IMG/VR virus record: IMGVR_UViG_3300031857_016023
Span: 1-64,000 of that record
Direction: 5' to 3' (one strand)
Source of the DNA: a virus
Length of the DNA: 64,000 nucleotides
Shown here: piece by piece, positions 1 through 64,000 of the stretch
Position numbering within the stretch: the first letter of the stretch is position 1
Layout of the letters: each line of letters begins with the position of its first letter
Made by a program: the position numbers and the translations under genes
Notes under the pieces: model-generated
Seen by the model: only the letters and a program-made list of their open reading frames with translations
Databases searched by the model: none
What the model was told of the DNA's origin: nothing

Positions 1-996
1 GTTTGTTATGGCTAATAGAGATAATGCTGTCATAATAACAATACCGTCTAATCTATTTGGAGTGGTTTTCAATCTCAAAGAAATTAAATTGTAATATGTT
101 CCAGCAACAGCTAAATCAATTGGGCTATCAACTGGTGTTTGAACGGCTTGCTGCGATCCAAGCAATTCATAACCACCTTCAGACATAATGGATGAACAAA
201 TCTGTTTCATTGTAGAATTACTTGTTGTAATACCTGTATTCTTGATTTCATAACGCAATGGCAAAGAAGCCGTTGTCATATAAGGAACTGTATTTCTATT
301 ATCATTGTGGAATACATGTGCGGGAACCATTTTTCCATCAACAACAAATCCACAACGAACATCGCCAACGCCAAGCCACTCAATATCCATCCAAAGAATA
401 TTTGTTTTACTTACATCAATTCCACCAGTGTGTTCAACGCCACCACTTTGAGATGAGTAACCGGTGCCGTCAAACTTGTCTATACTCCAATTTGTTTGTG
501 CAACTTTTGTTTCTGTAATTGTTCCTGTTGTGTTACTTCTCAATACAAAATAGTTTGTTGTACCATCATTTTCAAAGAAGATGCCATTCTCAGCTCCATA
601 ATAACCAACTCTTTGACGAACATTTGCTTTTGGTGTTTCCATGGCAAATGATGACAACATCAACAAAGATTTACCTGGTTGATATGAAAATACTCTTGTT
701 GTTTCACGAATAATTTCTGCATTTGCTGTAGTTCCTACAGTCATCACAATCATGCTTTGGTTATTCACAAAAGCATAAGAACTATTTCCTGCTGTATTTG
801 ATGTTGCCCATAAACCATTATCAGAAAAACGATGTGTGCTATCAAAAAGAGTATATGTATCTGATGTTCGAAGCCGACCAAAAGCATCTGTCATTGTGCC
901 AGACGGTGAAAGACGGTCCGACAACATATTCACTTCATAACGAGTGAATACTTGTCCTGAATCTATCTTGTGTAGGTCGGTTCTAAACTGTGCCAC
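1..996 (-). CDS. Phage structural protein, partial (cut by left window edge)
   Basis: An open frame of 332 codons runs from a GTG at 996 to the window edge with no stop. The GTG directly follows the TAA of the upstream gene, and an AAGGA-like ribosome site lies about 12 bases upstream. The protein begins V-A-Q-F-R-T-D and contains a QPGKSLL segment (about residue 107) followed by PKANVRQRVGYYG, which I recognise from conserved virion-associated proteins of T4-like aquatic phages. It looks beta-rich, with no signal peptide or membrane segment. It follows the DUF6321-like gene in the transcription unit that begins with the late promoter at 4220, which fits a late virion component. The exact role (fibre, baseplate or decoration) cannot be told, and the C-terminus lies outside the window. 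Confidence 0.72.
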   Translation of the reverse strand, partial: MAQFRTDLHKIDSGQVFTRYEVNMLSDRLSPSGTMTDAFGRLRTSDTYTLFDSTHRFSDNGLWATSNTAGNSSYAFVNNQSMIVMTVGTTANAEIIRETTRVFSYQPGKSLLMLSSFAMETPKANVRQRVGYYGAENGIFFENDGTTNYFVLRSNTTGTITETKVAQTNWSIDKFDGTGYSSQSGGVEHTGGIDVSKTNILWMDIEWLGVGDVRCGFVVDGKMVPAHVFHNDNRNTVPYMTTASLPLRYEIKNTGITTSNSTMKQICSSIMSEGGYELLGSQQAVQTPVDSPIDLAVAGTYYNLISLRLKTTPNRLDGIVIMTALSLLAITN

Positions 997-1653
997 TTAG
1001 CAGTTCCACTTCCTTAATGCTTTGTTGATACGGCTATCTGGATCATTGGCAGTTTTAGCAGATGTTAAACGCTTCTTCATTCCACCCATACGAGCACAAA
1101 ATGATTTACGGCGATTGGCTGACTTTGAACCAGGTTTTAATTTACTTGGCTTTGTAGTAACTGCCATAGAAAGTTTTGAACCTGGATTTTCACGGCGATA
1201 CGATTCAATACCTTTACGATTCAAACCGCCAGATTCAGATTTACCTTCTTTGCGTTGCCATGCAGCAACTTCATCCAAATATTCTTCGTGTAATTCTTTT
1301 ACACTTTTAATAGTTTTTTGTTGATGGTTTGGATGAACTTTTACATGAGAGTTATCAATTACATGCCTTAGAGCATCTTCATGGCTACTGTGCTCATTTT
1401 CTCCTCTAAATTCTACACCTTTAATGTGTTTAAATTGATGGTGTGGAGAACCAGTATGATGACCAGAATGTTGAGAAGTATGGTAGTCGCCATCTTTATA
1501 ATGGTCGACATAACCAATATGATGCACTTCTTTGGAACCATGAGGTTTGTAATAAACTCCATGGGTTGATCCTTCTTTATCTGAATATTGTTTATGCAGA
1601 TAAAGAGTGCCGCCGTTACTTTCTTCCGTGATAAATGATTTAAAAGATTTCAT
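997..1653 (-). CDS. DUF6321-like phage protein with T4-type capsid-targeting N-terminus
   Basis: This is a 218-residue protein in two parts. The first half is rich in His, Gly and Ser (many HH pairs around residues 40-100). The basic C-terminal half, about residues 128-218, carries AAWQRKEGKSESGGLNRKG, SYRRENPGSKL, SFCARMGGMKKRLT and a terminal LRKWNC, matching the DUF6321-type domain of T4-like phages as I remember it. The conserved Cys residues and basic patches could bind metal or nucleic acid, but the function is unknown. The first ten residues, MKSFKSFITE, match the capsid-targeting tag of T4 internal proteins (see findings), so packaging in the head is inferred. It overlaps the end of the upstream kinase gene by four bases, so it is probably translationally coupled and under the same late promoter. 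Confidence 0.78.
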   Translation of the reverse strand: MKSFKSFITEESNGGTLYLHKQYSDKEGSTHGVYYKPHGSKEVHHIGYVDHYKDGDYHTSQHSGHHTGSPHHQFKHIKGVEFRGENEHSSHEDALRHVIDNSHVKVHPNHQQKTIKSVKELHEEYLDEVAAWQRKEGKSESGGLNRKGIESYRRENPGSKLSMAVTTKPSKLKPGSKSANRRKSFCARMGGMKKRLTSAKTANDPDSRINKALRKWNC

Positions 1654-4184
1654 CCTATTGGCCTTTTAGCTTTAAATGTTTTAATGTTGATACCTTTTTG
1701 TTTCAATACATTATCATTAAAATCACTCATTGATGTAGCATCTTCACCACCGGCACCAATTGCTTCTTCAAATGGTTTTTTATTCTGTTTTGTTTTCAAT
1801 GACGGCCTCTGTGCATTTTCTCCACCTGCCGACAAAGATAAACCAGGTTCAATGCCTTTGTCAATTGATTCTTTTACTTTTTCTTTTTGGCGGGAGCGGA
1901 TTTGCCCGAGCGTGATTTTTGGGGTTGGGGTTTCTTTGTTGGTGCCTTGGATTTCGATGCCGGTGCCTTTGGCGTACTCGTTGGCGCTGGTGAGCTCGGT
2001 GTAACCTTCTGAGATAAGTTGTCTGCTCTCTCCTGTGCTACTCTGGTTGATCCGTCTAGCGGATGAGTTTGACTCTCTGATTTGCCAAAAAGGTTTTTGA
2101 TTAAGTTCAACATCTTCATTCTCCTCATTTATTTTAATAACATAGCCATTTTTATAAGGCATGACTGTACCATTACTTGTATGTGCTTCTCTTGCAGCTG
2201 CGGCACGAAGCATAAATGTTCTTACTTTACCACTTTTATCTTTTAGAAGTTTAATTTCTTTTTTCTTTTCTTCTTCTAATTCAATCTCATCGATTCGTGT
2301 ACCAAGCAATAGGAGGTTTAATGATGACGAATCAGACAACTGATATGATTCTGATAATTTACCTTTGCCAAAGTTAGATACATTAATTGGTGCACCTTTA
2401 CGCTCTGGATCTGGATCATGTCGGCGTTTGGCAGAAACAGCAGATGCTCGTTCTTTCTTACTCAACTTAGCACGCTTTTCATTCGACATACATTTTGGTT
2501 TTGCTTCGCCTGGTTCACGAGCACATGGACCAATTGCTTCGCCTTTGCTGTTGATTCTTTTCCATCCACCTTTTGGATGTTTTGGATCAAACCATTGGCG
2601 CAAATCTTCGGTGAATACTTCTTCAAATTCTTCATTAACACCTTTCTTTGGTGCACCAGAAGAACTCGATACAGGAATATTTGGTTGCTGTGGTTCTTCT
2701 CTCTGTACCTCAACAAGTTTATCATGGATAGAACGATATGTAACTTTACCATTTTTACCGTAGCGGCCAAATCCATAATAAGTTAATCCTAATTTTCTAG
2801 CTTCTTCAGCAGCTCCAGAACCTGGATGTGGTGGCATTTCAGCACCTTCTTTTGGTACAGGCAATTTATCTGACAAATCTAATTCATGTGCAACCCATAA
2901 AGATGCTGCTTCTGATTTTGGTGGATCTGCTACGAATTGTTGAATATTTTTAAACAACTCTGTCATTTCATCTTTTTTAGCTTTAACAACATCCGGTGCG
3001 GCCGCTCTTAAATCTTCTGAGTTATCAAATTCAACATAACGATCACCAAACATTTTTGCTAATTCTGGTCTTGCGTTCTGAACTGCTTCCCATTTTTGAC
3101 GGCGAATATCTTCTGGTACTGTTCTACCACCACGCTGTCCTCTTTCAACATTTCTTTGCGCTGATACTTCATCATTTGTATTGACCATAATCATTGAAGT
3201 ATCATAACCAATTTCTTCTAAGCGATCTTTAATGCGACCAATCTTTTCATGGTCATCACCTGTGCCGTTAATGATAAGACCATTACGACCCATCAACGCT
3301 AAACGCTGACGTAATTCGGTCATATTTTTGGCTTTACCACGAACAACATCACGCTTTTCTTTTTCAGCTTCAGGCATTGTTTTATCAAGACCTTCTTTGT
3401 CCATCAAAAACTCTAAAGCTTTATCTGAATTGATTTCAGTAAGACCGTGACCATCAAGTGTGTTGCTAAGAACATAATCTTTACCAGAACCAGGACCACC
3501 TGCTAAAAAAACTGCTTTGAAAATGGCCTTATCATGCACACCTTCAATAAGCAATTCTTGGAAATCTTCGTTTACATCTTCGTTCATTCCCATGCCTTTG
3601 CGAACATGGTTAAACATTTCTTTTGCATGAGCATCAGTCATCGCTGAAGGAACACCTTTGCGAAATTCTTTGTAATTGCCATTTGAAGCATGCTCACGCA
3701 TTTTGCTTGCTGACATACCTTCTACGCCTTCAGCATCTGGATCACGCTCACCGGCAGAATGAACTTCAATGTGTTTAAAGTTATAAGAACCATGTGGTCC
3801 TTTTACACCATTATATTTGTGTAGAAGTTTATGATATTCTTCGGCACGGTCTGAGCCGCCAACCATGTGGAAATGTGTTACACCTTGTTTGTGTAACTTT
3901 GCGGCTTGTGCTAGGAAATTTGGTGCAGATGCGTCAGATGACGATACATTGACGCCAGGAAAAGCACGCTTAGCATGCTTGAGTTTTTGTGCGGGAGAAA
4001 GAGGATTTTTCTTTGGATCTTGTGAGTGCGAAACAACGATATGTGCAGAACCACCAACTTTTTTGGCAATTTCTTGTACTTTATTGACAAGTTTTTCATG
4101 GCCAACTGTAATTGGGTTCATACGCCCAAAGGCCATTACTGCATGTTTTTCTTTCTGCTCTAGCAGAAAATCGCTAAATTTCAT
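1650..4184 (-). CDS. Nucleotidyltransferase / P-loop kinase fusion with C-terminal DUF5872-like region
   Basis: This 844-residue multidomain protein starts with a capsid-tag-like MKFSDFLLE. Residues about 14-180 form a cytidylyltransferase-type nucleotidyltransferase: GRMNPITVGH at 20-29 is the HIGH-family motif and SASKMRE at 158-164 is the ISSSxxR-like motif. Residues about 220-400 form a P-loop kinase with AGGPGSGKD at 228-236. Residues about 540-615 hold a lysine- and cysteine-containing module (DPKHPKGGWKR, then MSNEKRAKLSKKERA) like the DUF5872 domain. The last ~150 residues are low complexity and overlap an out-of-frame gene. The substrate is unknown. The NadR-like order of transferase then kinase recalls NAD salvage, but a polynucleotide substrate is equally possible. 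The late promoter TATAAATA lies about 36 bp upstream of the start. Confidence 0.85.
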   Translation of the reverse strand: MKFSDFLLEQKEKHAVMAFGRMNPITVGHEKLVNKVQEIAKKVGGSAHIVVSHSQDPKKNPLSPAQKLKHAKRAFPGVNVSSSDASAPNFLAQAAKLHKQGVTHFHMVGGSDRAEEYHKLLHKYNGVKGPHGSYNFKHIEVHSAGERDPDAEGVEGMSASKMREHASNGNYKEFRKGVPSAMTDAHAKEMFNHVRKGMGMNEDVNEDFQELLIEGVHDKAIFKAVFLAGGPGSGKDYVLSNTLDGHGLTEINSDKALEFLMDKEGLDKTMPEAEKEKRDVVRGKAKNMTELRQRLALMGRNGLIINGTGDDHEKIGRIKDRLEEIGYDTSMIMVNTNDEVSAQRNVERGQRGGRTVPEDIRRQKWEAVQNARPELAKMFGDRYVEFDNSEDLRAAAPDVVKAKKDEMTELFKNIQQFVADPPKSEAASLWVAHELDLSDKLPVPKEGAEMPPHPGSGAAEEARKLGLTYYGFGRYGKNGKVTYRSIHDKLVEVQREEPQQPNIPVSSSSGAPKKGVNEEFEEVFTEDLRQWFDPKHPKGGWKRINSKGEAIGPCAREPGEAKPKCMSNEKRAKLSKKERASAVSAKRRHDPDPERKGAPINVSNFGKGKLSESYQLSDSSSLNLLLLGTRIDEIELEEEKKKEIKLLKDKSGKVRTFMLRAAAAREAHTSNGTVMPYKNGYVIKINEENEDVELNQKPFWQIRESNSSARRINQSSTGESRQLISEGYTELTSANEYAKGTGIEIQGTNKETPTPKITLGQIRSRQKEKVKESIDKGIEPGLSLSAGGENAQRPSLKTKQNKKPFEEAIGAGGEDATSMSDFNDNVLKQKGINIKTFKAKRPIG
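1874..2113 (-). CDS. Candidate out-of-frame overlapping gene, Pro/Ala/Lys-rich small basic protein
   Basis: This 79-codon frame lies entirely inside the 3' part of the nucleotidyltransferase-kinase gene, in another frame on the same strand. I chose the ATG at 2113 because GAGGAG sits seven bases upstream; an ATG at 2128 lies too close to this site to use it. The product begins MLNLIKNLFGKSESQ and ends in a Pro/Ala/Thr/Lys tail (PTSTPKAPASKSKAPTKK, then SAPAKKKK), like small histone-tail-like phage proteins. Over this stretch the host frame has unusually C-rich third positions and GC reaches about 52-57 percent, as expected if both frames constrain the sequence. It could still be a chance frame in a low-complexity region. 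Confidence 0.5.
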   Translation of the reverse strand: MLNLIKNLFGKSESQTHPLDGSTRVAQERADNLSQKVTPSSPAPTSTPKAPASKSKAPTKKPQPQKSRSGKSAPAKKKK

Positions 4185-4219
4185 ATCTCTCCCGCCTCTA
4201 CAGCGTTACATTGATATGC

Positions 4220-4227
4220 TATTTATA
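4220..4227 (-). promoter_or_regulatory. T4-type late promoter (TATAAATA)
   Basis: The minus strand reads TATAAATA, the exact T4 late -10 element, about 36 bases upstream of the nucleotidyltransferase-kinase start at 4184 and in the gap after the methyltransferase gene. The window encodes the matching late sigma factor (gp55-like). It should drive the unit running to the left edge. Confidence 0.75.
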
Positions 4228-4231
4228 CGGT

Positions 4232-4939
4232 TTAATCTGTTCTAAATGTAACAAAACCACCATGCATTTTAGGAACTGAGTCTGGTTGCATGACTATTCT
4301 TGACATTCCTATCTCCATAGGAATCTTTTCGCCAACATTGCCTTTATCAAAAACAATGATAGAATCGTACACAGACATACATTTAACATTACGAGTGAAA
4401 TAATCAGGTTCTTTCTGGCCTCTAGCATGATCTGCATTGATACTATCAATCATACCTTTTGCGACATTATTAATTGATTCTGGTTCTTTAATACTTCCAC
4501 CATGAGAATCCCAATATGCTGCATGAGTATCTTCAATGAAGTAAATGCCATCATCTGCCAATTTTGGAAATAAAAATTGAAAGGTTTTATTAACATGAGC
4601 AACATGATGTGAACCATCATCAATAATCAAATCGAAAGCTCCAAATTCATCAATTAGACTTTGTAGAAATTTTTCATCAGTTTGATCACCAATACGAACA
4701 TTTATGCCTTCTTGTTCATGCTGCTTGCATAAAGGATTAATATCTATGCCAACGATTGTAGCTTCTGGAAAATAATAACGCCACATTTCTAAAGAACCAC
4801 CATTTAAAATACCAATTTCTAGTATCTTAATTGGTTTATTACGAATAGGAGTAAAATGCTTTTCGTAAATTGGAAAGTAATGTTTCCATTTTGTAATTTT
4901 TTTACCTTTATTTGTTGTAAAATAGTTCCATAGTTCCAT
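4232..4939 (-). CDS. Class I SAM-dependent methyltransferase (TylF/macrocin-type)
   Basis: This 235-residue protein has a Rossmann-type SAM-binding core. LEIGILNGGSLEMW at about 40-53 is motif I, GIDINPLC at about 84-91 is motif II with the acidic ribose ligand, and IIDDGSHHVAHV at about 125-136 with YFIEDTH at about 153-159 matches macrocin O-methyltransferase (TylF) and cephalosporin-hydroxylase-like enzymes, where the Asp/His residues bind a divalent metal. An O-methyltransferase acting on a sugar is likely because the gene ends the glycan island and follows sugar-nucleotide genes. The start codon overlaps the upstream stop (TAATG), with GGAG eight bases before the ATG. The acceptor sugar cannot be read from sequence. 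Confidence 0.82.
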   Translation of the reverse strand: MELWNYFTTNKGKKITKWKHYFPIYEKHFTPIRNKPIKILEIGILNGGSLEMWRYYFPEATIVGIDINPLCKQHEQEGINVRIGDQTDEKFLQSLIDEFGAFDLIIDDGSHHVAHVNKTFQFLFPKLADDGIYFIEDTHAAYWDSHGGSIKEPESINNVAKGMIDSINADHARGQKEPDYFTRNVKCMSVYDSIIVFDKGNVGEKIPMEIGMSRIVMQPDSVPKMHGGFVTFRTD

Positions 4940-5649
4940 TAGTATTTCTCCGTTTCACCTGATCCAGCAACAATGCCAGAGCATTTTATTCTATCAAATT
5001 CAATAACATATCTTCTATCTAGGCACAAGTAATGAGCATGTTCAGTATCAATTCCGTGTGTCATAACATTACTTATCATTGGTCCTATTGTTTGTAAGTA
5101 ATTATCTAATAAAGATGGGCAGAAAGAATACATTCGTGTAATATACAAATGGTCAGTAATGTTTGTTTTTCTTTCTGGTGACATCCAAGAAGGGATAGAT
5201 TTTTTAAAAACATATTTGCCATACATGTTATTATATTCTGAAATATCAAAATCTTCGTCTAATAAAGTTCTAGCAGAGTATTTAAAAATTCTTTTTACAC
5301 CATGTAAAAAACCCATCAGTTGAGGATTTTGCTTGAATTGCATGAGTGTATTAAATAACATCAACAATTCAGCTTCACTTTTTTTGCCTGTTTTAGCAAA
5401 GTTATTAATATCTGGATGAGTAGTAAACCATAAAGCTTGACAATAGTTACCAATTATTTCCTTTATTTTATCAGGAACAGGTTCAGGAGATCCATCAACG
5501 AAAAGAACTGCCGCTTCAGGCACTCTATCTCTTAAATTATTTAAGGTGTTTATTGTTTGTTCTAAACGATCATCACTATTAACAACACCAATGTTAGCAT
5601 TTAATGCTGAAGTGACGATGAATAGGTTTCTATCCGGTATAAAGCTCAT
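4939..5649 (-). CDS. Uncharacterised protein of the glycan island, possibly glycosyltransferase-like
   Basis: I do not recognise this 236-residue protein with certainty. It starts with a beta strand and loop (LFIVTSALNANIG), followed by a helix rich in Arg/Asn/Leu and the acidic segment VLFVDGSPEPVP at about 48-59. That layout resembles the nucleotide-sugar half of a GT-A transferase, but no clear DxD motif can be named. It has no signal peptide or membrane segment. It overlaps the epimerase gene upstream and the methyltransferase downstream, so it belongs to the same sugar-modification operon. A role in making or transferring a glycan is inferred from context only. Confidence 0.6.
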   Translation of the reverse strand: MSFIPDRNLFIVTSALNANIGVVNSDDRLEQTINTLNNLRDRVPEAAVLFVDGSPEPVPDKIKEIIGNYCQALWFTTHPDINNFAKTGKKSEAELLMLFNTLMQFKQNPQLMGFLHGVKRIFKYSARTLLDEDFDISEYNNMYGKYVFKKSIPSWMSPERKTNITDHLYITRMYSFCPSLLDNYLQTIGPMISNVMTHGIDTEHAHYLCLDRRYVIEFDRIKCSGIVAGSGETEKY

Positions 5650-6640
5650 AATTTTGTTTCATTGATTCAATCATTAATGATTCAATGTCCTTGTTTGGTT
5701 TCCAATTTAATAATTCCTCGGCCTTTTTCGTGCAGCCTAACGAAAACTTTTTTACTTCATTTTCAATTACAAAATCTTGTATGGGTTTGGTGCCTTCATA
5801 TAAATCATCGTATCCTGACCAATATTTAGCAGGCGGATCAAACTTATAATCAAAGCTGCCAAAAGCCTTCTTCGCATATACAACAATATCACTTACAGAA
5901 GTTAATGTACCAGTACAAACATTAAAGATTTCTCTATCAGTTCTTGGCAATACTTTTTCAATCATTGACACCACATCATCAACATGAATATAATCTCTTG
6001 GATGATTACCAGAAGAATAGAGTGTGATTGGTTCTTTTCTTTTGACCTGACGCACAATATAATTCATCAGAGGTGGTGATTTACGGTGAATATCTTGCCG
6101 TGGGCCAAACACATTGAAGAATCGTAATGTAGTAATGTTCATATCATAGTTGCGTATGAATGATTGTATTGTTTCTTCCATTAGTTTCTTTGACAATGGA
6201 TAAAACAACTTCGGCGTTACAATAGAAGATTCTTTAAATGGCGCTTCTTTTGGATCATTGTTCTCATAGATTGCTGATGTGCTAGCAACAATGACATGGA
6301 TACCTTTACGGCGTGCTGCATTAAGTATATTGGCTGTACCGCCAACATTTACATCAATACAAGTGTGTGGATCTATTTCACATTGAGGCAAAGAAGAAAT
6401 AGCTGCAAGATGAATCACCACATCAATCTCATGGTAATCAAAGTAATTTGATAATTGTAGATAAGGGAGTCTAATATCACCTTTGATAAATTGACAAAAG
6501 AATTCACCGTTCTCTTTTAGATTTTCTTCGTAGCCGTTATTCAGATTATCATAGGCAATCACTTTATGGCCATTCTGTGACAACTTTAATGATAGCGTAG
6601 AACCAATGCCGCCTGCAGCTCCTGTAATAAAGATATTCAA
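5630..6640 (-). CDS. NAD(P)-dependent sugar epimerase/dehydratase (extended SDR)
   Basis: This 336-residue protein is a full-length extended short-chain dehydrogenase. GAAGGIG at 7-13 is the glycine-rich NAD-binding motif, IHLAA at about 75-79 follows, and the catalytic pair is Y146/K150 in YPLSK. LRFFNVFGPRQD and PRDYIHVDDV at the expected C-terminal positions resemble UDP-glucose 4-epimerase and related dehydratases. It probably interconverts or dehydrates a nucleotide sugar in the cytoplasm. Translation starts at a TTG at 6640 that overlaps the preceding stop (TTGA); AGGAG seven bases upstream supports this unusual start. The upstream gene supplies a sugar nucleotidyltransferase, a natural partner. 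Confidence 0.9.
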   Translation of the reverse strand: MNIFITGAAGGIGSTLSLKLSQNGHKVIAYDNLNNGYEENLKENGEFFCQFIKGDIRLPYLQLSNYFDYHEIDVVIHLAAISSLPQCEIDPHTCIDVNVGGTANILNAARRKGIHVIVASTSAIYENNDPKEAPFKESSIVTPKLFYPLSKKLMEETIQSFIRNYDMNITTLRFFNVFGPRQDIHRKSPPLMNYIVRQVKRKEPITLYSSGNHPRDYIHVDDVVSMIEKVLPRTDREIFNVCTGTLTSVSDIVVYAKKAFGSFDYKFDPPAKYWSGYDDLYEGTKPIQDFVIENEVKKFSLGCTKKAEELLNWKPNKDIESLMIESMKQNYELYTG

Positions 6641-7650
6641 ATCAAATCTCCTAAATCTTCACTATCTCTTTTGATATTGACAGCAAGGGCAGTAGGATAT
6701 GGGTTTGAACTTGCATAATCATTTATCAATATTCGTTTGCTATGATGAATACCCATAATCAAAGGACAACCACCAAAACCCAATTCGTCTAGCATATTCA
6801 TTGTCAATATGCCATATTTGTCCGGTCTGGATGTGGTAAATACAATCTTACATCCTCGCCTTTTTTCTTTTAATAGAGCAGTCACATTGTCCCAAAGTGG
6901 TTCACATGGCTCATTGTAGTCCCATTTTGATTTAACAATAGTGCCATCAATATCACAGAAGTATGTTGGTTTATTATTGAAATCAAACCAATCTTCTGCG
7001 GTGCCAACATCGATAAAGTTTTCTACTTCACTTTCAAAAAATATATTGTTTTGCGAAATCATGTAATCTACAATATTAGAAACAAATATTTCACCAGTTG
7101 TAGATAGTTTATCGAAAGCATCAACGAAACTTTGTGCTGTTTCAAACTGATAGCCACCAACACAGAAATGGTCACTTACAATTCTTTTCTCTACAACTGA
7201 ATTGATGATGCCTTGGTCATTTGTAAGTGTGTAACTTTTGGCACCTGCCGTTCTTATACTTGGATGTTTTGAAAGGTTAGCAACATAGATTATATTACCT
7301 TCTTGTTCGTTTGTTTCATAAAAACCATCACAGTCTTTAATGAGTAAAGCAGAAGATAAATTGACACGACCTCGTTTGATTGCTTGATAAACGGTATCTG
7401 CTGGGCCTGAAGTAAGTTTATCTAGTATCACAATATCAATTTTATTACCAAATGCCTCATTTAATTTTTTTCGAGCCATGTATTTTTCATCATGCTCCTT
7501 TAGAATGACAATTGTAACACGGTTTTTGCCTATGTAATGTTCTGCTGCATTTTCAACCATTAATCGACCAGAATAATCTGTCAGTAGGTATTTTGGTCGC
7601 ATATTAGGAAACCGTGATGAAGCACCGGCGCAAGGAATAATTACTTCCAT
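6637..7650 (-). CDS. Sugar-phosphate nucleotidyltransferase fused to HAD phosphatase
   Basis: This 337-residue protein has two domains. Residues about 1-225 are an NTP-transferase: IIPCAGASSRFPNMRPK at 4-20 is the nucleotide-binding GxG..R..PK signature, LLIKDCDGF at about 102-110 carries the metal-binding Asp, and NFIDVGTAEDW at about 211-221 is the C-terminal signature. Residues about 228-337 are a HAD-superfamily phosphatase with the nucleophile motif DIDGT at 233-237, TTSR at about 273-276 and a distal acidic segment (LINDYAS). The pair could dephosphorylate a sugar bisphosphate and activate the product, as GmhB and HddC do in GDP-heptose synthesis, but the substrate is inferred. It overlaps both neighbours by a few bases. 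Confidence 0.86.
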   Translation of the reverse strand: MEVIIPCAGASSRFPNMRPKYLLTDYSGRLMVENAAEHYIGKNRVTIVILKEHDEKYMARKKLNEAFGNKIDIVILDKLTSGPADTVYQAIKRGRVNLSSALLIKDCDGFYETNEQEGNIIYVANLSKHPSIRTAGAKSYTLTNDQGIINSVVEKRIVSDHFCVGGYQFETAQSFVDAFDKLSTTGEIFVSNIVDYMISQNNIFFESEVENFIDVGTAEDWFDFNNKPTYFCDIDGTIVKSKWDYNEPCEPLWDNVTALLKEKRRGCKIVFTTSRPDKYGILTMNMLDELGFGGCPLIMGIHHSKRILINDYASSNPYPTALAVNIKRDSEDLGDLI

Positions 7651-8348
7651 AATTTTCTTATCTCACTTTCAACAAAATACTTATCATCATTAACATGCGT
7701 ATAAGGTAAAACTCGCATCAACATTAGTATTAACAAATAATCACTATAATAGCAGGTGTATGTTTTAAGTGTATCTTCTAATACTTTTAGTTTAGAATCA
7801 AAAAAGAGAATATCTTTACGAATGAACCATTTACACTTAATATCCTGCATCAACTTTGCTAAATCAAATACATATGAATCATATTCTGTGGTCAATGGGT
7901 CAATCAATATAAAACCACCATTCACCTCATATAAAATGTTTTCTAGTGTCAAATCACCATGATATTCGGAAGATGGTAGTGTTTTTGGCAATTTAGCATA
8001 CAACTCACTTGCAGTAAAAGGTAGTTCATATTGATTCCAAGGAAATACGGAAAGTTTTTGGTCATAAATTTTAGAATAATCTTTTTCTATCGTTTGACTG
8101 GACATTATGTTTAAAGTGTTTGTCAGAAATTCACAAAGTTTACTCACATCATGTGTTGTTAGATATGTTTTAATATCTTGGTGTTGGATGTATTCCATAT
8201 CATATGCATCACCATATACATCCAACAATTTTGGTATTGGTAGATGAAGTCGAGAAAGAGCATCATATCGTTCCAAATTACGGCCAACGCCGCCAGTCTT
8301 TCGAACAAAGATACGATGGTCTTTCTGCATCAATTCAACTTTACTCAT
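7641..8348 (-). CDS. Aminoglycoside-phosphotransferase/choline-kinase-like enzyme
   Basis: This 235-residue protein has the APH-type kinase catalytic signature: YHGDLTLENIL with H130, D132 (catalytic base) and N137, then LIDP with D150 as metal ligand, and FDLAKL shortly after. The N-terminal lobe is short and lacks an obvious glycine-rich loop, as is usual for phage versions. I chose the ATG at 8348 because AAAGG lies seven bases upstream; a longer frame starting at TTG 8384 lies inside the preceding gene. Its place beside sugar-nucleotide genes suggests phosphorylation of a small sugar, amino alcohol or glycan substituent such as choline or ethanolamine. That substrate is inferred. Confidence 0.78.
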   Translation of the reverse strand: MSKVELMQKDHRIFVRKTGGVGRNLERYDALSRLHLPIPKLLDVYGDAYDMEYIQHQDIKTYLTTHDVSKLCEFLTNTLNIMSSQTIEKDYSKIYDQKLSVFPWNQYELPFTASELYAKLPKTLPSSEYHGDLTLENILYEVNGGFILIDPLTTEYDSYVFDLAKLMQDIKCKWFIRKDILFFDSKLKVLEDTLKTYTCYYSDYLLILMLMRVLPYTHVNDDKYFVESEIRKLWK

Positions 8349-8371
8349 TGAATGGCCTTTCAATTGTTTTA

Positions 8372-9076
8372 TTACTTTTGCCAAAATTCAAAATCTTCTC
8401 TCAACAATGAATGCCATGTTCCGTTGTGTGGGCCTGGTGGAAATGGATGATTTGGATTAAAGTAAACTAAATTTTCACCAACCAATCCTTTTTCACGCCA
8501 ATTTGCAGCCATCATTTCTTCACCAATCATAATTGTGCCACGGTCATAAAACTTTTCAATTTGATTAAAACAATCTGCGTATTTGTCCATATTAGAAGAA
8601 GATGAAAAAGCAAACTGGTCATTACCAAAATCTCTCTGTGGTGTCATTCGACAATTTGGAATATAAAGTTTACTATTGTCCAATTCAGTAAAAGGTATTG
8701 TAAGATTGATAGCAAAATCGTAGCGAGAACGAATAACCCAATCGTAAGTTTTAGTTTTTTCTTCTTCATGTATAATTTTTAGTTCATTAGCTTTCATCAG
8801 AGAGTATGTTAGATTCCATGCAGCACGAGCAGGATCTTTTACTTTCCAATTTGGTTGTGGTGGCGGAACTCTAGTAAACTTCGACAGGTCATTTGTTAAA
8901 GGTTTTTCTATCATTGTTGCAACTGGTGCATAAGCAGAAACATCTTCTACACCAGGTGAATCCCACACATGACAAAATACATCTACATCATAAAGGTCTA
9001 ATAAATTATTTTTGTGATATTCATAACCTTGTTTAACACATCTTGGTTGTCCACTTAAACATAATGCAATTTTCAT
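8372..9076 (-). CDS. Glycosyltransferase-like protein (SGQPR family)
   Basis: This 234-residue protein starts MKIALCLSGQPRCVKQGYEY, a signature of a poorly described family of predicted GT-A-like transferases in surface-glycan loci. A VFCHVWDSP segment at about 33-41 and DWVIRSRYDFAI at about 132-143 follow; the latter supplies the R-x-D element where a metal or nucleotide would bind. It is related in plan to its upstream neighbour (SGQLR, then CHNWQ, then STRYDID), so the two look like diverged paralogues. It lies in the second glycan island and probably adds a sugar in the cytoplasm. The donor and acceptor are unknown. Confidence 0.72.
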   Translation of the reverse strand: MKIALCLSGQPRCVKQGYEYHKNNLLDLYDVDVFCHVWDSPGVEDVSAYAPVATMIEKPLTNDLSKFTRVPPPQPNWKVKDPARAAWNLTYSLMKANELKIIHEEEKTKTYDWVIRSRYDFAINLTIPFTELDNSKLYIPNCRMTPQRDFGNDQFAFSSSSNMDKYADCFNQIEKFYDRGTIMIGEEMMAANWREKGLVGENLVYFNPNHPFPPGPHNGTWHSLLREDFEFWQK

Positions 9077-9085
9077 TTTTTAATT

Positions 9086-9799
9086 TTACCTTTGTATTGA
9101 TAGCGATAAATTACCTTCAAGTAAAGAGTATATGTTTTTTTCAAAATAGTTTTTTAAAATTAACATATGGGGGCAATATCTCTGCTTATTGTGTATTTCA
9201 ATATTTGATTCTGATATTTTAACTAATTCTTTTAAATATTTAATAAATCCTTCACTAAAAGGAGTTCCAAATAAATCAACTATATTAGGATATAAAAAAT
9301 AATCTGAAGCAAATTTATTAGGGATTATAGAAAAAATATCAGAAACCATACCATAAGAATGCTCACTTGGAGTTATGACTTGATCAGGATGAGCATTTAT
9401 CATGTCTAAAACATTAATTTCTTTTTTAATGTCAATATCGTATCTAGTTGAAACAAAAAAATCATATTTTAAATTAACCAACTCAAAAGCTTTTCTTTTA
9501 CCATAATGTAATGAGATAGAATTTATAAGTTTATCAGGAGTAACTAAATTTTTTGGATTTTTTTGTTGAATTTCTTTTTGCATTTCTTCAAATAGAGGAA
9601 CATTAACATCATAATTTTCTATTAATTGTTTTGTAGGAATTAACACTTCATTTACAAGATTAACATTTGATTCTTGCCAATTATGGCAATATACATCTAA
9701 ATTATTAAATTTAACAAATTCTGATATTTTTTGCCAAGTTTGCGTAAATGATCTTAATTGACCAGAGAGAAGTAAAGCTCCTTTTTTCATTTTATCCAT
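9086..9799 (-). CDS. Glycosyltransferase-like protein (SGQLR family paralogue)
   Basis: This 237-residue protein has the same layout as its downstream neighbour: GALLLSGQLRSFTQTW at the N-terminus, VYCHNWQES at about 36-44 and FFVSTRYDIDIKKE at about 114-127. Sequence similarity outside these blocks is low, so divergence is old or the copies were acquired separately. I keep the ATG at 9799, which has GAGG about six bases upstream and overlaps the preceding stop. Base composition is more AT-rich than neighbouring genes. A cytoplasmic sugar transferase is the likely role. Confidence 0.66.
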   Translation of the reverse strand: MDKMKKGALLLSGQLRSFTQTWQKISEFVKFNNLDVYCHNWQESNVNLVNEVLIPTKQLIENYDVNVPLFEEMQKEIQQKNPKNLVTPDKLINSISLHYGKRKAFELVNLKYDFFVSTRYDIDIKKEINVLDMINAHPDQVITPSEHSYGMVSDIFSIIPNKFASDYFLYPNIVDLFGTPFSEGFIKYLKELVKISESNIEIHNKQRYCPHMLILKNYFEKNIYSLLEGNLSLSIQR

Positions 9800-10631
9800 A
9801 TTTTGCCTCTAATATTTTTCTCCAATTAGGAATCCTATCATATTGATGAACAATTGTAAAGGGTATCCCGGTAGATGTTGTAACAATATTAACACTCATT
9901 TTTGGTTCCGCTTCTATTAAAAATGGCCTGAACTTTTCAATCTTTGTTGGATCTCCTGTCGTGCCAAGTTGTGCAGCCCAAGCATCTTCCGACCTCAAAT
10001 ATACAGAAGTTTCTTTATACGGCGACATTGAAATCATAAAGTTGAATGTAGATTGGTCACAAATAGGAATTGGTCTGCCTTGCGTGGCAACAAAGATATT
10101 ACAAATCAAATCACGCAGAGCATGACCACGACCTGCAAGAACACCCACATTATAAATTTCATTATCTTTAAATTTACTGTAAATGAAATCACCAAAAGTT
10201 TGGTGTAGATTTTCATTTCCCCATGGTTCATCTTTGTAATACATGCTCTCAGAAGCAAACATCAGGTTCTTATCGTCAGTCAAAGCCTTTTCGATATAGT
10301 GAATCGGATTTTGTTGGAAAATAACATCTTTCACATCAGTAGTGATAGCATACCGATATTCATTTTGTGAAAGGTAATTGTAGATATGCAAGAATCTTTC
10401 CACATGCGGAGCTCGACCCGTTTGTGGATAAGTTAGATTTCCTTGTGTGTCTTGTTGAAAACCTACAACAATAAAACCGGCGTCAGAAACTTTCTTTACC
10501 GTATCTTTGTCGCAGTTCATTAGAATCAGGACTTTATCACCTTGAAATCCTGATTTGTTGATTGAGTTAACCCAATACTTTAAAACATTCCAATCGTAGT
10601 TACTGGCACCACCAATTATCAAATCTTTCAT
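9792..10631 (-). CDS. Predicted GT-A glycosyltransferase
   Basis: This 279-residue protein begins with a Rossmann-like strand (DLIIGGASNYDWNVLKYW) and carries YAITTDVKDVIFQQNP at about 93-108, a DxxD-like metal and nucleotide-sugar site. SEDAWAAQLG and a C-terminal FTIVHQYDRIPNW follow. The plan matches phage and bacterial transferases that act on LPS or capsule. It opens the second glycan island after the 10653-14662 late cluster; GAGG lies about seven bases before the ATG. It may modify phage DNA bases, virion proteins or a host surface glycan. Sequence alone does not decide. Confidence 0.72.
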   Translation of the reverse strand: MKDLIIGGASNYDWNVLKYWVNSINKSGFQGDKVLILMNCDKDTVKKVSDAGFIVVGFQQDTQGNLTYPQTGRAPHVERFLHIYNYLSQNEYRYAITTDVKDVIFQQNPIHYIEKALTDDKNLMFASESMYYKDEPWGNENLHQTFGDFIYSKFKDNEIYNVGVLAGRGHALRDLICNIFVATQGRPIPICDQSTFNFMISMSPYKETSVYLRSEDAWAAQLGTTGDPTKIEKFRPFLIEAEPKMSVNIVTTSTGIPFTIVHQYDRIPNWRKILEAKYG

Positions 10632-10652
10632 AACGACCTCATTGTATATTAA

Positions 10653-10979
10653 TTACTTATGCTTGCTATAGTCCTTAAACCGTTTAATTTCTTGGCCTGG
10701 TGTTGCATTTTGATAATTTCGCCGAAGTGTGTCTGTTCCCCATTGGCCCGCACCAGCAACAGGCAATATATCAGGTTTTATTTCTTCGCTCACACTTTTA
10801 TGAAGTTTCACATTGGTAACAGACTGCACATGTTTCCAAGCAGCTTGAGTATCTTTATTCTTTATATGTTGTTCGAGCTTCTTCTTTTGTTCTGCGTTGG
10901 CCTTTTGATGAAACTTAAACATTTCCATCGCACCAATATTGCCAACATAAGCGGCTTCGTCTACCTTACTTTTAAACAT
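10653..10979 (-). CDS. Uncharacterised T4-like phage protein
   Basis: I chose the ATG at 10979, giving 108 residues, because it overlaps the upstream stop (TAATG) and has GAGG five bases before it; a longer frame would run 67 bases into the upstream gene. The product has a Lys/Gln-rich helical middle (KANAEQKKKLEQHIKNK) and a conserved-looking end (VAGAGQWGTDTLRRNYQNAT, then PGQEIKRFKDY). I recall this ending from hypothetical proteins of marine T4-like phages but cannot assign a role. It is the last gene of the unit driven by the late motif at 14691. Confidence 0.68.
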   Translation of the reverse strand: MFKSKVDEAAYVGNIGAMEMFKFHQKANAEQKKKLEQHIKNKDTQAAWKHVQSVTNVKLHKSVSEEIKPDILPVAGAGQWGTDTLRRNYQNATPGQEIKRFKDYSKHK

Positions 10980-11251
10980 TAACCCCTCGTCAACTTTAAT
11001 ATTTTTTGCATTTGTTTTTCGATGATTGGTCCACGGTTTGGCCAATGAATATATGGTTGACTAGCAGTTTTATAAAGATTGGTAAGAAAAGGCATAATAA
11101 TTTTTTCTACTTGTTCTAGCCTTGCTTTATATTCTTCAACTGTTTCATCTTTTTCGGCAATAACTGCCTGATATTCGGCCTCGTCAACTGTGGTAAAACC
11201 AAAGTCATCATCACCATATTGTTTAAGAATGTCATTGATGTTGTATGTCAT
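10979..11251 (-). CDS. Small uncharacterised phage protein
   Basis: The start at 11251 gives 90 residues and uses a TAATG overlap with the stop of the ligase-like gene; an ATG four codons earlier is inside that gene and has no better ribosome site. The protein is helical and acidic at the N-terminus (QYGDDDFGFTTVDEAEYQ), with a heptad-like EEYKARLEQVEKII segment that may form a coiled coil. No catalytic motif or membrane segment is visible. It probably works with its neighbours in the late cluster. Confidence 0.66.
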   Translation of the reverse strand: MTYNINDILKQYGDDDFGFTTVDEAEYQAVIAEKDETVEEYKARLEQVEKIIMPFLTNLYKTASQPYIHWPNRGPIIEKQMQKILKLTRG

Positions 11252-12477
11252 TATTTGTCCCAATTCTTTGCTGCATTGAAGTTTGCTTGACTGAATTCTA
11301 AACGATCAACCAATTTAACAGCATTACCTTTTAATCTATCTACTGCAACAAAACCTTCTGGTGCAGTAATTCTGAAACCACTATCTGTTTTTACAAATGT
11401 GCCAATTGTTTTAACTGTTTCTAATTTACGAATAATCATTAGTTTAGCATCCACCAATAAATTTTGTAAATCAAAAATTGATCTTAGTTGCGCTGCATTT
11501 TGACGAAAAAACCGCATAAGTTCTGTTTTTGCTGCAATTCGTTTTCGTTTTGTTTCTTCTTTCTTTACATCAGCAATATCTTTATTTAGCTTAGCTTCAA
11601 TCCAACGTATCAATTCAAGTGTGTGCTGGTTTGTATTGGTAATTTTTGCACCTTGGCGAACTTTAGCATTATTAAATGTTTTAATGTAAGTTTTAATTGT
11701 TTCGTTTGAAGAAATACGATTCAAAGTCATCGAGGACATACTTTGAAATGTGCGGCCCGCCAGTGAAAGAATTGTGGTTAATTGTTTTGTTTCTTCTTCT
11801 GTAAATGTAGCAGAACCAGAAATGTCAACAAATGAGGCATCACGGAACCAAATATCTTTGGTATTCGTAAGGCCACCAATATCAACATTAAAAGATGCCT
11901 TCATATCCTGCATCTTTTTGCCTGTATATGATGTATGAAACACCACACCTACCTGAGCATCTAGCATCGAGCGAGCCAGTTTAGTATCAGAAGGTACCGC
12001 ATAGACAATGGTATTTGGTTGAAATGTAATGTAAGATTGATTATCGATTACTTGCTTGTCAATATCACCTTTTGTAAACATCATATCGCCTTGCAGGACA
12101 CCTTTGATGCCAAGTTTTGGTAGATAACGCAAAGCTATTTTGAGTTTTTTATTCAGACCTTCTGTTGGATGGTTCTCATCAATGTCATCTTCTGTATAGT
12201 TTAATTTTGGATTGACATTGAAAACGCCTTTGGTGCCAACAAAGAACTTACCATTTTCTGGATTAATGCCAGCAAAAATAGCAGGTGCACCATCCCATTT
12301 GGTGGTGACATTTACTTTAGTATCAGCATGACCTGCTAACATATTGCGAAGTGCTTGTAGAAAGTTGATGGCAGACCTGGCACCTGATACGCCAAAATTT
12401 AGAACTTCATCCTCAATATGCTCGAGGTGAACATTTTTACCTTCTTTGCTTTCCGTTAAGTATTCTGTAAAATTCAT
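11251..12477 (-). CDS. DUF6267-like protein with ligase-superfamily motifs; capsid-tag N-terminus
   Basis: This 408-residue protein resembles the T4-like-phage DUF6267 family. It shows the order of motifs expected of ATP-dependent ligases and capping enzymes: KWDGAPAIF with K60 as candidate nucleotidyl lysine (motif I, KxDG), LQGDMMF at 128-134 (motif III-like), a strand NTIVYAVP at about 155-162, PEGFVAV at 373-379 (motif IV-like EGxV) and VKLV with K388 (motif V-like). About 190 residues of mostly helical sequence lie before motif IV, which is unusual. The protein starts MNFTEYLTE, like a T4 capsid-targeting tag. A polynucleotide ligase or nucleotidyltransferase delivered with the DNA is my inference. 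Confidence 0.72.
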   Translation of the reverse strand: MNFTEYLTESKEGKNVHLEHIEDEVLNFGVSGARSAINFLQALRNMLAGHADTKVNVTTKWDGAPAIFAGINPENGKFFVGTKGVFNVNPKLNYTEDDIDENHPTEGLNKKLKIALRYLPKLGIKGVLQGDMMFTKGDIDKQVIDNQSYITFQPNTIVYAVPSDTKLARSMLDAQVGVVFHTSYTGKKMQDMKASFNVDIGGLTNTKDIWFRDASFVDISGSATFTEEETKQLTTILSLAGRTFQSMSSMTLNRISSNETIKTYIKTFNNAKVRQGAKITNTNQHTLELIRWIEAKLNKDIADVKKEETKRKRIAAKTELMRFFRQNAAQLRSIFDLQNLLVDAKLMIIRKLETVKTIGTFVKTDSGFRITAPEGFVAVDRLKGNAVKLVDRLEFSQANFNAAKNWDK

Positions 12478-13583
12478 TAGCTATACTTTATAAAAATACT
12501 ACTGTTTTTTGTAGCAGATGAAGCATATTCAAAAATGTATTTGCAGAATTCATCTTCTTTTTTAGATTGTAATACTGCATAAACTAAACTAATACCAAGG
12601 TATTTGGACATCCACCAAGTTTTATCTTTTCTATGGCCAGCTTTTGCTTGCATTATTAAATCTTCTAAACTTTCTTTAGATTTTGACAAATATTTAAACA
12701 TCGTAGCAAATTCTTTGAAATCGGAATCTTTTGGTTTTTCAATTGGTACTTGATTGGGTTGTGTTAACTTTGTTCTAGGAACTCCAGCTTCTATAGCACC
12801 AGACATTACAACTCCACCACCAATTTTTCCGCCTGCTGCACTTTTACCTTTAATTTCACCTTGCCAAGAAGATGGTTGTGGTCTACTAGAAAAATTTCGA
12901 AATTGAATTTCACCATCTACACCTTCTGATTTATATTGAATGTAAATATCTTTTGAATCAAACATATTTGCGCCAAGTTTTATTCCTTTAAACTGTGCTA
13001 TAAGTGGTTTACCATTATTAAAAATTTTAGAGTGTGCTTCAGTTGCTTTAGGATCTAATTTTTTCAGAGAAATACCAATTAAATTGGTTTTCGCAAATTC
13101 ATCATAGATGTAACGATTATAATCTCTGAGAGTTGGCCACCCTTCTTTTAATCTGAAATCTTTTTTGGCCATCCAAATATCAGCAGGATTCCATTTATCA
13201 TCACCACTAATGCCACTATCTTTTTTAAATTTTCTCCATTGATCATAAATGGAATCTACGAACCTACCGCCACGATAAAATTTAAATCTTTTTCCTGTTT
13301 TAGCACCAGGCACTTCTTCAAAAATTTTATTTGATGTTTTTACAATGCTGAGAAACCACTTTTCATCCAAACCTTTCATGCATTGTTTTAGTGTTCTATC
13401 ACAGTCGGCGTCAGAAATTGTTCTTTCTGTAACTTGTGAAATATCACCAAGAGGTTTACCATAATGCTGTCTTGTAGCACAAGCATAAGCTTGTAAAGAT
13501 TCAGCAAGTGCAGTTACTTCTGCGCCGGCACCAGATTGGCCTGAAGTATCAGTATTAACTTTAGTAGGAATTTTCATATTCAT
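12477..13583 (-). CDS. Phage protein with possible PD-(D/E)XK nuclease-like core
   Basis: I do not know this 368-residue family by name. WNPADIWMAKK at 131-141 followed by LIGISLKKL at 168-176 has the spacing of an acidic residue then [ILV]SLK, as seen in restriction-endonuclease-like folds. A Gly/Ala/Ser-rich stretch at about 240-265 (KSAAGGKIGGGVVMSG) looks like a linker. The C-terminal third is helical and basic. ATGs at 13583 and 13577 are both possible starts. The gene lies between another candidate nuclease and a ligase-like gene in one late unit, which suggests nucleic-acid processing. Confidence in the gene is high and in the function low. Confidence 0.66.
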   Translation of the reverse strand: MNMKIPTKVNTDTSGQSGAGAEVTALAESLQAYACATRQHYGKPLGDISQVTERTISDADCDRTLKQCMKGLDEKWFLSIVKTSNKIFEEVPGAKTGKRFKFYRGGRFVDSIYDQWRKFKKDSGISGDDKWNPADIWMAKKDFRLKEGWPTLRDYNRYIYDEFAKTNLIGISLKKLDPKATEAHSKIFNNGKPLIAQFKGIKLGANMFDSKDIYIQYKSEGVDGEIQFRNFSSRPQPSSWQGEIKGKSAAGGKIGGGVVMSGAIEAGVPRTKLTQPNQVPIEKPKDSDFKEFATMFKYLSKSKESLEDLIMQAKAGHRKDKTWWMSKYLGISLVYAVLQSKKEDEFCKYIFEYASSATKNSSIFIKYS

Positions 13584-13591
13584 GTGCCATA

Positions 13592-14662
13592 CTATATTTT
13601 TGAAAAATTTATTTGATTATTGAAATTTATATCTGGTTCAAACTCAAAAAATTCCATAATTCTTTTTATTCCACCTTTTAACCATTCTATTACTTTTTCA
13701 AAAAGATCTGTAACAAAATCTTTAATTTTTTTAAAAATTCCAGTAATTATATTTTCTGTTAAAAATATACCATCATAATAATCAAATTCTTCTTTTAATT
13801 TTTTAGCTATCAAACCAACAACACCATAATAATGGTATCGGCCAGTTTTAACTTTTTCAATTTTTTGGGACATTGTTTTAAATCGGCAATCTACATTTGT
13901 CACTTCAGAAACTTTTTTAATTAGTTGTTTATTTTTTATTTTAGCGAATTTATTATTTTGCCCATTTTCGTCCGTAGAAAGTAACCAAATAGCCTTAGCT
14001 TTAGAATCACCAAATTTAACTTCACCACTCATAGCTTCATATACGAAATTATATTTAAATTCTTGATTTTCATTAAATAAATTTTCTAACATATTTTTTA
14101 TTTCATGGTTTATTTTATTTGCTTTTTCAAGAACAATATCATTTCCTTTTTTTAAAGCTTCTCTGGTACCTCCTTCTTTTGTAAGCGTTAGTTCACTAAG
14201 CTTGTTCAATTTTAAATATATTTCTTTTGCTAAGTTTTCTGATTGCACACTTGGGGTGTTTTTAACCGCTGCATAAAAAGTAGCTTTGGCTTCTCTTTTT
14301 CCACCAGACATTAATTGTGCATCTCCCATTTTTATTGATATTCTTTCGTTACCTATTACAATATCAGTTTTTGGTGTTTTGGTTCCTCCTGCTACATTAT
14401 ATGGTTTCCAAAATTCTGCCCATTCATCAGTAACTTCCATACTTTTTAATTTATAAGCTTTTGTTCCAGTTACACCTTGTTGTTTTAAAAACTTAACAAT
14501 GTTTTTTCCAGCCTGAGGTGATATTTTAGTTTTTTTTGAAAGTTTTGGAGGTTCAGTATTATTCCACGCAGAAACAATAACTAATTCCATTTTAGAACCC
14601 TCAGAATTAGATTCATTCAAAAACTGAATATCCTCAGAAATAAATTGTTTGAATGGTTTCAT
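13592..14662 (-). CDS. Candidate PD-(D/E)XK-fold phage protein with capsid-tag N-terminus
   Basis: This 356-residue protein begins MKPFKQFISE, a close match to the T4 internal-protein tag, with [IL]-x-E before the predicted gp21 cut. TPKTDIVIGNERISIKMG at 96-113 gives D100 and S109-x-K111, the layout of a PD-(D/E)XK-like active site with a substituted middle acid. AQLMSGGKREAKATFYAA follows. YEAMSGEVKFGDSKAKAIWL at about 210-229 resembles a conserved block in T4-like phage hypotheticals. The C-terminus is amphipathic and hydrophobic (ITGIFKKIKDFVTDLFEKVI) and might contact membrane. It is the first gene after the late motif GATAAATA at 14691, so late expression and packaging fit together. Confidence 0.72.
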   Translation of the reverse strand: MKPFKQFISEDIQFLNESNSEGSKMELVIVSAWNNTEPPKLSKKTKISPQAGKNIVKFLKQQGVTGTKAYKLKSMEVTDEWAEFWKPYNVAGGTKTPKTDIVIGNERISIKMGDAQLMSGGKREAKATFYAAVKNTPSVQSENLAKEIYLKLNKLSELTLTKEGGTREALKKGNDIVLEKANKINHEIKNMLENLFNENQEFKYNFVYEAMSGEVKFGDSKAKAIWLLSTDENGQNNKFAKIKNKQLIKKVSEVTNVDCRFKTMSQKIEKVKTGRYHYYGVVGLIAKKLKEEFDYYDGIFLTENIITGIFKKIKDFVTDLFEKVIEWLKGGIKRIMEFFEFEPDINFNNQINFSKI

Positions 14663-14690
14663 AAATTAATCTCTCTATAAGTTAATTTAC

Positions 14691-14698
14691 TATTTATC
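14691..14698 (-). promoter_or_regulatory. Late promoter motif (GATAAATA)
   Basis: The minus strand reads GATAAATA, matching the NATAAATA form described for cyanophage late promoters, about 28 bases upstream of the gene starting at 14662 and overlapping the 3' end of the preceding gene. It should drive the 14662-10653 cluster. Confidence 0.6.
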
Positions 14699-15809
14699 TT
14701 ATAATATCTATCTCTTTGTCACCTGTCCACACCTCAATCTCTGTTCTCAGTCGATTCTCTGTTTGGAGTGTTCTAAATCTACTACAAGCCTTCTTTTTCC
14801 ACCATTCTACGATGTTTTCCAAATGGTGTTTATCATAGTTCTCCTTGTCTGGCACAAGTTTATCTGTCTTTCCAAGAACCACATCTTTAAAGTTGGAGAA
14901 GCCATAATTTGAATAGTAGTATCGTTTTTTTTCAGTCAAACCTTTGGCCTTTTCAATAGTGTTCATAAACAAGTCATAATCAGTCTTATGATTCTTTAAT
15001 GATGCTTTGGTCATAGCAATAATTGTGTTGCTAATTTTTAATTTGCGACTAGATGCGTCAGCAGGAACAAATTCACCAACGATGCCTTCAACATAGTTTT
15101 TCAAATCTTCATAAGGTTTGCCGTGCATCATTGGTAGAAAATTGGATTCAGTTACACCGCCAAAACGCAAATAAGGTTTCATGCCATCATATTGTGATAC
15201 GGCTTTTGTGGTGCCATATAAACTGGTCGTTTCAAACAAGCAAGTATTCATATTATATTTTTTGTCCAACATTTCTCTTACTTCATGTGAACAACAGATA
15301 CCTGCAAGTAACTTTCCACCAAGATAATTGAAACCAAAAGGTTGTGCTGGTACAATTACGAAACCCATACCTGCAGCACGATTGAAAGCCTTTGTTGTTT
15401 CTAGTTCATTGGTCATTACACATTGAAGCAGTTCGTTTCTTGGTTTCATCATAATTGTTGGCGAACCAATACGAATAAAACCAACCCATTTCTTTGTTTT
15501 CTTTTCCATTACTGCAAGGCGAAGATTGCGACCAGGACTACTAAGGTTGTTGTGTGATGAAATTATATCCAAATACAACTGCCATCTTGCTGATTCCAAT
15601 TCAACAACTTCAAACTCCATATCTTGTGGATTGATTGTGAAGTCATCAAATAAATCTGCTTCAGGTCCACAACCAGGCAGAGTAAAAGGCATCTCAGCAA
15701 GAGAGTTTAGTTTTTGCTCACGCATATATTCATCGATTCGGTTGAAGTCACCAAAATAATCTTCAAAGACCTTGGCACAATGTAAGGCCTGTTCATAATT
15801 TAAATTCAT
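14694..15809 (-). CDS. DruA-like (DUF4338) protein, copy 1
   Basis: This 371-residue protein has the core of the DUF4338 family that includes DruA of the Druantia defence system. SPGRNLRLAVMEKKTKKWVG at 91-110 is followed by PRNELL, then PAQPFGFNYLGGKLLAGI at 154-171 and ETTSLYGTTKAVSQYDG at 193-209. The biochemical role of the family is not known to me. A second copy at 33682 shares each block in the same order. The start overlaps the gp41 stop (ATGA), so it is translated with the helicase and may be part of the replication unit. Use against rival phages, or a role in phage DNA metabolism, are both possible. Confidence 0.78.
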   Translation of the reverse strand: MNLNYEQALHCAKVFEDYFGDFNRIDEYMREQKLNSLAEMPFTLPGCGPEADLFDDFTINPQDMEFEVVELESARWQLYLDIISSHNNLSSPGRNLRLAVMEKKTKKWVGFIRIGSPTIMMKPRNELLQCVMTNELETTKAFNRAAGMGFVIVPAQPFGFNYLGGKLLAGICCSHEVREMLDKKYNMNTCLFETTSLYGTTKAVSQYDGMKPYLRFGGVTESNFLPMMHGKPYEDLKNYVEGIVGEFVPADASSRKLKISNTIIAMTKASLKNHKTDYDLFMNTIEKAKGLTEKKRYYYSNYGFSNFKDVVLGKTDKLVPDKENYDKHHLENIVEWWKKKACSRFRTLQTENRLRTEIEVWTGDKEIDIIR

Positions 15810-17209
15810 ACTTTTAGTCCACCAAAATCACGATTAAATTTATTTTCTCGATTGCCAAATGTATTAATTGGGCCATTATCTTCATCTTGTCCTGAATCGG
15901 TAATGCCTTGTTGTGCTGATTCTTCTACATCATACAAGCGCATCTTAGACCTATCAACACCAACCACAAATCGTTTGAAGGCATTTGGATCAGAGTAACG
16001 ATTTTTCAACTGTTTGACAAGTATCTGATTCAGGCTTTCTAATTCTTCATTTGTAATCAAAGCAAACATGAAGTCAGCAGTTGCAGGCAGACCAAACGAT
16101 TCACTTGTATCTTCCAAACCAGGATCAGAATTCGTAAAACCACTTCTTGTTGTTTGTGTCGCAGAAACAATTGGTAGATTATTTTCTACAGCCAGACCAC
16201 GAAGTTCTTCAGCAATTGATTTAATATAAGTGTAACTGTTCACATTACCGCCAGGTTTGATTCGAGCAGAAGCACAGATGTTAAGATAATCAATAAAGAT
16301 AATATCAGGCTTAAATGATTTCTTCAATGCAAGTTCATTCAGCAAAGCACGAAAATGAAGGGCAGAGGCCGATGCGGTTGGATATTCTTTGATAATTAAT
16401 TTGCCGTGTGTTTTAACTTTGAGTGATTCAAACTTGCGTTCATAATCATTCTTACTCATGGTATGTAGCTCATTGAAATCCACATTCAGCAAGTTCGCAT
16501 CGATTCGTTCTGCAATCTTTTCTTCTGCCATTTCCATGGTAATATACAGAACATTATGACCTTGTGACAAACAACTGCCAGCCATATGACACATAAACAA
16601 TGATTTACCAACACCAGTACCAGCAAGTGCGATATTCAAAGTCTTAACTGGTAAACCACCTTTTGTAATCTTGTTGAAAATATCCAAATCAAAGCGAACA
16701 CGGCTTTCTACACGGTGATAAAAGTCATATCGGTCATCAAAGTCCTGCATATAATCGTGACCAACATTACTGTCAAAAGAAACACCAAGAGCATCACTTA
16801 ATAGCTTTGGTATTTCTCCTTTGCTTCTTTTGGATTGTTTGTCATCTAAGATATGGACAGATTCCATGATGGCATTGTAGATGGCTTTATCTTGGCAAAA
16901 CTTTTCAGTTTGCTCAGTAATCCATGCCAGTTCTACAGTTTCATCTTTGGTTTCTTTGATTGAATTGAGAAGTTCAATCGCTGACTTTACCTGTGGTTCT
17001 GTCAGCGATTTACTTTCGGTGAGATTAATTACAAGGGCTTCGTGTGATGGAAGATTTTTATATTTGTTGGTAAAATCAAAAACTTCTTTAAAAACAATTC
17101 GCTCCGCATCATCACTAAAATAATCAGAACGAATAAAGGGAATTACTTTGCGTGTAAATGCCTCATTGTAAATTAAGTTCTTCAGTATCGTCTGTTCCAG
17201 CCTCGTCAT
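15806..17209 (-). CDS. 41: Replicative DNA helicase, gp41/DnaB family
   Basis: This 467-residue RecA-fold helicase has Walker A GTGVGKS at 197-203 and Walker B IIFIDYLN with D306; ITMEMAEE at about 222-229 and VSATQTTRSG at about 338-347 are the DnaB-family H1a and H3-like motifs. The length is close to T4 gp41 (475). It unwinds the lagging-strand template at the phage fork, loaded with the gp43/45/44/62 machinery encoded further upstream. The N-terminal domain is helical. The chosen ATG lies 47 bases inside the preceding small gene; no closer start has a better ribosome site. Confidence 0.95.
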   Translation of the reverse strand: MTRLEQTILKNLIYNEAFTRKVIPFIRSDYFSDDAERIVFKEVFDFTNKYKNLPSHEALVINLTESKSLTEPQVKSAIELLNSIKETKDETVELAWITEQTEKFCQDKAIYNAIMESVHILDDKQSKRSKGEIPKLLSDALGVSFDSNVGHDYMQDFDDRYDFYHRVESRVRFDLDIFNKITKGGLPVKTLNIALAGTGVGKSLFMCHMAGSCLSQGHNVLYITMEMAEEKIAERIDANLLNVDFNELHTMSKNDYERKFESLKVKTHGKLIIKEYPTASASALHFRALLNELALKKSFKPDIIFIDYLNICASARIKPGGNVNSYTYIKSIAEELRGLAVENNLPIVSATQTTRSGFTNSDPGLEDTSESFGLPATADFMFALITNEELESLNQILVKQLKNRYSDPNAFKRFVVGVDRSKMRLYDVEESAQQGITDSGQDEDNGPINTFGNRENKFNRDFGGLKV

Positions 17210-17516
17210 CTAATTCTTTCTTTTTCAGAATGTTATTATCAAAAATAGACACTAATATGTCACCCATCATTGTATCAAACTTTTTGTTTGATTGCAAGTC
17301 TTTAAATTCAAATTTACCTCCATCATCCAAAAAATAATCAAACTTAATTCTTGGAGGATCTTCTTCTACAACTTCAATTGTACCATAATGATAAACTACT
17401 CCTTCAAATTTTCCTTTTAATATGCGAATAGATGTTACTTTATCAACACCATCCATATCAACGAATCCATAATCTTCGCCTTCAACAGGCCATTTTTTCT
17501 CAGGCCGTAATTTCAT
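17163..17516 (-). CDS. Small conserved phage protein between uvsX and gp41
   Basis: The ATG at 17516 gives 117 residues and has AGGA eight bases upstream inside the end of uvsX; a longer start at 17543 lacks a ribosome site. The protein is mixed beta (YGFVDMDGVDKVTSIRIL, then VVYHYGTIEVVEED) with an acidic tail (DDEAGTDDTEELNLQ), like small single-domain replication accessory proteins. No motif names it. Its position between the recombinase and helicase, overlapping both, implies coupled expression and perhaps a physical partner role. Confidence 0.75.
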   Translation of the reverse strand: MKLRPEKKWPVEGEDYGFVDMDGVDKVTSIRILKGKFEGVVYHYGTIEVVEEDPPRIKFDYFLDDGGKFEFKDLQSNKKFDTMMGDILVSIFDNNILKKKELDDEAGTDDTEELNLQ

Positions 17517-18546
17517 CTTGTTCTTCCTGTATGATAGATCCAAAAGAAATGGAGTATTTTTGTTTAATAAACTCTTTAAACTTCTTATCGTTTAAAATAT
17601 CTTTCCAAAATTCTTTAGTGTTGGTGTCCGATTCACGCAATTTAGCACCAAGTTCTCCGGTCTTTTGGTCAACTTTTGCATACCAACCCGCTGATGGTTT
17701 CTGAACAAAATTACCTTCTAATGCAATTTCTAATAGACCTGAATACCTTTGAATGCCGCCATCAAAAGATACTGTGACAGGAATTTTGGACTTCTCACGC
17801 ACATAGCGAGATTTTTCAACATTGATAATGAAATTATAACCAGTAAGTTCACCAGCAGTTTTCTCTTGTTGGCGACCAAGAATCCAAATGGTATCAGCTG
17901 AGTAATAAGAACCTGTGCCACCACCCACAATATCTTTTGGAAACATACCAATCTCTTTGTATGTGTGATTCACAACAACCATTGGCACATCTTTAATTGT
18001 GAGATGTGGTGTAATCATACGAAACAATGATTTGATTTGCTTAGCACGGGTCATATCTGCAACAGATTTACCTTCAAGCGAATCTTCAACTTCTTTGCGT
18101 GAGGCCAAATTACCAATCGAATCAATGACAATAATCACTTTGTCATCTTTGTCGAGGCCTTGCAGCTGATTCATAATGTCGTGTTTCAGTTCTTCAATGT
18201 CGGTAATTGGCGTATGTAATACTTTATCCATATCGATATTGAATGTTTCAAAGTATTTCTGCGGTGTGCCAAACTCTGAATCATAAAACAAAACAACCGC
18301 ATCTTTATATTTCTTTTGATAAGAAGATGCCATCAAAAGAGCAAACGCTGTTTTAAAGTGTTTAGAAGGGCCTGCCAGCATGGTAAGACCTGGTGTAAGG
18401 CCGCCATCTAATTGACCTGATAGTGCCACATTTATCATTGGCACATCGGTTGGTATCATATCCTTTTCATTAAAGAATTTTGATTTAGCAAGAATAGACG
18501 AATCTTTAATCGTTGTATTCTTTTTCAATTTATCTAATAAACTCAT
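17500..18546 (-). CDS. uvsX: UvsX-type RecA recombinase
   Basis: This 348-residue recombinase has Walker A GPSKHFKT at 59-66, the catalytic Glu in YDSEFG at about 88-93, Walker B VIIVIDSIGNL with D142, and VVNHTYKEIG, which fits the L2-adjacent region. It forms filaments on single-stranded DNA and drives strand exchange and recombination-dependent replication, with UvsY (also in this window) as mediator. I chose the ATG at 18546 because GGAGG lies 11 bases upstream; a longer TTG start at 18567 lies inside the upstream membrane-protein gene. The phage-type Walker A contains Phe before the Lys, as in T4 UvsX (GPSKSFKS). Confidence 0.95.
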   Translation of the reverse strand: MSLLDKLKKNTTIKDSSILAKSKFFNEKDMIPTDVPMINVALSGQLDGGLTPGLTMLAGPSKHFKTAFALLMASSYQKKYKDAVVLFYDSEFGTPQKYFETFNIDMDKVLHTPITDIEELKHDIMNQLQGLDKDDKVIIVIDSIGNLASRKEVEDSLEGKSVADMTRAKQIKSLFRMITPHLTIKDVPMVVVNHTYKEIGMFPKDIVGGGTGSYYSADTIWILGRQQEKTAGELTGYNFIINVEKSRYVREKSKIPVTVSFDGGIQRYSGLLEIALEGNFVQKPSAGWYAKVDQKTGELGAKLRESDTNTKEFWKDILNDKKFKEFIKQKYSISFGSIIQEEQDEITA

Positions 18547-18547
18547 G

Positions 18548-19357
18548 TTAAAATGAACCTCCGTCAAGTCGTGTAATTTTATCTTTAGGTATAATTTCGT
18601 TTGAAGTTGTTTCTAAGTATGATTTAAATGGTACATCATTTTCAGGCTGATTGTCAAGCTTTTCATCTAAAATAGATTTATCTTTACCAATATGTCTGCG
18701 GTATGATTCTTGAGCTGCAATCAATAATAGAATGGCAAGTGGGTCAAATACGATGATAATTGTAATGATGACCGCTCTTACAGCTTTATCTATGAATGAT
18801 GGATCTTCTTTATCATAGAACATTTCGGCGATATATTTGATGGGACCAATTTCTGCTGCCAATTTGTTTTCTTCTGCCATCAGAGGCAATTTTTCTTGTG
18901 ACAACTTTTTTAGTTCTGCTTGAGCAGCACGAATGTCACGGTCAACTCTAGCACTTGTTTTTTCAGGATCAGATGCTTGTTTAAGCAAATAATCTAATCT
19001 ATCTTTAGCAATTTTTTCTTGAGCCTCAATAGTTCGTAATTGAACGGAATTAGCACCAAGAGTTACATTAGATTCTAAATGAGCTTTTGAAAGATAACCA
19101 AAAATACCCATTGATGTGATTATCATTAACAAAACAACCGCAGCACTAAAATAATATTTCATTATCTTTGCTGTTGTGTGCCAATTATTGTAAACCCACG
19201 ATACAGTAACGAGTTTAGCAATCTCTAATACTGCACCCATAATGATAATTGGCCAAAAAGAACCAGGAAATATTTGTGCTAAACCAATCACAGAATAAAA
19301 TGCAGCAATGGCAGAAAGTGCCAAAGCAGTAATAAGTGGAAAAATAACTTGTATCAT
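18548..19357 (-). CDS. Membrane protein with four TM segments and a coiled-coil loop
   Basis: The ATG at 19357 overlaps the stop of gp43 (ATGA) with GAGG about ten bases upstream, giving 269 residues. Hydrophobic segments lie at about 5-27, 34-54, 70-90 and 192-215. The 100-residue loop between the third and fourth is charged and helical (RTIEAQEKIAKDRLDYLL, AAQAELKKLSQEKLPLMAEE) and probably forms a coiled coil. The acidic tail faces one side. It resembles phage inner-membrane proteins of unknown role that occur in replication clusters. It could anchor replication to the membrane or block superinfection; neither is shown. Confidence 0.8.
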   Translation of the reverse strand: MIQVIFPLITALALSAIAAFYSVIGLAQIFPGSFWPIIIMGAVLEIAKLVTVSWVYNNWHTTAKIMKYYFSAAVVLLMIITSMGIFGYLSKAHLESNVTLGANSVQLRTIEAQEKIAKDRLDYLLKQASDPEKTSARVDRDIRAAQAELKKLSQEKLPLMAEENKLAAEIGPIKYIAEMFYDKEDPSFIDKAVRAVIITIIIVFDPLAILLLIAAQESYRRHIGKDKSILDEKLDNQPENDVPFKSYLETTSNEIIPKDKITRLDGGSF

Positions 19358-21888
19358 CCGAAAAAGTCCTCGATTGAATTTTGTTTTTCTGTTTTCCAAC
19401 CCATGCAATCTAAGACTACACGGATTGGTTCTAAGAAGGCTTTGTCAAACTGCATATCATAATCGATAAATTCTTGTAAATCTAATTCTTTTGGCAATCG
19501 TTGTGGAAAACTAATCACCGTATCTTTAACTGGATTTGGCATTTTAAGATATGCAAACTTTAACTTTTCGCCTTCTTGTATCATAGGATACTTATTCTCC
19601 AGTCCTAGACGCTTTACATGAAAATTGTAAAGAATTGCGCCTTTGACATGAATTGGTGTACCTTTTTTGTACAATGTTACTGAATCAGAATATTGTGCGA
19701 TGCCATTACACCCTCTTGGTGATGAAATATCTTCTGGAGGCAATTTCATAAATTGTGATTTGAAATCATCGATAAACGCATGTACATCTTCTTCGGTGCC
19801 CATCATCATCAGATTTAAAACTTTTTTCATCTTTTCACGGATAACAGATGGTGTAGATGACTTCACCATTTCTAAACCCATCACTTTGAGTTTTGGTTCT
19901 TTATATACAACACCTTCGTTGTTATACACATTCAGCGCATAGCGTTTCTTGGCAGTCCACAAACCTTTGTCTGCCAAAGCTTCACGTTTCATAATCATTT
20001 TTTGAGAATGTGCGTGGACATATTCAGCAAGCTCTTGATAACTTTCGTCAATAAACGGTTGTATTTTATCTTCACAGACCTTGTCCATGAAGGTGATGAT
20101 TGAATTAGTGTCCGTCTTTTCTTTATACACTTTATCAACGAGTTCACCAAGACGTAGGTAAATCGAATCTGTATCTGAGGCGATAACATAATCTTTTTCC
20201 GTTTTCAATAATTTGTTCATAAACTGATTGAGTTTTTTCTCAATCCAACGAATACTTAATTGGCCTGCTTGTGTAACTGCCAATGCCTGACGCAAATCAT
20301 AGAAACGAAAATACTGTGAGCCTAGAGCACCGTAAGCGGAGTTTAGTGAAACCTTCTTTGCAAGTTGTAGATTATTATAACGAGCAATTAGTTTATCTAA
20401 TTCTGCTTTCTTTTTAGCGTCAGTTTCAACTTGATAATCTTGTTGTGCCTTAATCATTAACTTCTTAAACTTCTTACGATCCTCATACATTTCTTCCATC
20501 ATTGTAGGAAGAAAACCTTTTTTCTTTGTAGTGAAATATTGGCCGTTTGGTGTCAATGTAACACCATCTAGTTTGCTTGTATCAACTTTCTTATCAAGCA
20601 TCTTATCAACACTTACACCATCAGAGATGATACGCCGCATTTCAAGTGTGTATTCGTGAGGTTCAATAATAGTTTCTGGTGAAATGTTATACTGAATCAA
20701 TAAGTGTGGATAAAGCGAGTTCAAGTCAAACGATGCAACCCAATCGTGCTTGCCAACTTGTGGTTCTTTTACATATGCACCTTCAAATGCAGAATCTTTT
20801 TCTTTGCGTTCTTTTGGCGGAACAATAATCTTTTGTTCCATCAGATAACAATTAATCAAAGAATCCCACATACGAGTTTGAGCAAATACATCCTCAAAGT
20901 TCGTTTTTGTATCATAGGCCAGAGTTGCAGCCAATTCAATTAACTTCAACTTATCTTCCAAATCTACGATAAGTTCTACGTCTTTAATGTTATACTCAAT
21001 AAACTTTTGATAATTGAGTTTATAGAGTTGATGTAGATTATCGTATTCAGAATAATCTAATTTGTTTGTGCCAAGTTCTACTGAGGCAATATGATCAAGC
21101 TTGTATGATTCCTGTGACTTACCTGCAGGAGCATACCAGCGGTATAACTCAATATAATCAAGACAAGAAATGCCGAAAATCTCATATGTTATCTGCTTTT
21201 TACCTTTAATAATCTTTTCACGTTCTGCTATATTATTCCATGGCGAAAGTTTCTTAGTCAAATCTGGCCCAAGAATCCGCTGCATACGATTGTGTAGATA
21301 GGGAATATCAAAGAACTTAATATTCCAACCAGACATAATATCTGGTGTATTCGCTTCCCAATCCATCAGAAAGGTTTTAAGAAGGGTATATTCGTCTTGG
21401 CACTTAATATAGTCAACATCATCACGGGTATTGTCAAAATCCCCGCATCCGTAAACGCTTAACCTTTTATTTAGTCTTTTCACAGCTACGGCGGTCACCG
21501 GTTCGCTGGCGGTCGCTGGGTCCGGGAACCCGTTTTCAGACCCCACCTCAATGTCGATGATAGCTATGTCGAGGTCTTTAATGTCCCAATCTATGACCCC
21601 CTTTTGAGTGTCGGCAATATAGGCATACTCGAGCCTGGTGTTGCCAAACATCTTAAAGTTTTGAACTTCTTCGTACCTCTTGATGAACTCTTTAGCCTCC
21701 CTGATCGAGCCAAACGATTTAGGCTCAAGCACATCTCCTTGCAAAGAACGCCATTCGGTATTCTTGTTCGTAGGAAAATACAAAGTCGGAGAGTATTCGA
21801 TCTTCTGTTTTACTCTCCGACCATTGTTGAGGCCTCGGTACATAATGTAGTTACCGAAGCATAGAACGTGTGTGTAATACTTACTCAT
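19354..21888 (-). CDS. 43: Family B DNA polymerase, gp43
   Basis: This intact 844-residue polymerase has all key motifs: Exo I DIE at 112-114, Exo II SGWNIKFFDIPYL at 186-198, Exo III YNIKD at 299-303, motif A DLNSLYP from D388, motif B KKVSLNSAYG ending at 520 and motif C DTDS at 572-575. The C-terminal end EDFFG is like the clamp-binding peptide of T4 gp43. It is slightly shorter than T4 (898) and not split by introns. The first roughly 150 codons have markedly higher GC and GC-ending codons than the rest (see findings). It acts with the gp45 clamp and gp44/62 loader encoded upstream. Confidence 0.97.
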   Translation of the reverse strand: MSKYYTHVLCFGNYIMYRGLNNGRRVKQKIEYSPTLYFPTNKNTEWRSLQGDVLEPKSFGSIREAKEFIKRYEEVQNFKMFGNTRLEYAYIADTQKGVIDWDIKDLDIAIIDIEVGSENGFPDPATASEPVTAVAVKRLNKRLSVYGCGDFDNTRDDVDYIKCQDEYTLLKTFLMDWEANTPDIMSGWNIKFFDIPYLHNRMQRILGPDLTKKLSPWNNIAEREKIIKGKKQITYEIFGISCLDYIELYRWYAPAGKSQESYKLDHIASVELGTNKLDYSEYDNLHQLYKLNYQKFIEYNIKDVELIVDLEDKLKLIELAATLAYDTKTNFEDVFAQTRMWDSLINCYLMEQKIIVPPKERKEKDSAFEGAYVKEPQVGKHDWVASFDLNSLYPHLLIQYNISPETIIEPHEYTLEMRRIISDGVSVDKMLDKKVDTSKLDGVTLTPNGQYFTTKKKGFLPTMMEEMYEDRKKFKKLMIKAQQDYQVETDAKKKAELDKLIARYNNLQLAKKVSLNSAYGALGSQYFRFYDLRQALAVTQAGQLSIRWIEKKLNQFMNKLLKTEKDYVIASDTDSIYLRLGELVDKVYKEKTDTNSIITFMDKVCEDKIQPFIDESYQELAEYVHAHSQKMIMKREALADKGLWTAKKRYALNVYNNEGVVYKEPKLKVMGLEMVKSSTPSVIREKMKKVLNLMMMGTEEDVHAFIDDFKSQFMKLPPEDISSPRGCNGIAQYSDSVTLYKKGTPIHVKGAILYNFHVKRLGLENKYPMIQEGEKLKFAYLKMPNPVKDTVISFPQRLPKELDLQEFIDYDMQFDKAFLEPIRVVLDCMGWKTEKQNSIEDFFG

Positions 21889-22224
21889 TCATTTTTTTGT
21901 TTTCTTTGAAACTTTCTGTGGCTTTGTTTCTGCAATTTCAATGCTAGAATTAGGTGTCTTATCCCACATTAATTTATTGTATTGAGCTTCAAGTGTTTCA
22001 TTGGGTGTGGTAATACACAAAATGTCTGACATATTAAATTTAATGCCTGTATCAAATTCTAGTGTATACTCCAAGAAAGGAGCAAAGCCCAATTGCAAAC
22101 CTTCTTTAATTACCTGTTGAAGAACTTGAACAGGTGCTTTTACAATAATTGTTTTGTCATCAACGCAATCGACTTGAGCAAGAATTGTTTGATTGGTTCT
22201 AAAAGTAACTAATTTGTTTTTCAT
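21889..22224 (-). CDS. Sm-like (LSm) fold phage protein
   Basis: This 111-residue protein has the five-strand pattern LVTFRTNQTILAQVDCVDD, TIIVKAPVQVLQQ, LGFAPFLEY and DILCITTPNETLEAQYNKLM. I recognise it from small phage proteins with an Sm-like fold that may bind RNA or form rings. A lysine-rich tail (KPQKVSKKTKK) follows. The start overlaps the previous stop (ATGA), with GGAG eight bases upstream. A second protein with the same plan lies at 46137. RNA binding is inferred from the fold. Confidence 0.66.
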   Translation of the reverse strand: MKNKLVTFRTNQTILAQVDCVDDKTIIVKAPVQVLQQVIKEGLQLGFAPFLEYTLEFDTGIKFNMSDILCITTPNETLEAQYNKLMWDKTPNSSIEIAETKPQKVSKKTKK

Positions 22225-22439
22225 ATTTTAATCTCCGCAGATAAAACTCCGATTGTAATCCATCTTTTAGGGAACAGCATTTCTCTACCTTGAAAATCCT
22301 TCATATCATAGTTGGGGTCTTGTACCCAACCAACAACTTCAACTTGATTATCAAAATCACGAAGCACCAAGTCATACTTCTCAGCTCTTGGCATTTTATG
22401 TTCAATGGCAAGTTTTTTAGCAAGTTCACGCAGATTCAT
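22221..22439 (-). CDS. Small uncharacterised phage protein
   Basis: This 72-residue protein starts with a helix (NLRELAKKLAIEHKMPRAEK) and ends in strands (EVVGWVQDPNYDMKDFQG, WITIGVL). The start ATG overlaps the previous stop, with AAGGA upstream, and the end overlaps the next start, so it is tightly coupled. No function can be given. Confidence 0.68.
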   Translation of the reverse strand: MNLRELAKKLAIEHKMPRAEKYDLVLRDFDNQVEVVGWVQDPNYDMKDFQGREMLFPKRWITIGVLSAEIKI

Positions 22440-23083
22440 TTTGTTTCCTTAAAGTCATAAAAAAAGTCATTGTTGTTTCGTGCAGAGTGTTTACTAAATT
22501 GCTCTACTGAATACAACTTTGTTGCTATTTTAAAATCTGGCATTTTAAATTCAGGTACTGTCAAAGAAGAATCAAAGAACAATGTTTTATTATTTGGCTG
22601 TGCGGCGAACTGACCGTTGTCCATCTTAATAAAATTATAACTCTTATGTTCTTCTACTGTTTCAGAAAATCCTGTATTCAAATAACCAGGGTCGTTTTGG
22701 CAAAAGTCAACGGTAAACATATATTGACCAAACTGCCACTTTCTATCTTTGTCTAAGAATTTACACTTCAATAACCGAAGATTATCTTTTTCAATGATAG
22801 TAACATTATAACTCAAACAGTCCCATATTTGCAAGTAATCCAAAGGTAAAGTTGCGTTTTTGAGGTCTGTTTGCCTTGATACAAAGGCATGGAGTGGAAG
22901 TTTATCGTATAGGGCACCGTAGTTTGGTAACAGCACCTCTATACGAAAGGCTTGATTCTTAATACACTTCAATGTCATCCATATACAAGGTTCATATTCG
23001 CCATGTCCTTTTTCAAAGTCATAGAGAAACTCCTTCTTTACGAAGCATTGTATTGGTGGCAAATTGTGAACAAGGAAAGCCAT
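22436..23083 (-). CDS. Uncharacterised T4-like phage protein
   Basis: This 215-residue protein is beta-rich and has no signal peptide or membrane segment. The block LPNYGALYDKLPLHAFVSR at about 51-69 and WDCLSYNVTIIEKDNLRLLK at about 87-106 look conserved in T4-like aquatic phages by memory. The C-terminus carries an aromatic and Asn-rich tail (HSARNNNDFFYDFKETK). It sits between rubrerythrin and the gp43 cluster; its function is unknown. Confidence 0.7.
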   Translation of the reverse strand: MAFLVHNLPPIQCFVKKEFLYDFEKGHGEYEPCIWMTLKCIKNQAFRIEVLLPNYGALYDKLPLHAFVSRQTDLKNATLPLDYLQIWDCLSYNVTIIEKDNLRLLKCKFLDKDRKWQFGQYMFTVDFCQNDPGYLNTGFSETVEEHKSYNFIKMDNGQFAAQPNNKTLFFDSSLTVPEFKMPDFKIATKLYSVEQFSKHSARNNNDFFYDFKETK

Positions 23084-23086
23084 ATT

Positions 23087-23521
23087 TTATTTGTTTTCTG
23101 CTTGATAAGTTTCTAAAGTTTTTTTGAATTTACCTGCATGTGAACGCTCAGCTTTAGCAAGAGTTTCAAACCAATCTGCAATCTCATCAAAGCCCTCATC
23201 ACGAGCAGTTTTAGCCATACCAGGATACATGTCGGTATATTCATGTGTTTCACCTTCGATGGCAGATTTCAATGCTTCTTCAACAGAATGTACTTGCTCT
23301 CCTGTTGCTGGATCACCTGCACCACCTTTAAGTAAATATTCCATATGTCCGTGAGCATGGCCTGTTTCACCTTCAGCCGTATTACGAAATACATTCGCAA
23401 CTTCTGGTGCACCTTCTACATCGGCCATATTTGCGAAATACAAATAACGGCGGTTTGCCATTGATTCACCTGCAAATGCTTCTTTCAAACACTCAGCGGT
23501 TTTTGTTCCTGCGAGTTTCAT
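23087..23521 (-). CDS. Rubrerythrin (diiron ferritin-like domain only)
   Basis: This 144-residue ferritin-like protein has the rubrerythrin diiron ligand set: E19 in AGES, E52/H55 in EGETGHAH, E91/E94 in EGETHEY and E125/H128 in AERSHA. Classical rubrerythrin continues with a C-terminal rubredoxin domain with CxxC pairs; that is absent, so this is the erythrin-type form. Such enzymes reduce hydrogen peroxide in the cytoplasm, protecting metal centres and DNA. A strong ribosome site (AAAGGAGAGTAACA before the ATG) suggests high expression. The gene overlaps the end of the AbrB-like gene by 29 bases. It is probably an auxiliary gene of bacterial origin. Confidence 0.92.
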
Positions 23522-23693
23522 TGTTACTCTCCTTTGTTAAATTTTTAATAACTACTGATTTACCTACTATTTCATAATCCAATTTGTCACCAACATTCCA
23601 ATCTAATTCTTTTACCATTTCTTCTGGCAATTCTAAAATTGCATCACCAAAACAATCTAGTGCTAATACTTTAGCTTCATATGTCTTTGACAT
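23493..23693 (-). CDS. AbrB/MazE-like DNA-binding protein
   Basis: This 66-residue protein matches the SpoVT-AbrB swapped-hairpin fold: VLALDCFGDAILELPEEMVK, then ELDWNVGDKLDYEIVGKSVV. These proteins dimerise and bind DNA as transition regulators or as antitoxins. No toxin gene is next to it, so an orphan regulator is more likely. GAGG lies about six bases before the ATG. It overlaps both dCMP deaminase upstream and rubrerythrin downstream. Confidence 0.78.
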   Translation of the reverse strand: MSKTYEAKVLALDCFGDAILELPEEMVKELDWNVGDKLDYEIVGKSVVIKNLTKESNNETRRNKNR

Positions 23694-24117
23694 GATTCAC
23701 CTCTATTTTGCATTGATTGAGAAAGTTTAAACCTTCTTCACTTCTATAATGACTACGAAAATAAAACCTTTTAATGCCTGCTTGATGAATGAGTTTAGCG
23801 CAGTCTAAACACGGCGCATGAGTACAAATCATATCAGCCCCATCGGTTGAATTGGTCGACCGAGCTACTTTAGCAATTGCATTTGTTTCAGCATGTAATA
23901 CTTCAGGTCTAGTTTTTAATATTTGGCCGCCATCTTCATGTTGCTCTATCAATTCTTCACAATTATTATCCCAACCACTTGGCATTCCATTATAACCAAT
24001 GCCAATGATAGTATTATCTTTTACAATTACACAGCCAACTTGCAAGCGTTTAGCAGAAGATAGGTGTGCATAAACTTCTGCGGCTTTTAAGTGTGCTTTG
24101 ATAAATTTTTCTTTCAT
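23677..24117 (-). CDS. cd: dCMP deaminase
   Basis: This 146-residue zinc deaminase has VGCVIVKDNTIIGIGYNG at 27-44, the catalytic HAE at 75-77 and PCLDC at 102-106, whose Cys residues complete the zinc site. It converts dCMP to dUMP, feeding thymidylate synthesis for phage DNA. It is shorter than T4 Cd (193) and lacks an obvious extra zinc-binding insert. It overlaps the DUF4422 gene upstream by four bases and the AbrB-like gene downstream. Confidence 0.92.
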   Translation of the reverse strand: MKEKFIKAHLKAAEVYAHLSSAKRLQVGCVIVKDNTIIGIGYNGMPSGWDNNCEELIEQHEDGGQILKTRPEVLHAETNAIAKVARSTNSTDGADMICTHAPCLDCAKLIHQAGIKRFYFRSHYRSEEGLNFLNQCKIEVNHVKDI

Positions 24118-24935
24118 TGTAACACTACCAAAGGAACCTGTATTCGTTTTAATGAATTAGCATAAACAAAGAATGGAAAAAATCTTTCGCCTAAAAATCC
24201 TGGGTATCTCCAAGGATGAATTTCAGATGTTGTTTGAACTATTGGATAAACGTCTTTACAGTTTTTCCAAATATATTCCAATATAGAAAATAATTCATTT
24301 GCATAACGAACAAATAAATCACGCCTCATAATATATGTTGTTTCAAAATTAATTATATTGTTATGTGTAAACCATGTCATATGTTGACGATATTGTGGAT
24401 ATAAATGCACAATTGCATCTTTAAAAAGATTCCAATATTCTATAGGTTCATACATTAAATATTGTTGTTCAACTGAATAAGGTAATGCAATGGAATGATT
24501 TGTCAACACTTCAGCTGTCTGTAAATATTCTAATGCTAAATCTTTTTCTTCGTCTGTGCCAAATAAACTAGCAACTTGTTGATCAGCTTGTACTTGAATT
24601 TTTGCTATATTCTTTTCAGCTTTACGATCCAACAGTAGATAACGGCGATAAGTTGTACAACCAACATAATCGTGTGTACAATTTTTCATCATCCAATATT
24701 CTGTTGCTTGTTGACCTAATGCACGGAGAAATTGATCTTCTGTACAACCATGATAATGTAATTGAAATTTGTGTATATCTTCTTTGCTTCTGTTTACATT
24801 CGTAAATGGTTTGGATTCATCAGGTGATTGCCAAGAAAAAGGTTCTAAACCTCCTGCATAAGTTGGAACAATCCATTTAGAATTCCAATTGAATGGAAAA
24901 TCCTTATGAAAATGCGAATACATTACTAAGGACAT
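24114..24935 (-). CDS. DUF4422-type glycosyltransferase
   Basis: This 273-residue protein resembles capsule-type DUF4422 transferases: HDYVGCTTYRRYLLLDRKAE at about 88-107 corresponds to the family's YR-containing block, TTYIMRRDLFVRYANELFS at about 197-215 to the acceptor-side helix, and RYPGFLGERFFPFFVYA at about 244-260 to the C-terminal signature. It would add a hexose in the cytoplasm. It is isolated from the two glycan islands. The start overlaps the stop of a short gene (TAATG). Confidence 0.8.
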   Translation of the reverse strand: MSLVMYSHFHKDFPFNWNSKWIVPTYAGGLEPFSWQSPDESKPFTNVNRSKEDIHKFQLHYHGCTEDQFLRALGQQATEYWMMKNCTHDYVGCTTYRRYLLLDRKAEKNIAKIQVQADQQVASLFGTDEEKDLALEYLQTAEVLTNHSIALPYSVEQQYLMYEPIEYWNLFKDAIVHLYPQYRQHMTWFTHNNIINFETTYIMRRDLFVRYANELFSILEYIWKNCKDVYPIVQTTSEIHPWRYPGFLGERFFPFFVYANSLKRIQVPLVVLQ

Positions 24936-25108
24936 TATTCTTCCTTAGGTGCGTTCTTATTTTTCTTTTCGTGTTTAACTGGAATTGAAGCAAGAATTTC
25001 AGCTTCAATCATTGTTTTTTTAAACTCATTAGGATTGACACAGAATTTGCCTGCCATCATCCGTTTGGTCGATTTACTCAACCGAAAGTTTCTATCTCGC
25101 TTGTTCAT
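24935..25108 (-). CDS. Small basic phage protein (57 aa)
   Basis: This short frame encodes MNKRDRNFRLSKSTKRMMAG, then a helical KKTMIEAEILASIPVKH and a charged tail ending KEE. GGAG lies five bases upstream of the ATG, and the stop overlaps the next start (TAATG), so it is a real coupled gene. I recall similar small proteins in marine T4-like phages. A basic N-terminus could bind nucleic acid. No known function. Confidence 0.72.
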   Translation of the reverse strand: MNKRDRNFRLSKSTKRMMAGKFCVNPNEFKKTMIEAEILASIPVKHEKKNKNAPKEE

Positions 25109-25124
25109 AATATCTCCATGTAAA

Positions 25125-25142
25125 GCGGGGCAAAAGCCCCGC
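25125..25142 (-). terminator. Hairpin terminator after hsp20
   Basis: The minus strand reads GCGGGGC-TTTT-GCCCCGC followed by TTTACA. The seven-bp GC stem with a four-base loop starts five bases after the hsp20 stop. The T-run is short, so it may be partial or stabilise the mRNA end. Confidence 0.7.
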
Positions 25143-25146
25143 TGAG

Positions 25147-25632
25147 TTATGCTACTTTCTTCTCTTGTAGAAGTTGCGGCTTAAACTCTTTAAGTTCATT
25201 ACCAATTTCAATCTTGCGTGGTTTCTTGTGTTCAGGAATTACATTCTCTAAACCAATACGCAAAATTCCATCTTTAAACTCTGCACCTTTAACTTCTACG
25301 GTGTCAGCAATAGTCAATTGTTTTGTAAATGACCGAGTGCCAATACCACGATGCAGATAAGTCACATCAACATCTTTTTCTTTTTTCTCACCTTTGATAG
25401 TCAATGTACCATCTTCTGCTGTAATTTCAATATCTTCTTTACTGAATCCAGCAATAGCAAGTTCAACGACATAGTGAGTGTCTTTTAACTTGATGATGTT
25501 ATGTGGTGGAAAAGATTGGGTTACTTTTGTTGCATTATCTACATTCAAAAGTCTTTCTACATCATCAAAGAAACGCTCAAAACCCAATGTTGTGTGAGCC
25601 AATGGCCCAAATGAAATATGACCGAGTGTCAT
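25147..25632 (-). CDS. Small heat-shock protein Hsp20 (IbpA type)
   Basis: This 161-residue protein has an N-terminal arm with GFERFFDDVERLL at 17-29, typical of IbpA, and an alpha-crystallin domain at about 40-140 (VVELAIAGFSKEDIEITAED, then TYLHRGIGTRSFTKQL, then FKDGILRIGLEN). IPEHKKPRKIEI follows. It holds unfolded proteins for refolding and is common in T4-like cyanophages, where it may help virion assembly. A perfect TATAAATA late motif lies about 60 bp upstream, and AGGAG lies about nine bases before the ATG. Confidence 0.94.
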   Translation of the reverse strand: MTLGHISFGPLAHTTLGFERFFDDVERLLNVDNATKVTQSFPPHNIIKLKDTHYVVELAIAGFSKEDIEITAEDGTLTIKGEKKEKDVDVTYLHRGIGTRSFTKQLTIADTVEVKGAEFKDGILRIGLENVIPEHKKPRKIEIGNELKEFKPQLLQEKKVA

Positions 25633-25690
25633 GTTGTTTTCTCCTATTAAGCGAGTTAATCAAATAGCGGCCCATTAGGCGCCGCACCAT

Positions 25691-25698
25691 TATTTATA
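25691..25698 (-). promoter_or_regulatory. T4-type late promoter (TATAAATA) for hsp20
   Basis: An exact TATAAATA on the minus strand sits in the 73-bp gap between regA and hsp20. Between it and the hsp20 start, a GCGGC...GCCGC hairpin (25667-25685) would form in the leader or end the regA transcript. Confidence 0.75.
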
Positions 25699-25705
25699 CA
25701 ACAAT

Positions 25706-26110
25706 TTAATAATCGGATGTTTTTTTGCCAATGTTGTATTTGGCAATTAAATCCCAATCATCTTTTTCTTTAAACGAAATAATCTTTATTTGGTGTAAAG
25801 GTGCTATATTACCTTCAATCAATCTACGGTTCAATATCTTTACAAGACCCCATTCTTCCAATAGATTAGCAATTGCATTCCGTCTTTGTATATCATTCTC
25901 TGAAATATTGGATGGTTTACCATCTAGTGCAAATAATTCTTTGAAATGTACAATATAATACTTGCCTTGTTTATGTAAAATATGGCAAGATTGGTATAAT
26001 ACTTTTTCTTTCCGTGAAGAAACACCAATACGAGTAAGAGTTTCCCTTACCTTTAAAAAATCGTCTTGTTCGTTAAGGCTTACCTCAACAAACTGAGTCA
26101 AGTCAACCAT
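25706..26110 (-). CDS. regA: RegA translational repressor
   Basis: This 134-residue protein aligns by eye with T4 RegA: DFLKVRETLTRIGVSSRKEK, then VLYQSCHILHKQGKYYIVHF, WGLVKI and IISFKEKDDWDLIAKYNIG. RegA binds start regions of early phage mRNAs and blocks their translation, including its own and replication genes. It is 12 residues longer than in T4. It is the last gene of the gp45-gp44-gp62-regA operon, the same order as in T4. Confidence 0.95.
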   Translation of the reverse strand: MVDLTQFVEVSLNEQDDFLKVRETLTRIGVSSRKEKVLYQSCHILHKQGKYYIVHFKELFALDGKPSNISENDIQRRNAIANLLEEWGLVKILNRRLIEGNIAPLHQIKIISFKEKDDWDLIAKYNIGKKTSDY

Positions 26111-26111
26111 A

Positions 26112-26495
26112 TTACTTCCTTAATCCACCGGTATCGGTTTGTTCTTTTAGTTGTTGGATCTGGTCTTTGCTTAGTAAGCGGAGTGCCTCACGGGCCTTTG
26201 AATCAGAGAAACCATAGACTTGTTTTATACATTCTAAATCATCACTTTTCTCAGACTTAACCCACTTCGCAAATGGTCTTTTTTGGGACCTGACGGTATT
26301 TAGTAAAAAGTCATTTTGCAACTTCTTATCCAGAAAATGGCGTCTGTTCATTTCATTTGCATACAGAACGCAATCTTTATGGTAAGATAAAGAACGATTA
26401 ATAATGAATGAATTGTATTCTTTTTCTGTCAGGTCGTCAACAATTAACTGTTTTTTACCTTGTAAAATCTCTTTGACAAAATCGAATGGGTTCAT
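26112..26495 (-). CDS. 62: Clamp-loader small subunit, gp62
   Basis: This 127-residue protein lies between gp44 and regA as in T4. It has the gp62-like opening FDFVKEILQGKKQLI and the central INRSLSYHKDCVLYANEMN followed by FLLNTVRSQKRPFAKW. It is shorter than T4 gp62 (187). It overlaps gp44 by four bases, consistent with translational coupling that sets the 4:1 subunit ratio. It helps open and load the gp45 clamp. Confidence 0.9.
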   Translation of the reverse strand: MNPFDFVKEILQGKKQLIVDDLTEKEYNSFIINRSLSYHKDCVLYANEMNRRHFLDKKLQNDFLLNTVRSQKRPFAKWVKSEKSDDLECIKQVYGFSDSKAREALRLLSKDQIQQLKEQTDTGGLRK

Positions 26496-27424
26496 ACAAA
26501 CTCACAAGATACCATTAGTTCAGTCAGACAAGCCACCGTATTCACTTCTTGATCAGCAACAAACGCAGCCTTGTATTGATAGTCAGCGAGAATGATGACC
26601 GCTTGTGGAATTGATTGCGGTTTCATTACATCATAAAGAGAATCATAAATCTTACGATACAAAACCGTACTATCAATTTCGTGTGTTGCAACCCACTTAC
26701 GAATAGAAGCAAAGTCTTTTGATGAAATAGATTTGGTTAGTTCATCAATAGATACATCAGCAATCTGTGTAAGAATACCTGTATCGATTTTACCAAACTG
26801 AGAATAACGCTGAAGTTCATTCAGCACACGGCGAAAATCTGGGAAATGTTTTTTGATTAACTCAGCAAGAACCTTGTCATCTGCGTCAACGGATTCACTT
26901 TGCAAAATTGTTTGAATTCGCTTGAAGAACGCCGCAGCCATCTTGGCCTTCTCACCATTCTTGAGGCCAAAGTCGATGACGGCACAACGACTATGAAGCG
27001 GATCTATAATGCGATTTTTGTAATTACAAGTAAATATGAAAGAACAATTACCTGCAAATTCTTCTATCGCATTACGGAGAGCCGGTTGAGTTGAGTTTGG
27101 ATTTAGATAATCCGCTTCGTCAATGATGATGACCTTACGGCCACCAGAGAGTGACATTGATGAAGCATAATTTTTAATCTTGGTTCTAAATGTGTCAATA
27201 CCACTTTCATCAGAACCATTGATTACCATGAAGTCGCAACCGATTTCGTTGCACATCGCTTTCGCTATCGTGGTCTTGCCTACGCCGGCTCCACCACTCA
27301 ATAGGAGATTCGGTATCTCCTTTTGATTCACATATTCCTGAAACGGCTTTTTCAGACGGTCTGGAAGAATACAATCTTCCACCGTCTGAGGCCGATACTT
27401 CTCTGTCCATAACAAATGTTCCAT
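26492..27424 (-). CDS. 44: Clamp-loader large subunit, gp44 (AAA+)
   Basis: This 310-residue AAA+ ATPase has Walker A GGAGVGKT at 44-51, Walker B IIIDEAD with D102/E103, sensor 1 in FTCNYKNRIIDPL and the SRC arginine-finger motif at 145-147. It forms the ATP-driven clamp loader with gp62. Length and order match T4 gp44 (319). Confidence 0.96.
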   Translation of the reverse strand: MEHLLWTEKYRPQTVEDCILPDRLKKPFQEYVNQKEIPNLLLSGGAGVGKTTIAKAMCNEIGCDFMVINGSDESGIDTFRTKIKNYASSMSLSGGRKVIIIDEADYLNPNSTQPALRNAIEEFAGNCSFIFTCNYKNRIIDPLHSRCAVIDFGLKNGEKAKMAAAFFKRIQTILQSESVDADDKVLAELIKKHFPDFRRVLNELQRYSQFGKIDTGILTQIADVSIDELTKSISSKDFASIRKWVATHEIDSTVLYRKIYDSLYDVMKPQSIPQAVIILADYQYKAAFVADQEVNTVACLTELMVSCEFV

Positions 27425-27453
27425 AAGAACCTTTCACATATATCATAATTTAA

Positions 27454-28140
27454 TTAAGCTACTTTTTCAAATTTAGAACCTTGCTCAGTTGTAATCCAAT
27501 ATTGCAACGGAAGGTTTTTGTTTTTAAAATGTGAAATGCCTTTAGATGAGATAGAAACTTCGTAAGTGCCTGCCAATACCTTTGTAATGTTTTCTGTTTT
27601 GAAAATCATTTTGTATTTGTTGCCATTACCATTTGCAATTTCCAAAGCATCGGTGTGAGCAGAATCATTCTGCAAGTCAAGTGTAACAACACTTACTTTT
27701 TTGCCATCTGATTCAATTGCAATCTGTGGCGAAGCAAGAACACCAGCAGCTCGCAAGACCCAATCAAAATCTTCAGCCGTCAAATCAAATTTGATTTCTG
27801 CATCTGGCATTGTCAACGCTTTTTCTGGAGGTGTGACAATCATATTTGCAGGAGTGAAACGATACTTGATTTTAGAGCGACCTTTGTTACCAACAATCGT
27901 AACTTGTTTGTCATCGAATTCAAATGACGGGTCATCTTTGTGTAGAGAAATGACCGACAAGAAATTGTTTAGGTCATAGATGCCAAACTCAGCAGGAATA
28001 TCTTCTTTGATATCCACTTCAGCAAGAATATTCTTGTGTGAAGATACTGTCTTTAGCGTTTTACCTTTTTTGAAAAGGATACCTTGGTTAATTGCACCAA
28101 AGTTTTTGAGAACCGAAATGGTTTCGTTTGATAATTTCAT
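27454..28140 (-). CDS. 45: Sliding clamp, gp45
   Basis: This 228-residue protein has two repeated beta-rich halves typical of T4 gp45, starting MKLSNETISVLKNFGAINQG with KGRSKIKYRFTPANMIVT in the middle. The length equals T4 gp45 (228). It tethers gp43 to DNA and, in T4, activates late transcription with gp33 and gp55. GAGAGG lies just upstream of the start. It heads the 45-44-62-regA operon. Confidence 0.95.
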   Translation of the reverse strand: MKLSNETISVLKNFGAINQGILFKKGKTLKTVSSHKNILAEVDIKEDIPAEFGIYDLNNFLSVISLHKDDPSFEFDDKQVTIVGNKGRSKIKYRFTPANMIVTPPEKALTMPDAEIKFDLTAEDFDWVLRAAGVLASPQIAIESDGKKVSVVTLDLQNDSAHTDALEIANGNGNKYKMIFKTENITKVLAGTYEVSISSKGISHFKNKNLPLQYWITTEQGSKFEKVA

Positions 28141-28155
28141 TTGTACCTCTCATAA

Positions 28156-28494
28156 TTAAGATTTATCAATAGAGTATATTGTATCATGTTCGTATAGAAA
28201 CATGAGGCAACACATAGCATGGGCTAAATGATGTTTACCAGATTCAGGATCTAATTGTTCACCTTCTTTCCATGCCCATAGGTGGCGATTTAAAGCATCA
28301 AAGTAACGGCGTTTAGAATCTGGCACATACTTCCAATTGTCAGGTTCATACTTCTCTGCGCCAAATGTTAAAATTTCCACCGTTGCTTTGAGCGCCGCAG
28401 GTGGTAATAAACCATATTGTAATTTACCGCCATCAAATTTACGGCCACCTGTTGTAGCCGTTTGTGAAGCTTTGACTACATCTTTATTTTTCAT
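28156..28494 (-). CDS. DUF5664 / dATP-dGTP diphosphohydrolase-like protein
   Basis: This 112-residue helical protein carries GGRKFDGGKLQYGLLPPAAL at 16-35, FGAEKYEPDNWK at 44-55, FDALNRHLWAWKEGE and HHLAHAMCCLMFL at 88-100. That is the MazG-like all-alpha DUF5664 family, annotated as the N-terminal domain of dATP/dGTP diphosphohydrolases. Conserved Glu, His and Asp residues would bind magnesium. It may trim the nucleotide pool; no other Z-genome genes (such as a PurZ homologue) are seen here. It sits just upstream of gp45. Confidence 0.84.
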   Translation of the reverse strand: MKNKDVVKASQTATTGGRKFDGGKLQYGLLPPAALKATVEILTFGAEKYEPDNWKYVPDSKRRYFDALNRHLWAWKEGEQLDPESGKHHLAHAMCCLMFLYEHDTIYSIDKS

Positions 28495-29312
28495 TACAGT
28501 TTGCCTGTAAATTGTGCAACTGAAGGCATATTTCCTGTAAAAGCATATGTACCAATGTGCTGAGTTTTAACCCAAGGACACAAATATACTTGACCGCCAA
28601 TTTTACGCCACATTTGACAGAACATATAATCTTCACTTAGATAACGATCAGAACCACCACCAGTAATCGAATCTTTACTGTCAATTACAGTATCAAAATA
28701 TGCATGAATGTATCTTGAACCATCAAAGTGAGCTTGACCAACATGATCTGGTTTATAATGAATCATTGGATAAGCATTTTTCATCTTATCAAATACATGT
28801 CGTTTGACCATCATATAGCCTGTACCAATTTCCAAAACTTCTAATGGTTCAGTCACTTGAAAAGAAGAAGTTCCTTTTACAACATTAAACACATATTCAC
28901 CAACCAAATTTTCTAGCTCTCTTGGATCCATATCTGGATGTTTTCTTGCAGCTAGAGCTACGTTACCCCAATTAATAGATTTTTTAGGATAAGGACCGCC
29001 AATCACATCTTTATCCAATGCCAACATGGCCAAGACATCTTGAGGATTAAAGTGAATGTCACTATCAATGAAAAGTAGATGAGTAAAATTTTCTGAGCGG
29101 AGAAATTCATCTACCAAATAATTTCGTGCTCTTGTGATAAGAGATTCGTTAAAAAGAAAAGAAAATTTGGTTTCGATACCATACTGGCCTAAACTTGTTT
29201 GTAGATCTAGACATGATTTGATATAGAGGCCGTGAGCCATACCACCATACATTGGTGTGGCAATAAATATTCTATTCTTTTTTAAATCTTCAATTTTTGC
29301 TTGAATTTCCAT
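28494..29312 (-). CDS. GT-A family glycosyltransferase
   Basis: This 272-residue protein has the phage GT-A pattern: IFIATPMYGGMAHGLYI at about 16-32, SLITRARNYLVDEFL at about 57-71, THLLFIDSDIHFNPQDVL at about 77-94 with the D-S-D metal site, and VIGGPYPKK at about 101-109. EDYMFCQMWRKIGGQVYLCP at the C-terminal side carries the acceptor-side acidic residue. It resembles predicted transferases in many T4-like phages. Targets may be modified DNA bases or surface glycans. A strong terminator lies upstream, so it starts a new unit. Confidence 0.88.
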   Translation of the reverse strand: MEIQAKIEDLKKNRIFIATPMYGGMAHGLYIKSCLDLQTSLGQYGIETKFSFLFNESLITRARNYLVDEFLRSENFTHLLFIDSDIHFNPQDVLAMLALDKDVIGGPYPKKSINWGNVALAARKHPDMDPRELENLVGEYVFNVVKGTSSFQVTEPLEVLEIGTGYMMVKRHVFDKMKNAYPMIHYKPDHVGQAHFDGSRYIHAYFDTVIDSKDSITGGGSDRYLSEDYMFCQMWRKIGGQVYLCPWVKTQHIGTYAFTGNMPSVAQFTGKL

Positions 29313-29332
29313 GACAACTCCATAAACGAAAA

Positions 29333-29366
29333 AGAGGAAGTAACACCTATATGTATTACTTCCTCT
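29333..29366 (-). terminator. Rho-independent terminator after the HTH gene
   Basis: An 11-bp perfect inverted repeat (AGAGGAAGTAA / TTACTTCCTCT) with a 12-base loop is followed on the minus strand by TTTT. It ends the small HTH gene and isolates it from the glycosyltransferase gene downstream. Confidence 0.85.
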
Positions 29367-29385
29367 ACGCTTTTCCTAAACTATT

Positions 29386-29661
29386 TTAGGCAAAAGCACG
29401 CTCTCCCTGAGCACGCAGAGCAGCAATTCCTGCTGCTACGAGGCGTTTGGTCGGCTGACCAAGGCGATAGAAAGAAACTTTGTCGCCATTCGCATTGATG
29501 CGAGTGTTCAGGTAAATTGCATGACCTTCGTTACGCAACTCATTGATGGTTGCGGAAGGATTTGCAATACCAAAAACAGACTGCATCTTAGCAACGGTGA
29601 GGGTGTTGTAGTCGCTGTCTTTCGAAAGATAGGCGAGAACTTTAGCTTTAGCTGATTTCAT
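29386..29661 (-). CDS. Small winged-helix/HTH protein
   Basis: The ATG at 29661 (91 residues) has GGAG nine bases upstream; an earlier ATG at 29676 overlaps that site. The product reads as a winged helix: AKAKVLAYLSKDSDYNTLTV, then QSVFGIANPSATINELRNEG (recognition helix region), then INANGDKVSFYRLG as the wing. The C-terminus is Ala/Arg-rich. It is a monocistronic unit with a perfect sigma70 promoter and flanking terminators, and its codons are GC-richer than those of neighbours, suggesting strong early expression as a regulator or DNA-coating protein. Targets are unknown. Confidence 0.85.
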   Translation of the reverse strand: MKSAKAKVLAYLSKDSDYNTLTVAKMQSVFGIANPSATINELRNEGHAIYLNTRINANGDKVSFYRLGQPTKRLVAAGIAALRAQGERAFA

Positions 29662-29700
29662 TACAAATAACTCCATAAATTGGTCTCAACAAGGTAAACA

Positions 29701-29725
29701 TTTGAGAGGAGACCGTTCTCTCAAA
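29701..29725 (-). promoter_or_regulatory. Leader hairpin of the HTH gene
   Basis: TTTGAGAG and CTCTCAAA form an inverted repeat in the leader just downstream of the sigma70 promoter and about 40 bases before the HTH start. It may stabilise the mRNA or be an operator for the encoded protein. Confidence 0.45.
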
Positions 29726-29737
29726 TTCGATAATATA

Positions 29738-29766
29738 ATTATAACATTTCTAAGTAAGTAAGTCAA
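29738..29766 (-). promoter_or_regulatory. Strong sigma70-type promoter (TTGACT-17-TATAAT)
   Basis: On the minus strand TTGACT (29766-29761) and TATAAT (29743-29738) are separated by exactly 17 bp. It lies upstream of the HTH gene, within a 160-bp noncoding gap, so it is an early host-polymerase promoter. Confidence 0.88.
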
Positions 29767-29793
29767 CACTTTTATAGGCAAATGTGTAAAAAG

Positions 29794-29815
29794 GGGCCTG
29801 TGTTGCCACAGGCCC
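29794..29815 (-). terminator. Rho-independent terminator after the CobS-like gene
   Basis: The minus strand reads GGGCCTGTG-GCAA-CACAGGCCC followed by CTTTTT. The nine-bp stem with a GNRA-type loop and T-run, about 20 bases after the CobS-like stop, is a textbook terminator. Confidence 0.9.
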
Positions 29816-29836
29816 AAGTGCCGAACTACAAACTTA

Positions 29837-31033
29837 TTAGAAAGGTTGTGATGCATCAGTACCTTCAACCTTAACTTCTTCTACTACAGGTTCAGGCTGA
29901 GGTGCCAAAATCTCATCGGCAGAAGCACCTGCATCAACTTTGGTATACAGGTCAACAAAGGATGCTTTAGTGTCATCATCAAAGCGATTCAAACACAAAG
30001 TAATTGCCTTCATTTTATCACCAAAGATGCCGTATGTTTCAACGATATGTACTAAACGGCGAGTAGAAATCACTTCATCGCAACCACCATCGGCGAATGT
30101 TTTACGAATCACATCAGCCCATGTAACCAGTTTCTCAGCGAAATCTTCATCAGATTTGCCAGCAGAAGTAAGTTCCTTTTGAATAATCTTACACTCAGTT
30201 TTTACTGGCGGAAATTCTTGTTCCATTGTGGTACGAAAACGCTCGAGAAATGCTTCGTTCAAAACATTGGTGAACATATAACGACCATCATCTGAACCTT
30301 TACCTTTTGTATTCGCAGTAGCAAACACGGTGAAACCAGGTGCAGGTGAAATTAATTCACCTTTCTTTTTCAACATAAACGGTTTGCCTTCTAATACACG
30401 CTGCAAACTGGAAAGATTCTGAGCACCGTAATCAATCTCATCGATACACAGAACGGCACCTTGACGAGCGGCAGTAGTTACAGGACCATCACGCCATTCC
30501 ATATTACCATCAATCAACACATAGTTACCAAGAAGGTCACTCTCATCGGTTTCAGGTGTCATTGATACGCAAATGAACTTGCGTTTTGCCTTAGCACAGG
30601 CTTGTTCAATTGACATGGTCTTACCGTTACCAGAATGACCAGAGATGAATACAGGAAAGAACCGCATCGATTGAACGATTGACAATACATCATCAAAGTT
30701 ACCAAACGGTACATAGTTTTTGTAAGCAACAGGAACTAGATTCGTTACATCTAGGTCGGTAGTCACATTACTGATTTTGTGGTTTGATTTTTCTACTTGT
30801 TTAGCCATAGGAATCACTTGTGCTTGTAGAGCAGGTTGCATATCAATATTGGAACCTGGTACACGATACTGACCACGACCAACACGGTTAGAATCTTCTT
30901 TAGTGAAGAATTGGGTTGATTTAAGACCAATCTTGGTCGCAATCGCTTTGATTTCTGATTTAGTGATTGTTTGTTTGCCAGTAGCAATCAAGGCATCAAT
31001 AAACTTTTGTTTTTGTTCGGCACGACTAATCAT
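29837..31033 (-). CDS. CobS/MoxR-like AAA+ ATPase
   Basis: This 398-residue AAA+ protein has Walker A GHSGNGKT at 132-139, Walker B VLCIDEID with D198/E199, a sensor Asn in FATANTKG at about 242-249 and FLERF as an arginine-finger region. It is annotated as CobS (cobaltochelatase) in cyanophages. With the VWA protein upstream it forms a MoxR/VWA-type pair that remodels proteins or inserts metal. No other cobalamin genes are present in the window. The N-terminal 90 residues are a separate helical domain. AGGAG lies about nine bases before the ATG. Confidence 0.9.
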   Translation of the reverse strand: MISRAEQKQKFIDALIATGKQTITKSEIKAIATKIGLKSTQFFTKEDSNRVGRGQYRVPGSNIDMQPALQAQVIPMAKQVEKSNHKISNVTTDLDVTNLVPVAYKNYVPFGNFDDVLSIVQSMRFFPVFISGHSGNGKTMSIEQACAKAKRKFICVSMTPETDESDLLGNYVLIDGNMEWRDGPVTTAARQGAVLCIDEIDYGAQNLSSLQRVLEGKPFMLKKKGELISPAPGFTVFATANTKGKGSDDGRYMFTNVLNEAFLERFRTTMEQEFPPVKTECKIIQKELTSAGKSDEDFAEKLVTWADVIRKTFADGGCDEVISTRRLVHIVETYGIFGDKMKAITLCLNRFDDDTKASFVDLYTKVDAGASADEILAPQPEPVVEEVKVEGTDASQPF

Positions 31034-31083
31034 AATGTAAAACTCCTATCAAAGAAAAATAATTATATCAAATAAACCACAAG

Positions 31084-33465
31084 TTATGCGGCAATACCTT
31101 GGATGAACCGAGATACTAACACACGATTTACTGCCCGTTTCTTATTGTATTTGGCAAAGGCAGTTGCCAATTTACGAGCAGAGAATTTGCCTTCTACTTC
31201 AATACCATCATCATCGTTGGTGGTAAGTTCTTCGCCACCTGAAATGAAAAAGAAATTCTCATAACCAGGTAGTTTACAAGCAAGATACTTTTCACTCTTA
31301 AACTGTTTGACGGCCTGCTTACGCATATCATCAGCAGCTTCACGACCAATATCTTGACTTAATTGCCAGTAGTCTTTATTTCCATTGTAAAGATACCTGT
31401 TAGTTAGAATCCATTTGGTTTCACGGGTAGGTACAATAAAGAAACCAAACACACGAGCACCAGTTACTTTTTGAAACCACATCAATAGATTTTTAGGAAT
31501 ATCTTCGTTATAACTAGAAAGTTTCATTTCAAATTTGTTTTGACGGTCACGCATCATAATAACTTTTTCACCAGTCCAATAAGCTTCTTGTTTTTTAATT
31601 TTCTCCATTAAACCAGTATCACTATTCAAAACTTCTTTTTCAATCCAATAACTATTGGTACTATCAGCATCACCGTCATGGATTACAACCAAACTACAAA
31701 TGTCCAGATTGTTAACCTTCTTAAAGGTTTTCATAATCTCAGCCGTAGCAATAATCGCCTGTGACATTGGTGTATTGTTGAGTTGCTCAGATTCTGGTCT
31801 AGGCGAACGCCGATAGTTTATTTCTTTGTATGAATCCATAAGCAAACACATATTCTTTAATGCAGCCGTAAACTCAGAACCAGACATTTTAGAATTTAGA
31901 TATTCACGCAAATGAACATTACCAAACTCCATTTCACCAAAGTTTTTAGTGAACGAATTATATTTACTATCTCCTTTATAGTTAGCGTATTCATGCTTAA
32001 AGATATTATATTCTTGATTTCCGTATTCACAATTAAAACCTAAATCCATAGCACGAACGGCACCTGATTCAGTAAAACCATAAACAACAAACGGAATGTT
32101 CACTTTGCGGCAGAACATCGACAATACCAAAATCTGCTCAATAGAACCAGACATATTCTTTGACATTGAACCTGAACGGTCAAGTAACAATACCAGGCCA
32201 TGCGATTTGCCTTTGGGTGTCATCATTACTTTACGGAAAATGTTGTCATCAAATTTGTACGATGATAATTTGTTAATGTCAATATCGCCTGTGTCAGACA
32301 GTTTAGATTTACTAAATGCTTTGGCAGCCTTACGCATTTCAAATTCTTTCGCAAGTAGACCAATGTACCGCTCATTACGGCGTTTGAATTCATTGACCAA
32401 CTCCATTGCTTTTTCTGGTTTAAGGTATTTCTCTTTAACGAACTTGGCATATTCTTTTGTCATCAACTCCTGAACTCGCTTCGCAGGTGTAATGATATTG
32501 TTCATGTTTGGCTTAGGAATATCCACATACAAAAACTCTTTGCACTTATCATCAAGCAATTGCACTTCGTTACGGCGATAGTTTTGATCCGTTTCACAAG
32601 TAGGGTCAAATTGGTCAACATCACCAGGATGAGATTCTTTATCGTGGTTAATGCTATTACCATTCTCTAATTCATCGTCACCTGGTTCTTCACCACCAGC
32701 TTGACTGCGTTTAGATTTAGTATCGCCTTCTTCAAACTCATCACTTGGAGAATTGCCTTCACCTTTACCATCTTCATCATCTTCACCGTCATCACCATAG
32801 TCAGAATCATAATCAGACATATCATAGCCGTCATCATCGCTTTCATCGGCCATATTCGCCATCATGTCATCATAATACTGTAATGCCATTTCATGTTGTT
32901 CTTCTTTTGAATACTCATACACCTTGTTAGTGATACGAACAACATCGTCCCAGGTTTCTGCAGCCTGAACTTCTTTCACCAATAATTCTTCTTTAGCAGA
33001 GAATTGAATCCATGTGGAAGACCATTGTGATTTGCTGAATAGATTCAGTCGGTCAATAAATGGCATTTCGTTTACCTCACGACCTTTAATACCAAAGAAA
33101 TCACGGATATTTAATTCTTGGTATGCTTGACGGAAAGAAGAATTTAAACCAGGATATTTGCGTTTAACTTTCTTTTCGATACGAGCATCTTCAATGACAT
33201 TCAAAAAGTTTTTGTAATTTTTGTTCTTGTCATTGTCCATCACCGCATCGTGCCAACCTTCGGCAGGAGTATAGAGAGCATGACCAACTTCATGGCCAAC
33301 CAACAGGTCATAGATAATACCTGTCATGTTTTGCCAGATAGGCAAATAGAGAATACGATTCTTGGTATCAAATTTAGCGGTGTTGATTTTCTGGTGCTGA
33401 ACCGAAAGATTCTCGGTTGCCAGTAATTTCGCTAATTGGGATTTTTGTTCGGCAGTAAAAGACAT
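31084..33465 (-). CDS. CobT-like VWA protein with HExGH motif
   Basis: I chose the ATG at 33465 (793 residues) because GAGGG lies four to five bases upstream. The protein has HEVGHALY from H58, a zinc-peptidase-like helix with a distal glutamate-rich VIEDARIEKK; a long acidic low-complexity region at about 207-290; and a VWA domain with the MIDAS motif DRSGSMS from 429. The order matches cobaltochelatase CobT-like proteins of T4-like phages. It is expected to act with the AAA+ protein downstream. Cobalt chelation is the name given in databases; a protein-remodelling role is just as likely. Confidence 0.9.
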   Translation of the reverse strand: MSFTAEQKSQLAKLLATENLSVQHQKINTAKFDTKNRILYLPIWQNMTGIIYDLLVGHEVGHALYTPAEGWHDAVMDNDKNKNYKNFLNVIEDARIEKKVKRKYPGLNSSFRQAYQELNIRDFFGIKGREVNEMPFIDRLNLFSKSQWSSTWIQFSAKEELLVKEVQAAETWDDVVRITNKVYEYSKEEQHEMALQYYDDMMANMADESDDDGYDMSDYDSDYGDDGEDDEDGKGEGNSPSDEFEEGDTKSKRSQAGGEEPGDDELENGNSINHDKESHPGDVDQFDPTCETDQNYRRNEVQLLDDKCKEFLYVDIPKPNMNNIITPAKRVQELMTKEYAKFVKEKYLKPEKAMELVNEFKRRNERYIGLLAKEFEMRKAAKAFSKSKLSDTGDIDINKLSSYKFDDNIFRKVMMTPKGKSHGLVLLLDRSGSMSKNMSGSIEQILVLSMFCRKVNIPFVVYGFTESGAVRAMDLGFNCEYGNQEYNIFKHEYANYKGDSKYNSFTKNFGEMEFGNVHLREYLNSKMSGSEFTAALKNMCLLMDSYKEINYRRSPRPESEQLNNTPMSQAIIATAEIMKTFKKVNNLDICSLVVIHDGDADSTNSYWIEKEVLNSDTGLMEKIKKQEAYWTGEKVIMMRDRQNKFEMKLSSYNEDIPKNLLMWFQKVTGARVFGFFIVPTRETKWILTNRYLYNGNKDYWQLSQDIGREAADDMRKQAVKQFKSEKYLACKLPGYENFFFISGGEELTTNDDDGIEVEGKFSARKLATAFAKYNKKRAVNRVLVSRFIQGIAA

Positions 33466-33492
33466 AATACCCTCATTCATTATTATTTAACC

Positions 33493-33521
33493 ATTATAAC
33501 ATTACCCGGCCTGCCTGTCAA
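33493..33521 (-). promoter_or_regulatory. Consensus sigma70 promoter (TTGACA-17-TATAAT)
   Basis: TTGACA (33521-33516) and TATAAT (33498-33493) on the minus strand are separated by exactly 17 bp, a full consensus match, 28 bases upstream of the CobT-like start. It must be a strong early promoter. Confidence 0.92.
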
Positions 33522-33595
33522 CCACTTTGTTGTATAAAAACAACACTATATGGCGTAGACCTGGTCTATGTTAGTGAACACTTACTTACATTGAA

Positions 33596-33659
33596 TGGAG
33601 CGGTTAACAGGAGTTAAACCTGTCTGCCTACGGGGGTAGGCTGTTCTCGGACTCACCGC
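33596..33659 (-). ncRNA. tRNA-like structured element with encoded CCA
   Basis: On the minus strand a closing stem GCGGT/ACCGC encloses a six-bp hairpin GCCTAC-CCCC-GTAGGC and a five-bp hairpin ACAGG-TTTAACT-CCTGT that looks like a T-arm (T54, T55, A57 and A58 kept, C56 replaced by T). The 3' strand is followed by T-CCA like a discriminator and CCA end. No D-arm fits, and the middle hairpin has a four-base loop, so it is not a normal tRNA. It lies in the 200-bp gap before the CobT promoter. It may be a decayed tRNA or a phage noncoding RNA; expression is unproven. Confidence 0.5.
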
Positions 33660-33681
33660 ATGAAAGGATATTATACGCTAC

Positions 33682-34959
33682 TTATCGACCCACTTGAGGC
33701 AGATATTTAGCCTTTGTTTCTTCCCATGATAACACGGTAAGGTCATCATAGAAAAGAGTGTCAGAAGAAACTCTGCCTTTTTTAACCAACTGCTTGATTC
33801 TTGGTTTGGCGTGCTTCTCTTTCCATATATTACTTAGGCTTTCTACATCAGTATTAAACAACTTTTTCATATCTTTGCCATCATTATCGCCTCGGAGAAA
33901 TTCACAAGTCTTATCATACAGAGGCGCAAAGTAAATGCCTCTTGCATGTTCAGAACGAATCAAATCTTTTGGCACACTTAACTTAGCATAAGCAAAAGAC
34001 AATGAACGATTTTTGTGGTCACGCTTATGAGGTTGACCACTTGGTTTCTTTGCAACATACCATTCAAAATACTTCCGTGTATGATTCACTTTCAACCACT
34101 CACGAATCATATACCGAGTTTCTTGTAATGGTTCAAACGATACTGAACCTGAGGTAAAGCCCATTGGCTGCCAGAAATCCAGATTATCATATTGAGATAA
34201 ACCACCAGCTTTTGTTTTACCATAAAGTGATGTTGTTGTGATACTTACCAACTTATCACCATATAGTTTCTCCCATAATTGTTGTATGGGTGTGGCTAAA
34301 CAAAGCAAAGCCAACAATTTACCACCAACATAATTAAAACCAAGAGGTTGTAATGGCACAATCGTAGAACCAATTGCAGTATGGTTAATCATACCACCTT
34401 GTGTTTTCTTTTCTCTACTCCAACCAATAAAGTTATCTCTTGGTGTTAAATCTAAAAAGTCAGATGAAATACAAATAACACCAAGGTATTTCTGTGTTGG
34501 TTTATCTTTAACAATAAAGTTTAGATTACGACCAATGTTAGCATTGTTTTTCATTGTAGAAGAAAAGGTACGAATACAATTCCACAATTCAGGTAAGTCA
34601 TCCTGTTTATTCGCATACACCAGTTCAGGTTCTAATGCCAAGTATGCTTCGGGATCATTTGGTATCCAAAAGTTATTTTTTATTTCCTGAATAGCACGGC
34701 GTTGGCCTTCATCTTCCAATAATCGTTCTTCACCCCATAAAGTTTGTGATACGATAGATGGATATTTCTCCTGCACCTCACACCACTTCTGAAACAAGGT
34801 ATACTCTTTCACATCCATTTGTGAAACATAACCTAGTTCTTTAATGGTCTGCTCACGCAGTTCATCTTCGGTGAAAGACAATGGTTGAATTGGCGTTTGT
34901 TCTTGCCATTTTTGCCATTGGGTTTCTACATCATCTTTTGGATCAAAGCTGTATGCCAT
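33682..34959 (-). CDS. DruA-like (DUF4338) protein, copy 2
   Basis: This 425-residue protein shares all core blocks with the protein at 14694: NIGRNLNFIVKDKPTQKYLG at 141-160, PRDNFIGW at 173-180 (closer to the bacterial DUF4338 consensus), PLQPLGFNYVGGKLLALL at 202-219, TTTSLYGKTKAGGLSQYDN and RYMIREWLK. DruA is the hallmark protein of Druantia anti-phage systems, but the partner DruB-E genes are absent here. The start lies 17 bases inside the peptide deformylase gene. The two copies differ widely outside the core, so they are old paralogues or separate captures. Confidence 0.8.
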   Translation of the reverse strand: MAYSFDPKDDVETQWQKWQEQTPIQPLSFTEDELREQTIKELGYVSQMDVKEYTLFQKWCEVQEKYPSIVSQTLWGEERLLEDEGQRRAIQEIKNNFWIPNDPEAYLALEPELVYANKQDDLPELWNCIRTFSSTMKNNANIGRNLNFIVKDKPTQKYLGVICISSDFLDLTPRDNFIGWSREKKTQGGMINHTAIGSTIVPLQPLGFNYVGGKLLALLCLATPIQQLWEKLYGDKLVSITTTSLYGKTKAGGLSQYDNLDFWQPMGFTSGSVSFEPLQETRYMIREWLKVNHTRKYFEWYVAKKPSGQPHKRDHKNRSLSFAYAKLSVPKDLIRSEHARGIYFAPLYDKTCEFLRGDNDGKDMKKLFNTDVESLSNIWKEKHAKPRIKQLVKKGRVSSDTLFYDDLTVLSWEETKAKYLPQVGR

Positions 34960-35533
34960 TGCCTGTCTTTTTATGGTTGCGAATTGCTTTTTTAACTATC
35001 TTATTTTGTTTTCGTTTAGCGACTTGTAGTGCGACTGGTCCTACATTGTCAGTAAATTTTTTACCATTCATGTGTTCTAATTCATGGACAAAACACCGAG
35101 CAGTTATTCCCTTTAATGTTGTTTGTTGTAATTCCCCATTTTCATCGGTATATTCAACAACAACTGATTCTGGTCTTGCTATTTTAAGATATAAACCAGG
35201 GTAGGAGAGGCAACCTTCATCTATTTTAACAACATCATCCAAAACCGATATTACTTTTGGGTTAATACAAGCCATTTGGAAATCATCAGTACCAATTACA
35301 AACACCCTTTCATATACACCGCATTGATTAGCAGATAATCCAATACCACCATAAAGTTTTCTGGTTAATTGTAACCGCTTAATCAAGTTTGACATATGTG
35401 GATTTGGTAGAGAACCTTTATACTCAGGCATTTCAGCAGCTAACATCGGATGATCACCTTCATATAAAGGTAATCTGTTTATAGGTTCTTCTACTATGCC
35501 TAAACCAGTATCAATTTTTAAAATATCATTCAT
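34943..35533 (-). CDS. def: Peptide deformylase
   Basis: This 196-residue enzyme has motif I GIGLSANQ at 63-70, motif II EGCLS with C108 as metal ligand and motif III HELEH at 150-154 with the two His ligands and catalytic Glu. It removes the formyl group from new proteins. Phage copies are common in T4-like cyanophages and are thought to speed maturation of phage or photosystem proteins. It overlaps its neighbours on both sides. Confidence 0.94.
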   Translation of the reverse strand: MNDILKIDTGLGIVEEPINRLPLYEGDHPMLAAEMPEYKGSLPNPHMSNLIKRLQLTRKLYGGIGLSANQCGVYERVFVIGTDDFQMACINPKVISVLDDVVKIDEGCLSYPGLYLKIARPESVVVEYTDENGELQQTTLKGITARCFVHELEHMNGKKFTDNVGPVALQVAKRKQNKIVKKAIRNHKKTGNGIQL

Positions 35534-35712
35534 TTTTTAAACACCCACCTTTCTGCAAATCGTTCAGCTTCTTCTAATGTTTTAAACCAAGCATTTTGGT
35601 GATAATCACTAGAGGCTTCGAACATAATTATTTGATATGTGCCATCATTACATGGTAAAATATCTATGGTTCTTTCGTGACCATCTGTAATTCGTATTTG
35701 ATCTTTTGTCAT
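35530..35712 (-). CDS. Small uncharacterised phage protein
   Basis: This 60-residue protein (RITDGHERTIDILPCNDGTY, then TLEEAERFAERWVFKK) lies between gp46 and deformylase and overlaps both by four bases, which supports it as a real coupled gene. It may fold as a small alpha/beta unit. No function is known. Confidence 0.62.
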   Translation of the reverse strand: MTKDQIRITDGHERTIDILPCNDGTYQIIMFEASSDYHQNAWFKTLEEAERFAERWVFKK

Positions 35713-37421
35713 TTTACAATCCTCGAAAAATTTTTCTCTTTATCGAATCGTATTACATTCATAAATTTGTCCTGTAATATATCTCCTTTATGTGAGATAA
35801 CAAACAGGTTTACACCTTCTAACATTTGTAGTATCTTCATCAATTCTTCTGTGCCATTTGTATCGAGGCTAGAATCAAATGTTTCATCAAGTATCAACAG
35901 ATTAGTATTTGATGAGTTCTTTAACTTAGCAACAGCACGCCAAGTTAACATCAATGCCATATCAATTCGTTGTTTCTCACCTTCACTAAAGTTATTGTAA
36001 GTAAACTCGTCACGATGCCTAGATTTAATTGTTTCTTTAAATGATTCATCTAAGTTAAAGTTTACAAAGAAATCTAGTGATGCTAAATACTTATTGACCA
36101 GTTTGTTGATGACTGGTAGATACTGCCTTACAATTTTTGTTTTGATGCCAGTATCTTTTAACAGATTACTTGCCACTTCATAATATGTTTTTTCTTCTAT
36201 CAGTTCTTTTAATGCAGCTTGCAACTCTGTCAATGAGTCCTTTAGTAATTTTAATTGCTGCTCTTCTAAGTCTGTCACTACTTTAGAATCCTTTAACTCA
36301 TCTACCAACTTACGCAAGCGAGCAATCATTTTGTTTGTTTCGGTAATTGTTGTATTGTAAGTAGCAATCTCAACCTGTTTTTTGTTAATGAGTTTTTGTT
36401 TCTCATTAATGTCATTCAGTTTTTCTTGTTCTTCATTTAGTTTGGTTTCTAACTGTGATAGACCGTGTTCACACTCACCAACTTTGGTGTCGAGGGTTTT
36501 AAGCTCTTCTTCTTTAAAAGAACTGGCAATGGCTTGCCTACATGTTGGACAATCATCATGTGATTGGAAGAAACTAATATCTTTGCGAAATTTGGATAAG
36601 TTGCTTTCAATTTGAGATTCAAGTTTTGTAATCTTCTTGACCTTAGCCTCTGTTTCAATCTTATTTGCAACCACAAATTGAAGTTCTTCCGTTTCGGCGC
36701 TGAGGGTCCCAACATTTGCGAGTAAGGTGGATACGGTATCATTATGCAATTGAATCTCATCATCATATTCTTTTACCTTATCATCATTATTCTGTTTCAA
36801 TTCTTCAATATGCTTTTTCTGCATATCGTGCTTCTGTGATGCTAAATCAATCTCATGTTTCTTTTCTGAGATTAGGTCTTTATTGTTTGATATTTTATCT
36901 CTAACCAATCCATTCATTGTAGAAAAGATTTGAATGTCTAATAAATCTTCAATGATAGCACGGCGGTCTGATGCCGACAACTGCATGAACGGAGTAAACG
37001 AAGCACTACCAAGAATTACAATCTGTGTAAATGATTTATAATTTAATTTAAGAATGTATTTCTCAAGTAACTCTTGGTAATCTCTACTTGCAGCTTCTTG
37101 ATTAATGAGTTCACCGTTGCAATAAATTTCAAACACATTTGGTTTGATGCCACGAACAATGCGATAGTTCTTGTTGTTGGTGTCGAGTGAAACCTCAACT
37201 ACACAATCTTTACCATTGATTGAGTTGACCAGTTGTGGTTTATTGATTGAACGGAATGGTTTACCAAACAAAGCAAAACACAACGCATCGAGCATTGTGC
37301 TTTTACCAGAACCATTTTCACCAACAACAAGAGTGTTTGGTGTACTGTCTAGTTTAATCTCTGTAAAATAATTACCTGTGCTTAACAGGTTTTTCCACTT
37401 AACATTACGAAATATAATCAT
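35709..37421 (-). CDS. 46: SbcC/Rad50-type recombination ATPase, gp46
   Basis: This 570-residue SMC-like protein has Walker A GENGSGKS at 34-41, a coiled coil interrupted by the zinc hook CPTC with C291 and C294, the ABC signature NFSEGEKQRID at about 470 and Walker B LLILDETFDSSLD near the C-terminus. With gp47 it resects DNA ends for recombination and helps degrade host DNA. Length matches T4 gp46 (560). It overlaps gp47 by four bases. Confidence 0.96.
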   Translation of the reverse strand: MIIFRNVKWKNLLSTGNYFTEIKLDSTPNTLVVGENGSGKSTMLDALCFALFGKPFRSINKPQLVNSINGKDCVVEVSLDTNNKNYRIVRGIKPNVFEIYCNGELINQEAASRDYQELLEKYILKLNYKSFTQIVILGSASFTPFMQLSASDRRAIIEDLLDIQIFSTMNGLVRDKISNNKDLISEKKHEIDLASQKHDMQKKHIEELKQNNDDKVKEYDDEIQLHNDTVSTLLANVGTLSAETEELQFVVANKIETEAKVKKITKLESQIESNLSKFRKDISFFQSHDDCPTCRQAIASSFKEEELKTLDTKVGECEHGLSQLETKLNEEQEKLNDINEKQKLINKKQVEIATYNTTITETNKMIARLRKLVDELKDSKVVTDLEEQQLKLLKDSLTELQAALKELIEEKTYYEVASNLLKDTGIKTKIVRQYLPVINKLVNKYLASLDFFVNFNLDESFKETIKSRHRDEFTYNNFSEGEKQRIDMALMLTWRAVAKLKNSSNTNLLILDETFDSSLDTNGTEELMKILQMLEGVNLFVISHKGDILQDKFMNVIRFDKEKNFSRIVK

Positions 37422-38488
37422 TCAGCTACTTCTGTATTCAATGCCTCAACATATAACTCTCGCATAAGAGTTTTTAATTTATCGGGTTCAACATCCAATT
37501 CCAAGTTATCAATATACTTAGAAAGAATTGTCATCGTATCTTCAGCCTGATCAATGATTTCTTGGTCATTATCAACTATCGTATCACTAAAATCTTCTAC
37601 AATGGATAAATCAGCAATACCAACCTTGTAAAGGTTATCTACTACATGGTCAAACAAAAATGGATTCTGTTTGTTCAACACCACAACTTTTACATAGGTA
37701 TCTTTTAGAGCATCAAACTCATATGTTTTCCACCAATCAAAGTCATAAGCAGTATCGTCATACACCACTTTGTTAAACATCGTAAATGGGTTGCGAACAA
37801 ATTCCAACTGCCTAGTTGATGTATCAAAGATATGAAAACCTTTTGGGTCATTGTAATCGGCCCATGTCATTTCATATGGTGTGCCCACATATACAATGTT
37901 ATGGTCTGACGATTTATGATGAAAATGGCCAGACAAAACAATATCATAACTCTTTAATAGGTCTTTGTCAATCCCTACTTCTGAAACATTGCCACGATCC
38001 ATTTCAAAACCACGAATCTCAAAATGCCCAAAAGCAATCTGTGAGCTAGAATCTTTCATCGCCTTTAGAATATGCTCGGCGTTCTCATCACACATCCAAG
38101 GTACAACATCAACTTGAACACCATCAAACTCTATTGTGGTAAATTCATCATAGTATTGGACATTGGAGTATTCATTCAATAATAGACCTGTTGAATTTAC
38201 TTCTAATGTATTTTTGAAAGCTACATCGTGATTGCCAAGAAGTGTGTGAACTTTAATGCCTAATTCTTTGCACTTATCAAAGAAATATTTACGGCATAGA
38301 TAGAGTGAGTTGAAATTAATAAACTTTCGTCTATCAAATAAATCACCCATCTGAAAAATAACATTGATATTATTTTCTACTAGGTATGGAAAAAACACTT
38401 CATCATAGAAGCGCTCAAAGTATTTGTGGAAGTCTAATGAATCACCTCGAGCACCGAAGTGTGTATCGCCAAGAATACAAATTTTCAT
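37418..38488 (-). CDS. 47: SbcD/Mre11-type nuclease, gp47
   Basis: This 356-residue calcineurin-like phosphoesterase has GDTHFG with D8/H10, GDLFDRR with D49, GNHD at 85-88 and SGHFHHK at about 195. These make the two-manganese nuclease site. It is the exonuclease partner of gp46. The N-terminal fold and length (T4 gp47 is 339) are typical. Confidence 0.96.
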   Translation of the reverse strand: MKICILGDTHFGARGDSLDFHKYFERFYDEVFFPYLVENNINVIFQMGDLFDRRKFINFNSLYLCRKYFFDKCKELGIKVHTLLGNHDVAFKNTLEVNSTGLLLNEYSNVQYYDEFTTIEFDGVQVDVVPWMCDENAEHILKAMKDSSSQIAFGHFEIRGFEMDRGNVSEVGIDKDLLKSYDIVLSGHFHHKSSDHNIVYVGTPYEMTWADYNDPKGFHIFDTSTRQLEFVRNPFTMFNKVVYDDTAYDFDWWKTYEFDALKDTYVKVVVLNKQNPFLFDHVVDNLYKVGIADLSIVEDFSDTIVDNDQEIIDQAEDTMTILSKYIDNLELDVEPDKLKTLMRELYVEALNTEVAE

Positions 38489-38489
38489 A

Positions 38490-39119
38490 TCAATAATTAG
38501 TTACTTTATAATCGGACAAACAATATAAAGAATCACGAGCACCATCAAAAATTTTGTTGTAACCTATATCTTTCATTAGCTGGTCAAATTCACCACGATT
38601 GGTGCCTGTTAAATAATGTTCAAATGTTACCACTTCAGCCCAAACACATTTAGGTTTACAATCACCAACATTTTGAAATACTTTTAATTCAGCACCTTCA
38701 ACATCGATGTGAACAAAGTCAGGTATGACATTAAACCTTTTGCAAAATGTTTCTAAACGAATTGCTTTAGCATCATATGGTTCACCATAAATTTTACCAT
38801 GATTGTCTTGTGGATTTACTGTAAAGATACTGCCAGAATCTGGATGATGGTGGCCGTTTTGTGTTAGTGATGGATTAAATGGTATTGTTCCATCAACATG
38901 ACAAACAGCAGCATGAAAATAATGGATGCCATTATCAAATGCTCGTTTAGAATTGTTTTCATACCATTCATTCGAACATTCAAAGGCATAGATTTTAGCC
39001 CTTGGAATTTCTTGTCTAACTTTTATGGAATCATCCATATTCATACAACCAACATCAAAGAAAACAAAATTGTTCTCATCAAAATTTTGTTTGACCCAAT
39101 TTAAATTTAAATCACTCAT
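38490..39119 (-). CDS. FkbM-family methyltransferase
   Basis: This 209-residue SAM methyltransferase has FVFFDVGCMNMDDSIK at about 18-33 (motif I, with Cys replacing the usual Gly-Ala step), KIYAFECSNEWYENN at about 43-57 and DFVHIDVEGAELKVF at about 134-148, the FkbM signature. FkbM enzymes methylate sugar hydroxyls. It is next to gp47 and near the sugar island, so a glycan target is likely. Confidence 0.85.
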   Translation of the reverse strand: MSDLNLNWVKQNFDENNFVFFDVGCMNMDDSIKVRQEIPRAKIYAFECSNEWYENNSKRAFDNGIHYFHAAVCHVDGTIPFNPSLTQNGHHHPDSGSIFTVNPQDNHGKIYGEPYDAKAIRLETFCKRFNVIPDFVHIDVEGAELKVFQNVGDCKPKCVWAEVVTFEHYLTGTNRGEFDQLMKDIGYNKIFDGARDSLYCLSDYKVTNY

Positions 39120-39294
39120 TTATTTTTACCTTTAAACTTTGTATTTCGTCTTTAAGCCTAAGTTTTCTTTTCTTAATCATGGTAACTAATCTATCTTCAC
39201 CATAATGTTTTATTTGTTCAGCTAATTGAACATCCAATTCATCATGTTCTTGCTGTAAATGTTTGATATGATTTTTTATTTTTTCTGCATCCAT
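39112..39294 (-). CDS. Small coiled-coil protein (DUF465/YdcH-like)
   Basis: This 60-residue helical protein (KIKNHIKHLQQEHDELDVQL, then MIKKRKLRLKDEI) has the DUF465-type pattern with a conserved His and a basic KKRKLxLKDEI segment. It follows the preceding gene directly (TAAATG) and overlaps the FkbM start by eight bases. The role is unknown; a dimeric coiled coil is likely. Confidence 0.7.
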   Translation of the reverse strand: MDAEKIKNHIKHLQQEHDELDVQLAEQIKHYGEDRLVTMIKKRKLRLKDEIQSLKVKINE

Positions 39295-39426
39295 TTACCA
39301 CTCCAAAGCTTTAATATCTGACATATCACATGGGTTTTCTTTACTGCAATTCTTATGCACATAATAGATTAAAGGTACACAAGCGGTCATTGTAACACAA
39401 ATAAACAAAATAATCAAGCGTTTCAA
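39295..39426 (-). CDS. Predicted small lipoprotein or single-TM protein (43 aa)
   Basis: A TTG at 39426 overlaps the gp55 stop (TTGA) and opens a 43-codon frame ending TAA just before the next ATG. The product has a signal-like start (KRLIILFICVTMTACVPL) with a lipobox-like MTAC, then YYVHKNCSKENPCDMSD with two Cys residues. Small Cys-containing membrane-anchored proteins like this occur near gp55 in T4-like phages. The TTG start and weak ribosome site lower confidence. A lysis role (o-spanin) is possible but unproven. Confidence 0.55.
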   Translation of the reverse strand: MKRLIILFICVTMTACVPLIYYVHKNCSKENPCDMSDIKALEW

Positions 39427-39965
39427 GGCAAATCTTCTTCAATAAATTTTTCTAAACCTTTAGTCTTGCCTTCTTTCTTCTTGCGTTTATTTTCTTCAAA
39501 ATTGTAGATGAATTCGGAGATGTTTTCATAAAGTTCAAACTGCCTCATATTTCCGTTCTCATCTTCCATCATTTCAAACTCATCTAATATACCAAACTGT
39601 TCTGTTGCCTTATATTTGACATACAGTTGTTTCTTTTCTTTCATAATACGGCGAAGAAATGCGTAGTAGATGATCTGTGTAAAGTAAGCAAATGGGTTCT
39701 TTGATTTGTCAGGATCAAAGTTACGAAAATACATAAGGCAGTTTTCAATACCATCTGCAATCATCTCATCTCGGAAAGAATATGATATGAAGTTGGGTTT
39801 GCGTGACAGGTGGTCAGCAATCTTTAGAAAACACTCACCAATATAATTTGGTATTTGTGGATCTGGCTTGTTTTTCTTTTTGGCCTCATCACAAGCCTTC
39901 TTGTATTCAATCAATGCTGATAGAAAATCGGCATTGTTCACATAATGTTTAGTTGCTTTTGTCAT
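39423..39965 (-). CDS. 55: Late-transcription sigma factor, gp55
   Basis: This 180-residue protein is a compact sigma-like factor: PNYIGECFLKIADHLSRKPN, FRDEMIADGIENCLMYFRNF and NPFAYFTQIIYYAFLRRIMK match the region-2 helices of T4 gp55 (185 aa). It directs host RNA polymerase to NATAAATA late promoters, of which several are present in the window, aided by the gp45 clamp. Confidence 0.95.
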   Translation of the reverse strand: MTKATKHYVNNADFLSALIEYKKACDEAKKKNKPDPQIPNYIGECFLKIADHLSRKPNFISYSFRDEMIADGIENCLMYFRNFDPDKSKNPFAYFTQIIYYAFLRRIMKEKKQLYVKYKATEQFGILDEFEMMEDENGNMRQFELYENISEFIYNFEENKRKKKEGKTKGLEKFIEEDLP

Positions 39966-40404
39966 CTTCGCCTCTTTTTACGCTTGACATATGTAATAAT
40001 GGTGGTGTTCCGGTTGCAAGTAATTTATTACTAACTATATCCAGGAGCTTAAACACTCTCTTTCTATAATCAAATCCTAACATTGAAGCTTTCTCCCCTT
40101 TATTATAAGGTGGTGTTCTTCCTGTTGAGTGATACTGATCCGCTGTAATGTCAATTCTTTCTCCTTCTTTAGTAACTGCCCACCAATGCCAGATACCTTC
40201 ATCATCCAAACCACGGTATAACTTAATGTTCTTACTACCAAACAATTTCTGTAAACAAGCAGAAGCGGTATGACAATGACCAAACATAGGATTTGTAGAG
40301 TTTCTTTCCACCCACTTCTTAGGTAAAAGGTCTGGCGTTAAGTGTTTGGTAATTATATCACAAGCCTTATCTAAAAGCAAGCGGTTATATTCAAACATTT
40401 CCAT
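39949..40404 (-). CDS. Candidate cysteine hydrolase (papain/NlpC-like), uncharacterised
   Basis: This 151-residue protein has a possible C-H-D triad: C44 in FGHCHTASACL, H73 in IWHWWAV and D85 in RIDITADQYHS. The order and spacing recall small NlpC/P60 or transglutaminase-like folds. I do not know the family. It overlaps the epimerase gene upstream and gp55 downstream. It could cut peptide or amide bonds, or bind without catalysis. Confidence 0.62.
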   Translation of the reverse strand: MEMFEYNRLLLDKACDIITKHLTPDLLPKKWVERNSTNPMFGHCHTASACLQKLFGSKNIKLYRGLDDEGIWHWWAVTKEGERIDITADQYHSTGRTPPYNKGEKASMLGFDYRKRVFKLLDIVSNKLLATGTPPLLHMSSVKRGEDDKSN

Positions 40405-41314
40405 ATTTGGTATTCTTTAGCATGGCATATCCTTTAAGTAACTCTTGAATACCCATATCTAAATCAAAGTTAGGTTTAAATCCTTCCTTTTCAATCTTTT
40501 CATTGGAGACCATGTAGTTTCTTTGGTCTTTATCTTTACCAATTTCTGCTTCAACAATTTCAAATCGTGGTACATATTTTTTAATCGTATCACACAGTTC
40601 ACGCTTTGATACATTGGCAGATGAAAGGCCTATATTATAAATTTGGCCTCTCATATTCTTATTTTCTAATGCCATTGTAAATGCTTGGCATACATCTAAT
40701 ACATGAATATAATTTCGTTTAAAGTGTGATTCAAATAACACAACGAAACCATCATTGACAGCACGGTAAGTCATATCATTTACCAACAAATCAATTCTCA
40801 TTCTTGGTGACATACCAAATACAGTTGCAAGCCTAAAACTTGTGGCATTTGGATGTTCCATCAAAACCTTTTCTACTTCTACTTTATCTTTAGCATATCT
40901 AGAAATAGGATTCAATGGTGAATTTTCATCACAATAATCACCTGTACCATAAGCACTATTGGTAGTAGGCATCAAAACAATTTGTTCTTGTGACAGGTAC
41001 TTCATCATCATAAAAATAGCATCTCTGTTTGTAGAAGATGCTCCAATTGGATCTCTATCACATAAAGGTGCACCAACATAAGCTGCAAGAGGTATAATTA
41101 TATCAGCTTGTTTTAGAATTGGCAATAGGTCTGCTTCTACTCTTACATCACCACGATAAATCCTAAAATTTGGGTGATAGCATAATTGGCCAAGTGATGA
41201 TTGTTGGTACATAAAATTATCTAACACAGTAACATTATGACCTAAACCTAATAGGTCTTGTGATAACATCGACCCAATATAACCTGCACCACCTGTAACT
41301 AATATATTTGCCAT
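40391..41314 (-). CDS. NAD-dependent sugar epimerase/dehydratase (SDR)
   Basis: This 307-residue extended SDR has GGAGYIG at 8-14, PLAAYVG at about 75-81 and the catalytic pair Y140/K144 in YAKDK; KRNYIHVLDVCQAF at about 209-222 is a typical SDR segment. It acts on a nucleotide sugar. It follows the PMP-type dehydratase gene by one base, suggesting sequential steps, for example 4-keto reduction or epimerisation. Confidence 0.9.
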   Translation of the reverse strand: MANILVTGGAGYIGSMLSQDLLGLGHNVTVLDNFMYQQSSLGQLCYHPNFRIYRGDVRVEADLLPILKQADIIIPLAAYVGAPLCDRDPIGASSTNRDAIFMMMKYLSQEQIVLMPTTNSAYGTGDYCDENSPLNPISRYAKDKVEVEKVLMEHPNATSFRLATVFGMSPRMRIDLLVNDMTYRAVNDGFVVLFESHFKRNYIHVLDVCQAFTMALENKNMRGQIYNIGLSSANVSKRELCDTIKKYVPRFEIVEAEIGKDKDQRNYMVSNEKIEKEGFKPNFDLDMGIQELLKGYAMLKNTKYGNV

Positions 41315-41315
41315 A

Positions 41316-42485
41316 TTAAGCCTCGTTTAATGTTTTGGTAATAAAATCAATTTCATCTAATTGCATTGATGGGAAATTACCAATATAAAATCCATAAAAA
41401 TGAATATGTTCAGTATTTGGAAAATTCAAATGATAGTTTTCTGGCACAATATTTTTAAGGTATGGTTGTCTTGTTTGATTACCACCACCTGCACTTCCAC
41501 GGCGAAATTCAATGCCTTCTTCTTTCATTCTCGTCATAATTCTATTTGCGAAATCTTGGTCTTTATCATTGAGTATTAGATTGAAAGCATAGTTACTAGA
41601 GCCTATTAATTTAAAGCCAGTAAAAAATTTCTTTGGGCTTAACTTAGATAAAAACCTTTCGTGATTTCTATTCCGTAGTTTAACATTTTCATTTAATTTT
41701 GGCAACTGTGAAAGACCAAGTATACCGCCTAAATCGGTGTTACGCATATTGTATGCTGGGTAAGCAAAGATAAAATCAGGATTCAACTGTGGGTATTGTA
41801 TCTTGTAAGCCAGTTTCATTTTTTCATTACCACATTCTCTGACCATACCATGTGAACGAAGCATGCGAATTGTATTGTAAACTTCTTCATCGTTGGTACA
41901 AACCATACCGCCTTCAATCGTTGTCATATGGTGTGCGTAATAGAAAGAGAAATTGGACATCCATCCAATACTGCCGCAAAGCTTCTCTCCGTGTCTTGCG
42001 CCATGCGACTCGCAAACATCTTCAATCAATGGAATGTTGTTTCTAGCTAGAGTTGATATGAGATCATCAGTTAATGCATTAAACCCTTGAATATGTGATA
42101 AAAATACAGCACGGGTATTTGGAGTAATTGCACGAATGATAGAATCAGGATTCATACCTAAAGTGTCCATATCCACATCAACGAATACTGGTGTAAATCC
42201 ACATTGAATCACAGAGGCAACATCAGATATCCATGTTAAAGGTGGAACAATTACTTCACCGCCTTGTGGATATTTTATCTTCAACATGGTCATTGATAAT
42301 AAATTGGCAGATGCGCCAGAGTTTACAAATACGGAATACTTTACGCCTAACCATTTCGACCAAGCTTCTTCAAACTCTCGGCATTTTGGACCGTTAGTTA
42401 GAATAGGGTCATCTTGTTTTAGATGCTCAATCATGGCATCTAAATCTTGTCTTGTAACATTATTTCTCATCAAAGGAAATTTCAT
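41316..42485 (-). CDS. DegT/DnrJ-fold PMP-dependent sugar 3-dehydratase-like enzyme (His in place of Lys)
   Basis: This 389-residue sugar-aminotransferase-fold protein has NSGASANLLSM at about 55-65 and IEDVCESHGA at 154-163 with D156 to the pyridine nitrogen. At the PLP-lysine site it reads FSFYYAHHMTTIEGGM, with H185-H186 where aminotransferases have Lys. This substitution is the hallmark of ColD and DdhC/E1 enzymes, which use PMP to remove the C3 hydroxyl of a 4-keto-6-deoxy sugar. A 3-deoxygenase is therefore likelier than an aminotransferase. Neighbours are a GHMP kinase and an epimerase. Confidence 0.86.
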   Translation of the reverse strand: MKFPLMRNNVTRQDLDAMIEHLKQDDPILTNGPKCREFEEAWSKWLGVKYSVFVNSGASANLLSMTMLKIKYPQGGEVIVPPLTWISDVASVIQCGFTPVFVDVDMDTLGMNPDSIIRAITPNTRAVFLSHIQGFNALTDDLISTLARNNIPLIEDVCESHGARHGEKLCGSIGWMSNFSFYYAHHMTTIEGGMVCTNDEEVYNTIRMLRSHGMVRECGNEKMKLAYKIQYPQLNPDFIFAYPAYNMRNTDLGGILGLSQLPKLNENVKLRNRNHERFLSKLSPKKFFTGFKLIGSSNYAFNLILNDKDQDFANRIMTRMKEEGIEFRRGSAGGGNQTRQPYLKNIVPENYHLNFPNTEHIHFYGFYIGNFPSMQLDEIDFITKTLNEA

Positions 42486-42492
42486 TTTAACC

Positions 42493-43482
42493 TCACGAAT
42501 TGTTTAATATAACTTGAGTACCATGATTATCGAACTTAAATGGCACCCATACCTTTATTTGTTCCATCTTTAACTTGAATTCTTTTTGTTGATCTGGCGG
42601 CACAAGAAACATAAAGAAACCGCCGCCGCCTGCACCCATTAGTTTACCACCATAAGCACCACTTTCAATGGCTGTATAATATATGTCATCTATCCATGGT
42701 TCAGTAACACCATCTGCTAGACCTCGTTTAATTTCCCAAGCTTTGTGCATCAACTCACCTATTATAAACATTTCTTTTTCTTTGGCAAGCATATCGATAG
42801 CTTCGTTTGCTAAGTTTACCGTTTCTAATAAAAGACTATCTGTTTTGCCTTCTTTGATATTATCTACCTTTTTCTTTGCTTGAATTTCTGAGTGTCGAGA
42901 AACACCAGAAAAACCAAGCATGATGTGTGATTCTAGATATGTTTTATAATCTAAATTCATTTTAAATGATTTGGCATCCCAACCTTCACTCGACATAGAA
43001 ATAACTTGAATACCGCCAAGTGCAGACATAATTTGATCTTGTATGCCAACATTTTCGCCAATAATATCTTGTTCAACTTCAATGGCTCTTTCTGCTAATT
43101 CTTTCTGTGTTAAATTATATTTCTTTAAACGATAGATTGCATTTAACAAACCTACTGTAAAGGTTGATGATGAACCAATACCAGACCTTGCAGGTAAATC
43201 ACCTTCATGGCTAATAGAAATGTTTTCTGTTATATTGGTGTATTGCAAACAAGCACGTATAGCTGGGTGATCAATATCTTCTATTGAATTAACATTTTCT
43301 ATTTTTGAATAAGTTAAACGAATGGTATGGTCAAAAAATGGCGGCAATTCTTTTATATGAACATAACAGTAATGTGCCATTGCAGCAGATATACATTTAC
43401 TTGGATGTTTTGAAAACCAAGCAGGGTAATCGGTGCCGCCACCAAACAAAGAAAGTCTATAAGGAGTTTTTGTAATAATCAT
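42493..43482 (-). CDS. GHMP sugar kinase (HddA-like)
   Basis: This 329-residue kinase starts TKTPYRLSLFGGGTDYPAWF, the family signature for heptose and fucose kinases, with the ATP loop LPARSGIGSSSTFTVG at 96-110 and a C-terminal KLMGAGGGGFFMFL at about 279-292. It closely resembles D-glycero-D-manno-heptose 7-phosphate kinase. It would make a sugar 1-phosphate for the nucleotidyltransferase, possibly that at 6637. It overlaps the next upstream gene by four bases. Confidence 0.9.
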   Translation of the reverse strand: MIITKTPYRLSLFGGGTDYPAWFSKHPSKCISAAMAHYCYVHIKELPPFFDHTIRLTYSKIENVNSIEDIDHPAIRACLQYTNITENISISHEGDLPARSGIGSSSTFTVGLLNAIYRLKKYNLTQKELAERAIEVEQDIIGENVGIQDQIMSALGGIQVISMSSEGWDAKSFKMNLDYKTYLESHIMLGFSGVSRHSEIQAKKKVDNIKEGKTDSLLLETVNLANEAIDMLAKEKEMFIIGELMHKAWEIKRGLADGVTEPWIDDIYYTAIESGAYGGKLMGAGGGGFFMFLVPPDQQKEFKLKMEQIKVWVPFKFDNHGTQVILNNS

Positions 43483-44009
43483 TTTTCATTGTAATAGTCA
43501 CCCCACTCTACAAGAATTGTTGAACGATTATCATCACGCAACAATGCTTTTACATAAGCAGGAAAAATTTGAAAGGGTTCATCTAAACGGATAACTTCAA
43601 CCGTTTTACACATCGATTTAAATGCTTCAGTAAAATCTCCCACATGTTGACATTGTGGGTGTAAAGGTCTTTCTGAACCAATACTGGTACGAATAATCAC
43701 ATTGGCCTTATACTTAGACATTAAGGAAAGTTTATCCACATGATTTACTAATTGACTAACAGCACATAGTAAAAAGTTCCATCGTGGATAAATTGAAATT
43801 GGAATACGACCATGTAATGCCATACCTAATGACATACCCATTTGCATTTCTTCTGCAACAGGCAATTCAATAAGTTTATCTTTCGATACATCTTTTAGTG
43901 TGTTAGACATTCCTGTGCCTGGTACAGCAACCGCTTGGCCAAGAAAAACAGTTCTATCATCGTTAGCCAAATATTCCATTGACCGTTTTAATTCATCAAA
44001 GTATTTCAA
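43479..44009 (-). CDS. Thiamine-diphosphate enzyme, E1-beta-type Pyr domain
   Basis: This 176-residue protein equals only the Pyr domain of an E1-beta/transketolase-type subunit: ELPVAEEMQMGMSLGMAL at 48-65 holds the cofactor-activating Glu (E53), SIYPRWNFLLCAVSQLVNHV fits the PRMDFL-like block, and SERPLHPQCQHVGDFTEAF follows. The usual C-terminal domain is absent. It overlaps its partner by four bases and should form the two-subunit active site. Its place in the sugar island suggests transfer of a C2 unit to or from a sugar. Confidence 0.85.
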   Translation of the reverse strand: MKYFDELKRSMEYLANDDRTVFLGQAVAVPGTGMSNTLKDVSKDKLIELPVAEEMQMGMSLGMALHGRIPISIYPRWNFLLCAVSQLVNHVDKLSLMSKYKANVIIRTSIGSERPLHPQCQHVGDFTEAFKSMCKTVEVIRLDEPFQIFPAYVKALLRDDNRSTILVEWGDYYNEK

Positions 44010-44605
44010 AATTGTACCCTCACTCCAGCACCAGCATGTGGATATTTGGTTTCGTATTTGTAATAGTAAATCATATCGGTATTATAATTTTCATAAGACA
44101 ATTCTTTATCATTCCATACTTCTCTTGTATCTGTACAAACTGATTTACCATTATCTTCAATAATAAATTTAATAGGTAAATTATATTGAATTGCATACTT
44201 CATTGATTCATATGCAATTCCTGTTTCTGAAGTCATATCACCTAAAAAACAATAAACTTTAGAATCACCATTACTTTTTTTAATTGACATAGCTGTACCT
44301 ACTGCAATTGGCAAAACTCCACCCACAATAGCAGAAGAATATATTTTATATTCTGGAAAACAAAGTGAGATAGAACGACCTTCTAAAATTTCTTTTTCTA
44401 TTTCATCAGCAGGCACACCTTTTAGTAAGCATTGATAGTGTGAACGCCAAGAACAAAATACCCAATCTTGTTGGCGAACATCTTTAAATACATTAATTAG
44501 TTCATCTTCATTACCATAATAGAGATGAACCGGTGATCGTATTTTTCCATTATTAAATTGGTCAGCAATACGATTTTCAAAATCAATTAGTTCTTGTTTA
44601 GTCAC
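44006..44605 (-). CDS. Thiamine-diphosphate enzyme, E1-alpha-type PP domain
   Basis: This 199-residue protein has the thiamine-diphosphate motif GDMTSETG at 122-129 ending in EDNGKSV with D151-N152, and WRSHYQCLLKGVPAD at 53-67, as in dehydrogenase E1-alpha. It is shorter than standard E1-alpha (about 330) or transketolase halves. With the Pyr subunit downstream it makes a minimal two-domain enzyme. No E2 or E3 partner is present, so acyl or ketol transfer is more likely than oxidative decarboxylation. Confidence 0.86.
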   Translation of the reverse strand: MTKQELIDFENRIADQFNNGKIRSPVHLYYGNEDELINVFKDVRQQDWVFCSWRSHYQCLLKGVPADEIEKEILEGRSISLCFPEYKIYSSAIVGGVLPIAVGTAMSIKKSNGDSKVYCFLGDMTSETGIAYESMKYAIQYNLPIKFIIEDNGKSVCTDTREVWNDKELSYENYNTDMIYYYKYETKYPHAGAGVRVQF

Positions 44606-46112
44606 CTAATATTTTCCTTTTCAAACGAATCTTTGACATTTCCTCTACATTCTGCCTTGATTGTAGGCCAAATTTATTTTCTACTAATTCTAAAAATGGT
44701 TTGTGTGAGAAGTAAGTATGCCATGCATCATCACGAAACTTTAATACTTCGGCACCAGATAACGATTTAGTTCTCAATGGTTTACAATCATATGATAAGA
44801 AAGCAAACTCATCAAAAGTTTGTGGCAATTCCCAATTATTGTTTTTGGCTTCCATATACAATGGACTACCAGGTAATGCCATTGCTGCATAGAAGTTTGC
44901 GTGTTCACAGTTTAATTCTAAAGCTAAATCTAAAGTTTCTTGCATCGTTTCTTTGGTATCTTCTGGAAATCCAAACATATAATTACCAAGAACATTAATG
45001 TCAGCGTCTTTAATTTGTTTTACAACTTCACGGATGTTTACTTGTTTGAATCTACCTTTGTCAATTTCTAAACGCACTTGTTGATTACCTGATTCAATGC
45101 CAAGTGCCAACCAATTTACGCCAGCATCTTTAAACAATTTCAGTTGATCTTCACGAACAGAATCTACTCTTGCATAAGCCCAAAAGTTAAATTTCATTCC
45201 TCTAGCCACAATGCCTTGTAATATTGGCACATAATATTTTTTATTTAAAAAGAACATCTCGTCTGTAAGGCGAATAGTTCTAACTCCATTTTCATACAGG
45301 TACTCTAATTCTTTTAACATTAATTCTGCTGACCAGAATCTCATACCACGACTATCAGCTGATACGATACCTTCTTCGTATGAAGTTCTATTCACGATGT
45401 TAATCATACAGAAGTTACAACCAAATTGGCAACCTAATGATGTATAAATTGCCGCAAACGGTGTACGGCCTTCTTCTAAAAAATTAGTATGCCAATAGTG
45501 AGCTCTGTATTTGTCTAAAAGGTTCTTATCTTTAGGTAATAAGTCCCAAGCATAACCTGGCATTATAACATCCATGTCATCAGTCTTTACTATACAACCG
45601 CTTGTTGTAGGTCTTGGAAGTCCATGTTTTTTATACCACATACCACGAACATTATCTAAATCATTTTCTAAATCTGTTTCTAATAAATCTAAAAGACCAT
45701 ATACACCTTCATTGATAAAAGCAAAGTCAACATACTTGTATTGAATTACCTCATGTGGTAATGCAGATGTATGTGACCCAATAAATGCAGTTTTTAAATT
45801 TGGATGTGATAATTTGAGTTGAGTAGCCAGAGATTTGGCACCAATCATCATTGTGGTGCCTGAATTTGGATTTTGTCCGTAGAGAACAAATACTACCAGT
45901 TTTGGTTTTGTTGCTGCGATTTGTTCTGCCGCATCTTCATCAGTTGCAGGACAAGCATCAAAATCTAAAATGCATGGATCATGGCCTTTAACACGAACTG
46001 CGGATGCCAGCAATGCTGCCCATGTAGGCATTTCAATTGCTGAATATGTTTTTGCTAAATCTTGGTAGGCTTTTGCGGCACTACTTGGTACCACGAAACA
46101 CACATTTGCCAT
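44598..46112 (-). CDS. B12-binding-type radical SAM enzyme (class B-like)
   Basis: This 504-residue protein has an N-terminal Rossmann region at about 1-180 (MPTWAALLASAVRVKGHDP, ILDFDA, VVFVLYGQNPNSG, AFIGSHTSALP) as in B12-binding radical SAM enzymes, though the DxHxxG cobalamin motif is not evident. The radical SAM cluster motif CQFGCNFC has C228, C232 and C235 (CX3CX2C). LALGIESGNQQV and GNYMFGFPEDTKETM are the later TIM-barrel strands. Likely reactions are methylation at unactivated carbon or ring change on a sugar or cofactor. It begins the sugar island. Confidence 0.88.
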   Translation of the reverse strand: MANVCFVVPSSAAKAYQDLAKTYSAIEMPTWAALLASAVRVKGHDPCILDFDACPATDEDAAEQIAATKPKLVVFVLYGQNPNSGTTMMIGAKSLATQLKLSHPNLKTAFIGSHTSALPHEVIQYKYVDFAFINEGVYGLLDLLETDLENDLDNVRGMWYKKHGLPRPTTSGCIVKTDDMDVIMPGYAWDLLPKDKNLLDKYRAHYWHTNFLEEGRTPFAAIYTSLGCQFGCNFCMINIVNRTSYEEGIVSADSRGMRFWSAELMLKELEYLYENGVRTIRLTDEMFFLNKKYYVPILQGIVARGMKFNFWAYARVDSVREDQLKLFKDAGVNWLALGIESGNQQVRLEIDKGRFKQVNIREVVKQIKDADINVLGNYMFGFPEDTKETMQETLDLALELNCEHANFYAAMALPGSPLYMEAKNNNWELPQTFDEFAFLSYDCKPLRTKSLSGAEVLKFRDDAWHTYFSHKPFLELVENKFGLQSRQNVEEMSKIRLKRKILGD

Positions 46113-46136
46113 AACAACCTCATTATAATAAAATAT

Positions 46137-46586
46137 TTAGTGTAACTTTTTATTCTTCTTTTCTTTGATTAATTCTAACAATTCATCAACATTAAAATCT
46201 TTTGTTTCAGTTGTTTCTTCTTCATCTTCACCATCTTCTTCATCACCATCTTCCGATTCTGAAATAAAATCAACTTCATCCATTCTTTTTTGAGCTTCCA
46301 TTACAACTTCACCATAATGTTGTATAGCAGATTCTTTTGGATCAACAATTGTAAGTATATCTGAGGTATAAAGTACCGCTTGATTATTTTCAATGATTTC
46401 AATTGGCAACCAAGGCATCATCATCATTACTGTTTGACCAGTAGTAGGTATTCTTTTAAAAATAACTTGCATTGGGTCATGTAGTATGGCAGTTTCTTTA
46501 TCTTCTGATTCAATAAAGTTAGCTATAATATCTTCACCGCCATGTAGGCGAATAATCTTGATGTTATTGTTGTTGGTTGTTTCCAT
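46137..46586 (-). CDS. Sm-like (LSm) fold phage protein, acidic tail
   Basis: This 149-residue protein has strands IKIIRLHGGEDIIANFIESE, TAILHDPMQVIFKR, VMMMMPWLPIEI and DILTIVDPKESAIQHYGEVV, the Sm-like pattern seen in T4-like aquatic phages. The tail is strongly acidic (SEDGDEEDGEDEEETTE). It follows uvsW, overlapping its end by 23 bases. A ring-forming RNA or protein binder is a reasonable guess. Confidence 0.7.
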   Translation of the reverse strand: METTNNNNIKIIRLHGGEDIIANFIESEDKETAILHDPMQVIFKRIPTTGQTVMMMMPWLPIEIIENNQAVLYTSDILTIVDPKESAIQHYGEVVMEAQKRMDEVDFISESEDGDEEDGEDEEETTETKDFNVDELLELIKEKKNKKLH

Positions 46587-48069
46587 CTTTTAGCTCTATG
46601 TTATAAAATTTGTATTTGAATTTTTCTTCATCATATATTTTTACTCTCTCTATAAAATGTTTTAAGGTATAATTTGTAAACTTACCAACACGAAAATCAT
46701 CAGCTATATCAAACAATGTTGCTTCTGTTTTGTTATCACCTTTTCTTAACCCACGACCTATTGATTGAAGATTACGAATCCTGGATTTGGAGGGTGAGGC
46801 AAATATAATATTATGAAGGTTACGGATGTTAACACCAGTACTAAAAGTACCGTATGAAGCAACAATAATAGCATCAGTTTCTTTTTCAGTAATTGAACGA
46901 ACTGATTCCCGTATTTCAACATCTGTGCCGCCAAATACAAAGAACACATGACGCTTACTTGTTGCAGTTTTGATAATATTGTGTAAATCTTTTCCATGTT
47001 TCTCCACAAATTGAAATAAAATTAATGTGTTGCCTTCTAAAGACAATGCCAAATTTTTAATAAATTCATTTCGAGCTTTATTCTGAACAATATAATCAAT
47101 CTCTGTATTGTAATCCCAATCACGAGCCATTTTACAGATAGGTTCAGGATATTTTAATACAAGGCACTTAATAAAGAATTCTGCTAGATGCCCTTTCTCA
47201 ATCAATTCTGAGGTGGTTGTGGCCTTATAAACTGGACCAAACAAACCTTCTAATACTAGGCGATGTGTTTGTGTACCATCTAGTGTACCTGTGGTGCCTA
47301 TTCTATATTTAGCGTTAGTACAACCAGACAGTATCGTAGTAAGTGATTTGGCCTTAAACTGGTGTGCTTCGTCACCCATCACATAATCAAACTGTTCAAA
47401 GTAATCTTTTTCATTCTTATAGATTGATTGCCATGTGGTGATAGTAAGAAACTTGTTTGTGTGTTTCTCTTTACCAGAGTATTGACGATGGCAGTATTGG
47501 TCTGAATCATAACCATAAGAAGCAAAGTCACTATACATTTGTTCTACTAATGATGTAGTAGGAACAATTAACAACCCTCTTTTAAAATCTGCTTCTTGTA
47601 ACCAACGAACAATCAAATAAATGATAAGAGATTTACCTGATGCAGTTGGTGATAGAATGAGTTGGCGTTTATTGCGTACAGCCTGTAGAAAACATTTCCA
47701 TTGATACTCACGCAATTCATGTGGCAGTTTTAGTGTTTGTATAAACTCTAATGCCTCAACACCTGAGAATTCTTGTGTAAGCTTGATAGCATCGGCTATC
47801 TCTAAACTATAATCTCTTTCGGCACAAAATTTTTCTATGTATGGGATTAGACCATGATATATGGTAAATGTGCGTAAGTCCGCCAGGCGAATCTTTCCAT
47901 CCCATACACGGCTCTTATATGCAGGTGTAAATTGGTAATTTGGTACAAAGAATGTGAAGTAGTCTGACAGTTCTTGTGCTATACTTCTTTCACATTCAAA
48001 CTGTATAAACGCTTCATTCTTTTTGGTTAATAATAAATCAGACACCTTGTATAAATTTTTCCCAATCAA
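46564..48069 (-). CDS. uvsW: UvsW helicase
   Basis: This 501-residue SF2 helicase has Walker A SPTASGKS at 140-147, DEAH at 233-236, GTTGTLDG (motif III) at about 264-271 and IGRGLRKG (motif VI) at about 447-454. The N-terminal 100 residues match the UvsW double-stranded-DNA-binding domain. It unwinds branched DNA and R-loops and switches replication from origin to recombination mode. T4 UvsW is 503 residues. It overlaps uvsY by 32 bases. Confidence 0.95.
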   Translation of the reverse strand: MIGKNLYKVSDLLLTKKNEAFIQFECERSIAQELSDYFTFFVPNYQFTPAYKSRVWDGKIRLADLRTFTIYHGLIPYIEKFCAERDYSLEIADAIKLTQEFSGVEALEFIQTLKLPHELREYQWKCFLQAVRNKRQLILSPTASGKSLIIYLIVRWLQEADFKRGLLIVPTTSLVEQMYSDFASYGYDSDQYCHRQYSGKEKHTNKFLTITTWQSIYKNEKDYFEQFDYVMGDEAHQFKAKSLTTILSGCTNAKYRIGTTGTLDGTQTHRLVLEGLFGPVYKATTTSELIEKGHLAEFFIKCLVLKYPEPICKMARDWDYNTEIDYIVQNKARNEFIKNLALSLEGNTLILFQFVEKHGKDLHNIIKTATSKRHVFFVFGGTDVEIRESVRSITEKETDAIIVASYGTFSTGVNIRNLHNIIFASPSKSRIRNLQSIGRGLRKGDNKTEATLFDIADDFRVGKFTNYTLKHFIERVKIYDEEKFKYKFYNIELKDGNNQQQ

Positions 48070-48472
48070 TAAATGATCTAAGTTGATATGTTCTACTATT
48101 TAGCTCTTTTAAAATAGACTGGCATATCTCAACAACTTCTTCGTGTATGGCCTTCTTCGCCATATACTTGTTTAAATCTTCATCACTCTCCAGATATGTA
48201 GACAGATCGGATTTGATAACAAATGGAAATGGTTCCCATCCATGTTTCTCTAATGCCTCATCATCTAACTTACCTGTGTAATACTCCCACTTAATTTTTT
48301 TCCATTTATTATAATTGAATTCTGCTTGCTTGGCAAGCATACGATGTTGAGATAATACGTTTAGGTATTTACTATGAAGTTTGGGTATATCTAACAATGC
48401 CTTACCTGGTTCGGTACGGTCAATATTGGAATCTTTCCGCCATTCTTCTAACACTTCATCCAGATTTTTCAT
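48038..48472 (-). CDS. uvsY: UvsY recombination mediator
   Basis: The ATG at 48472 (144 residues) has AGGAGG nine bases upstream; a longer frame has no such site. The protein is helical and basic/acidic (NLDEVLEEWRKDSNIDRTEP, then KWKKIKWEYYTGKLDDEALE, then DLSTYLESDEDLNKYMAKKA), matching T4 UvsY (137). It loads UvsX on gp32-coated DNA. A sigma70 promoter lies immediately upstream. Confidence 0.9.
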   Translation of the reverse strand: MKNLDEVLEEWRKDSNIDRTEPGKALLDIPKLHSKYLNVLSQHRMLAKQAEFNYNKWKKIKWEYYTGKLDDEALEKHGWEPFPFVIKSDLSTYLESDEDLNKYMAKKAIHEEVVEICQSILKELNSRTYQLRSFIDWEKFIQGV

Positions 48473-48495
48473 GCCAATAAACCTCCTGTTATAGG

Positions 48496-48524
48496 AGTAT
48501 AACAAAAAACGGTTAGAATGTCAA
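48496..48524 (-). promoter_or_regulatory. Sigma70-type promoter (TTGACA-17-TATACT) for uvsY-uvsW
   Basis: TTGACA (48524-48519) and TATACT (48501-48496) on the minus strand have a 17-bp spacer, 24 bases before the uvsY start. The -35 falls just inside the gap after the tube-fold gene. Confidence 0.85.
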
Positions 48525-48530
48525 GCTGTT

Positions 48531-49079
48531 TTAGAACAATTTTTCAACATCATAATAACTATACCGAAATGTGGCATCGGCAGTTAATATGGTATCAGGC
48601 CCATCTTGAGCATTCATTATGAAAGTTGAAAGTGTTGTTGGGAATACTTCGTAAAATTTAAAACGGTAGTATTCTTTATTTGAGGAAGAAAACAATGTTA
48701 AAGAGGCATCACTAAATTGTGGAAACTTATTACTAATATCATTCTTTGCTGATTGATATTTATTTAATTTGGATAAATTTCTATACTCTTTAAACTCCAC
48801 AGGGAAAGTCATCGCACGAATCCAATCGTGTATTTCTAACCAACCTTTTAGTTCTTCATCAATGATGAATGTGACATTTAATAAATCATAAATGGCCTTT
48901 TCGCCTGGAGAATATATGTCAACGAATGGGTTTGTAATTACAGCTTCAGATAAAGACAGACCTGGCACGGTAACATTTTGGCAAAAGTATTGCATATTTG
49001 GTACACGACCAAATGTCAATAAAAACTTATTAGGTTGTAATGGATTAGGATTACTTGGGTTGCGTGTGAGTGCGGTCAT
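48531..49079 (-). CDS. T4 tail-tube-fold protein (gp19-like, second copy)
   Basis: This 182-residue protein has the tube-fold signature NKFLLTFGRVPNMQYFCQNV then VPGLSLSEAV, followed by NPFVDIYSPGEKAIYDLLNV and IHDWIRAM. It resembles gp19 and related tube-initiator or completion proteins. The canonical gp19 is at 56005, so this is a second tube-like protein, perhaps the tail-completion (gp3-like) or tube-initiator component, given its place just after gp23. The exact role is uncertain. Confidence 0.72.
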   Translation of the reverse strand: MTALTRNPSNPNPLQPNKFLLTFGRVPNMQYFCQNVTVPGLSLSEAVITNPFVDIYSPGEKAIYDLLNVTFIIDEELKGWLEIHDWIRAMTFPVEFKEYRNLSKLNKYQSAKNDISNKFPQFSDASLTLFSSSNKEYYRFKFYEVFPTTLSTFIMNAQDGPDTILTADATFRYSYYDVEKLF

Positions 49080-49282
49080 AAAGTTTTCTTAATATGCAGA
49101 CCAATATCAATGACATGTTCTTTTTCAATCATGTTAATAATACGATTTGTTAGTGTTATTTCCTGTTGAATAAAAGTCATCTTTAATTGGAGTTCTTTTA
49201 ATTGTTGATTATAGAAATCCAATTCTTTTAGTTTTCTGGCTCTTATATCGAGCAAGTCAGACATTACTATAATATCGGTCAT
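49076..49282 (-). CDS. Small coiled-coil phage protein
   Basis: This 68-residue protein is a helical hairpin (RARKLKELDFYNQQLKELQL, then QQEITLTNRIINMIEKEH). The true start may be the ATG at 49264 (MSDLLDIR), because the late motif at 49288 leaves little leader for the first ATG. It overlaps the tube-fold gene by four bases. It may be an assembly chaperone or neck component; no evidence beyond location. Confidence 0.65.
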   Translation of the reverse strand: MTDIIVMSDLLDIRARKLKELDFYNQQLKELQLKMTFIQQEITLTNRIINMIEKEHVIDIGLHIKKTL

Positions 49283-49287
49283 AAGGT

Positions 49288-49295
49288 TATTTATG
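49288..49295 (-). promoter_or_regulatory. Late promoter motif (CATAAATA)
   Basis: The minus strand reads CATAAATA just after the gp23 terminator and before the coiled-coil and tube-fold genes. Transcripts would start near or inside the first codons, so it mainly serves the tube-fold gene. Confidence 0.6.
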
Positions 49296-49302
49296 TATAA
49301 AA

Positions 49303-49330
49303 AAAGACCCGCTTTTTAGGGCGGGTCTTT
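49303..49330 (-). terminator. Terminator after gp23 (possibly bidirectional)
   Basis: A perfect ten-bp stem AAAGACCCGC/GCGGGTCTTT with an eight-base loop, about 52 bp after the gp23 stop, is followed by T-rich sequence on the minus strand. It ends the strongly expressed capsid transcript. Confidence 0.92.
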
Positions 49331-49381
49331 AAGTTTTAGCGGGTATCTTATAGTTATTCTTATTATGATACCCTAGTTAGA

Positions 49382-50719
49382 TTACATTAGGTTAGCAATC
49401 TGGAATGCACGATAGTAGAAGTTGGACTGTGCTGTCAAAGCGCCTGAACCAACATTTGTACCTTCTGCAAACGGATTAGCAACTAGACCGTAACGAGTCT
49501 TGAAGCCAATTTTTGGTTGGAAAGTACCTGTATCTACTGCACGAACCATTTGCAGCGGAACATATGGGCAGTAGAAAATACCTGCGTCATATGCATTAGA
49601 TCCTTTGTAGCCGAGAACAGCAAACTCGGAAGTCGAGGACGTTGGAGCATACGGATCGATATACACTTTGATACGACCAAACAGCGTACCAGCAAATGTA
49701 TTGCCAGTATCATCAACTGTCAGGTTAACTTGACCTTGCAGAGCAGATTGATAGTCGAGGATGCCAGCCATTGCAAGAGCAGAAGCAACATCAGACGAGC
49801 AAATCATAACATTACCTTTACCTCTACGAGTCGTTTTAGCAATTGTATTAGCTTCACGCTCGAGTTGGAAAGCAAGACCTTTAACTTTTTCAACCATCCA
49901 ACGACCGTTTGAATCGGTGTCGAGGTCAAATTTACCAGCAGTAGTAGTACCTACTTGGCAACCAATCTTAGCTACACCGTAGATTGTACGGATAACTTCA
50001 CGATTGATTTCAGCAAGAATTTCTGTAGACAGAATGTTTGCGAGCTCGGTTTCTGCATCGAGACCATGAACTGCTTTCAGGTCTTGTGCAAGTTCCATCG
50101 AGTATTCTGCTTTGAGAGCACGGGTCTTTGCAGTAACCGTAACTTTCTCAATTGAGAATGCCATTTCTTGGAATGTGTTAGCAGCTTGGCCATCACCAAG
50201 AGCCTCACCACGAGCTGTTGTCATAGCAGCAACAGCAGCAGCGTTAGAAGTAAATACTTCAGTTGGCAAAGTGCCAGTAGAGATAGCTGTTTGTGCGGTA
50301 CCAAGACCAGCAAAACCGGTATTAGCTTCGTTGTAGAAAGCCTCTGTGCCGCCTTGCGTTGCATAACGGGAACGCATAGCGAAGATCAGTCCTGTAGGAC
50401 CAGTCATCGGCTGAACTCCTGCAACATCATAAGCAATCAGGTTTGGCAGCGAACGGCGAACCAACGAGATAAGGATTGGGTCGAAACCAGCAACTGGAGT
50501 TGTAGCAGAACCAGAGAAACCGGTCTGTGTACCACCAGCAGATGCTGAGTTAGTTGGCGTGGCTTCCATAAGGATGCCAGAAGCCTTTTGCATTTCTTGA
50601 GCTTGATTCTCAAGAATAACAGCCGTAACGGCTTTACGATATGGATCTTTAATAGACGGCAGATCTGCGTGATCTAGAACGCCTTCCCATTTCTTTTGTA
50701 GATTTTCGGACAAATACAT
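49382..50719 (-). CDS. 23: Major capsid protein, gp23
   Basis: This 445-residue protein has the gp23 pattern: LQKKWEGVLDHADLPSI near the start, FDPILISLVRRSLPNLIAYD at about 79-98, AMRSRYATQGGTEAFYNEAN at about 114-133 and VDTGTFQPKIGFKTRYGLVA at about 402-421. GILMEATPT at 48-56 gives an I-L-M-E site, so gp21 should cut after E52, like E65 in T4. Codons are GC-richer than average, as expected for a highly expressed gene. It ends at a strong terminator. Confidence 0.96.
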   Translation of the reverse strand: MYLSENLQKKWEGVLDHADLPSIKDPYRKAVTAVILENQAQEMQKASGILMEATPTNSASAGGTQTGFSGSATTPVAGFDPILISLVRRSLPNLIAYDVAGVQPMTGPTGLIFAMRSRYATQGGTEAFYNEANTGFAGLGTAQTAISTGTLPTEVFTSNAAAVAAMTTARGEALGDGQAANTFQEMAFSIEKVTVTAKTRALKAEYSMELAQDLKAVHGLDAETELANILSTEILAEINREVIRTIYGVAKIGCQVGTTTAGKFDLDTDSNGRWMVEKVKGLAFQLEREANTIAKTTRRGKGNVMICSSDVASALAMAGILDYQSALQGQVNLTVDDTGNTFAGTLFGRIKVYIDPYAPTSSTSEFAVLGYKGSNAYDAGIFYCPYVPLQMVRAVDTGTFQPKIGFKTRYGLVANPFAEGTNVGSGALTAQSNFYYRAFQIANLM

Positions 50720-50743
50720 TTAAATCTCCTTAATTGTTATTAC

Positions 50744-51799
50744 TTAAATTTTTGTTTTAGAAATTGCTTGGGATACTGCTGCAACGAATGGGTCAGCAAT
50801 GACTTTCTTCTCGCCTTCAGCATCTTCTACTTTTTCGTGCAGTTGCTCTTCATCTGCTTTTTTAACGCCAGATGGGAAATAGTTCTCACGAATTGTTTCA
50901 AGCTTCTCTTTGTATTCTTCCTCTGTGGAGAATTCAACACTCTCTGCGAGCTGTTTTACTTTTTCAGCTTGTGTGGTTGTGAGGCCTTCAGTAACTTCAC
51001 GGGTAATTTCATTCTTGCGGGACTCTACGAGAGCCTTGGCAAAACCAATGCCACGCTCAATTTCTTCGTTGAGTTTGCTTTCGAGTTCATCAACTTTACC
51101 AGCAAGCTCATCAACGAGGTCAACCTTCTCAGCAGGAACATCGATATAATGCTCAGCAAAGAGGTTACGCAGACCAGCAATGAATTCTTCGGTGAGTTCA
51201 GAACGGAGTCCCGACTCAATTGCAATTTCGTTATCTGCCAACCATTGCTCAACAACATAGTTGAGGTAGTCATCTACTTTGGTTGTCAGATCAGATTTGA
51301 TTTGATCGACTGCTTCGGAAAGCATATCAGCATATTTTGCTTCAGTTTCTTCCTGAATTTGAGCAACACGATCAGCAACCCGTGCTTCAAAAATGGTAGA
51401 AACTTTTGATTTGAATTCTTCAGAAATGGTAGAATCATCTGCAAAGAGGGCATCAACATCCTCTTTCATTTTCTTCTTCTTCATTTCTTCTTTATCATCT
51501 TCGTCTTCCATTTCATGGGACTTTTCAGCGATGATTTCTTCTTCGGTTTCAGCTTGTTCTTTTTTCATCTTAAGCTGAGTATCTGGAGAAGCATTAGAAG
51601 CTTTGGTTGTTGGTGCCGTAGCACTCTTAGACGATGGTGTAATCTTTGCAGAATCATCATCGGGTTTTGAATTTTGTGGTGTTGGGCCGCCAGCATCGTG
51701 AATCTCTGCTGCTAGTTTTTCAGCAGGCATAGCTGTAGCTTTGCTTTTTGATCCTGACAGGATCTCTGCTGCGGCTTCCATGAGTTTTGATGTTGCCAT
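50744..51799 (-). CDS. 22: Prohead scaffold protein, gp22
   Basis: This 351-residue, highly charged, helical protein lies between gp21 and gp23 as in T4. The N-terminus (MATSKLMEAAAEILSGSKSK) is followed by a low-complexity linker and acidic Glu/Lys-rich region (EEEIIAEKSHEMEDEDDKEE), then coiled-coil segments such as VDELAGKVDELESKLNEEIE. It forms the prohead core and is later degraded by gp21; several [IL]-x-E sites are present. A late promoter lies 23 bp upstream. Confidence 0.9.
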   Translation of the reverse strand: MATSKLMEAAAEILSGSKSKATAMPAEKLAAEIHDAGGPTPQNSKPDDDSAKITPSSKSATAPTTKASNASPDTQLKMKKEQAETEEEIIAEKSHEMEDEDDKEEMKKKKMKEDVDALFADDSTISEEFKSKVSTIFEARVADRVAQIQEETEAKYADMLSEAVDQIKSDLTTKVDDYLNYVVEQWLADNEIAIESGLRSELTEEFIAGLRNLFAEHYIDVPAEKVDLVDELAGKVDELESKLNEEIERGIGFAKALVESRKNEITREVTEGLTTTQAEKVKQLAESVEFSTEEEYKEKLETIRENYFPSGVKKADEEQLHEKVEDAEGEKKVIADPFVAAVSQAISKTKI

Positions 51800-51821
51800 T
51801 AGGAATCTCCTTATGATTTCT

Positions 51822-51829
51822 TATTTATA
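51822..51829 (-). promoter_or_regulatory. T4-type late promoter (TATAAATA) for gp22-gp23
   Basis: An exact TATAAATA on the minus strand lies in the gap between gp21 and gp22, 23 bases before the gp22 start. It gives the scaffold-capsid transcript. Confidence 0.85.
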
Positions 51830-51832
51830 AAA

Positions 51833-52483
51833 TTAAAGTTTTCTGAGGTAATTTTCGAATAATTTAAGAGCGGTTTCCTCTATTTTTGCCTTAGAAACCC
51901 TCTGAATTGTTTTCTTTGTACGGTCAAAATCCGCCTCTACAAATTTGCCGTCAATCATCATCCATTCTTTGTTTTCCATAATGCCTTGAACAAATGCACC
52001 AGGTGCAGATGGATCGGCAACAATGTCAGCTGCCGTGGCCAGTCGCAGATCGTCTTGTACCAAATTATAACCCTCTTTGGTCTGTTGTAGAGAACCAAGA
52101 GCTCTGGAAGATACACCAACTTGAATGTCATTGTTGATAAAGTTCTCAACGATTTGACCGTATGGTGTGCCAAGAATAAGTGCTTTGCCATAGAAAGTGT
52201 TGCCATCTTCTTTTAGAGATACAATCTTATGTGATACACGCTCAAGGTTAATTGATGGTGTATCTGGATGACCTAGTTCACCAAGCGCACGATTGGTGTC
52301 AATGAATTCTTCTGTATAACGAGTAACTTCATTACGAAGTGTGTCCATTTTATACATGCGATTGTTCTTGTTAACTGCATCGCCAACAAGAAATGTTCCT
52401 TCAATGTAAAGTTTTTTCTTACCATCTTCTGTTTTTTCAACAAGGTATTTTACATTTTCTATGGATTCTCTAATAAGTTTCAT
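51833..52483 (-). CDS. 21: Prohead protease, gp21
   Basis: This 216-residue herpesvirus-assemblin-fold protease has GELGHP with H72 and GVSSRALG with S125/S126 as the likely catalytic His and Ser. T4 gp21 (212 aa) cuts after [LI]-x-E in scaffold, capsid and internal proteins; gp23 here has such a site. It starts four bases inside the preceding gene. Confidence 0.94.
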   Translation of the reverse strand: MKLIRESIENVKYLVEKTEDGKKKLYIEGTFLVGDAVNKNNRMYKMDTLRNEVTRYTEEFIDTNRALGELGHPDTPSINLERVSHKIVSLKEDGNTFYGKALILGTPYGQIVENFINNDIQVGVSSRALGSLQQTKEGYNLVQDDLRLATAADIVADPSAPGAFVQGIMENKEWMMIDGKFVEADFDRTKKTIQRVSKAKIEETALKLFENYLRKL

Positions 52484-52842
52484 ATTGTTTGTCCTGTATA
52501 TGGGTCAACATTATATGTGGCTTCTTTTGAAACTTCCAAGAAAATAGTTCCGCCTGTACCAATTGTAACAACTATATTTCCAGTATTGTTGCTAGTAATA
52601 GCACCACCAAATTCATCAAATCTCATTTCACCAGATTGATGTAAACTTAATGCTGTTACACCGCCTCTAGCTACTGAGATACTGCCACTTGTTGACCAAG
52701 TTACTCTTTTGATCGCTGCATTTGTTACCAATTCTGTAGTAGCATTTGATCTTAAATCGTTAAGTGTAATTGTATAGGTGCCAGCATCAACAGCTCGAAT
52801 GATTGATGGCCCTCTTGTAGAATTATTAATATATGCTGGCAT
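52480..52842 (-). CDS. Uncharacterised beta-rich structural protein
   Basis: This 120-residue protein is Ser/Thr/Gly-rich and probably all beta (GTYTITLNDLRSNATTELV, WSTSGSISVARGGVTALSLH, NIVVTIGTGGTIFLEV). It sits between core genes and gp21, overlapping gp21 by four bases, and looks like a capsid or tail decoration protein. The family is unknown to me. Confidence 0.75.
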   Translation of the reverse strand: MPAYINNSTRGPSIIRAVDAGTYTITLNDLRSNATTELVTNAAIKRVTWSTSGSISVARGGVTALSLHQSGEMRFDEFGGAITSNNTGNIVVTIGTGGTIFLEVSKEATYNVDPYTGQTI

Positions 52843-52843
52843 T

Positions 52844-53281
52844 TTATCTTAGTCCCATTGATGTTCGCCTACGCATTGACATTTTTCTTTTCAATAAGCT
52901 TCGGCGAAGTTTAGCTCTTCTAGTTGTTTTCCATGATCGCTTTAATAAGCGAGCCTTCCTTAATCTTGCAGCTGCAGGTATACGGCGAACAGTATTACCT
53001 ACAATCCTATAACCTTTAATGCCTGACCGTCTTTTATTTTTCTGAACAACTATACGGCCTTTTGCATTACGCCGAATACGCCGGCGAATTTTTTGTATTC
53101 TACCTTGACGAATGATATTAGGATTTCTCCTAACTGCTTCATCGAGTTCTTCAAAAACATCTGCTTGCACATAACGCTTTGCTTCTTGCAACCGTTTACC
53201 GGCAATTTCATTTAAGCGAGAACGCAATTGTTCTCTTGCCTCATCTAATTTACCAGATACAATTAAATCTATAAAATTCAT
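52844..53281 (-). CDS. Arg-rich prohead core-like protein (gp68-like position)
   Basis: This 145-residue protein starts acidic/helical (MNFIDLIVSGKLDEAREQLR) and becomes very basic from about residue 55, with runs of Arg (IQKIRRRIRRNAKGRI, then RRAKLRRSLLKRKMSMRRR). T4 has gp67 and gp68 here; this fits gp68 by place and size (141 aa). A basic core protein could bind DNA or the acidic scaffold inside the prohead. LQE and LNE sites could be cut by gp21. Confidence 0.72.
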   Translation of the reverse strand: MNFIDLIVSGKLDEAREQLRSRLNEIAGKRLQEAKRYVQADVFEELDEAVRRNPNIIRQGRIQKIRRRIRRNAKGRIVVQKNKRRSGIKGYRIVGNTVRRIPAAARLRKARLLKRSWKTTRRAKLRRSLLKRKMSMRRRTSMGLR

Positions 53282-54090
53282 TTTGCTCTACTAAAAGCAA
53301 AGTCAGAAGCTTTTGCTAAGTGTGCAGGCGATTTATGAACCATATCCGCAAACTTCTTTTTGTTATCATCATTCAAAGCTTTATGTACTTGCGTAATAGC
53401 AGAAGCTGTAAAATGGTCTACCTTCTTTGATTGACCATTACCAAATTTAACTGTTTGTGCCTGTTTATCAGCAACAATTTTATGAAGCTGATCCATAACA
53501 GCTTCTTCTATTTGTGTTTCTTCTGCCTGTATAGCAGCACCAAGAGGGCCGCCATACGGTACAGAGAAATACTTATCTAATGTTTTACTGTAATACAACG
53601 CAACTTTTGTTTTATCAGGATACAATCTGATGGCTCTGCGTTTCAAAACCAAAACAAAAGGTGGGTCATTATCAAAATCTACTGGTGCTTCAACTAATTC
53701 AAAATCTTCTTTAATATCTTTTTCAACACCGTAAGCAAGATCACCTATTTTAATACGATGTGCTCTTACTTTACGGCCAGAAGGACCAACTTTAAAATCT
53801 GATGTGTCAACAACATCTTCTTCTAGTTCTTCTTTTACTGCCTGTCTTGTCTTTTGAAAAACTTGTTTATTATTGGCAATTAAATCTACCATACGATTAA
53901 ACAAATTTCTCACAATCTCTTTATCAGCATTATTGAACTGTGGCCGCTCTTCGGTCATCTTATCCAAAATGCGATGAATTCGTGCCAGTTGTGCCTTATT
54001 GGCAAGACCAGCACGAACAAGCATATCAAACTTTGTGTAGTCTGACTTTTCTTCTTCTACAAGATTACGAAATTCTTGTAAATCTTTCAT
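53278..54090 (-). CDS. Uncharacterised head-region protein
   Basis: This 270-residue protein lies between the gp67-like and gp68-like genes and overlaps both. It is helical at the N-terminus (NLVEEEKSDYTKFDMLVRAG), with a central RVxxxRIKIGDLAYGV-like segment and a beta-rich part (FVLVLKRRAIRLYPDKTKVA). The C-terminal ~65 residues are helical with repeated Lys/Ala. I cannot assign a function; virion or prohead core is likely from position. Confidence 0.72.
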   Translation of the reverse strand: MKDLQEFRNLVEEEKSDYTKFDMLVRAGLANKAQLARIHRILDKMTEERPQFNNADKEIVRNLFNRMVDLIANNKQVFQKTRQAVKEELEEDVVDTSDFKVGPSGRKVRAHRIKIGDLAYGVEKDIKEDFELVEAPVDFDNDPPFVLVLKRRAIRLYPDKTKVALYYSKTLDKYFSVPYGGPLGAAIQAEETQIEEAVMDQLHKIVADKQAQTVKFGNGQSKKVDHFTASAITQVHKALNDDNKKKFADMVHKSPAHLAKASDFAFSRAK

Positions 54091-54290
54091 TCTTCTGCGG
54101 CAGTTTCTTCTGTATCTTGTACTTCAGGCTCTGAGGTTTCTTCTTCGCCTGTAAATAGTGTTTGTGCCATTTCAATTTTTTTAGCATCAAGTGCTTCAAA
54201 AGCTTTAGCAGCTAAAAGATCATTTAGCAAATCTTTTGCACTCGCAGCATCACCTGCTGCAACTTGATTAATAAATGTTTGCGTATCCAT
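54087..54290 (-). CDS. 67: Prohead core protein, gp67-like
   Basis: This 67-residue, acidic protein (FINQVAAGDAASAKDLLNDL, then AKAFEALDAKKIEMAQTLF, then an acidic Glu/Thr tail) matches gp67 (80 aa in T4) in size, charge and position just after gp20. Gp67 is part of the prohead core and is cleaved to internal peptide. It overlaps the next gene by four bases. Confidence 0.85.
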   Translation of the reverse strand: MDTQTFINQVAAGDAASAKDLLNDLLAAKAFEALDAKKIEMAQTLFTGEEETSEPEVQDTEETAAEE

Positions 54291-54302
54291 AGTATTCTCC
54301 GT

Positions 54303-55958
54303 TTAGCGCCTATTTAGTAATGCTGAATATTTTTCTACCTCAGCATCTAACATTGGTGTCATTGATTCATTTGCAGCACCAGTATTATCTTCTGGTGGGT
54401 ACTGTTGTTCCATTGCCTGTTGTTGTGCTTGTGCTTCAGGCGGCATTGTTGGTCCACCATTACCTGCATCCGACTCTTGTTTGATTTGTTCATCAATAGC
54501 TTCAATTTCTTCTTGTGTTTGTTGAAGAATATGTTTACGAACCCATTCAGCAGAGAAGTAACGACCAACATATGGATCAACAACTTGAAGTGTTTGAACA
54601 CGATTCTGTAAAAGCTCTGCATCACGCAGTTCAGTAAAGTTATTATCTTTTACATAATCATAATAGATTTGTTCTTTAAAATTTTGCCATTCTTCTCTAG
54701 TACAAATACCTTTAAGAACTAATTGTTTCTCTAAAGCGTGGTCAAAAATTTGTGAGAATTTATTGCGTAGACGAATGATGAATTTAAGAAACTTAACCTC
54801 ATCACGGGTAACCTCAGTTGTACGACCAAGACCAATCATACCACCTTGTTGTGGTTCTAAACGACTGATAGGTACATTAAGTGATTGTAGAAGTTTTTGA
54901 CGGAAGTATTTTACATCTTCCAACTCACCAAGGTTTTGGCCTGCTGGTAATGTGGTAATCTCTGTGCCTTTACCACCTTCACGGCGTGGTAACCAAAAAT
55001 CTTCAAGCATCGAGAGATGTTTACGATCATCACGCAACTCACCAGTGTTCGCATCGTAAACCATTTTGTTACGATATTTGACCATGATCGATTGAATATA
55101 CTGTTCAGCCTTACCTCTTGGTAAATTACCTACATCAATATAAAATATACGGCGTTCTGGTGCTCGTGAGAGGCGATAGATTACAACCGCATCTTCAATC
55201 ATTCTTAACTGATTAAGTGGCTTTATCGCCTTATGAAGAAAAGAAATAACAAATGTGTTTTTGGCATCCATCAAACCAGAGTTTACATTTACAATCGCAT
55301 CTGGTGCAATACGAAGGCCAGAGTTTACTGATGCACCATAAGATTGTGTTGCAGTACCACGATCACTATAAACATAATACTCAGCAATCGATTTGATAAT
55401 GTCTGCACCAGTTTTTGGGTCACGTTCTTTTTTAACTTCACGCACTTTACGAATCTTGCGTGGGTCGATGTACCGTAGTTCTTGTATGCCTGATTTTGGA
55501 TCGTTTTCGTCTACAACCACATGGTAGTAAATACGACCATCAATATACCAACGCTTAAACAGGTCATCTGAAAGATTACCAAAGTTTAGCATACGAAGAA
55601 TGTTTTCGAATTCTTCCGTAATTTTTTTCTTAACTGCATCTGGTTGTTTCAGTTTATCTAATACGATATTGACTGTACGACCAGATTCATCGTGTGAAAT
55701 GGCTTCATTGACAATATCATCAATTGCCATTTCTAATTCTGGATGATTTGCCATTTCACGGTACCGAGTAATGAGTTCTAATTCATTACGAATAGAACCT
55801 TCTAGGTCAACATATGTACCGTAATAGGCATTTTGTGTGATTGTAACTGCACCATCATCGAGTGCAGGAGTTGGAAGTGCAAAAGAGGGTTGCTCAGGTG
55901 ATTGAACCTGAACAACATCTTTTTTGCCTAGGGTGAAGCCGAAGAGCTTAATAGCCAT
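54303..55958 (-). CDS. 20: Portal protein, gp20
   Basis: This 551-residue protein has the T4-type portal pattern: AYYGTYVDLEGSIRNELELI at about 43-62, MAIDDIVNEAISHDESG at about 77-93, YFRQKLLQSLNVPISRLEPQ at about 347-366 and EVTRDEVKFLKFIIRLRNKF at about 378-397. The dodecamer forms the DNA entry vertex. Length matches T4 gp20 (524). The Gln-rich C-terminus (AQAQQQAMEQQYP) is low complexity. Confidence 0.95.
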   Translation of the reverse strand: MAIKLFGFTLGKKDVVQVQSPEQPSFALPTPALDDGAVTITQNAYYGTYVDLEGSIRNELELITRYREMANHPELEMAIDDIVNEAISHDESGRTVNIVLDKLKQPDAVKKKITEEFENILRMLNFGNLSDDLFKRWYIDGRIYYHVVVDENDPKSGIQELRYIDPRKIRKVREVKKERDPKTGADIIKSIAEYYVYSDRGTATQSYGASVNSGLRIAPDAIVNVNSGLMDAKNTFVISFLHKAIKPLNQLRMIEDAVVIYRLSRAPERRIFYIDVGNLPRGKAEQYIQSIMVKYRNKMVYDANTGELRDDRKHLSMLEDFWLPRREGGKGTEITTLPAGQNLGELEDVKYFRQKLLQSLNVPISRLEPQQGGMIGLGRTTEVTRDEVKFLKFIIRLRNKFSQIFDHALEKQLVLKGICTREEWQNFKEQIYYDYVKDNNFTELRDAELLQNRVQTLQVVDPYVGRYFSAEWVRKHILQQTQEEIEAIDEQIKQESDAGNGGPTMPPEAQAQQQAMEQQYPPEDNTGAANESMTPMLDAEVEKYSALLNRR

Positions 55959-56004
55959 TAATATATCATCCTATAAAAGTGAAGAAAGGCCGAAGCCTTT
56001 CTTC

Positions 56005-56550
56005 TTACACTACACCGTCTGCTACTGATTCCCACCATTGATAGGTGAGAGTAACTGAAAACTCCTCAATTGTATCATTTGAACCCCAATCAACATCAAT
56101 TGGAGTAACATCGCTTGGAAAGAGTCCAACAAACTTGTATTTCTTTAGAGTGTTGCCTGTTTTACCAAACTGCGTAACATCACCATCAACAGTATAACCA
56201 AGTGGTGAAAGTGCAGCTGGGGTGCGAACATTAAGATTGTGTGAATTGATGCCGTTCATCCAACGCTCAAATGCGTTACGAATAACGAAATCTTCATCAT
56301 TGATAACCGTAATTGTCCAGTCAGCAAATGTTCTGTTACCTACAAATTTGAGTTCACGACCAAAGTATTGAACAGGCACAACACCTAGCGTAGCGCCAGG
56401 TAATTGTGCTGTCTTACACATGAATGTTAATTTTGTTTGTGCGTTACCTGGTGCAGAGAAACCAGGGAACGGCATAGAAACTTCAAACAGATTAGGACGA
56501 GCACCGTCTCCAATCATTTGACTTCTAAATTCGTTTACATTAAATGCCAT
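56005..56550 (-). CDS. 19: Tail tube protein, gp19
   Basis: This 181-residue protein begins MAFNVNEFRSQMIGDGARPN and has the T4 tube pattern (FEVSMPFPGFSAPGNAQTKL, then FMCKTAQLPGATLGVVPVQY, then ADWTITVINDEDFVIRNAFE). T4 gp19 is 163 residues. It lies between sheath and portal as in T4. Late control is expected from the gp18 promoter. Confidence 0.95.
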   Translation of the reverse strand: MAFNVNEFRSQMIGDGARPNLFEVSMPFPGFSAPGNAQTKLTFMCKTAQLPGATLGVVPVQYFGRELKFVGNRTFADWTITVINDEDFVIRNAFERWMNGINSHNLNVRTPAALSPLGYTVDGDVTQFGKTGNTLKKYKFVGLFPSDVTPIDVDWGSNDTIEEFSVTLTYQWWESVADGVV

Positions 56551-56573
56551 TTAATTTTCTCCCGTTTCTCTAT

Positions 56574-58250
56574 TTAGAACTGTCCTACAACCTCATCAAA
56601 CGAAACACCTGTGCGAACGGCCACAAAGTTAAGTTGAATGAAGTTGATCGAACGAGCAGGTTTAATATAAATGTCACCAACAAATTCGTTCCGGTCAATA
56701 ACTTCACCGGTATTATTTGTTTCATCGCAAACAACACGGAAGTCTGTGATACCACGGCGACCTTGTACATCACGCAAGAATGGTTCTACGAGCGCTACAA
56801 ACTGAGCACGGGTAAATTGATCATTAAATTCGAATAGAGAGAAGCGGGCTGCACGAGCAATTGCTTTCTCCAGAACAATGAATAGTCGGCGAACATTAAT
56901 GCGGTCAAACGCAGATGGTTTACTTAACATTGTTTTATCGCCAAACAGAACCGTACCTTCACCTTGGAAAGAAACAATTGGATTAATTCCTTTTACATAT
57001 AAGTCATCACGGTTTGTTTTGGTTGGATTGTAGGCCAACTTAATAACATTTTTTAAAATACCACGATTTAGTCCACCAGGTGAGAACCAAGGATCACGTT
57101 CTAAATCTGTACGAGCACAAAGACCAGCAACATCACCATTGCATGGTACCCAACGATACACATCATTGTATTTGTCGTATTGATATTTCCAGTTGCCATC
57201 TAATACTGCATATGAAGATGAAGTAAGAGTATTGCGATAAGCAACTGTATCGGTAACTTCATCACCAGGATTGTTTACACAATCTGCTTTTTCTGGTGAT
57301 AAGAAAACTAAACAATCTTTACGTGATATTGCCATTGAAATCAATGAGTCAGCCAAAGTTTGTTCTGCTGGTCCAGAAATAACTAATGAAATATCTACTG
57401 ATTCAGCAGAATCAAAAGAATCGTAAGCGGTAACTACGTTAGCAGTACCAATTGTGCCATCAACACCACCAGTTAAAGAAACTGTTACATTTGAAGATAG
57501 ATTAGCAAATGCTTTAGCTGAAACCGTTGTTCCCCAATTTGTAGCACCATTTGCTATTGCATGGTCCATCCAGTAAACATATTTTGATTGTGCAGAAATT
57601 ACATTTCTATAATAACTAGAATTACCAGAATCATCTTTTGCATCTGAACCTTTGGATACAAATGCATATTTTTCTAATACAGTACCTTGAGTGCCACTTA
57701 TTAGTCCATCTTCATCAATAACAATTACATGTAATTCATCAAAAGAACCACCTTGTTTTACAGCATAGGCTGAATTAGCTGGTGCTGAAGTAAATTGTGA
57801 AGCATATGTCCAAGTGCTGTAAGTAGCAGCATCGGCCATGGAAACTTTAAGTGAGTTACCTATAGAACCAGCATATCTTGCAGCAAATACACCATAGGCG
57901 TTTGAGGAACCTCCTGCATAGGTATTTTCCCAAGAATCTTCATTTTTAATTAGAATAGCTGTACCACTTGTAGCGTTTTTGCTAGTACCTTCATTTATAG
58001 CTCGAACAACTTTTAAGTTATTTGAATATGCCAAAAAATTTGCAGCAGAGAACCAGTATTCATAATTTGTAGAGTCAGGTTTGCCAAATGTATCAACAAG
58101 ACGGACCTCATCGGAAATAGTGATGATTTCACCAGCTGGACCCCAAGCAAATGGACCGGCAAATGCTCCAATCGAAGTGGAGACTGATGGGACAATTGTA
58201 GTCAGATCGATTTCTGATACATTCACCCCAGCGGATAATTGAAATGCCAT
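56574..58250 (-). CDS. 18: Tail sheath protein, gp18
   Basis: This 558-residue protein starts FQLSAGVNVSEIDLTTIVPS and VSTSIGAFAGPFAWGPAGEI, the sheath N-terminus, and ends with GDIYIKPARSINFIQLNFVA, the conserved C-terminal handshake region. It is shorter than T4 gp18 (659), missing part of the outer variable domains. It contracts to drive the tube. CATAAATA lies about 48 bp upstream. Confidence 0.96.
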   Translation of the reverse strand: MAFQLSAGVNVSEIDLTTIVPSVSTSIGAFAGPFAWGPAGEIITISDEVRLVDTFGKPDSTNYEYWFSAANFLAYSNNLKVVRAINEGTSKNATSGTAILIKNEDSWENTYAGGSSNAYGVFAARYAGSIGNSLKVSMADAATYSTWTYASQFTSAPANSAYAVKQGGSFDELHVIVIDEDGLISGTQGTVLEKYAFVSKGSDAKDDSGNSSYYRNVISAQSKYVYWMDHAIANGATNWGTTVSAKAFANLSSNVTVSLTGGVDGTIGTANVVTAYDSFDSAESVDISLVISGPAEQTLADSLISMAISRKDCLVFLSPEKADCVNNPGDEVTDTVAYRNTLTSSSYAVLDGNWKYQYDKYNDVYRWVPCNGDVAGLCARTDLERDPWFSPGGLNRGILKNVIKLAYNPTKTNRDDLYVKGINPIVSFQGEGTVLFGDKTMLSKPSAFDRINVRRLFIVLEKAIARAARFSLFEFNDQFTRAQFVALVEPFLRDVQGRRGITDFRVVCDETNNTGEVIDRNEFVGDIYIKPARSINFIQLNFVAVRTGVSFDEVVGQF

Positions 58251-58297
58251 GGATTTCTCCTTTTGTTATCGGGTCAAATTCTTTTCAATTTATAGTG

Positions 58298-58305
58298 TAT
58301 TTATG
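58298..58305 (-). promoter_or_regulatory. Late promoter motif (CATAAATA) for gp18
   Basis: The minus strand reads CATAAATA in the 58-bp gap between gp17 and gp18, about 48 bases before the gp18 start. It fits the NATAAATA late consensus. Confidence 0.75.
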
Positions 58306-58308
58306 TTT

Positions 58309-59931
58309 TTACAATCTTGACGAAATATAACCTTTTTCCGACCAAACATCACCTGAATCCACAGTAACTTCTGGTTTTAAACCATCATCTATGAATCCAA
58401 CTGGTGCCATATCTTCATCACCAAGCATATCGTTTTCTTCCAAAAGTACCTTACGAATGTCAATATTCGTAGAATCTTTGAAGTATGTCTGTGCGGTAAG
58501 CCACGCAAACAGTACCAGACCCATCACTATGTCGTCATTATTACCTTCTTCAGCCGCATATGAATCCCTTACACGAACAAAAGTATTCAATTCTGCTATT
58601 GTATCAAAGTCTTGGATGAGTAACTTGTCGGACTCAATGAGGGTTTTGAGGTTAGCACAACCAATTTTCTTAACGGTTTTGGTAGTTTTAATGCCAAAAC
58701 CAGAGGACTTTCTAAATCCACCTGAGATTGTTTGACCTTTGATGTGGTGATGATCAATCTTATAAACATATTCATACTCCAAATCATAATGTAAAATATC
58801 TACCACCTGTTGACCCACATTATTCGTTTCAATCAATGCGTAGGCCTCATTGTATCTCTTGCACAGGCTATAAATCACCGTTGGAAAGAACAAAAGTGGC
58901 AACTTGTTATTTCTATATTTAGCGACCTGCCTATAGGGGGTTTCAGTTACATCTAAAACATTAATTGTATGATAGTCTAGGCCAACACCTTCTGAACAAT
59001 CTACGGTGGCAATATACATTCTGCCTTGTTGTGGTTGTTCATAAATGTCCAAGCAATCTTCTTGCCATGGCGGGTCACGAAATGCTAATGACCTTAGTTT
59101 GGCGCCAGTGATCAAAGTGGCAGAAGAACCAATAAACTCCGTTTCAAACTCTTGGCGAAATTGTTCTTCTGAGGTATTACGAATCGTTTCTTCTTTCCAC
59201 TTTGCATCACGACCTGGTACCTGTGACCAATGAATCTCAATTGGTTTATAGAGGCTACGTTTTTCTGTGGCATCCACCCACATCTTATAGAAATGATTGA
59301 GGCCACACGGTGTAGAAACTATAATAACCTTAGAGGTTTGACCAGAAGAAATAACCGGGTAAGTAGATGTGAAGAATTCATCTGCCATATTCTTAGGTAC
59401 GAAAGCAAATTCGTCTAAGAAAATTAAATTGTATGTACCGCCTCGAACACCGGCTGCAGATGTTGCGTATGCAAAAATCTTTGAACCATTTTCTAGTTCA
59501 ATGTTTCTTTTATTCCATGTGATAATACCTTGTTGTAACCACAATGGAAGATATTCGTAAGCCTTTTGAACCCGAGATAGAATCTCTTGTGCTAATTGAC
59601 CTTTGTTAGCAAGAATAGCAATATTGTATTCTTCTTGGAATAAAACACACCACAACATATAACCAACCGTTGTAGTAGTTTTACCAACCTGCCGAGGCAT
59701 TTTACAGATAGAGAAACGATTGGCATGAAAGTCACGCACCATTTCTTCTTGGAAATCCCACATATTAAAAGGAATAAGACCTGAGTCCACATTCACAATT
59801 TTTACATAGGTTTTTATGAAATAAACAGGATCAGAAGCACACTTAATAAACTCTTGTGCTTCTTCTTCGGTAAATGATATAGTAACTCCAACCCTTTTTA
59901 GGTTGGAATTTCCCAAATAACCATCGTTCAT
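58309..59931 (-). CDS. 17: Terminase large subunit, gp17
   Basis: This 540-residue packaging motor has Walker A MPRQVGKT at 78-85, Walker B LIFLDEFAF with D173/E174, motif III STPCGLNHFYKMW at about 206-218 and a RuvC-type nuclease domain with ATVDCSEGVGLDYH (D311 and D319). It pumps DNA into the prohead through gp20 and cuts it with gp16. Length is below T4 gp17 (610). No intron or split. Confidence 0.96.
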   Translation of the reverse strand: MNDGYLGNSNLKRVGVTISFTEEEAQEFIKCASDPVYFIKTYVKIVNVDSGLIPFNMWDFQEEMVRDFHANRFSICKMPRQVGKTTTTVGYMLWCVLFQEEYNIAILANKGQLAQEILSRVQKAYEYLPLWLQQGIITWNKRNIELENGSKIFAYATSAAGVRGGTYNLIFLDEFAFVPKNMADEFFTSTYPVISSGQTSKVIIVSTPCGLNHFYKMWVDATEKRSLYKPIEIHWSQVPGRDAKWKEETIRNTSEEQFRQEFETEFIGSSATLITGAKLRSLAFRDPPWQEDCLDIYEQPQQGRMYIATVDCSEGVGLDYHTINVLDVTETPYRQVAKYRNNKLPLLFFPTVIYSLCKRYNEAYALIETNNVGQQVVDILHYDLEYEYVYKIDHHHIKGQTISGGFRKSSGFGIKTTKTVKKIGCANLKTLIESDKLLIQDFDTIAELNTFVRVRDSYAAEEGNNDDIVMGLVLFAWLTAQTYFKDSTNIDIRKVLLEENDMLGDEDMAPVGFIDDGLKPEVTVDSGDVWSEKGYISSRL

Positions 59932-60366
59932 TTATTTTGTGATGCTACGAAGCATCCATTGGTGTTTACTATGAGTATCAATACGACCTGCAATAAAATC
60001 AGCAAGCCCTTGTTTGTCAAATTGATCTGCTAATTTAAAAGCAACATTTAAAGTGGCAAGAACTCTTTCGTTATCAGTCATTAAACGGCGAGCCATTTCT
60101 ACACCTGCAGGTACAGAAGTTTCATCTTCAATCTCTGATAGTTCCATAAAACGAGTGAAAGAACCTGGTGCATATGTGTCTAAAGAACGAATCTGTTCGG
60201 CAATTGGATCTACCGCACCATGCAGTTCTTCATAGAGATTACCAAAGAATTCATGGTATTGTGGAAAATTAGAACCTTCCACATTCCAATGGTAGTTGTG
60301 AGCTTTAAGGTATAATGCAAAAGTATCTGCAAGAACCTTCTTCATTATTTCTTGTAAAGTTTCCAT
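59932..60366 (-). CDS. Dps-like ferritin
   Basis: This 144-residue protein has the Dps ferroxidase residues: H26 in NYHWNVEG, H38 in QYHEFF, D53 and E57 in VDPIAEQIR. KHQWMLRS at the C-terminus is typical. Dps dodecamers store iron and protect DNA from peroxide. It lies between gp16 and gp17, an odd place, and may be packaged or made late. The stop is next to the gp17 start. Confidence 0.9.
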   Translation of the reverse strand: METLQEIMKKVLADTFALYLKAHNYHWNVEGSNFPQYHEFFGNLYEELHGAVDPIAEQIRSLDTYAPGSFTRFMELSEIEDETSVPAGVEMARRLMTDNERVLATLNVAFKLADQFDKQGLADFIAGRIDTHSKHQWMLRSITK

Positions 60367-60370
60367 GGTT

Positions 60371-60757
60371 TTATTTATTTTCTTTCAATTGTTTAAGTAG
60401 TTCTGCCGTAGATCCAACAAATACAGCTTTATCTATGTTCAAATTTTGAGTATTGTTTGTGGTCTTTGGTTGTAAATCTTGTTTGCGTTTCTGTACCTCT
60501 AATAAATCTTTATTCATATCTGCAAGGTTTTTCAACATACCTGCTACAACCTCAAATGCTCTTGGGTGATCAGATTGTTTGGCAACAGAAATGATATGGT
60601 CTGCTGCATCATTACCTTTTTCAATTAAATCACGAAGGTTTTGTCTAGCAAACTCAGCATCATCTTCAACAGTATCTTTTACTTCTACAATTTCTGTTGT
60701 TATTGGTATTGGTTCTATCTCTAATGCTTCAGATAATTTCTCATTTAATTTTTTCAT
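60371..60757 (-). CDS. 16: Terminase small subunit, gp16
   Basis: This 128-residue protein has the gp16 helical core: DAEFARQNLRDLIEKGNDAA, then ADHIISVAKQSDHPRAFEVV, then MLKNLADMNKDLLEVQKRK, and a tail with IDKAVFVGSTAELLKQL like T4. It regulates gp17 and recognises DNA. It is shorter than T4 gp16 (164). It heads the gp16-dps-gp17 set. Confidence 0.92.
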   Translation of the reverse strand: MKKLNEKLSEALEIEPIPITTEIVEVKDTVEDDAEFARQNLRDLIEKGNDAADHIISVAKQSDHPRAFEVVAGMLKNLADMNKDLLEVQKRKQDLQPKTTNNTQNLNIDKAVFVGSTAELLKQLKENK

Positions 60758-60790
60758 ATTAAAGTATTATTAACTATTATGTTTTAATTT

Positions 60791-63700
60791 TTAATATTCT
60801 GGAAGATCATTACCATTTTCGGGATCAACATTTGCTTTTTTGATAAACAAAACTAACGATCCACCAGGCTTTATATCAACCCATTTATCATAAGGGCTAA
60901 TATATCCTACTTGTACAGGACTACTCCTATAGGCATTAGAATTGTCAACAGTATAACCATGAATTCCGACATTCCCACCCCAGGCCCACATAGTACCATT
61001 GGTTTTCATAGCTCCAGCTGCACCGTGAGCATCAAATGTCATATGCCAATTAGTATTGGCACCAATTTGATTAGGTGAAGATCGGCTAACGCCACCCCCT
61101 TCAGAATTACCTGTGATGCCGTATAATTGACTCCCAGTCGCCCAAAGTGTTCCATCTGTTTTAACAAAAAGAAGGTTTTGGTTTAAAAGTGTAACCGATT
61201 TCCAATTAGTTTCAGTACCTAATTGTGTTGGAGATGACCTTCTTACAACTACTCCTTCATTTAATCCAAGTTTACCGTAAGCATTTCCACCCCATAACCA
61301 AAGTGTTCCATCATCTTTTAAAGCAGCTTTGCCACCATTTCCTATTCTGTCCGAAAATAATTTTTTCCAACCAGCATATGTTCCAACTTGAGTTGGACTT
61401 GATCTATTGGCTGTATCATTAAGACCTAATTGAGCAACAGCATTTTTTCCCCAAGTCCATAAAGTTCCAGTACCTTTTAAAGCCATTACACTATCAACAC
61501 TAGCTATAACATCTGTCCAAGTATTACTTGTTCCTATTTGCACAGGTGAAGAAAATGCAGCATTAAAAGCACCATCTAAACCTAATTCTCCACTTGATTG
61601 TGTGCCCCAACCCCAAAGTGTTCCATCCATCTTTAAAGCAACAGTAAAATCTAATCCTTTACTGACAGTTCTCCAACTACCACCTCCAAGGACTTGTACA
61701 GGAGAACTTATATAATTAGTTGCATTATCACCTCTTTGACCACCAGTTCCCGTTCCCCAAGACCATAAAGTGCCATCTGTTTTGATGGCTGATCCTGTTT
61801 TTATTTGGGTATAACCTGCACCTGTAGCCAATTTTTTCCAATTTGTAGCTGTTGTAAGTTGAACTGGTGAAGAAATATTTTGGCCTGGACGTCCTAGTAA
61901 AATACCATTACTGAAACCGTCACTACCAATTCCCCACAATTGTCTTTCAGGACCACCACTACCACTAGAAGCCGCCGCAGCTGCAGCATTGGCCGCAGCA
62001 AAGGCACCGTTAGCATATACACCAGCAGAAGTAGCATTGACATTTGCTGAGTTAGCAGCTGTAAATGCAGCAGTAATAGAATTGTTTTGTGTTATATTTG
62101 TAGTAGTAGCTGCATTAGCAGCAGCAAAGGCACCATTAGCATAAACTCCAGCAGAAGTAGCAATGACACTTACTGTATTGGAATTAGCAAAGGCACCGTT
62201 AGCATAAACTCCAGCAGAAGTAGCAACGGCATTTGCTGAGTTAGCAGCTGTAAAAGCAGCATTAGCATGGATAAAAGAACTGTTAGCATGAATAAAAGAA
62301 CTGTTAGCATGAATGAAAGCAGCATTAGCATGATTTCTAGCAAAACTATCAGAAGCGAATAAAGCTGCATTTGCAGCTGCAAAAGCACCATTAGCGTAAA
62401 TACCAGCAGAATTAGCAGCTATGAAAGCATTGTTAGCATGAATGAAAGCAGCATTAGCAACAGCAAAAGCACCAACACTATTAGCTGCATTAGCTAATGC
62501 AGAATGACTAATAATTACAATATTGCCATTAGAAAAATTAGCTGAAGCTCCGTTTTCATATTTGTAAATTTTACCTTCAGCTGACGTAGGAACTTTCCAA
62601 TATACAGAACCAGCAAATTTAGGGGTACTGCTATAAGATGCGCCAGTTATAGAACTTGTATTAGCAGTAGAAACATAAGCTACATTTCCTGTAAATTCAG
62701 TATTACTATCATCAAGAAGTCTAAAGTAACTAGAACTTCCACTACGATCTTGGTTAAAATTAAAATCAAAAACATATGTTTGACCTGATATAACATATAT
62801 TGTTGGGTAATTTCCTGAATATTGATCTATTTGCCAATTGGCTCCACTAGCTCCTTCAGTAATTCTAAATTTTGTAGCTGCAGGTGTTAATGATCTATAA
62901 ATTGCTGTGTTTGATGCGGTATTAGCAGCACTAAATGCAAGACCACCATCAGCTGGACTTTGTACTCTAATAGAACCAAAAATTGAATTATATGTGGTAT
63001 CACCGTAGCCAAGAGTGGTATTACCAACTAAACTGGTAGGTGCGGTCCAATATAAAATACCATTTGTATATCCAGATGTTGCATTTGAAGTAACTACTCC
63101 AGAAGATGAAACGTGTGTAACTCCTGAGAGAGCACTACCGCTTGCAAAAGGAGAAGCGGTATATAATTTAAAACCACCAAAACCAGAACCTTCTATAGCA
63201 CTAACGTCAAAAGCATATGTTTGCCCAGCAATAACATTTAATGTTGGGCTATTAGCTGTTGGACCAGCAATATCAGGAAATCTATAACGAAAAGAAATTC
63301 CGCCTTCTTGGAAAACAACAAGTCTTTGTTTTGTAGCTGAAATAAAATTTGTTCTATAAGCAATATTAGCAGTATTATTGGCAGTATTTGCTGTCAAAAA
63401 CGCTGCGTTAGCAGTATTTCTTGCAACTTGATCTGCTCCACTAGCATTGTTAGCAGCTAAAAATGCAGCATCAGCAGTATTTTGTGCATTGGTAATATTG
63501 GTATTCTGTGTAGCATTAACACCAGCTTCATTGTTAGCTGCTGCAAAAGCAGCTGTAATGCTATTATTTTGTGTAGTGTTTATACCATCAATATTATTAG
63601 CAGAAGCAAAAGATGCATTTGCTGTATTATAAGCACCATCAATATATGTTTGTAAATTTTGGTTGTTTAATGTAATTAATTGAGTTTTTAAGTTAGCATT

Positions 63701-64000
63701 AAGAGTTGCTTTTTTGAATGAAGGATCTGTAATAATAACGTCATTATTCGCACCAATTTCACCTGTATAACCTTCAAACAGTTGCCACTCTTTTGTTCCG
63801 TGATCTCGAATTAAACCAGTATGAGCATTGACACCATCGTTATAGTGTGCTGAAATACCAATATCTAATAAATCGGAAGTATAATTGCCAGCACCAAGAA
63901 GAATAACAGTATCATTAGCAACGATTGTTGTAGCACTTATAGTAAATGTATTTCCTAAAACACTTAGGTTACCTGTAATGCTAACATCACCAGTAATTGT
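60791..64000 (-). CDS. Giant tail-fibre-like protein with RCC1 propeller, 5' end outside window
   Basis: The frame is open from the right edge (64000) to 60791, so at least 1069 residues; a TTG inside at 63397 is not the start. Residues 1-110 resemble a phage fibre stem (ANDTVILLGAGNYTSDLLDI, then DGVNAHTGLIRDHGTKEWQL). Alanine/asparagine repeats (A-N-x-A-F-x-A-A-N) follow. Two beta modules each contain [VI]xxGQTYxFD (cupredoxin-like guess). A second repeat block precedes a C-terminal seven-bladed RCC1-like propeller, with blades marked by LWxWG and SSP[VTN]Q. It is probably the distal receptor-binding protein. Confidence 0.88.
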   Translation of the reverse strand, partial: TITGDVSITGNLSVLGNTFTISATTIVANDTVILLGAGNYTSDLLDIGISAHYNDGVNAHTGLIRDHGTKEWQLFEGYTGEIGANNDVIITDPSFKKATLNANLKTQLITLNNQNLQTYIDGAYNTANASFASANNIDGINTTQNNSITAAFAAANNEAGVNATQNTNITNAQNTADAAFLAANNASGADQVARNTANAAFLTANTANNTANIAYRTNFISATKQRLVVFQEGGISFRYRFPDIAGPTANSPTLNVIAGQTYAFDVSAIEGSGFGGFKLYTASPFASGSALSGVTHVSSSGVVTSNATSGYTNGILYWTAPTSLVGNTTLGYGDTTYNSIFGSIRVQSPADGGLAFSAANTASNTAIYRSLTPAATKFRITEGASGANWQIDQYSGNYPTIYVISGQTYVFDFNFNQDRSGSSSYFRLLDDSNTEFTGNVAYVSTANTSSITGASYSSTPKFAGSVYWKVPTSAEGKIYKYENGASANFSNGNIVIISHSALANAANSVGAFAVANAAFIHANNAFIAANSAGIYANGAFAAANAALFASDSFARNHANAAFIHANSSFIHANSSFIHANAAFTAANSANAVATSAGVYANGAFANSNTVSVIATSAGVYANGAFAAANAATTTNITQNNSITAAFTAANSANVNATSAGVYANGAFAAANAAAAAASSGSGGPERQLWGIGSDGFSNGILLGRPGQNISSPVQLTTATNWKKLATGAGYTQIKTGSAIKTDGTLWSWGTGTGGQRGDNATNYISSPVQVLGGGSWRTVSKGLDFTVALKMDGTLWGWGTQSSGELGLDGAFNAAFSSPVQIGTSNTWTDVIASVDSVMALKGTGTLWTWGKNAVAQLGLNDTANRSSPTQVGTYAGWKKLFSDRIGNGGKAALKDDGTLWLWGGNAYGKLGLNEGVVVRRSSPTQLGTETNWKSVTLLNQNLLFVKTDGTLWATGSQLYGITGNSEGGGVSRSSPNQIGANTNWHMTFDAHGAAGAMKTNGTMWAWGGNVGIHGYTVDNSNAYRSSPVQVGYISPYDKWVDIKPGGSLVLFIKKANVDPENGNDLPEY
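60850..61960 (-). other. RCC1-like seven-blade propeller region
   Basis: Seven units each hold [LM]W-x-x-G and SSP-x-Q: LWGIG, LWSWG, LWGWG, LWTWG, LWLWG, LWATG, MWAWG, spaced by about 45-60 residues. This is the C-terminal head of the fibre-like protein. The segment is almost certainly a closed beta-propeller. Confidence 0.85.
61965..62500 (-). repeat. Imperfect tandem repeats coding A-N-x-A-F motifs
   Basis: Units of about 54-100 bases encode variants of TSAGVYANGAFAAANAA; three near-identical copies occur at about 61990-62210. At 62263-62332 a 21-base unit (encoding HANSSFI) repeats three times. These make a fibrous stem in the fibre-like protein and can recombine. Confidence 0.85.

What the first reader, a model, noticed from the sequence alone, without database searches (positions are those of the whole stretch)
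997..14662. T4-type capsid-targeting tags on four predicted enzymes and accessory proteins
Four proteins start with near-identical short sequences: MKSFKSFITE (997-1653), MKFSDFLLE (1650-4184), MNFTEYLTE (11251-12477) and MKPFKQFISE (13592-14662). T4 internal proteins (IPI, IPIII) start MKTYQEFIAE, a capsid-targeting sequence cut by gp21 after [LI]-x-E. The match in length, aromatic residues and [FYL][IL]xE end is close. The proteins are otherwise unrelated (nucleotidyltransferase-kinase, DUF6321-like, ligase-like, nuclease-like). Two of them lie directly behind late promoters (4220, 14691). I infer a set of head-packaged, injected enzymes acting at the start of infection.
Basis: partly seen in the sequence, partly recalled or inferred. 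Interest (0 to 1): 0.87.

Follow-up and report, generated by a model that had tools for sequence, protein, structure and literature searches.

The report
Head-packaging tags on phage enzymes
A T4-like phage marks four unrelated proteins, most of them probable enzymes, with the short N-terminal address label that T4 uses to load proteins into its head for injection; published mass spectrometry of related cyanophages finds tagged relatives in the particles, which suggests a little-recognised cargo system in these phages.

Summary
All four proteins exist at the stated coordinates (minus strand, ATG starts) and begin with aromatic-x-x-aromatic-[LI]-x-E, the four positions shown by mutation to matter in the T4 IPIII capsid-targeting sequence. 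Chance expectation in this 124-kb genome is 0.015; none of 2000 shuffles reaches four. In 119 loci, mostly relatives, the tag follows 102 of 2481 N-terminal ATGs and 2 of 6747 internal Mets; further loci gave 55 of 1928 against 0 of 2882. The phage encodes gp21 protease, gp22, gp23 and portal. DUF6321 and RWF relatives are also in virions. Not shown: packaging in this phage, cleavage, injection, enzyme activity. DUF6267 and the nuclease-like protein have no virion-detected homologue.

The parts
1624..1653 (-). Capsid-targeting tag MKSFKSFITE of the DUF6321 protein (997-1653)
   Evidence: DUF6321 E 1.5e-17; tag directly joined to the DUF6321 domain in L049, L032, L046
997..1653 (-). DUF6321 / phrog_727 cargo protein
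   Evidence: DUF6321 proteins S-CREM2 gp137 and S-SCSM1_29 are listed as virion proteins
4158..4184 (-). Capsid-targeting tag MKFSDFLLE of the 844-aa protein
   Evidence: F3, F6, L7, E9 invariant while positions 2, 4, 8 vary in 13 sequences
3594..4157 (-). Cytidylyltransferase/NMNAT-like domain (residues 10-197)
   Evidence: phrog_3041 E 5e-68; homologues in virions of S-SM1, S-SZBM1, S-SCSM1, S-CREM2
3540..3563 (-). Internal tag/protease-like motif FQELLIEG (residues 208-215) at the NMNAT-kinase border
   Evidence: F208, E214, G215 invariant; x-E-G at the kinase junction throughout the homologues; stand-alone kinase of HTVC008M starts MIPFILKEG
2877..3539 (-). Zeta-toxin/AAA_33-like P-loop kinase domain (residues 216-436)
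   Evidence: PF06414 E 2.9e-11, PF13671 E 2.2e-7
2694..2816 (-). About 40-residue 'LGL-Y-GFGRY' mini-domain (residues 457-497)
   Evidence: HMM finds it in S-CREM2 gp14 (E 2e-8) and S-SM1 NMNAT (E 1e-5) directly after their tags, and in the S-CRM01 kinase (E 0.003)
2607..2627 (-). Internal tag/protease-like motif FEEVFTE (residues 520-526) before the RWF domain
   Evidence: F520 and E526 invariant in a variable linker; stand-alone RWF protein in L063 starts MKEFNQFVKEE
2349..2606 (-). RWF domain (phrog_727/3477 type, residues 527-612)
   Evidence: HMM finds virion-listed S-SCSM1_29 (E 1.2e-12) and S-CREM2 gp160 (E 7e-10)
4220..4227 (-). Exact T4-type late promoter element TATAAATA upstream of the 844-aa gene
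   Evidence: a second exact copy precedes gp22 at 51822-51829
12451..12477 (-). Capsid-targeting tag MNFTEYLTE of the DUF6267 protein
   Evidence: E9 invariant in 48 sequences down to 40% identity
11251..12477 (-). DUF6267 protein, ligase/nucleotidyltransferase-like (KWDG), tagged
   Evidence: PF19782 E 2.6e-114; K60, D62, G63 invariant; model matches to ligases recurrent but below significance
14633..14662 (-). Capsid-targeting tag MKPFKQFISE of the nuclease-like protein
   Evidence: tag state in 27 homologues; residues 1-18 predicted flexible, pLDDT below 50
13592..14662 (-). Nuclease-like protein (possible restriction-endonuclease fold), tagged
   Evidence: best PDB match HinP1I, E 0.003, prob 0.99, TM 0.30-0.40
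14691..14698 (-). Weak late-promoter-like GATAAATA upstream of the nuclease-like gene
51833..52483 (-). gp21 prohead protease (Peptidase_S77)
   Evidence: PF03420 E 6.7e-36; phrog_207 E 1.8e-72
50744..51799 (-). gp22 head scaffold (the core that T4 tags bind)
   Evidence: phrog_237 E 2.8e-82
49382..50719 (-). gp23 major capsid protein, with a candidate gp21 site (ILME|A)
   Evidence: phrog_138 E 1.5e-156; N-terminus
54303..55958 (-). gp20 portal
   Evidence: phrog_213 E 1.1e-204

Best explanation
The four N-terminal peptides are capsid-targeting sequences of the T4 type. During late assembly the tag (aromatic-x-x-aromatic-[LI]-x-E) should dock each protein onto the gp22 prohead core. The gp21 protease then cuts after the E, freeing the proteins inside the head, and they enter the host with the DNA to act before phage genes are expressed. 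In the 844-aa protein the same kind of motif stands before the kinase and before the RWF domain, so it is probably a cargo polyprotein that gp21 splits into separate enzymes. Shown here: the tags and their non-random position; conservation of exactly the residues important in T4; the complete gp20/21/22/23 head set; and presence in published virion proteomes of the homologous cytidylyltransferase, DUF6321 and RWF proteins and of other tagged enzymes. Inferred: packaging in this phage, cleavage after E, injection, polyprotein splitting and what the enzymes do in the host.
For: Pattern and chance: (4 observed, 0.015 expected). Position: 102/2481 N-terminal ATGs against 2/6747 internal Mets; replication on further loci 21/1928 (strict) or 55/1928 (wider) against 0/2882. 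Same residues as in T4: in IPIII residues 4 and 7 direct targeting and 8 and 10 processing (PMC9026906); here F, F, L, E are invariant while positions 2, 4 and 8 vary. Tags on unrelated families. Virion MS: S-CREM2 gp6, gp13, gp14, gp136, gp154 tagged and detected; S-SZBM1_140; S-SCSM1_91; S-SM1 cytidylyltransferase; S-CRM01 kinase. Pooled 7/11 against 123/708, p=0.0009. Other domains of the same proteins in virions. gp21 present. Border motifs. In both structure models the tag is predicted flexible.
Against: No proteomics exists for this phage. Four of 11 tagged proteins in the three MS genomes were not detected (S-CREM2 gp175; S-SZBM1_191 and 192; S-SCSM1_30), although MS depth was modest. 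The wider pattern was settled after S-CREM2 had been seen; the earlier strict pattern alone gives 3/3 there (p=0.013, one start being GTG) but 0/2 in S-SZBM1. In T4 the wider pattern also hits RNase H and misses IPI and Alt. The S-CREM2 authors warn that abundant enzymes may merely co-purify. DUF6267 and the nuclease-like protein have no virion-detected homologue. The genes lie beside replication genes, and the late promoter is not statistically striking. No N-terminal peptide showing cleavage after E is known.
Confidence: 0.87

Rival explanations
1. The tags target proteins to the prohead core, but the enzymes act in the head or are carried passively; they are not injected effectors.
For: Injection is not shown for any of them. 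T4 core proteins gp67, gp68 and gp22 also sit in the core and are destroyed there. S-SZBM1_191 and S-SCSM1_30 are tagged, small and undetected.
Against: Cargo is enzymatic and varied (SAM lyase, kinases, nucleotidyltransferases), which makes little sense for assembly alone. T4 internal proteins and Alt are injected.
Confidence: 0.2
2. The peptide is a docking motif for something other than the head, such as the sliding clamp, placing these enzymes at the replisome.
For: T4 clamp-binding tails look superficially alike (gp55 ...SLDFLYEAND, gp43 ...SLDFLFG), and the genes lie next to gp41.
Against: Those clamp motifs are C-terminal and lack the first aromatic. The tag is strictly N-terminal, matches T4 IPII/IPIII, and tagged enzymes are in virions.
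Confidence: 0.05
3. The virion MS signals are contamination by abundant late proteins, and the N-terminal similarity is a translation-initiation or ancestry effect.
For: The S-CREM2 authors raise incomplete purification. A-rich MK starts are common in phage genes (general knowledge).
Against: Conservation is at the protein level at specific spaced residues, tags sit on non-homologous proteins, the motif recurs inside the 844-aa protein at domain borders, and detection correlates with the tag.
Confidence: 0.05

Closest known systems
T4 capsid-targeting sequence of internal proteins IPII/IPIII (Mullaney and Black 1996, as described in PMC9026906)
   Same: N-terminal, 9-10 residues, aromatic-x-x-aromatic-[LI]-x-E, on non-homologous proteins, in a phage with gp21 and gp22.
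   Different: Cargo here is large, mostly probable enzymes rather than small anti-restriction proteins; the register is shifted by one residue in two tags; similar motifs also occur inside a multidomain protein; relatives infect aquatic bacteria rather than enterobacteria.
T4 Alt (head-packaged ADP-ribosyltransferase, cut at both ends by gp21)
   Same: A packaged enzyme with an N-terminal gp21-removed propeptide (MELITELFDE).
   Different: Unrelated enzyme; Alt's tag lacks the two aromatics.
Polyvalent proteins / virion-embedded multidomain effectors (described in PMC9503650)
   Same: Several enzyme domains in one virion-bound protein thought to act early in infection.
   Different: Here domains are separated by protease-type tag motifs, and the leader is a T4-type tag rather than a fusion to a head protein.
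NMNAT-like / cytidylyltransferase virion proteins of cyanophages (T4-GC190; S-SM1, S-SZBM1, S-SCSM1, S-CREM2)
   Same: Homologous domain, tagged, detected in virions.
   Different: The passages of those papers that were read report presence without a packaging signal; here the domain is fused to a kinase and an RWF domain.

Membership tests
T4-type capsid-targeting sequence | Short (about 10 residues) and at the very N-terminus | tested here: met
T4-type capsid-targeting sequence | Aromatic residues at targeting positions 4 and 7 (IPIII numbering) | tested here: met
   F/F or F/Y in all four; both F invariant in 13 sequences of the 844-aa family
T4-type capsid-targeting sequence | [LI]-x-E processing site at positions 8-10 | tested here: met
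   ITE, LLE, LTE, ISE; E9 invariant in 48 DUF6267 sequences
T4-type capsid-targeting sequence | Shared by otherwise unrelated proteins of one phage | tested here: met
T4-type capsid-targeting sequence | Phage encodes gp21 (S77) protease and gp22 core | tested here: met
T4-type capsid-targeting sequence | Tagged protein is a virion component | tested here: inconclusive
   Met for homologues of the NMNAT, DUF6321 and RWF domains through published MS; no data for this phage, for DUF6267 or for the nuclease-like protein
T4-type capsid-targeting sequence | Propeptide removed by gp21 after E | not testable with these tools
   needs N-terminal peptides from virions
T4-type internal proteins | Injected into the host | not testable with these tools
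   needs an infection experiment
NadR (NMNAT + ribosylnicotinamide kinase) | NMNAT-type nucleotidyltransferase fused to a P-loop kinase | tested here: inconclusive
   Domain order fits, but the kinase scores as zeta-toxin/AAA_33 and only weakly as other kinases
ATP-dependent ligase superfamily (DUF6267) | KxDG adenylylation motif and ligase fold | tested here: inconclusive
   KxDG invariant; the fold search repeatedly lists ligases but no hit is significant (best E 0.24-0.26)

The most novel reading that the evidence does not exclude
T4-like phages of aquatic bacteria run a general cargo system. A modular address label is attached to many unrelated enzymes, and in some phages cargo is encoded as a polyprotein whose units, each led by its own tag-like site, are separated by the prohead protease inside the capsid, delivering a timed enzyme kit (nucleotidyltransferase, kinase, SAM lyase, ligase-like, nuclease-like) at the moment of infection.
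Probability: 0.45. Interest if true: 0.88.

Novelty: new variant of a known kind. Interest (0 to 1): 0.76.

Why it matters
Cyanophage virion studies have reported enzymes such as SAM lyase, kinases and cytidylyltransferases in particles without saying how they get there, and one suggested they might be contaminants. A recognisable tag gives a mechanism, makes head-packaged cargo predictable from sequence in T4-like phages, and singles out DUF6267, DUF6321 and other unknown families as probable early-infection effectors. The only paper in the searched open library that holds both 'capsid targeting' and 'cyanophage' uses the second word in its reference list; subscription papers could not be searched.

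Tried and rejected
Late promoters as support: exact TATAAATA is no commoner than chance (3 against 6.1 expected), so it is only weakly supportive. Clamp-binding motif: considered and disfavoured. PDB sequence searches for DUF6267 and the nuclease-like protein gave nothing useful. The DUF6267 structure model gave only sub-threshold ligase matches. PADLOC and NCBIfam added only a partial DruA match for a neighbour and a weak cyt_tran_rel match. S-CREM1 proteomics found only 14 proteins and gave no usable table in the main text. Jumbo-phage NMNATs of SP27 and Paride lack the tag although those phages have S77 proteases, so protease presence alone does not predict a tag. The original papers on S-PM2, Syn9, S-CRM01 and S-CBWM1 proteomics were not read; statements on S-CRM01 and S-CBWM1 rest on PMC10665884.

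Full report
WHAT WAS CHECKED. The window is bases 1-64,000 of a 123,821-base virus record. All four proteins are real ORFs at the stated coordinates, on the minus strand with ATG starts, beginning MKSFKSFITE, MKFSDFLLE, MNFTEYLTE and MKPFKQFISE. No other long ORF in the record has the pattern. With residues 2-31 shuffled in all 202 ATG-ORFs, 0.015 strict matches are expected and 4 are seen; no shuffle of 2000 reaches 4.

THE PATTERN IS POSITIONAL AND CONSERVED. In 119 loci (nearly all fetched with three of the four proteins) the strict pattern follows 102 of 2481 N-terminal ATGs but 2 of 6747 internal Mets. In further loci, counting only proteins not seen before, it is 21/1928 (strict) or 55/1928 (wider pattern) against 0/2882 internal Mets. 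Homologues inflate the N-terminal figures, because the loci were fetched through tagged families; what the internal-Met control shows is that the pattern belongs to the start of the protein. Tags occur on the four window families and on further unrelated proteins: a RimK-like ATP-grasp protein in Melnitz, HAD-like and unknown proteins. In 13 sequences of the 844-aa family F3, F6, L7 and E9 are invariant, whereas positions 2, 4 and 8 vary (0.54, 0.23, 0.38). In 48 DUF6267 sequences down to 40% identity E9 is invariant although the tag in front of it varies and shortens.

MATCH TO T4. In T4 IPIII the first 10 residues suffice for packaging; residues 4 and 7 matter for targeting and 8 and 10 for processing (PMC9026906). 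The T4 sequence is MKTYQEFIAE for IPII and IPIII, but IPI starts MKTFKEFTSTTT. The invariant residues here fall on exactly these four positions, shifted by one in the two nine-residue tags. The window encodes gp20, a gp67-like prohead protein, gp21 (S77 protease), gp22 and gp23, and gp23 has a candidate ILME|A site.

TEST AGAINST PUBLISHED VIRION PROTEOMES. S-CREM2 (PMC10665884 Table 3, 52 of 219 CDS): tagged gp6 (SAM lyase, PF23780 E 2e-19), gp13, gp14 (kinase), gp136 and gp154 (cytidylyltransferase) are detected; gp175 is not. The Cas9-annotated gp12, also detected, has LRFASFMAEA at residues 17-26. S-SZBM1 (PMC9146016 Table 1, 30 proteins): tagged 140 detected, 191 and 192 not; its DUF6267 (141) has no tag and is not detected. 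S-SCSM1 ('virion protein' notes in the record): tagged 91 (NMNAT) noted, 30 not. Pooled 7/11 tagged against 123/708 untagged, Fisher p=0.0009; S-CREM2 alone p=0.003, or 3/3 (p=0.013) with the pattern fixed before that genome was seen. The pooled figure uses the wider pattern, which was settled after S-CREM2 had been inspected, and CDS totals of the three genomes counted from the records. In addition the S-SM1 cytidylyltransferase (T4-GC190, virion protein in PMC3037559) starts MKKFSAFLNE and the S-CRM01 kinase (kinases are virion proteins of S-CRM01 according to PMC10665884) starts MISFDQFLSE. S-CBWM1, which lacks an S77 protease, carries virion kinases without the tag.

OTHER DOMAINS OF THE SAME PROTEINS ARE ALSO IN VIRIONS. 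DUF6321 is found in S-CREM2 gp137 and S-SCSM1_29. The RWF domain is found in S-SCSM1_29 and S-CREM2 gp160. A 40-residue mini-domain of the 844-aa protein sits directly behind the tag of S-CREM2 gp14 and of the S-SM1 NMNAT. All of these carriers are virion-listed. The zeta-like kinase, DUF6267 and the nuclease-like protein have no virion-detected homologue in the data seen.

POLYPROTEIN HYPOTHESIS. The 844-aa protein contains the spaced aromatic/hydrophobic motif three times: at residue 3, at 208 (FQELLIEG, immediately before the kinase) and at 520 (FEEVFTE, immediately before RWF). F208, E214, G215, F520 and E526 are invariant in linkers that otherwise vary (mean identity 0.61-0.66). Across about 30 distinct junctions the kinase is preceded by x-E-G, usually with a hydrophobic residue two before the E, even when the linker differs completely. 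The stand-alone kinase of HTVC008M starts MIPFILKEG and a stand-alone RWF protein (L063) starts MKEFNQFVKEE. The motif thus travels with the domain. This fits a gp21-split polyprotein but is inference.

CARGO. Residues 10-197 are a cytidylyltransferase/NMNAT-like domain, followed by a zeta-toxin/AAA_33-like kinase. DUF6267 has an invariant KxDG; its model lists ligases repeatedly but without significance. The fourth protein resembles restriction endonuclease HinP1I weakly (E 0.003, TM 0.30-0.40). T4's injected proteins block GmrSD restriction enzymes (PMC12373910), and S-CREM2's tagged SAM lyase fits an anti-restriction role; phage NAD+ salvage has been proposed as a counter to NAD-depleting defences (PMC9503650). 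These roles are inference for the window phage.

LIMITS. There is no proteomics for this phage; MS co-purification is possible, as the S-CREM2 authors say; the wider pattern has false positives (T4 RNase H) and false negatives (IPI, Alt); promoter evidence is weak. Verdict: T4-type capsid-targeting tags, strongly supported; cleavage, injection and the polyprotein remain to be shown.

Noticed in passing
T4 AF158101 18966-19130 (gene 61.1; locus L134): T4 gene 61.1 (54 aa) starts MKTFKEFIKED, a near-perfect capsid-targeting sequence, and may be an unrecognised internal protein.
   Followed up: partly
window 2694-2816; S-CREM2 gp14; S-SM1 gene 190; S-CRM01 gene 130: A roughly 40-residue 'LGL-Y-GFGRY' mini-domain recurs, directly behind the tag in two of them, on unrelated virion enzymes; function unknown.
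   Followed up: partly
window 14694-15809: 371-aa protein (phrog_19197, E 1e-131) with a partial match to Druantia DruA (Pfam E 8e-10, PADLOC E 5e-7), next to the tagged genes.
   Followed up: no
window 4232-10631: Block of sugar-nucleotide epimerase, nucleotidyltransferase, methyltransferase and glycosyltransferase-like ORFs lying between the tagged genes (read from the translations only).
   Followed up: no
L221 (phage C48C1) 7685-9028: The annotated start of the C48C1 cytidyltransferase is too late: the frame upstream reads KNFSQYLLEE, so the tag is hidden by annotation; start errors will hide tags in surveys.
   Followed up: partly
S-SZBM1_191 (L129:17311-17628) and S-SCSM1_30 (L139:44215-44535): Similar small tagged proteins (MKSFKSFLSESVNISGDFNGNLY / MKTFKQFMSESVNISGDFNGNLY) near the terminase genes, not detected by MS; candidate short-lived core proteins.
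   Followed up: no
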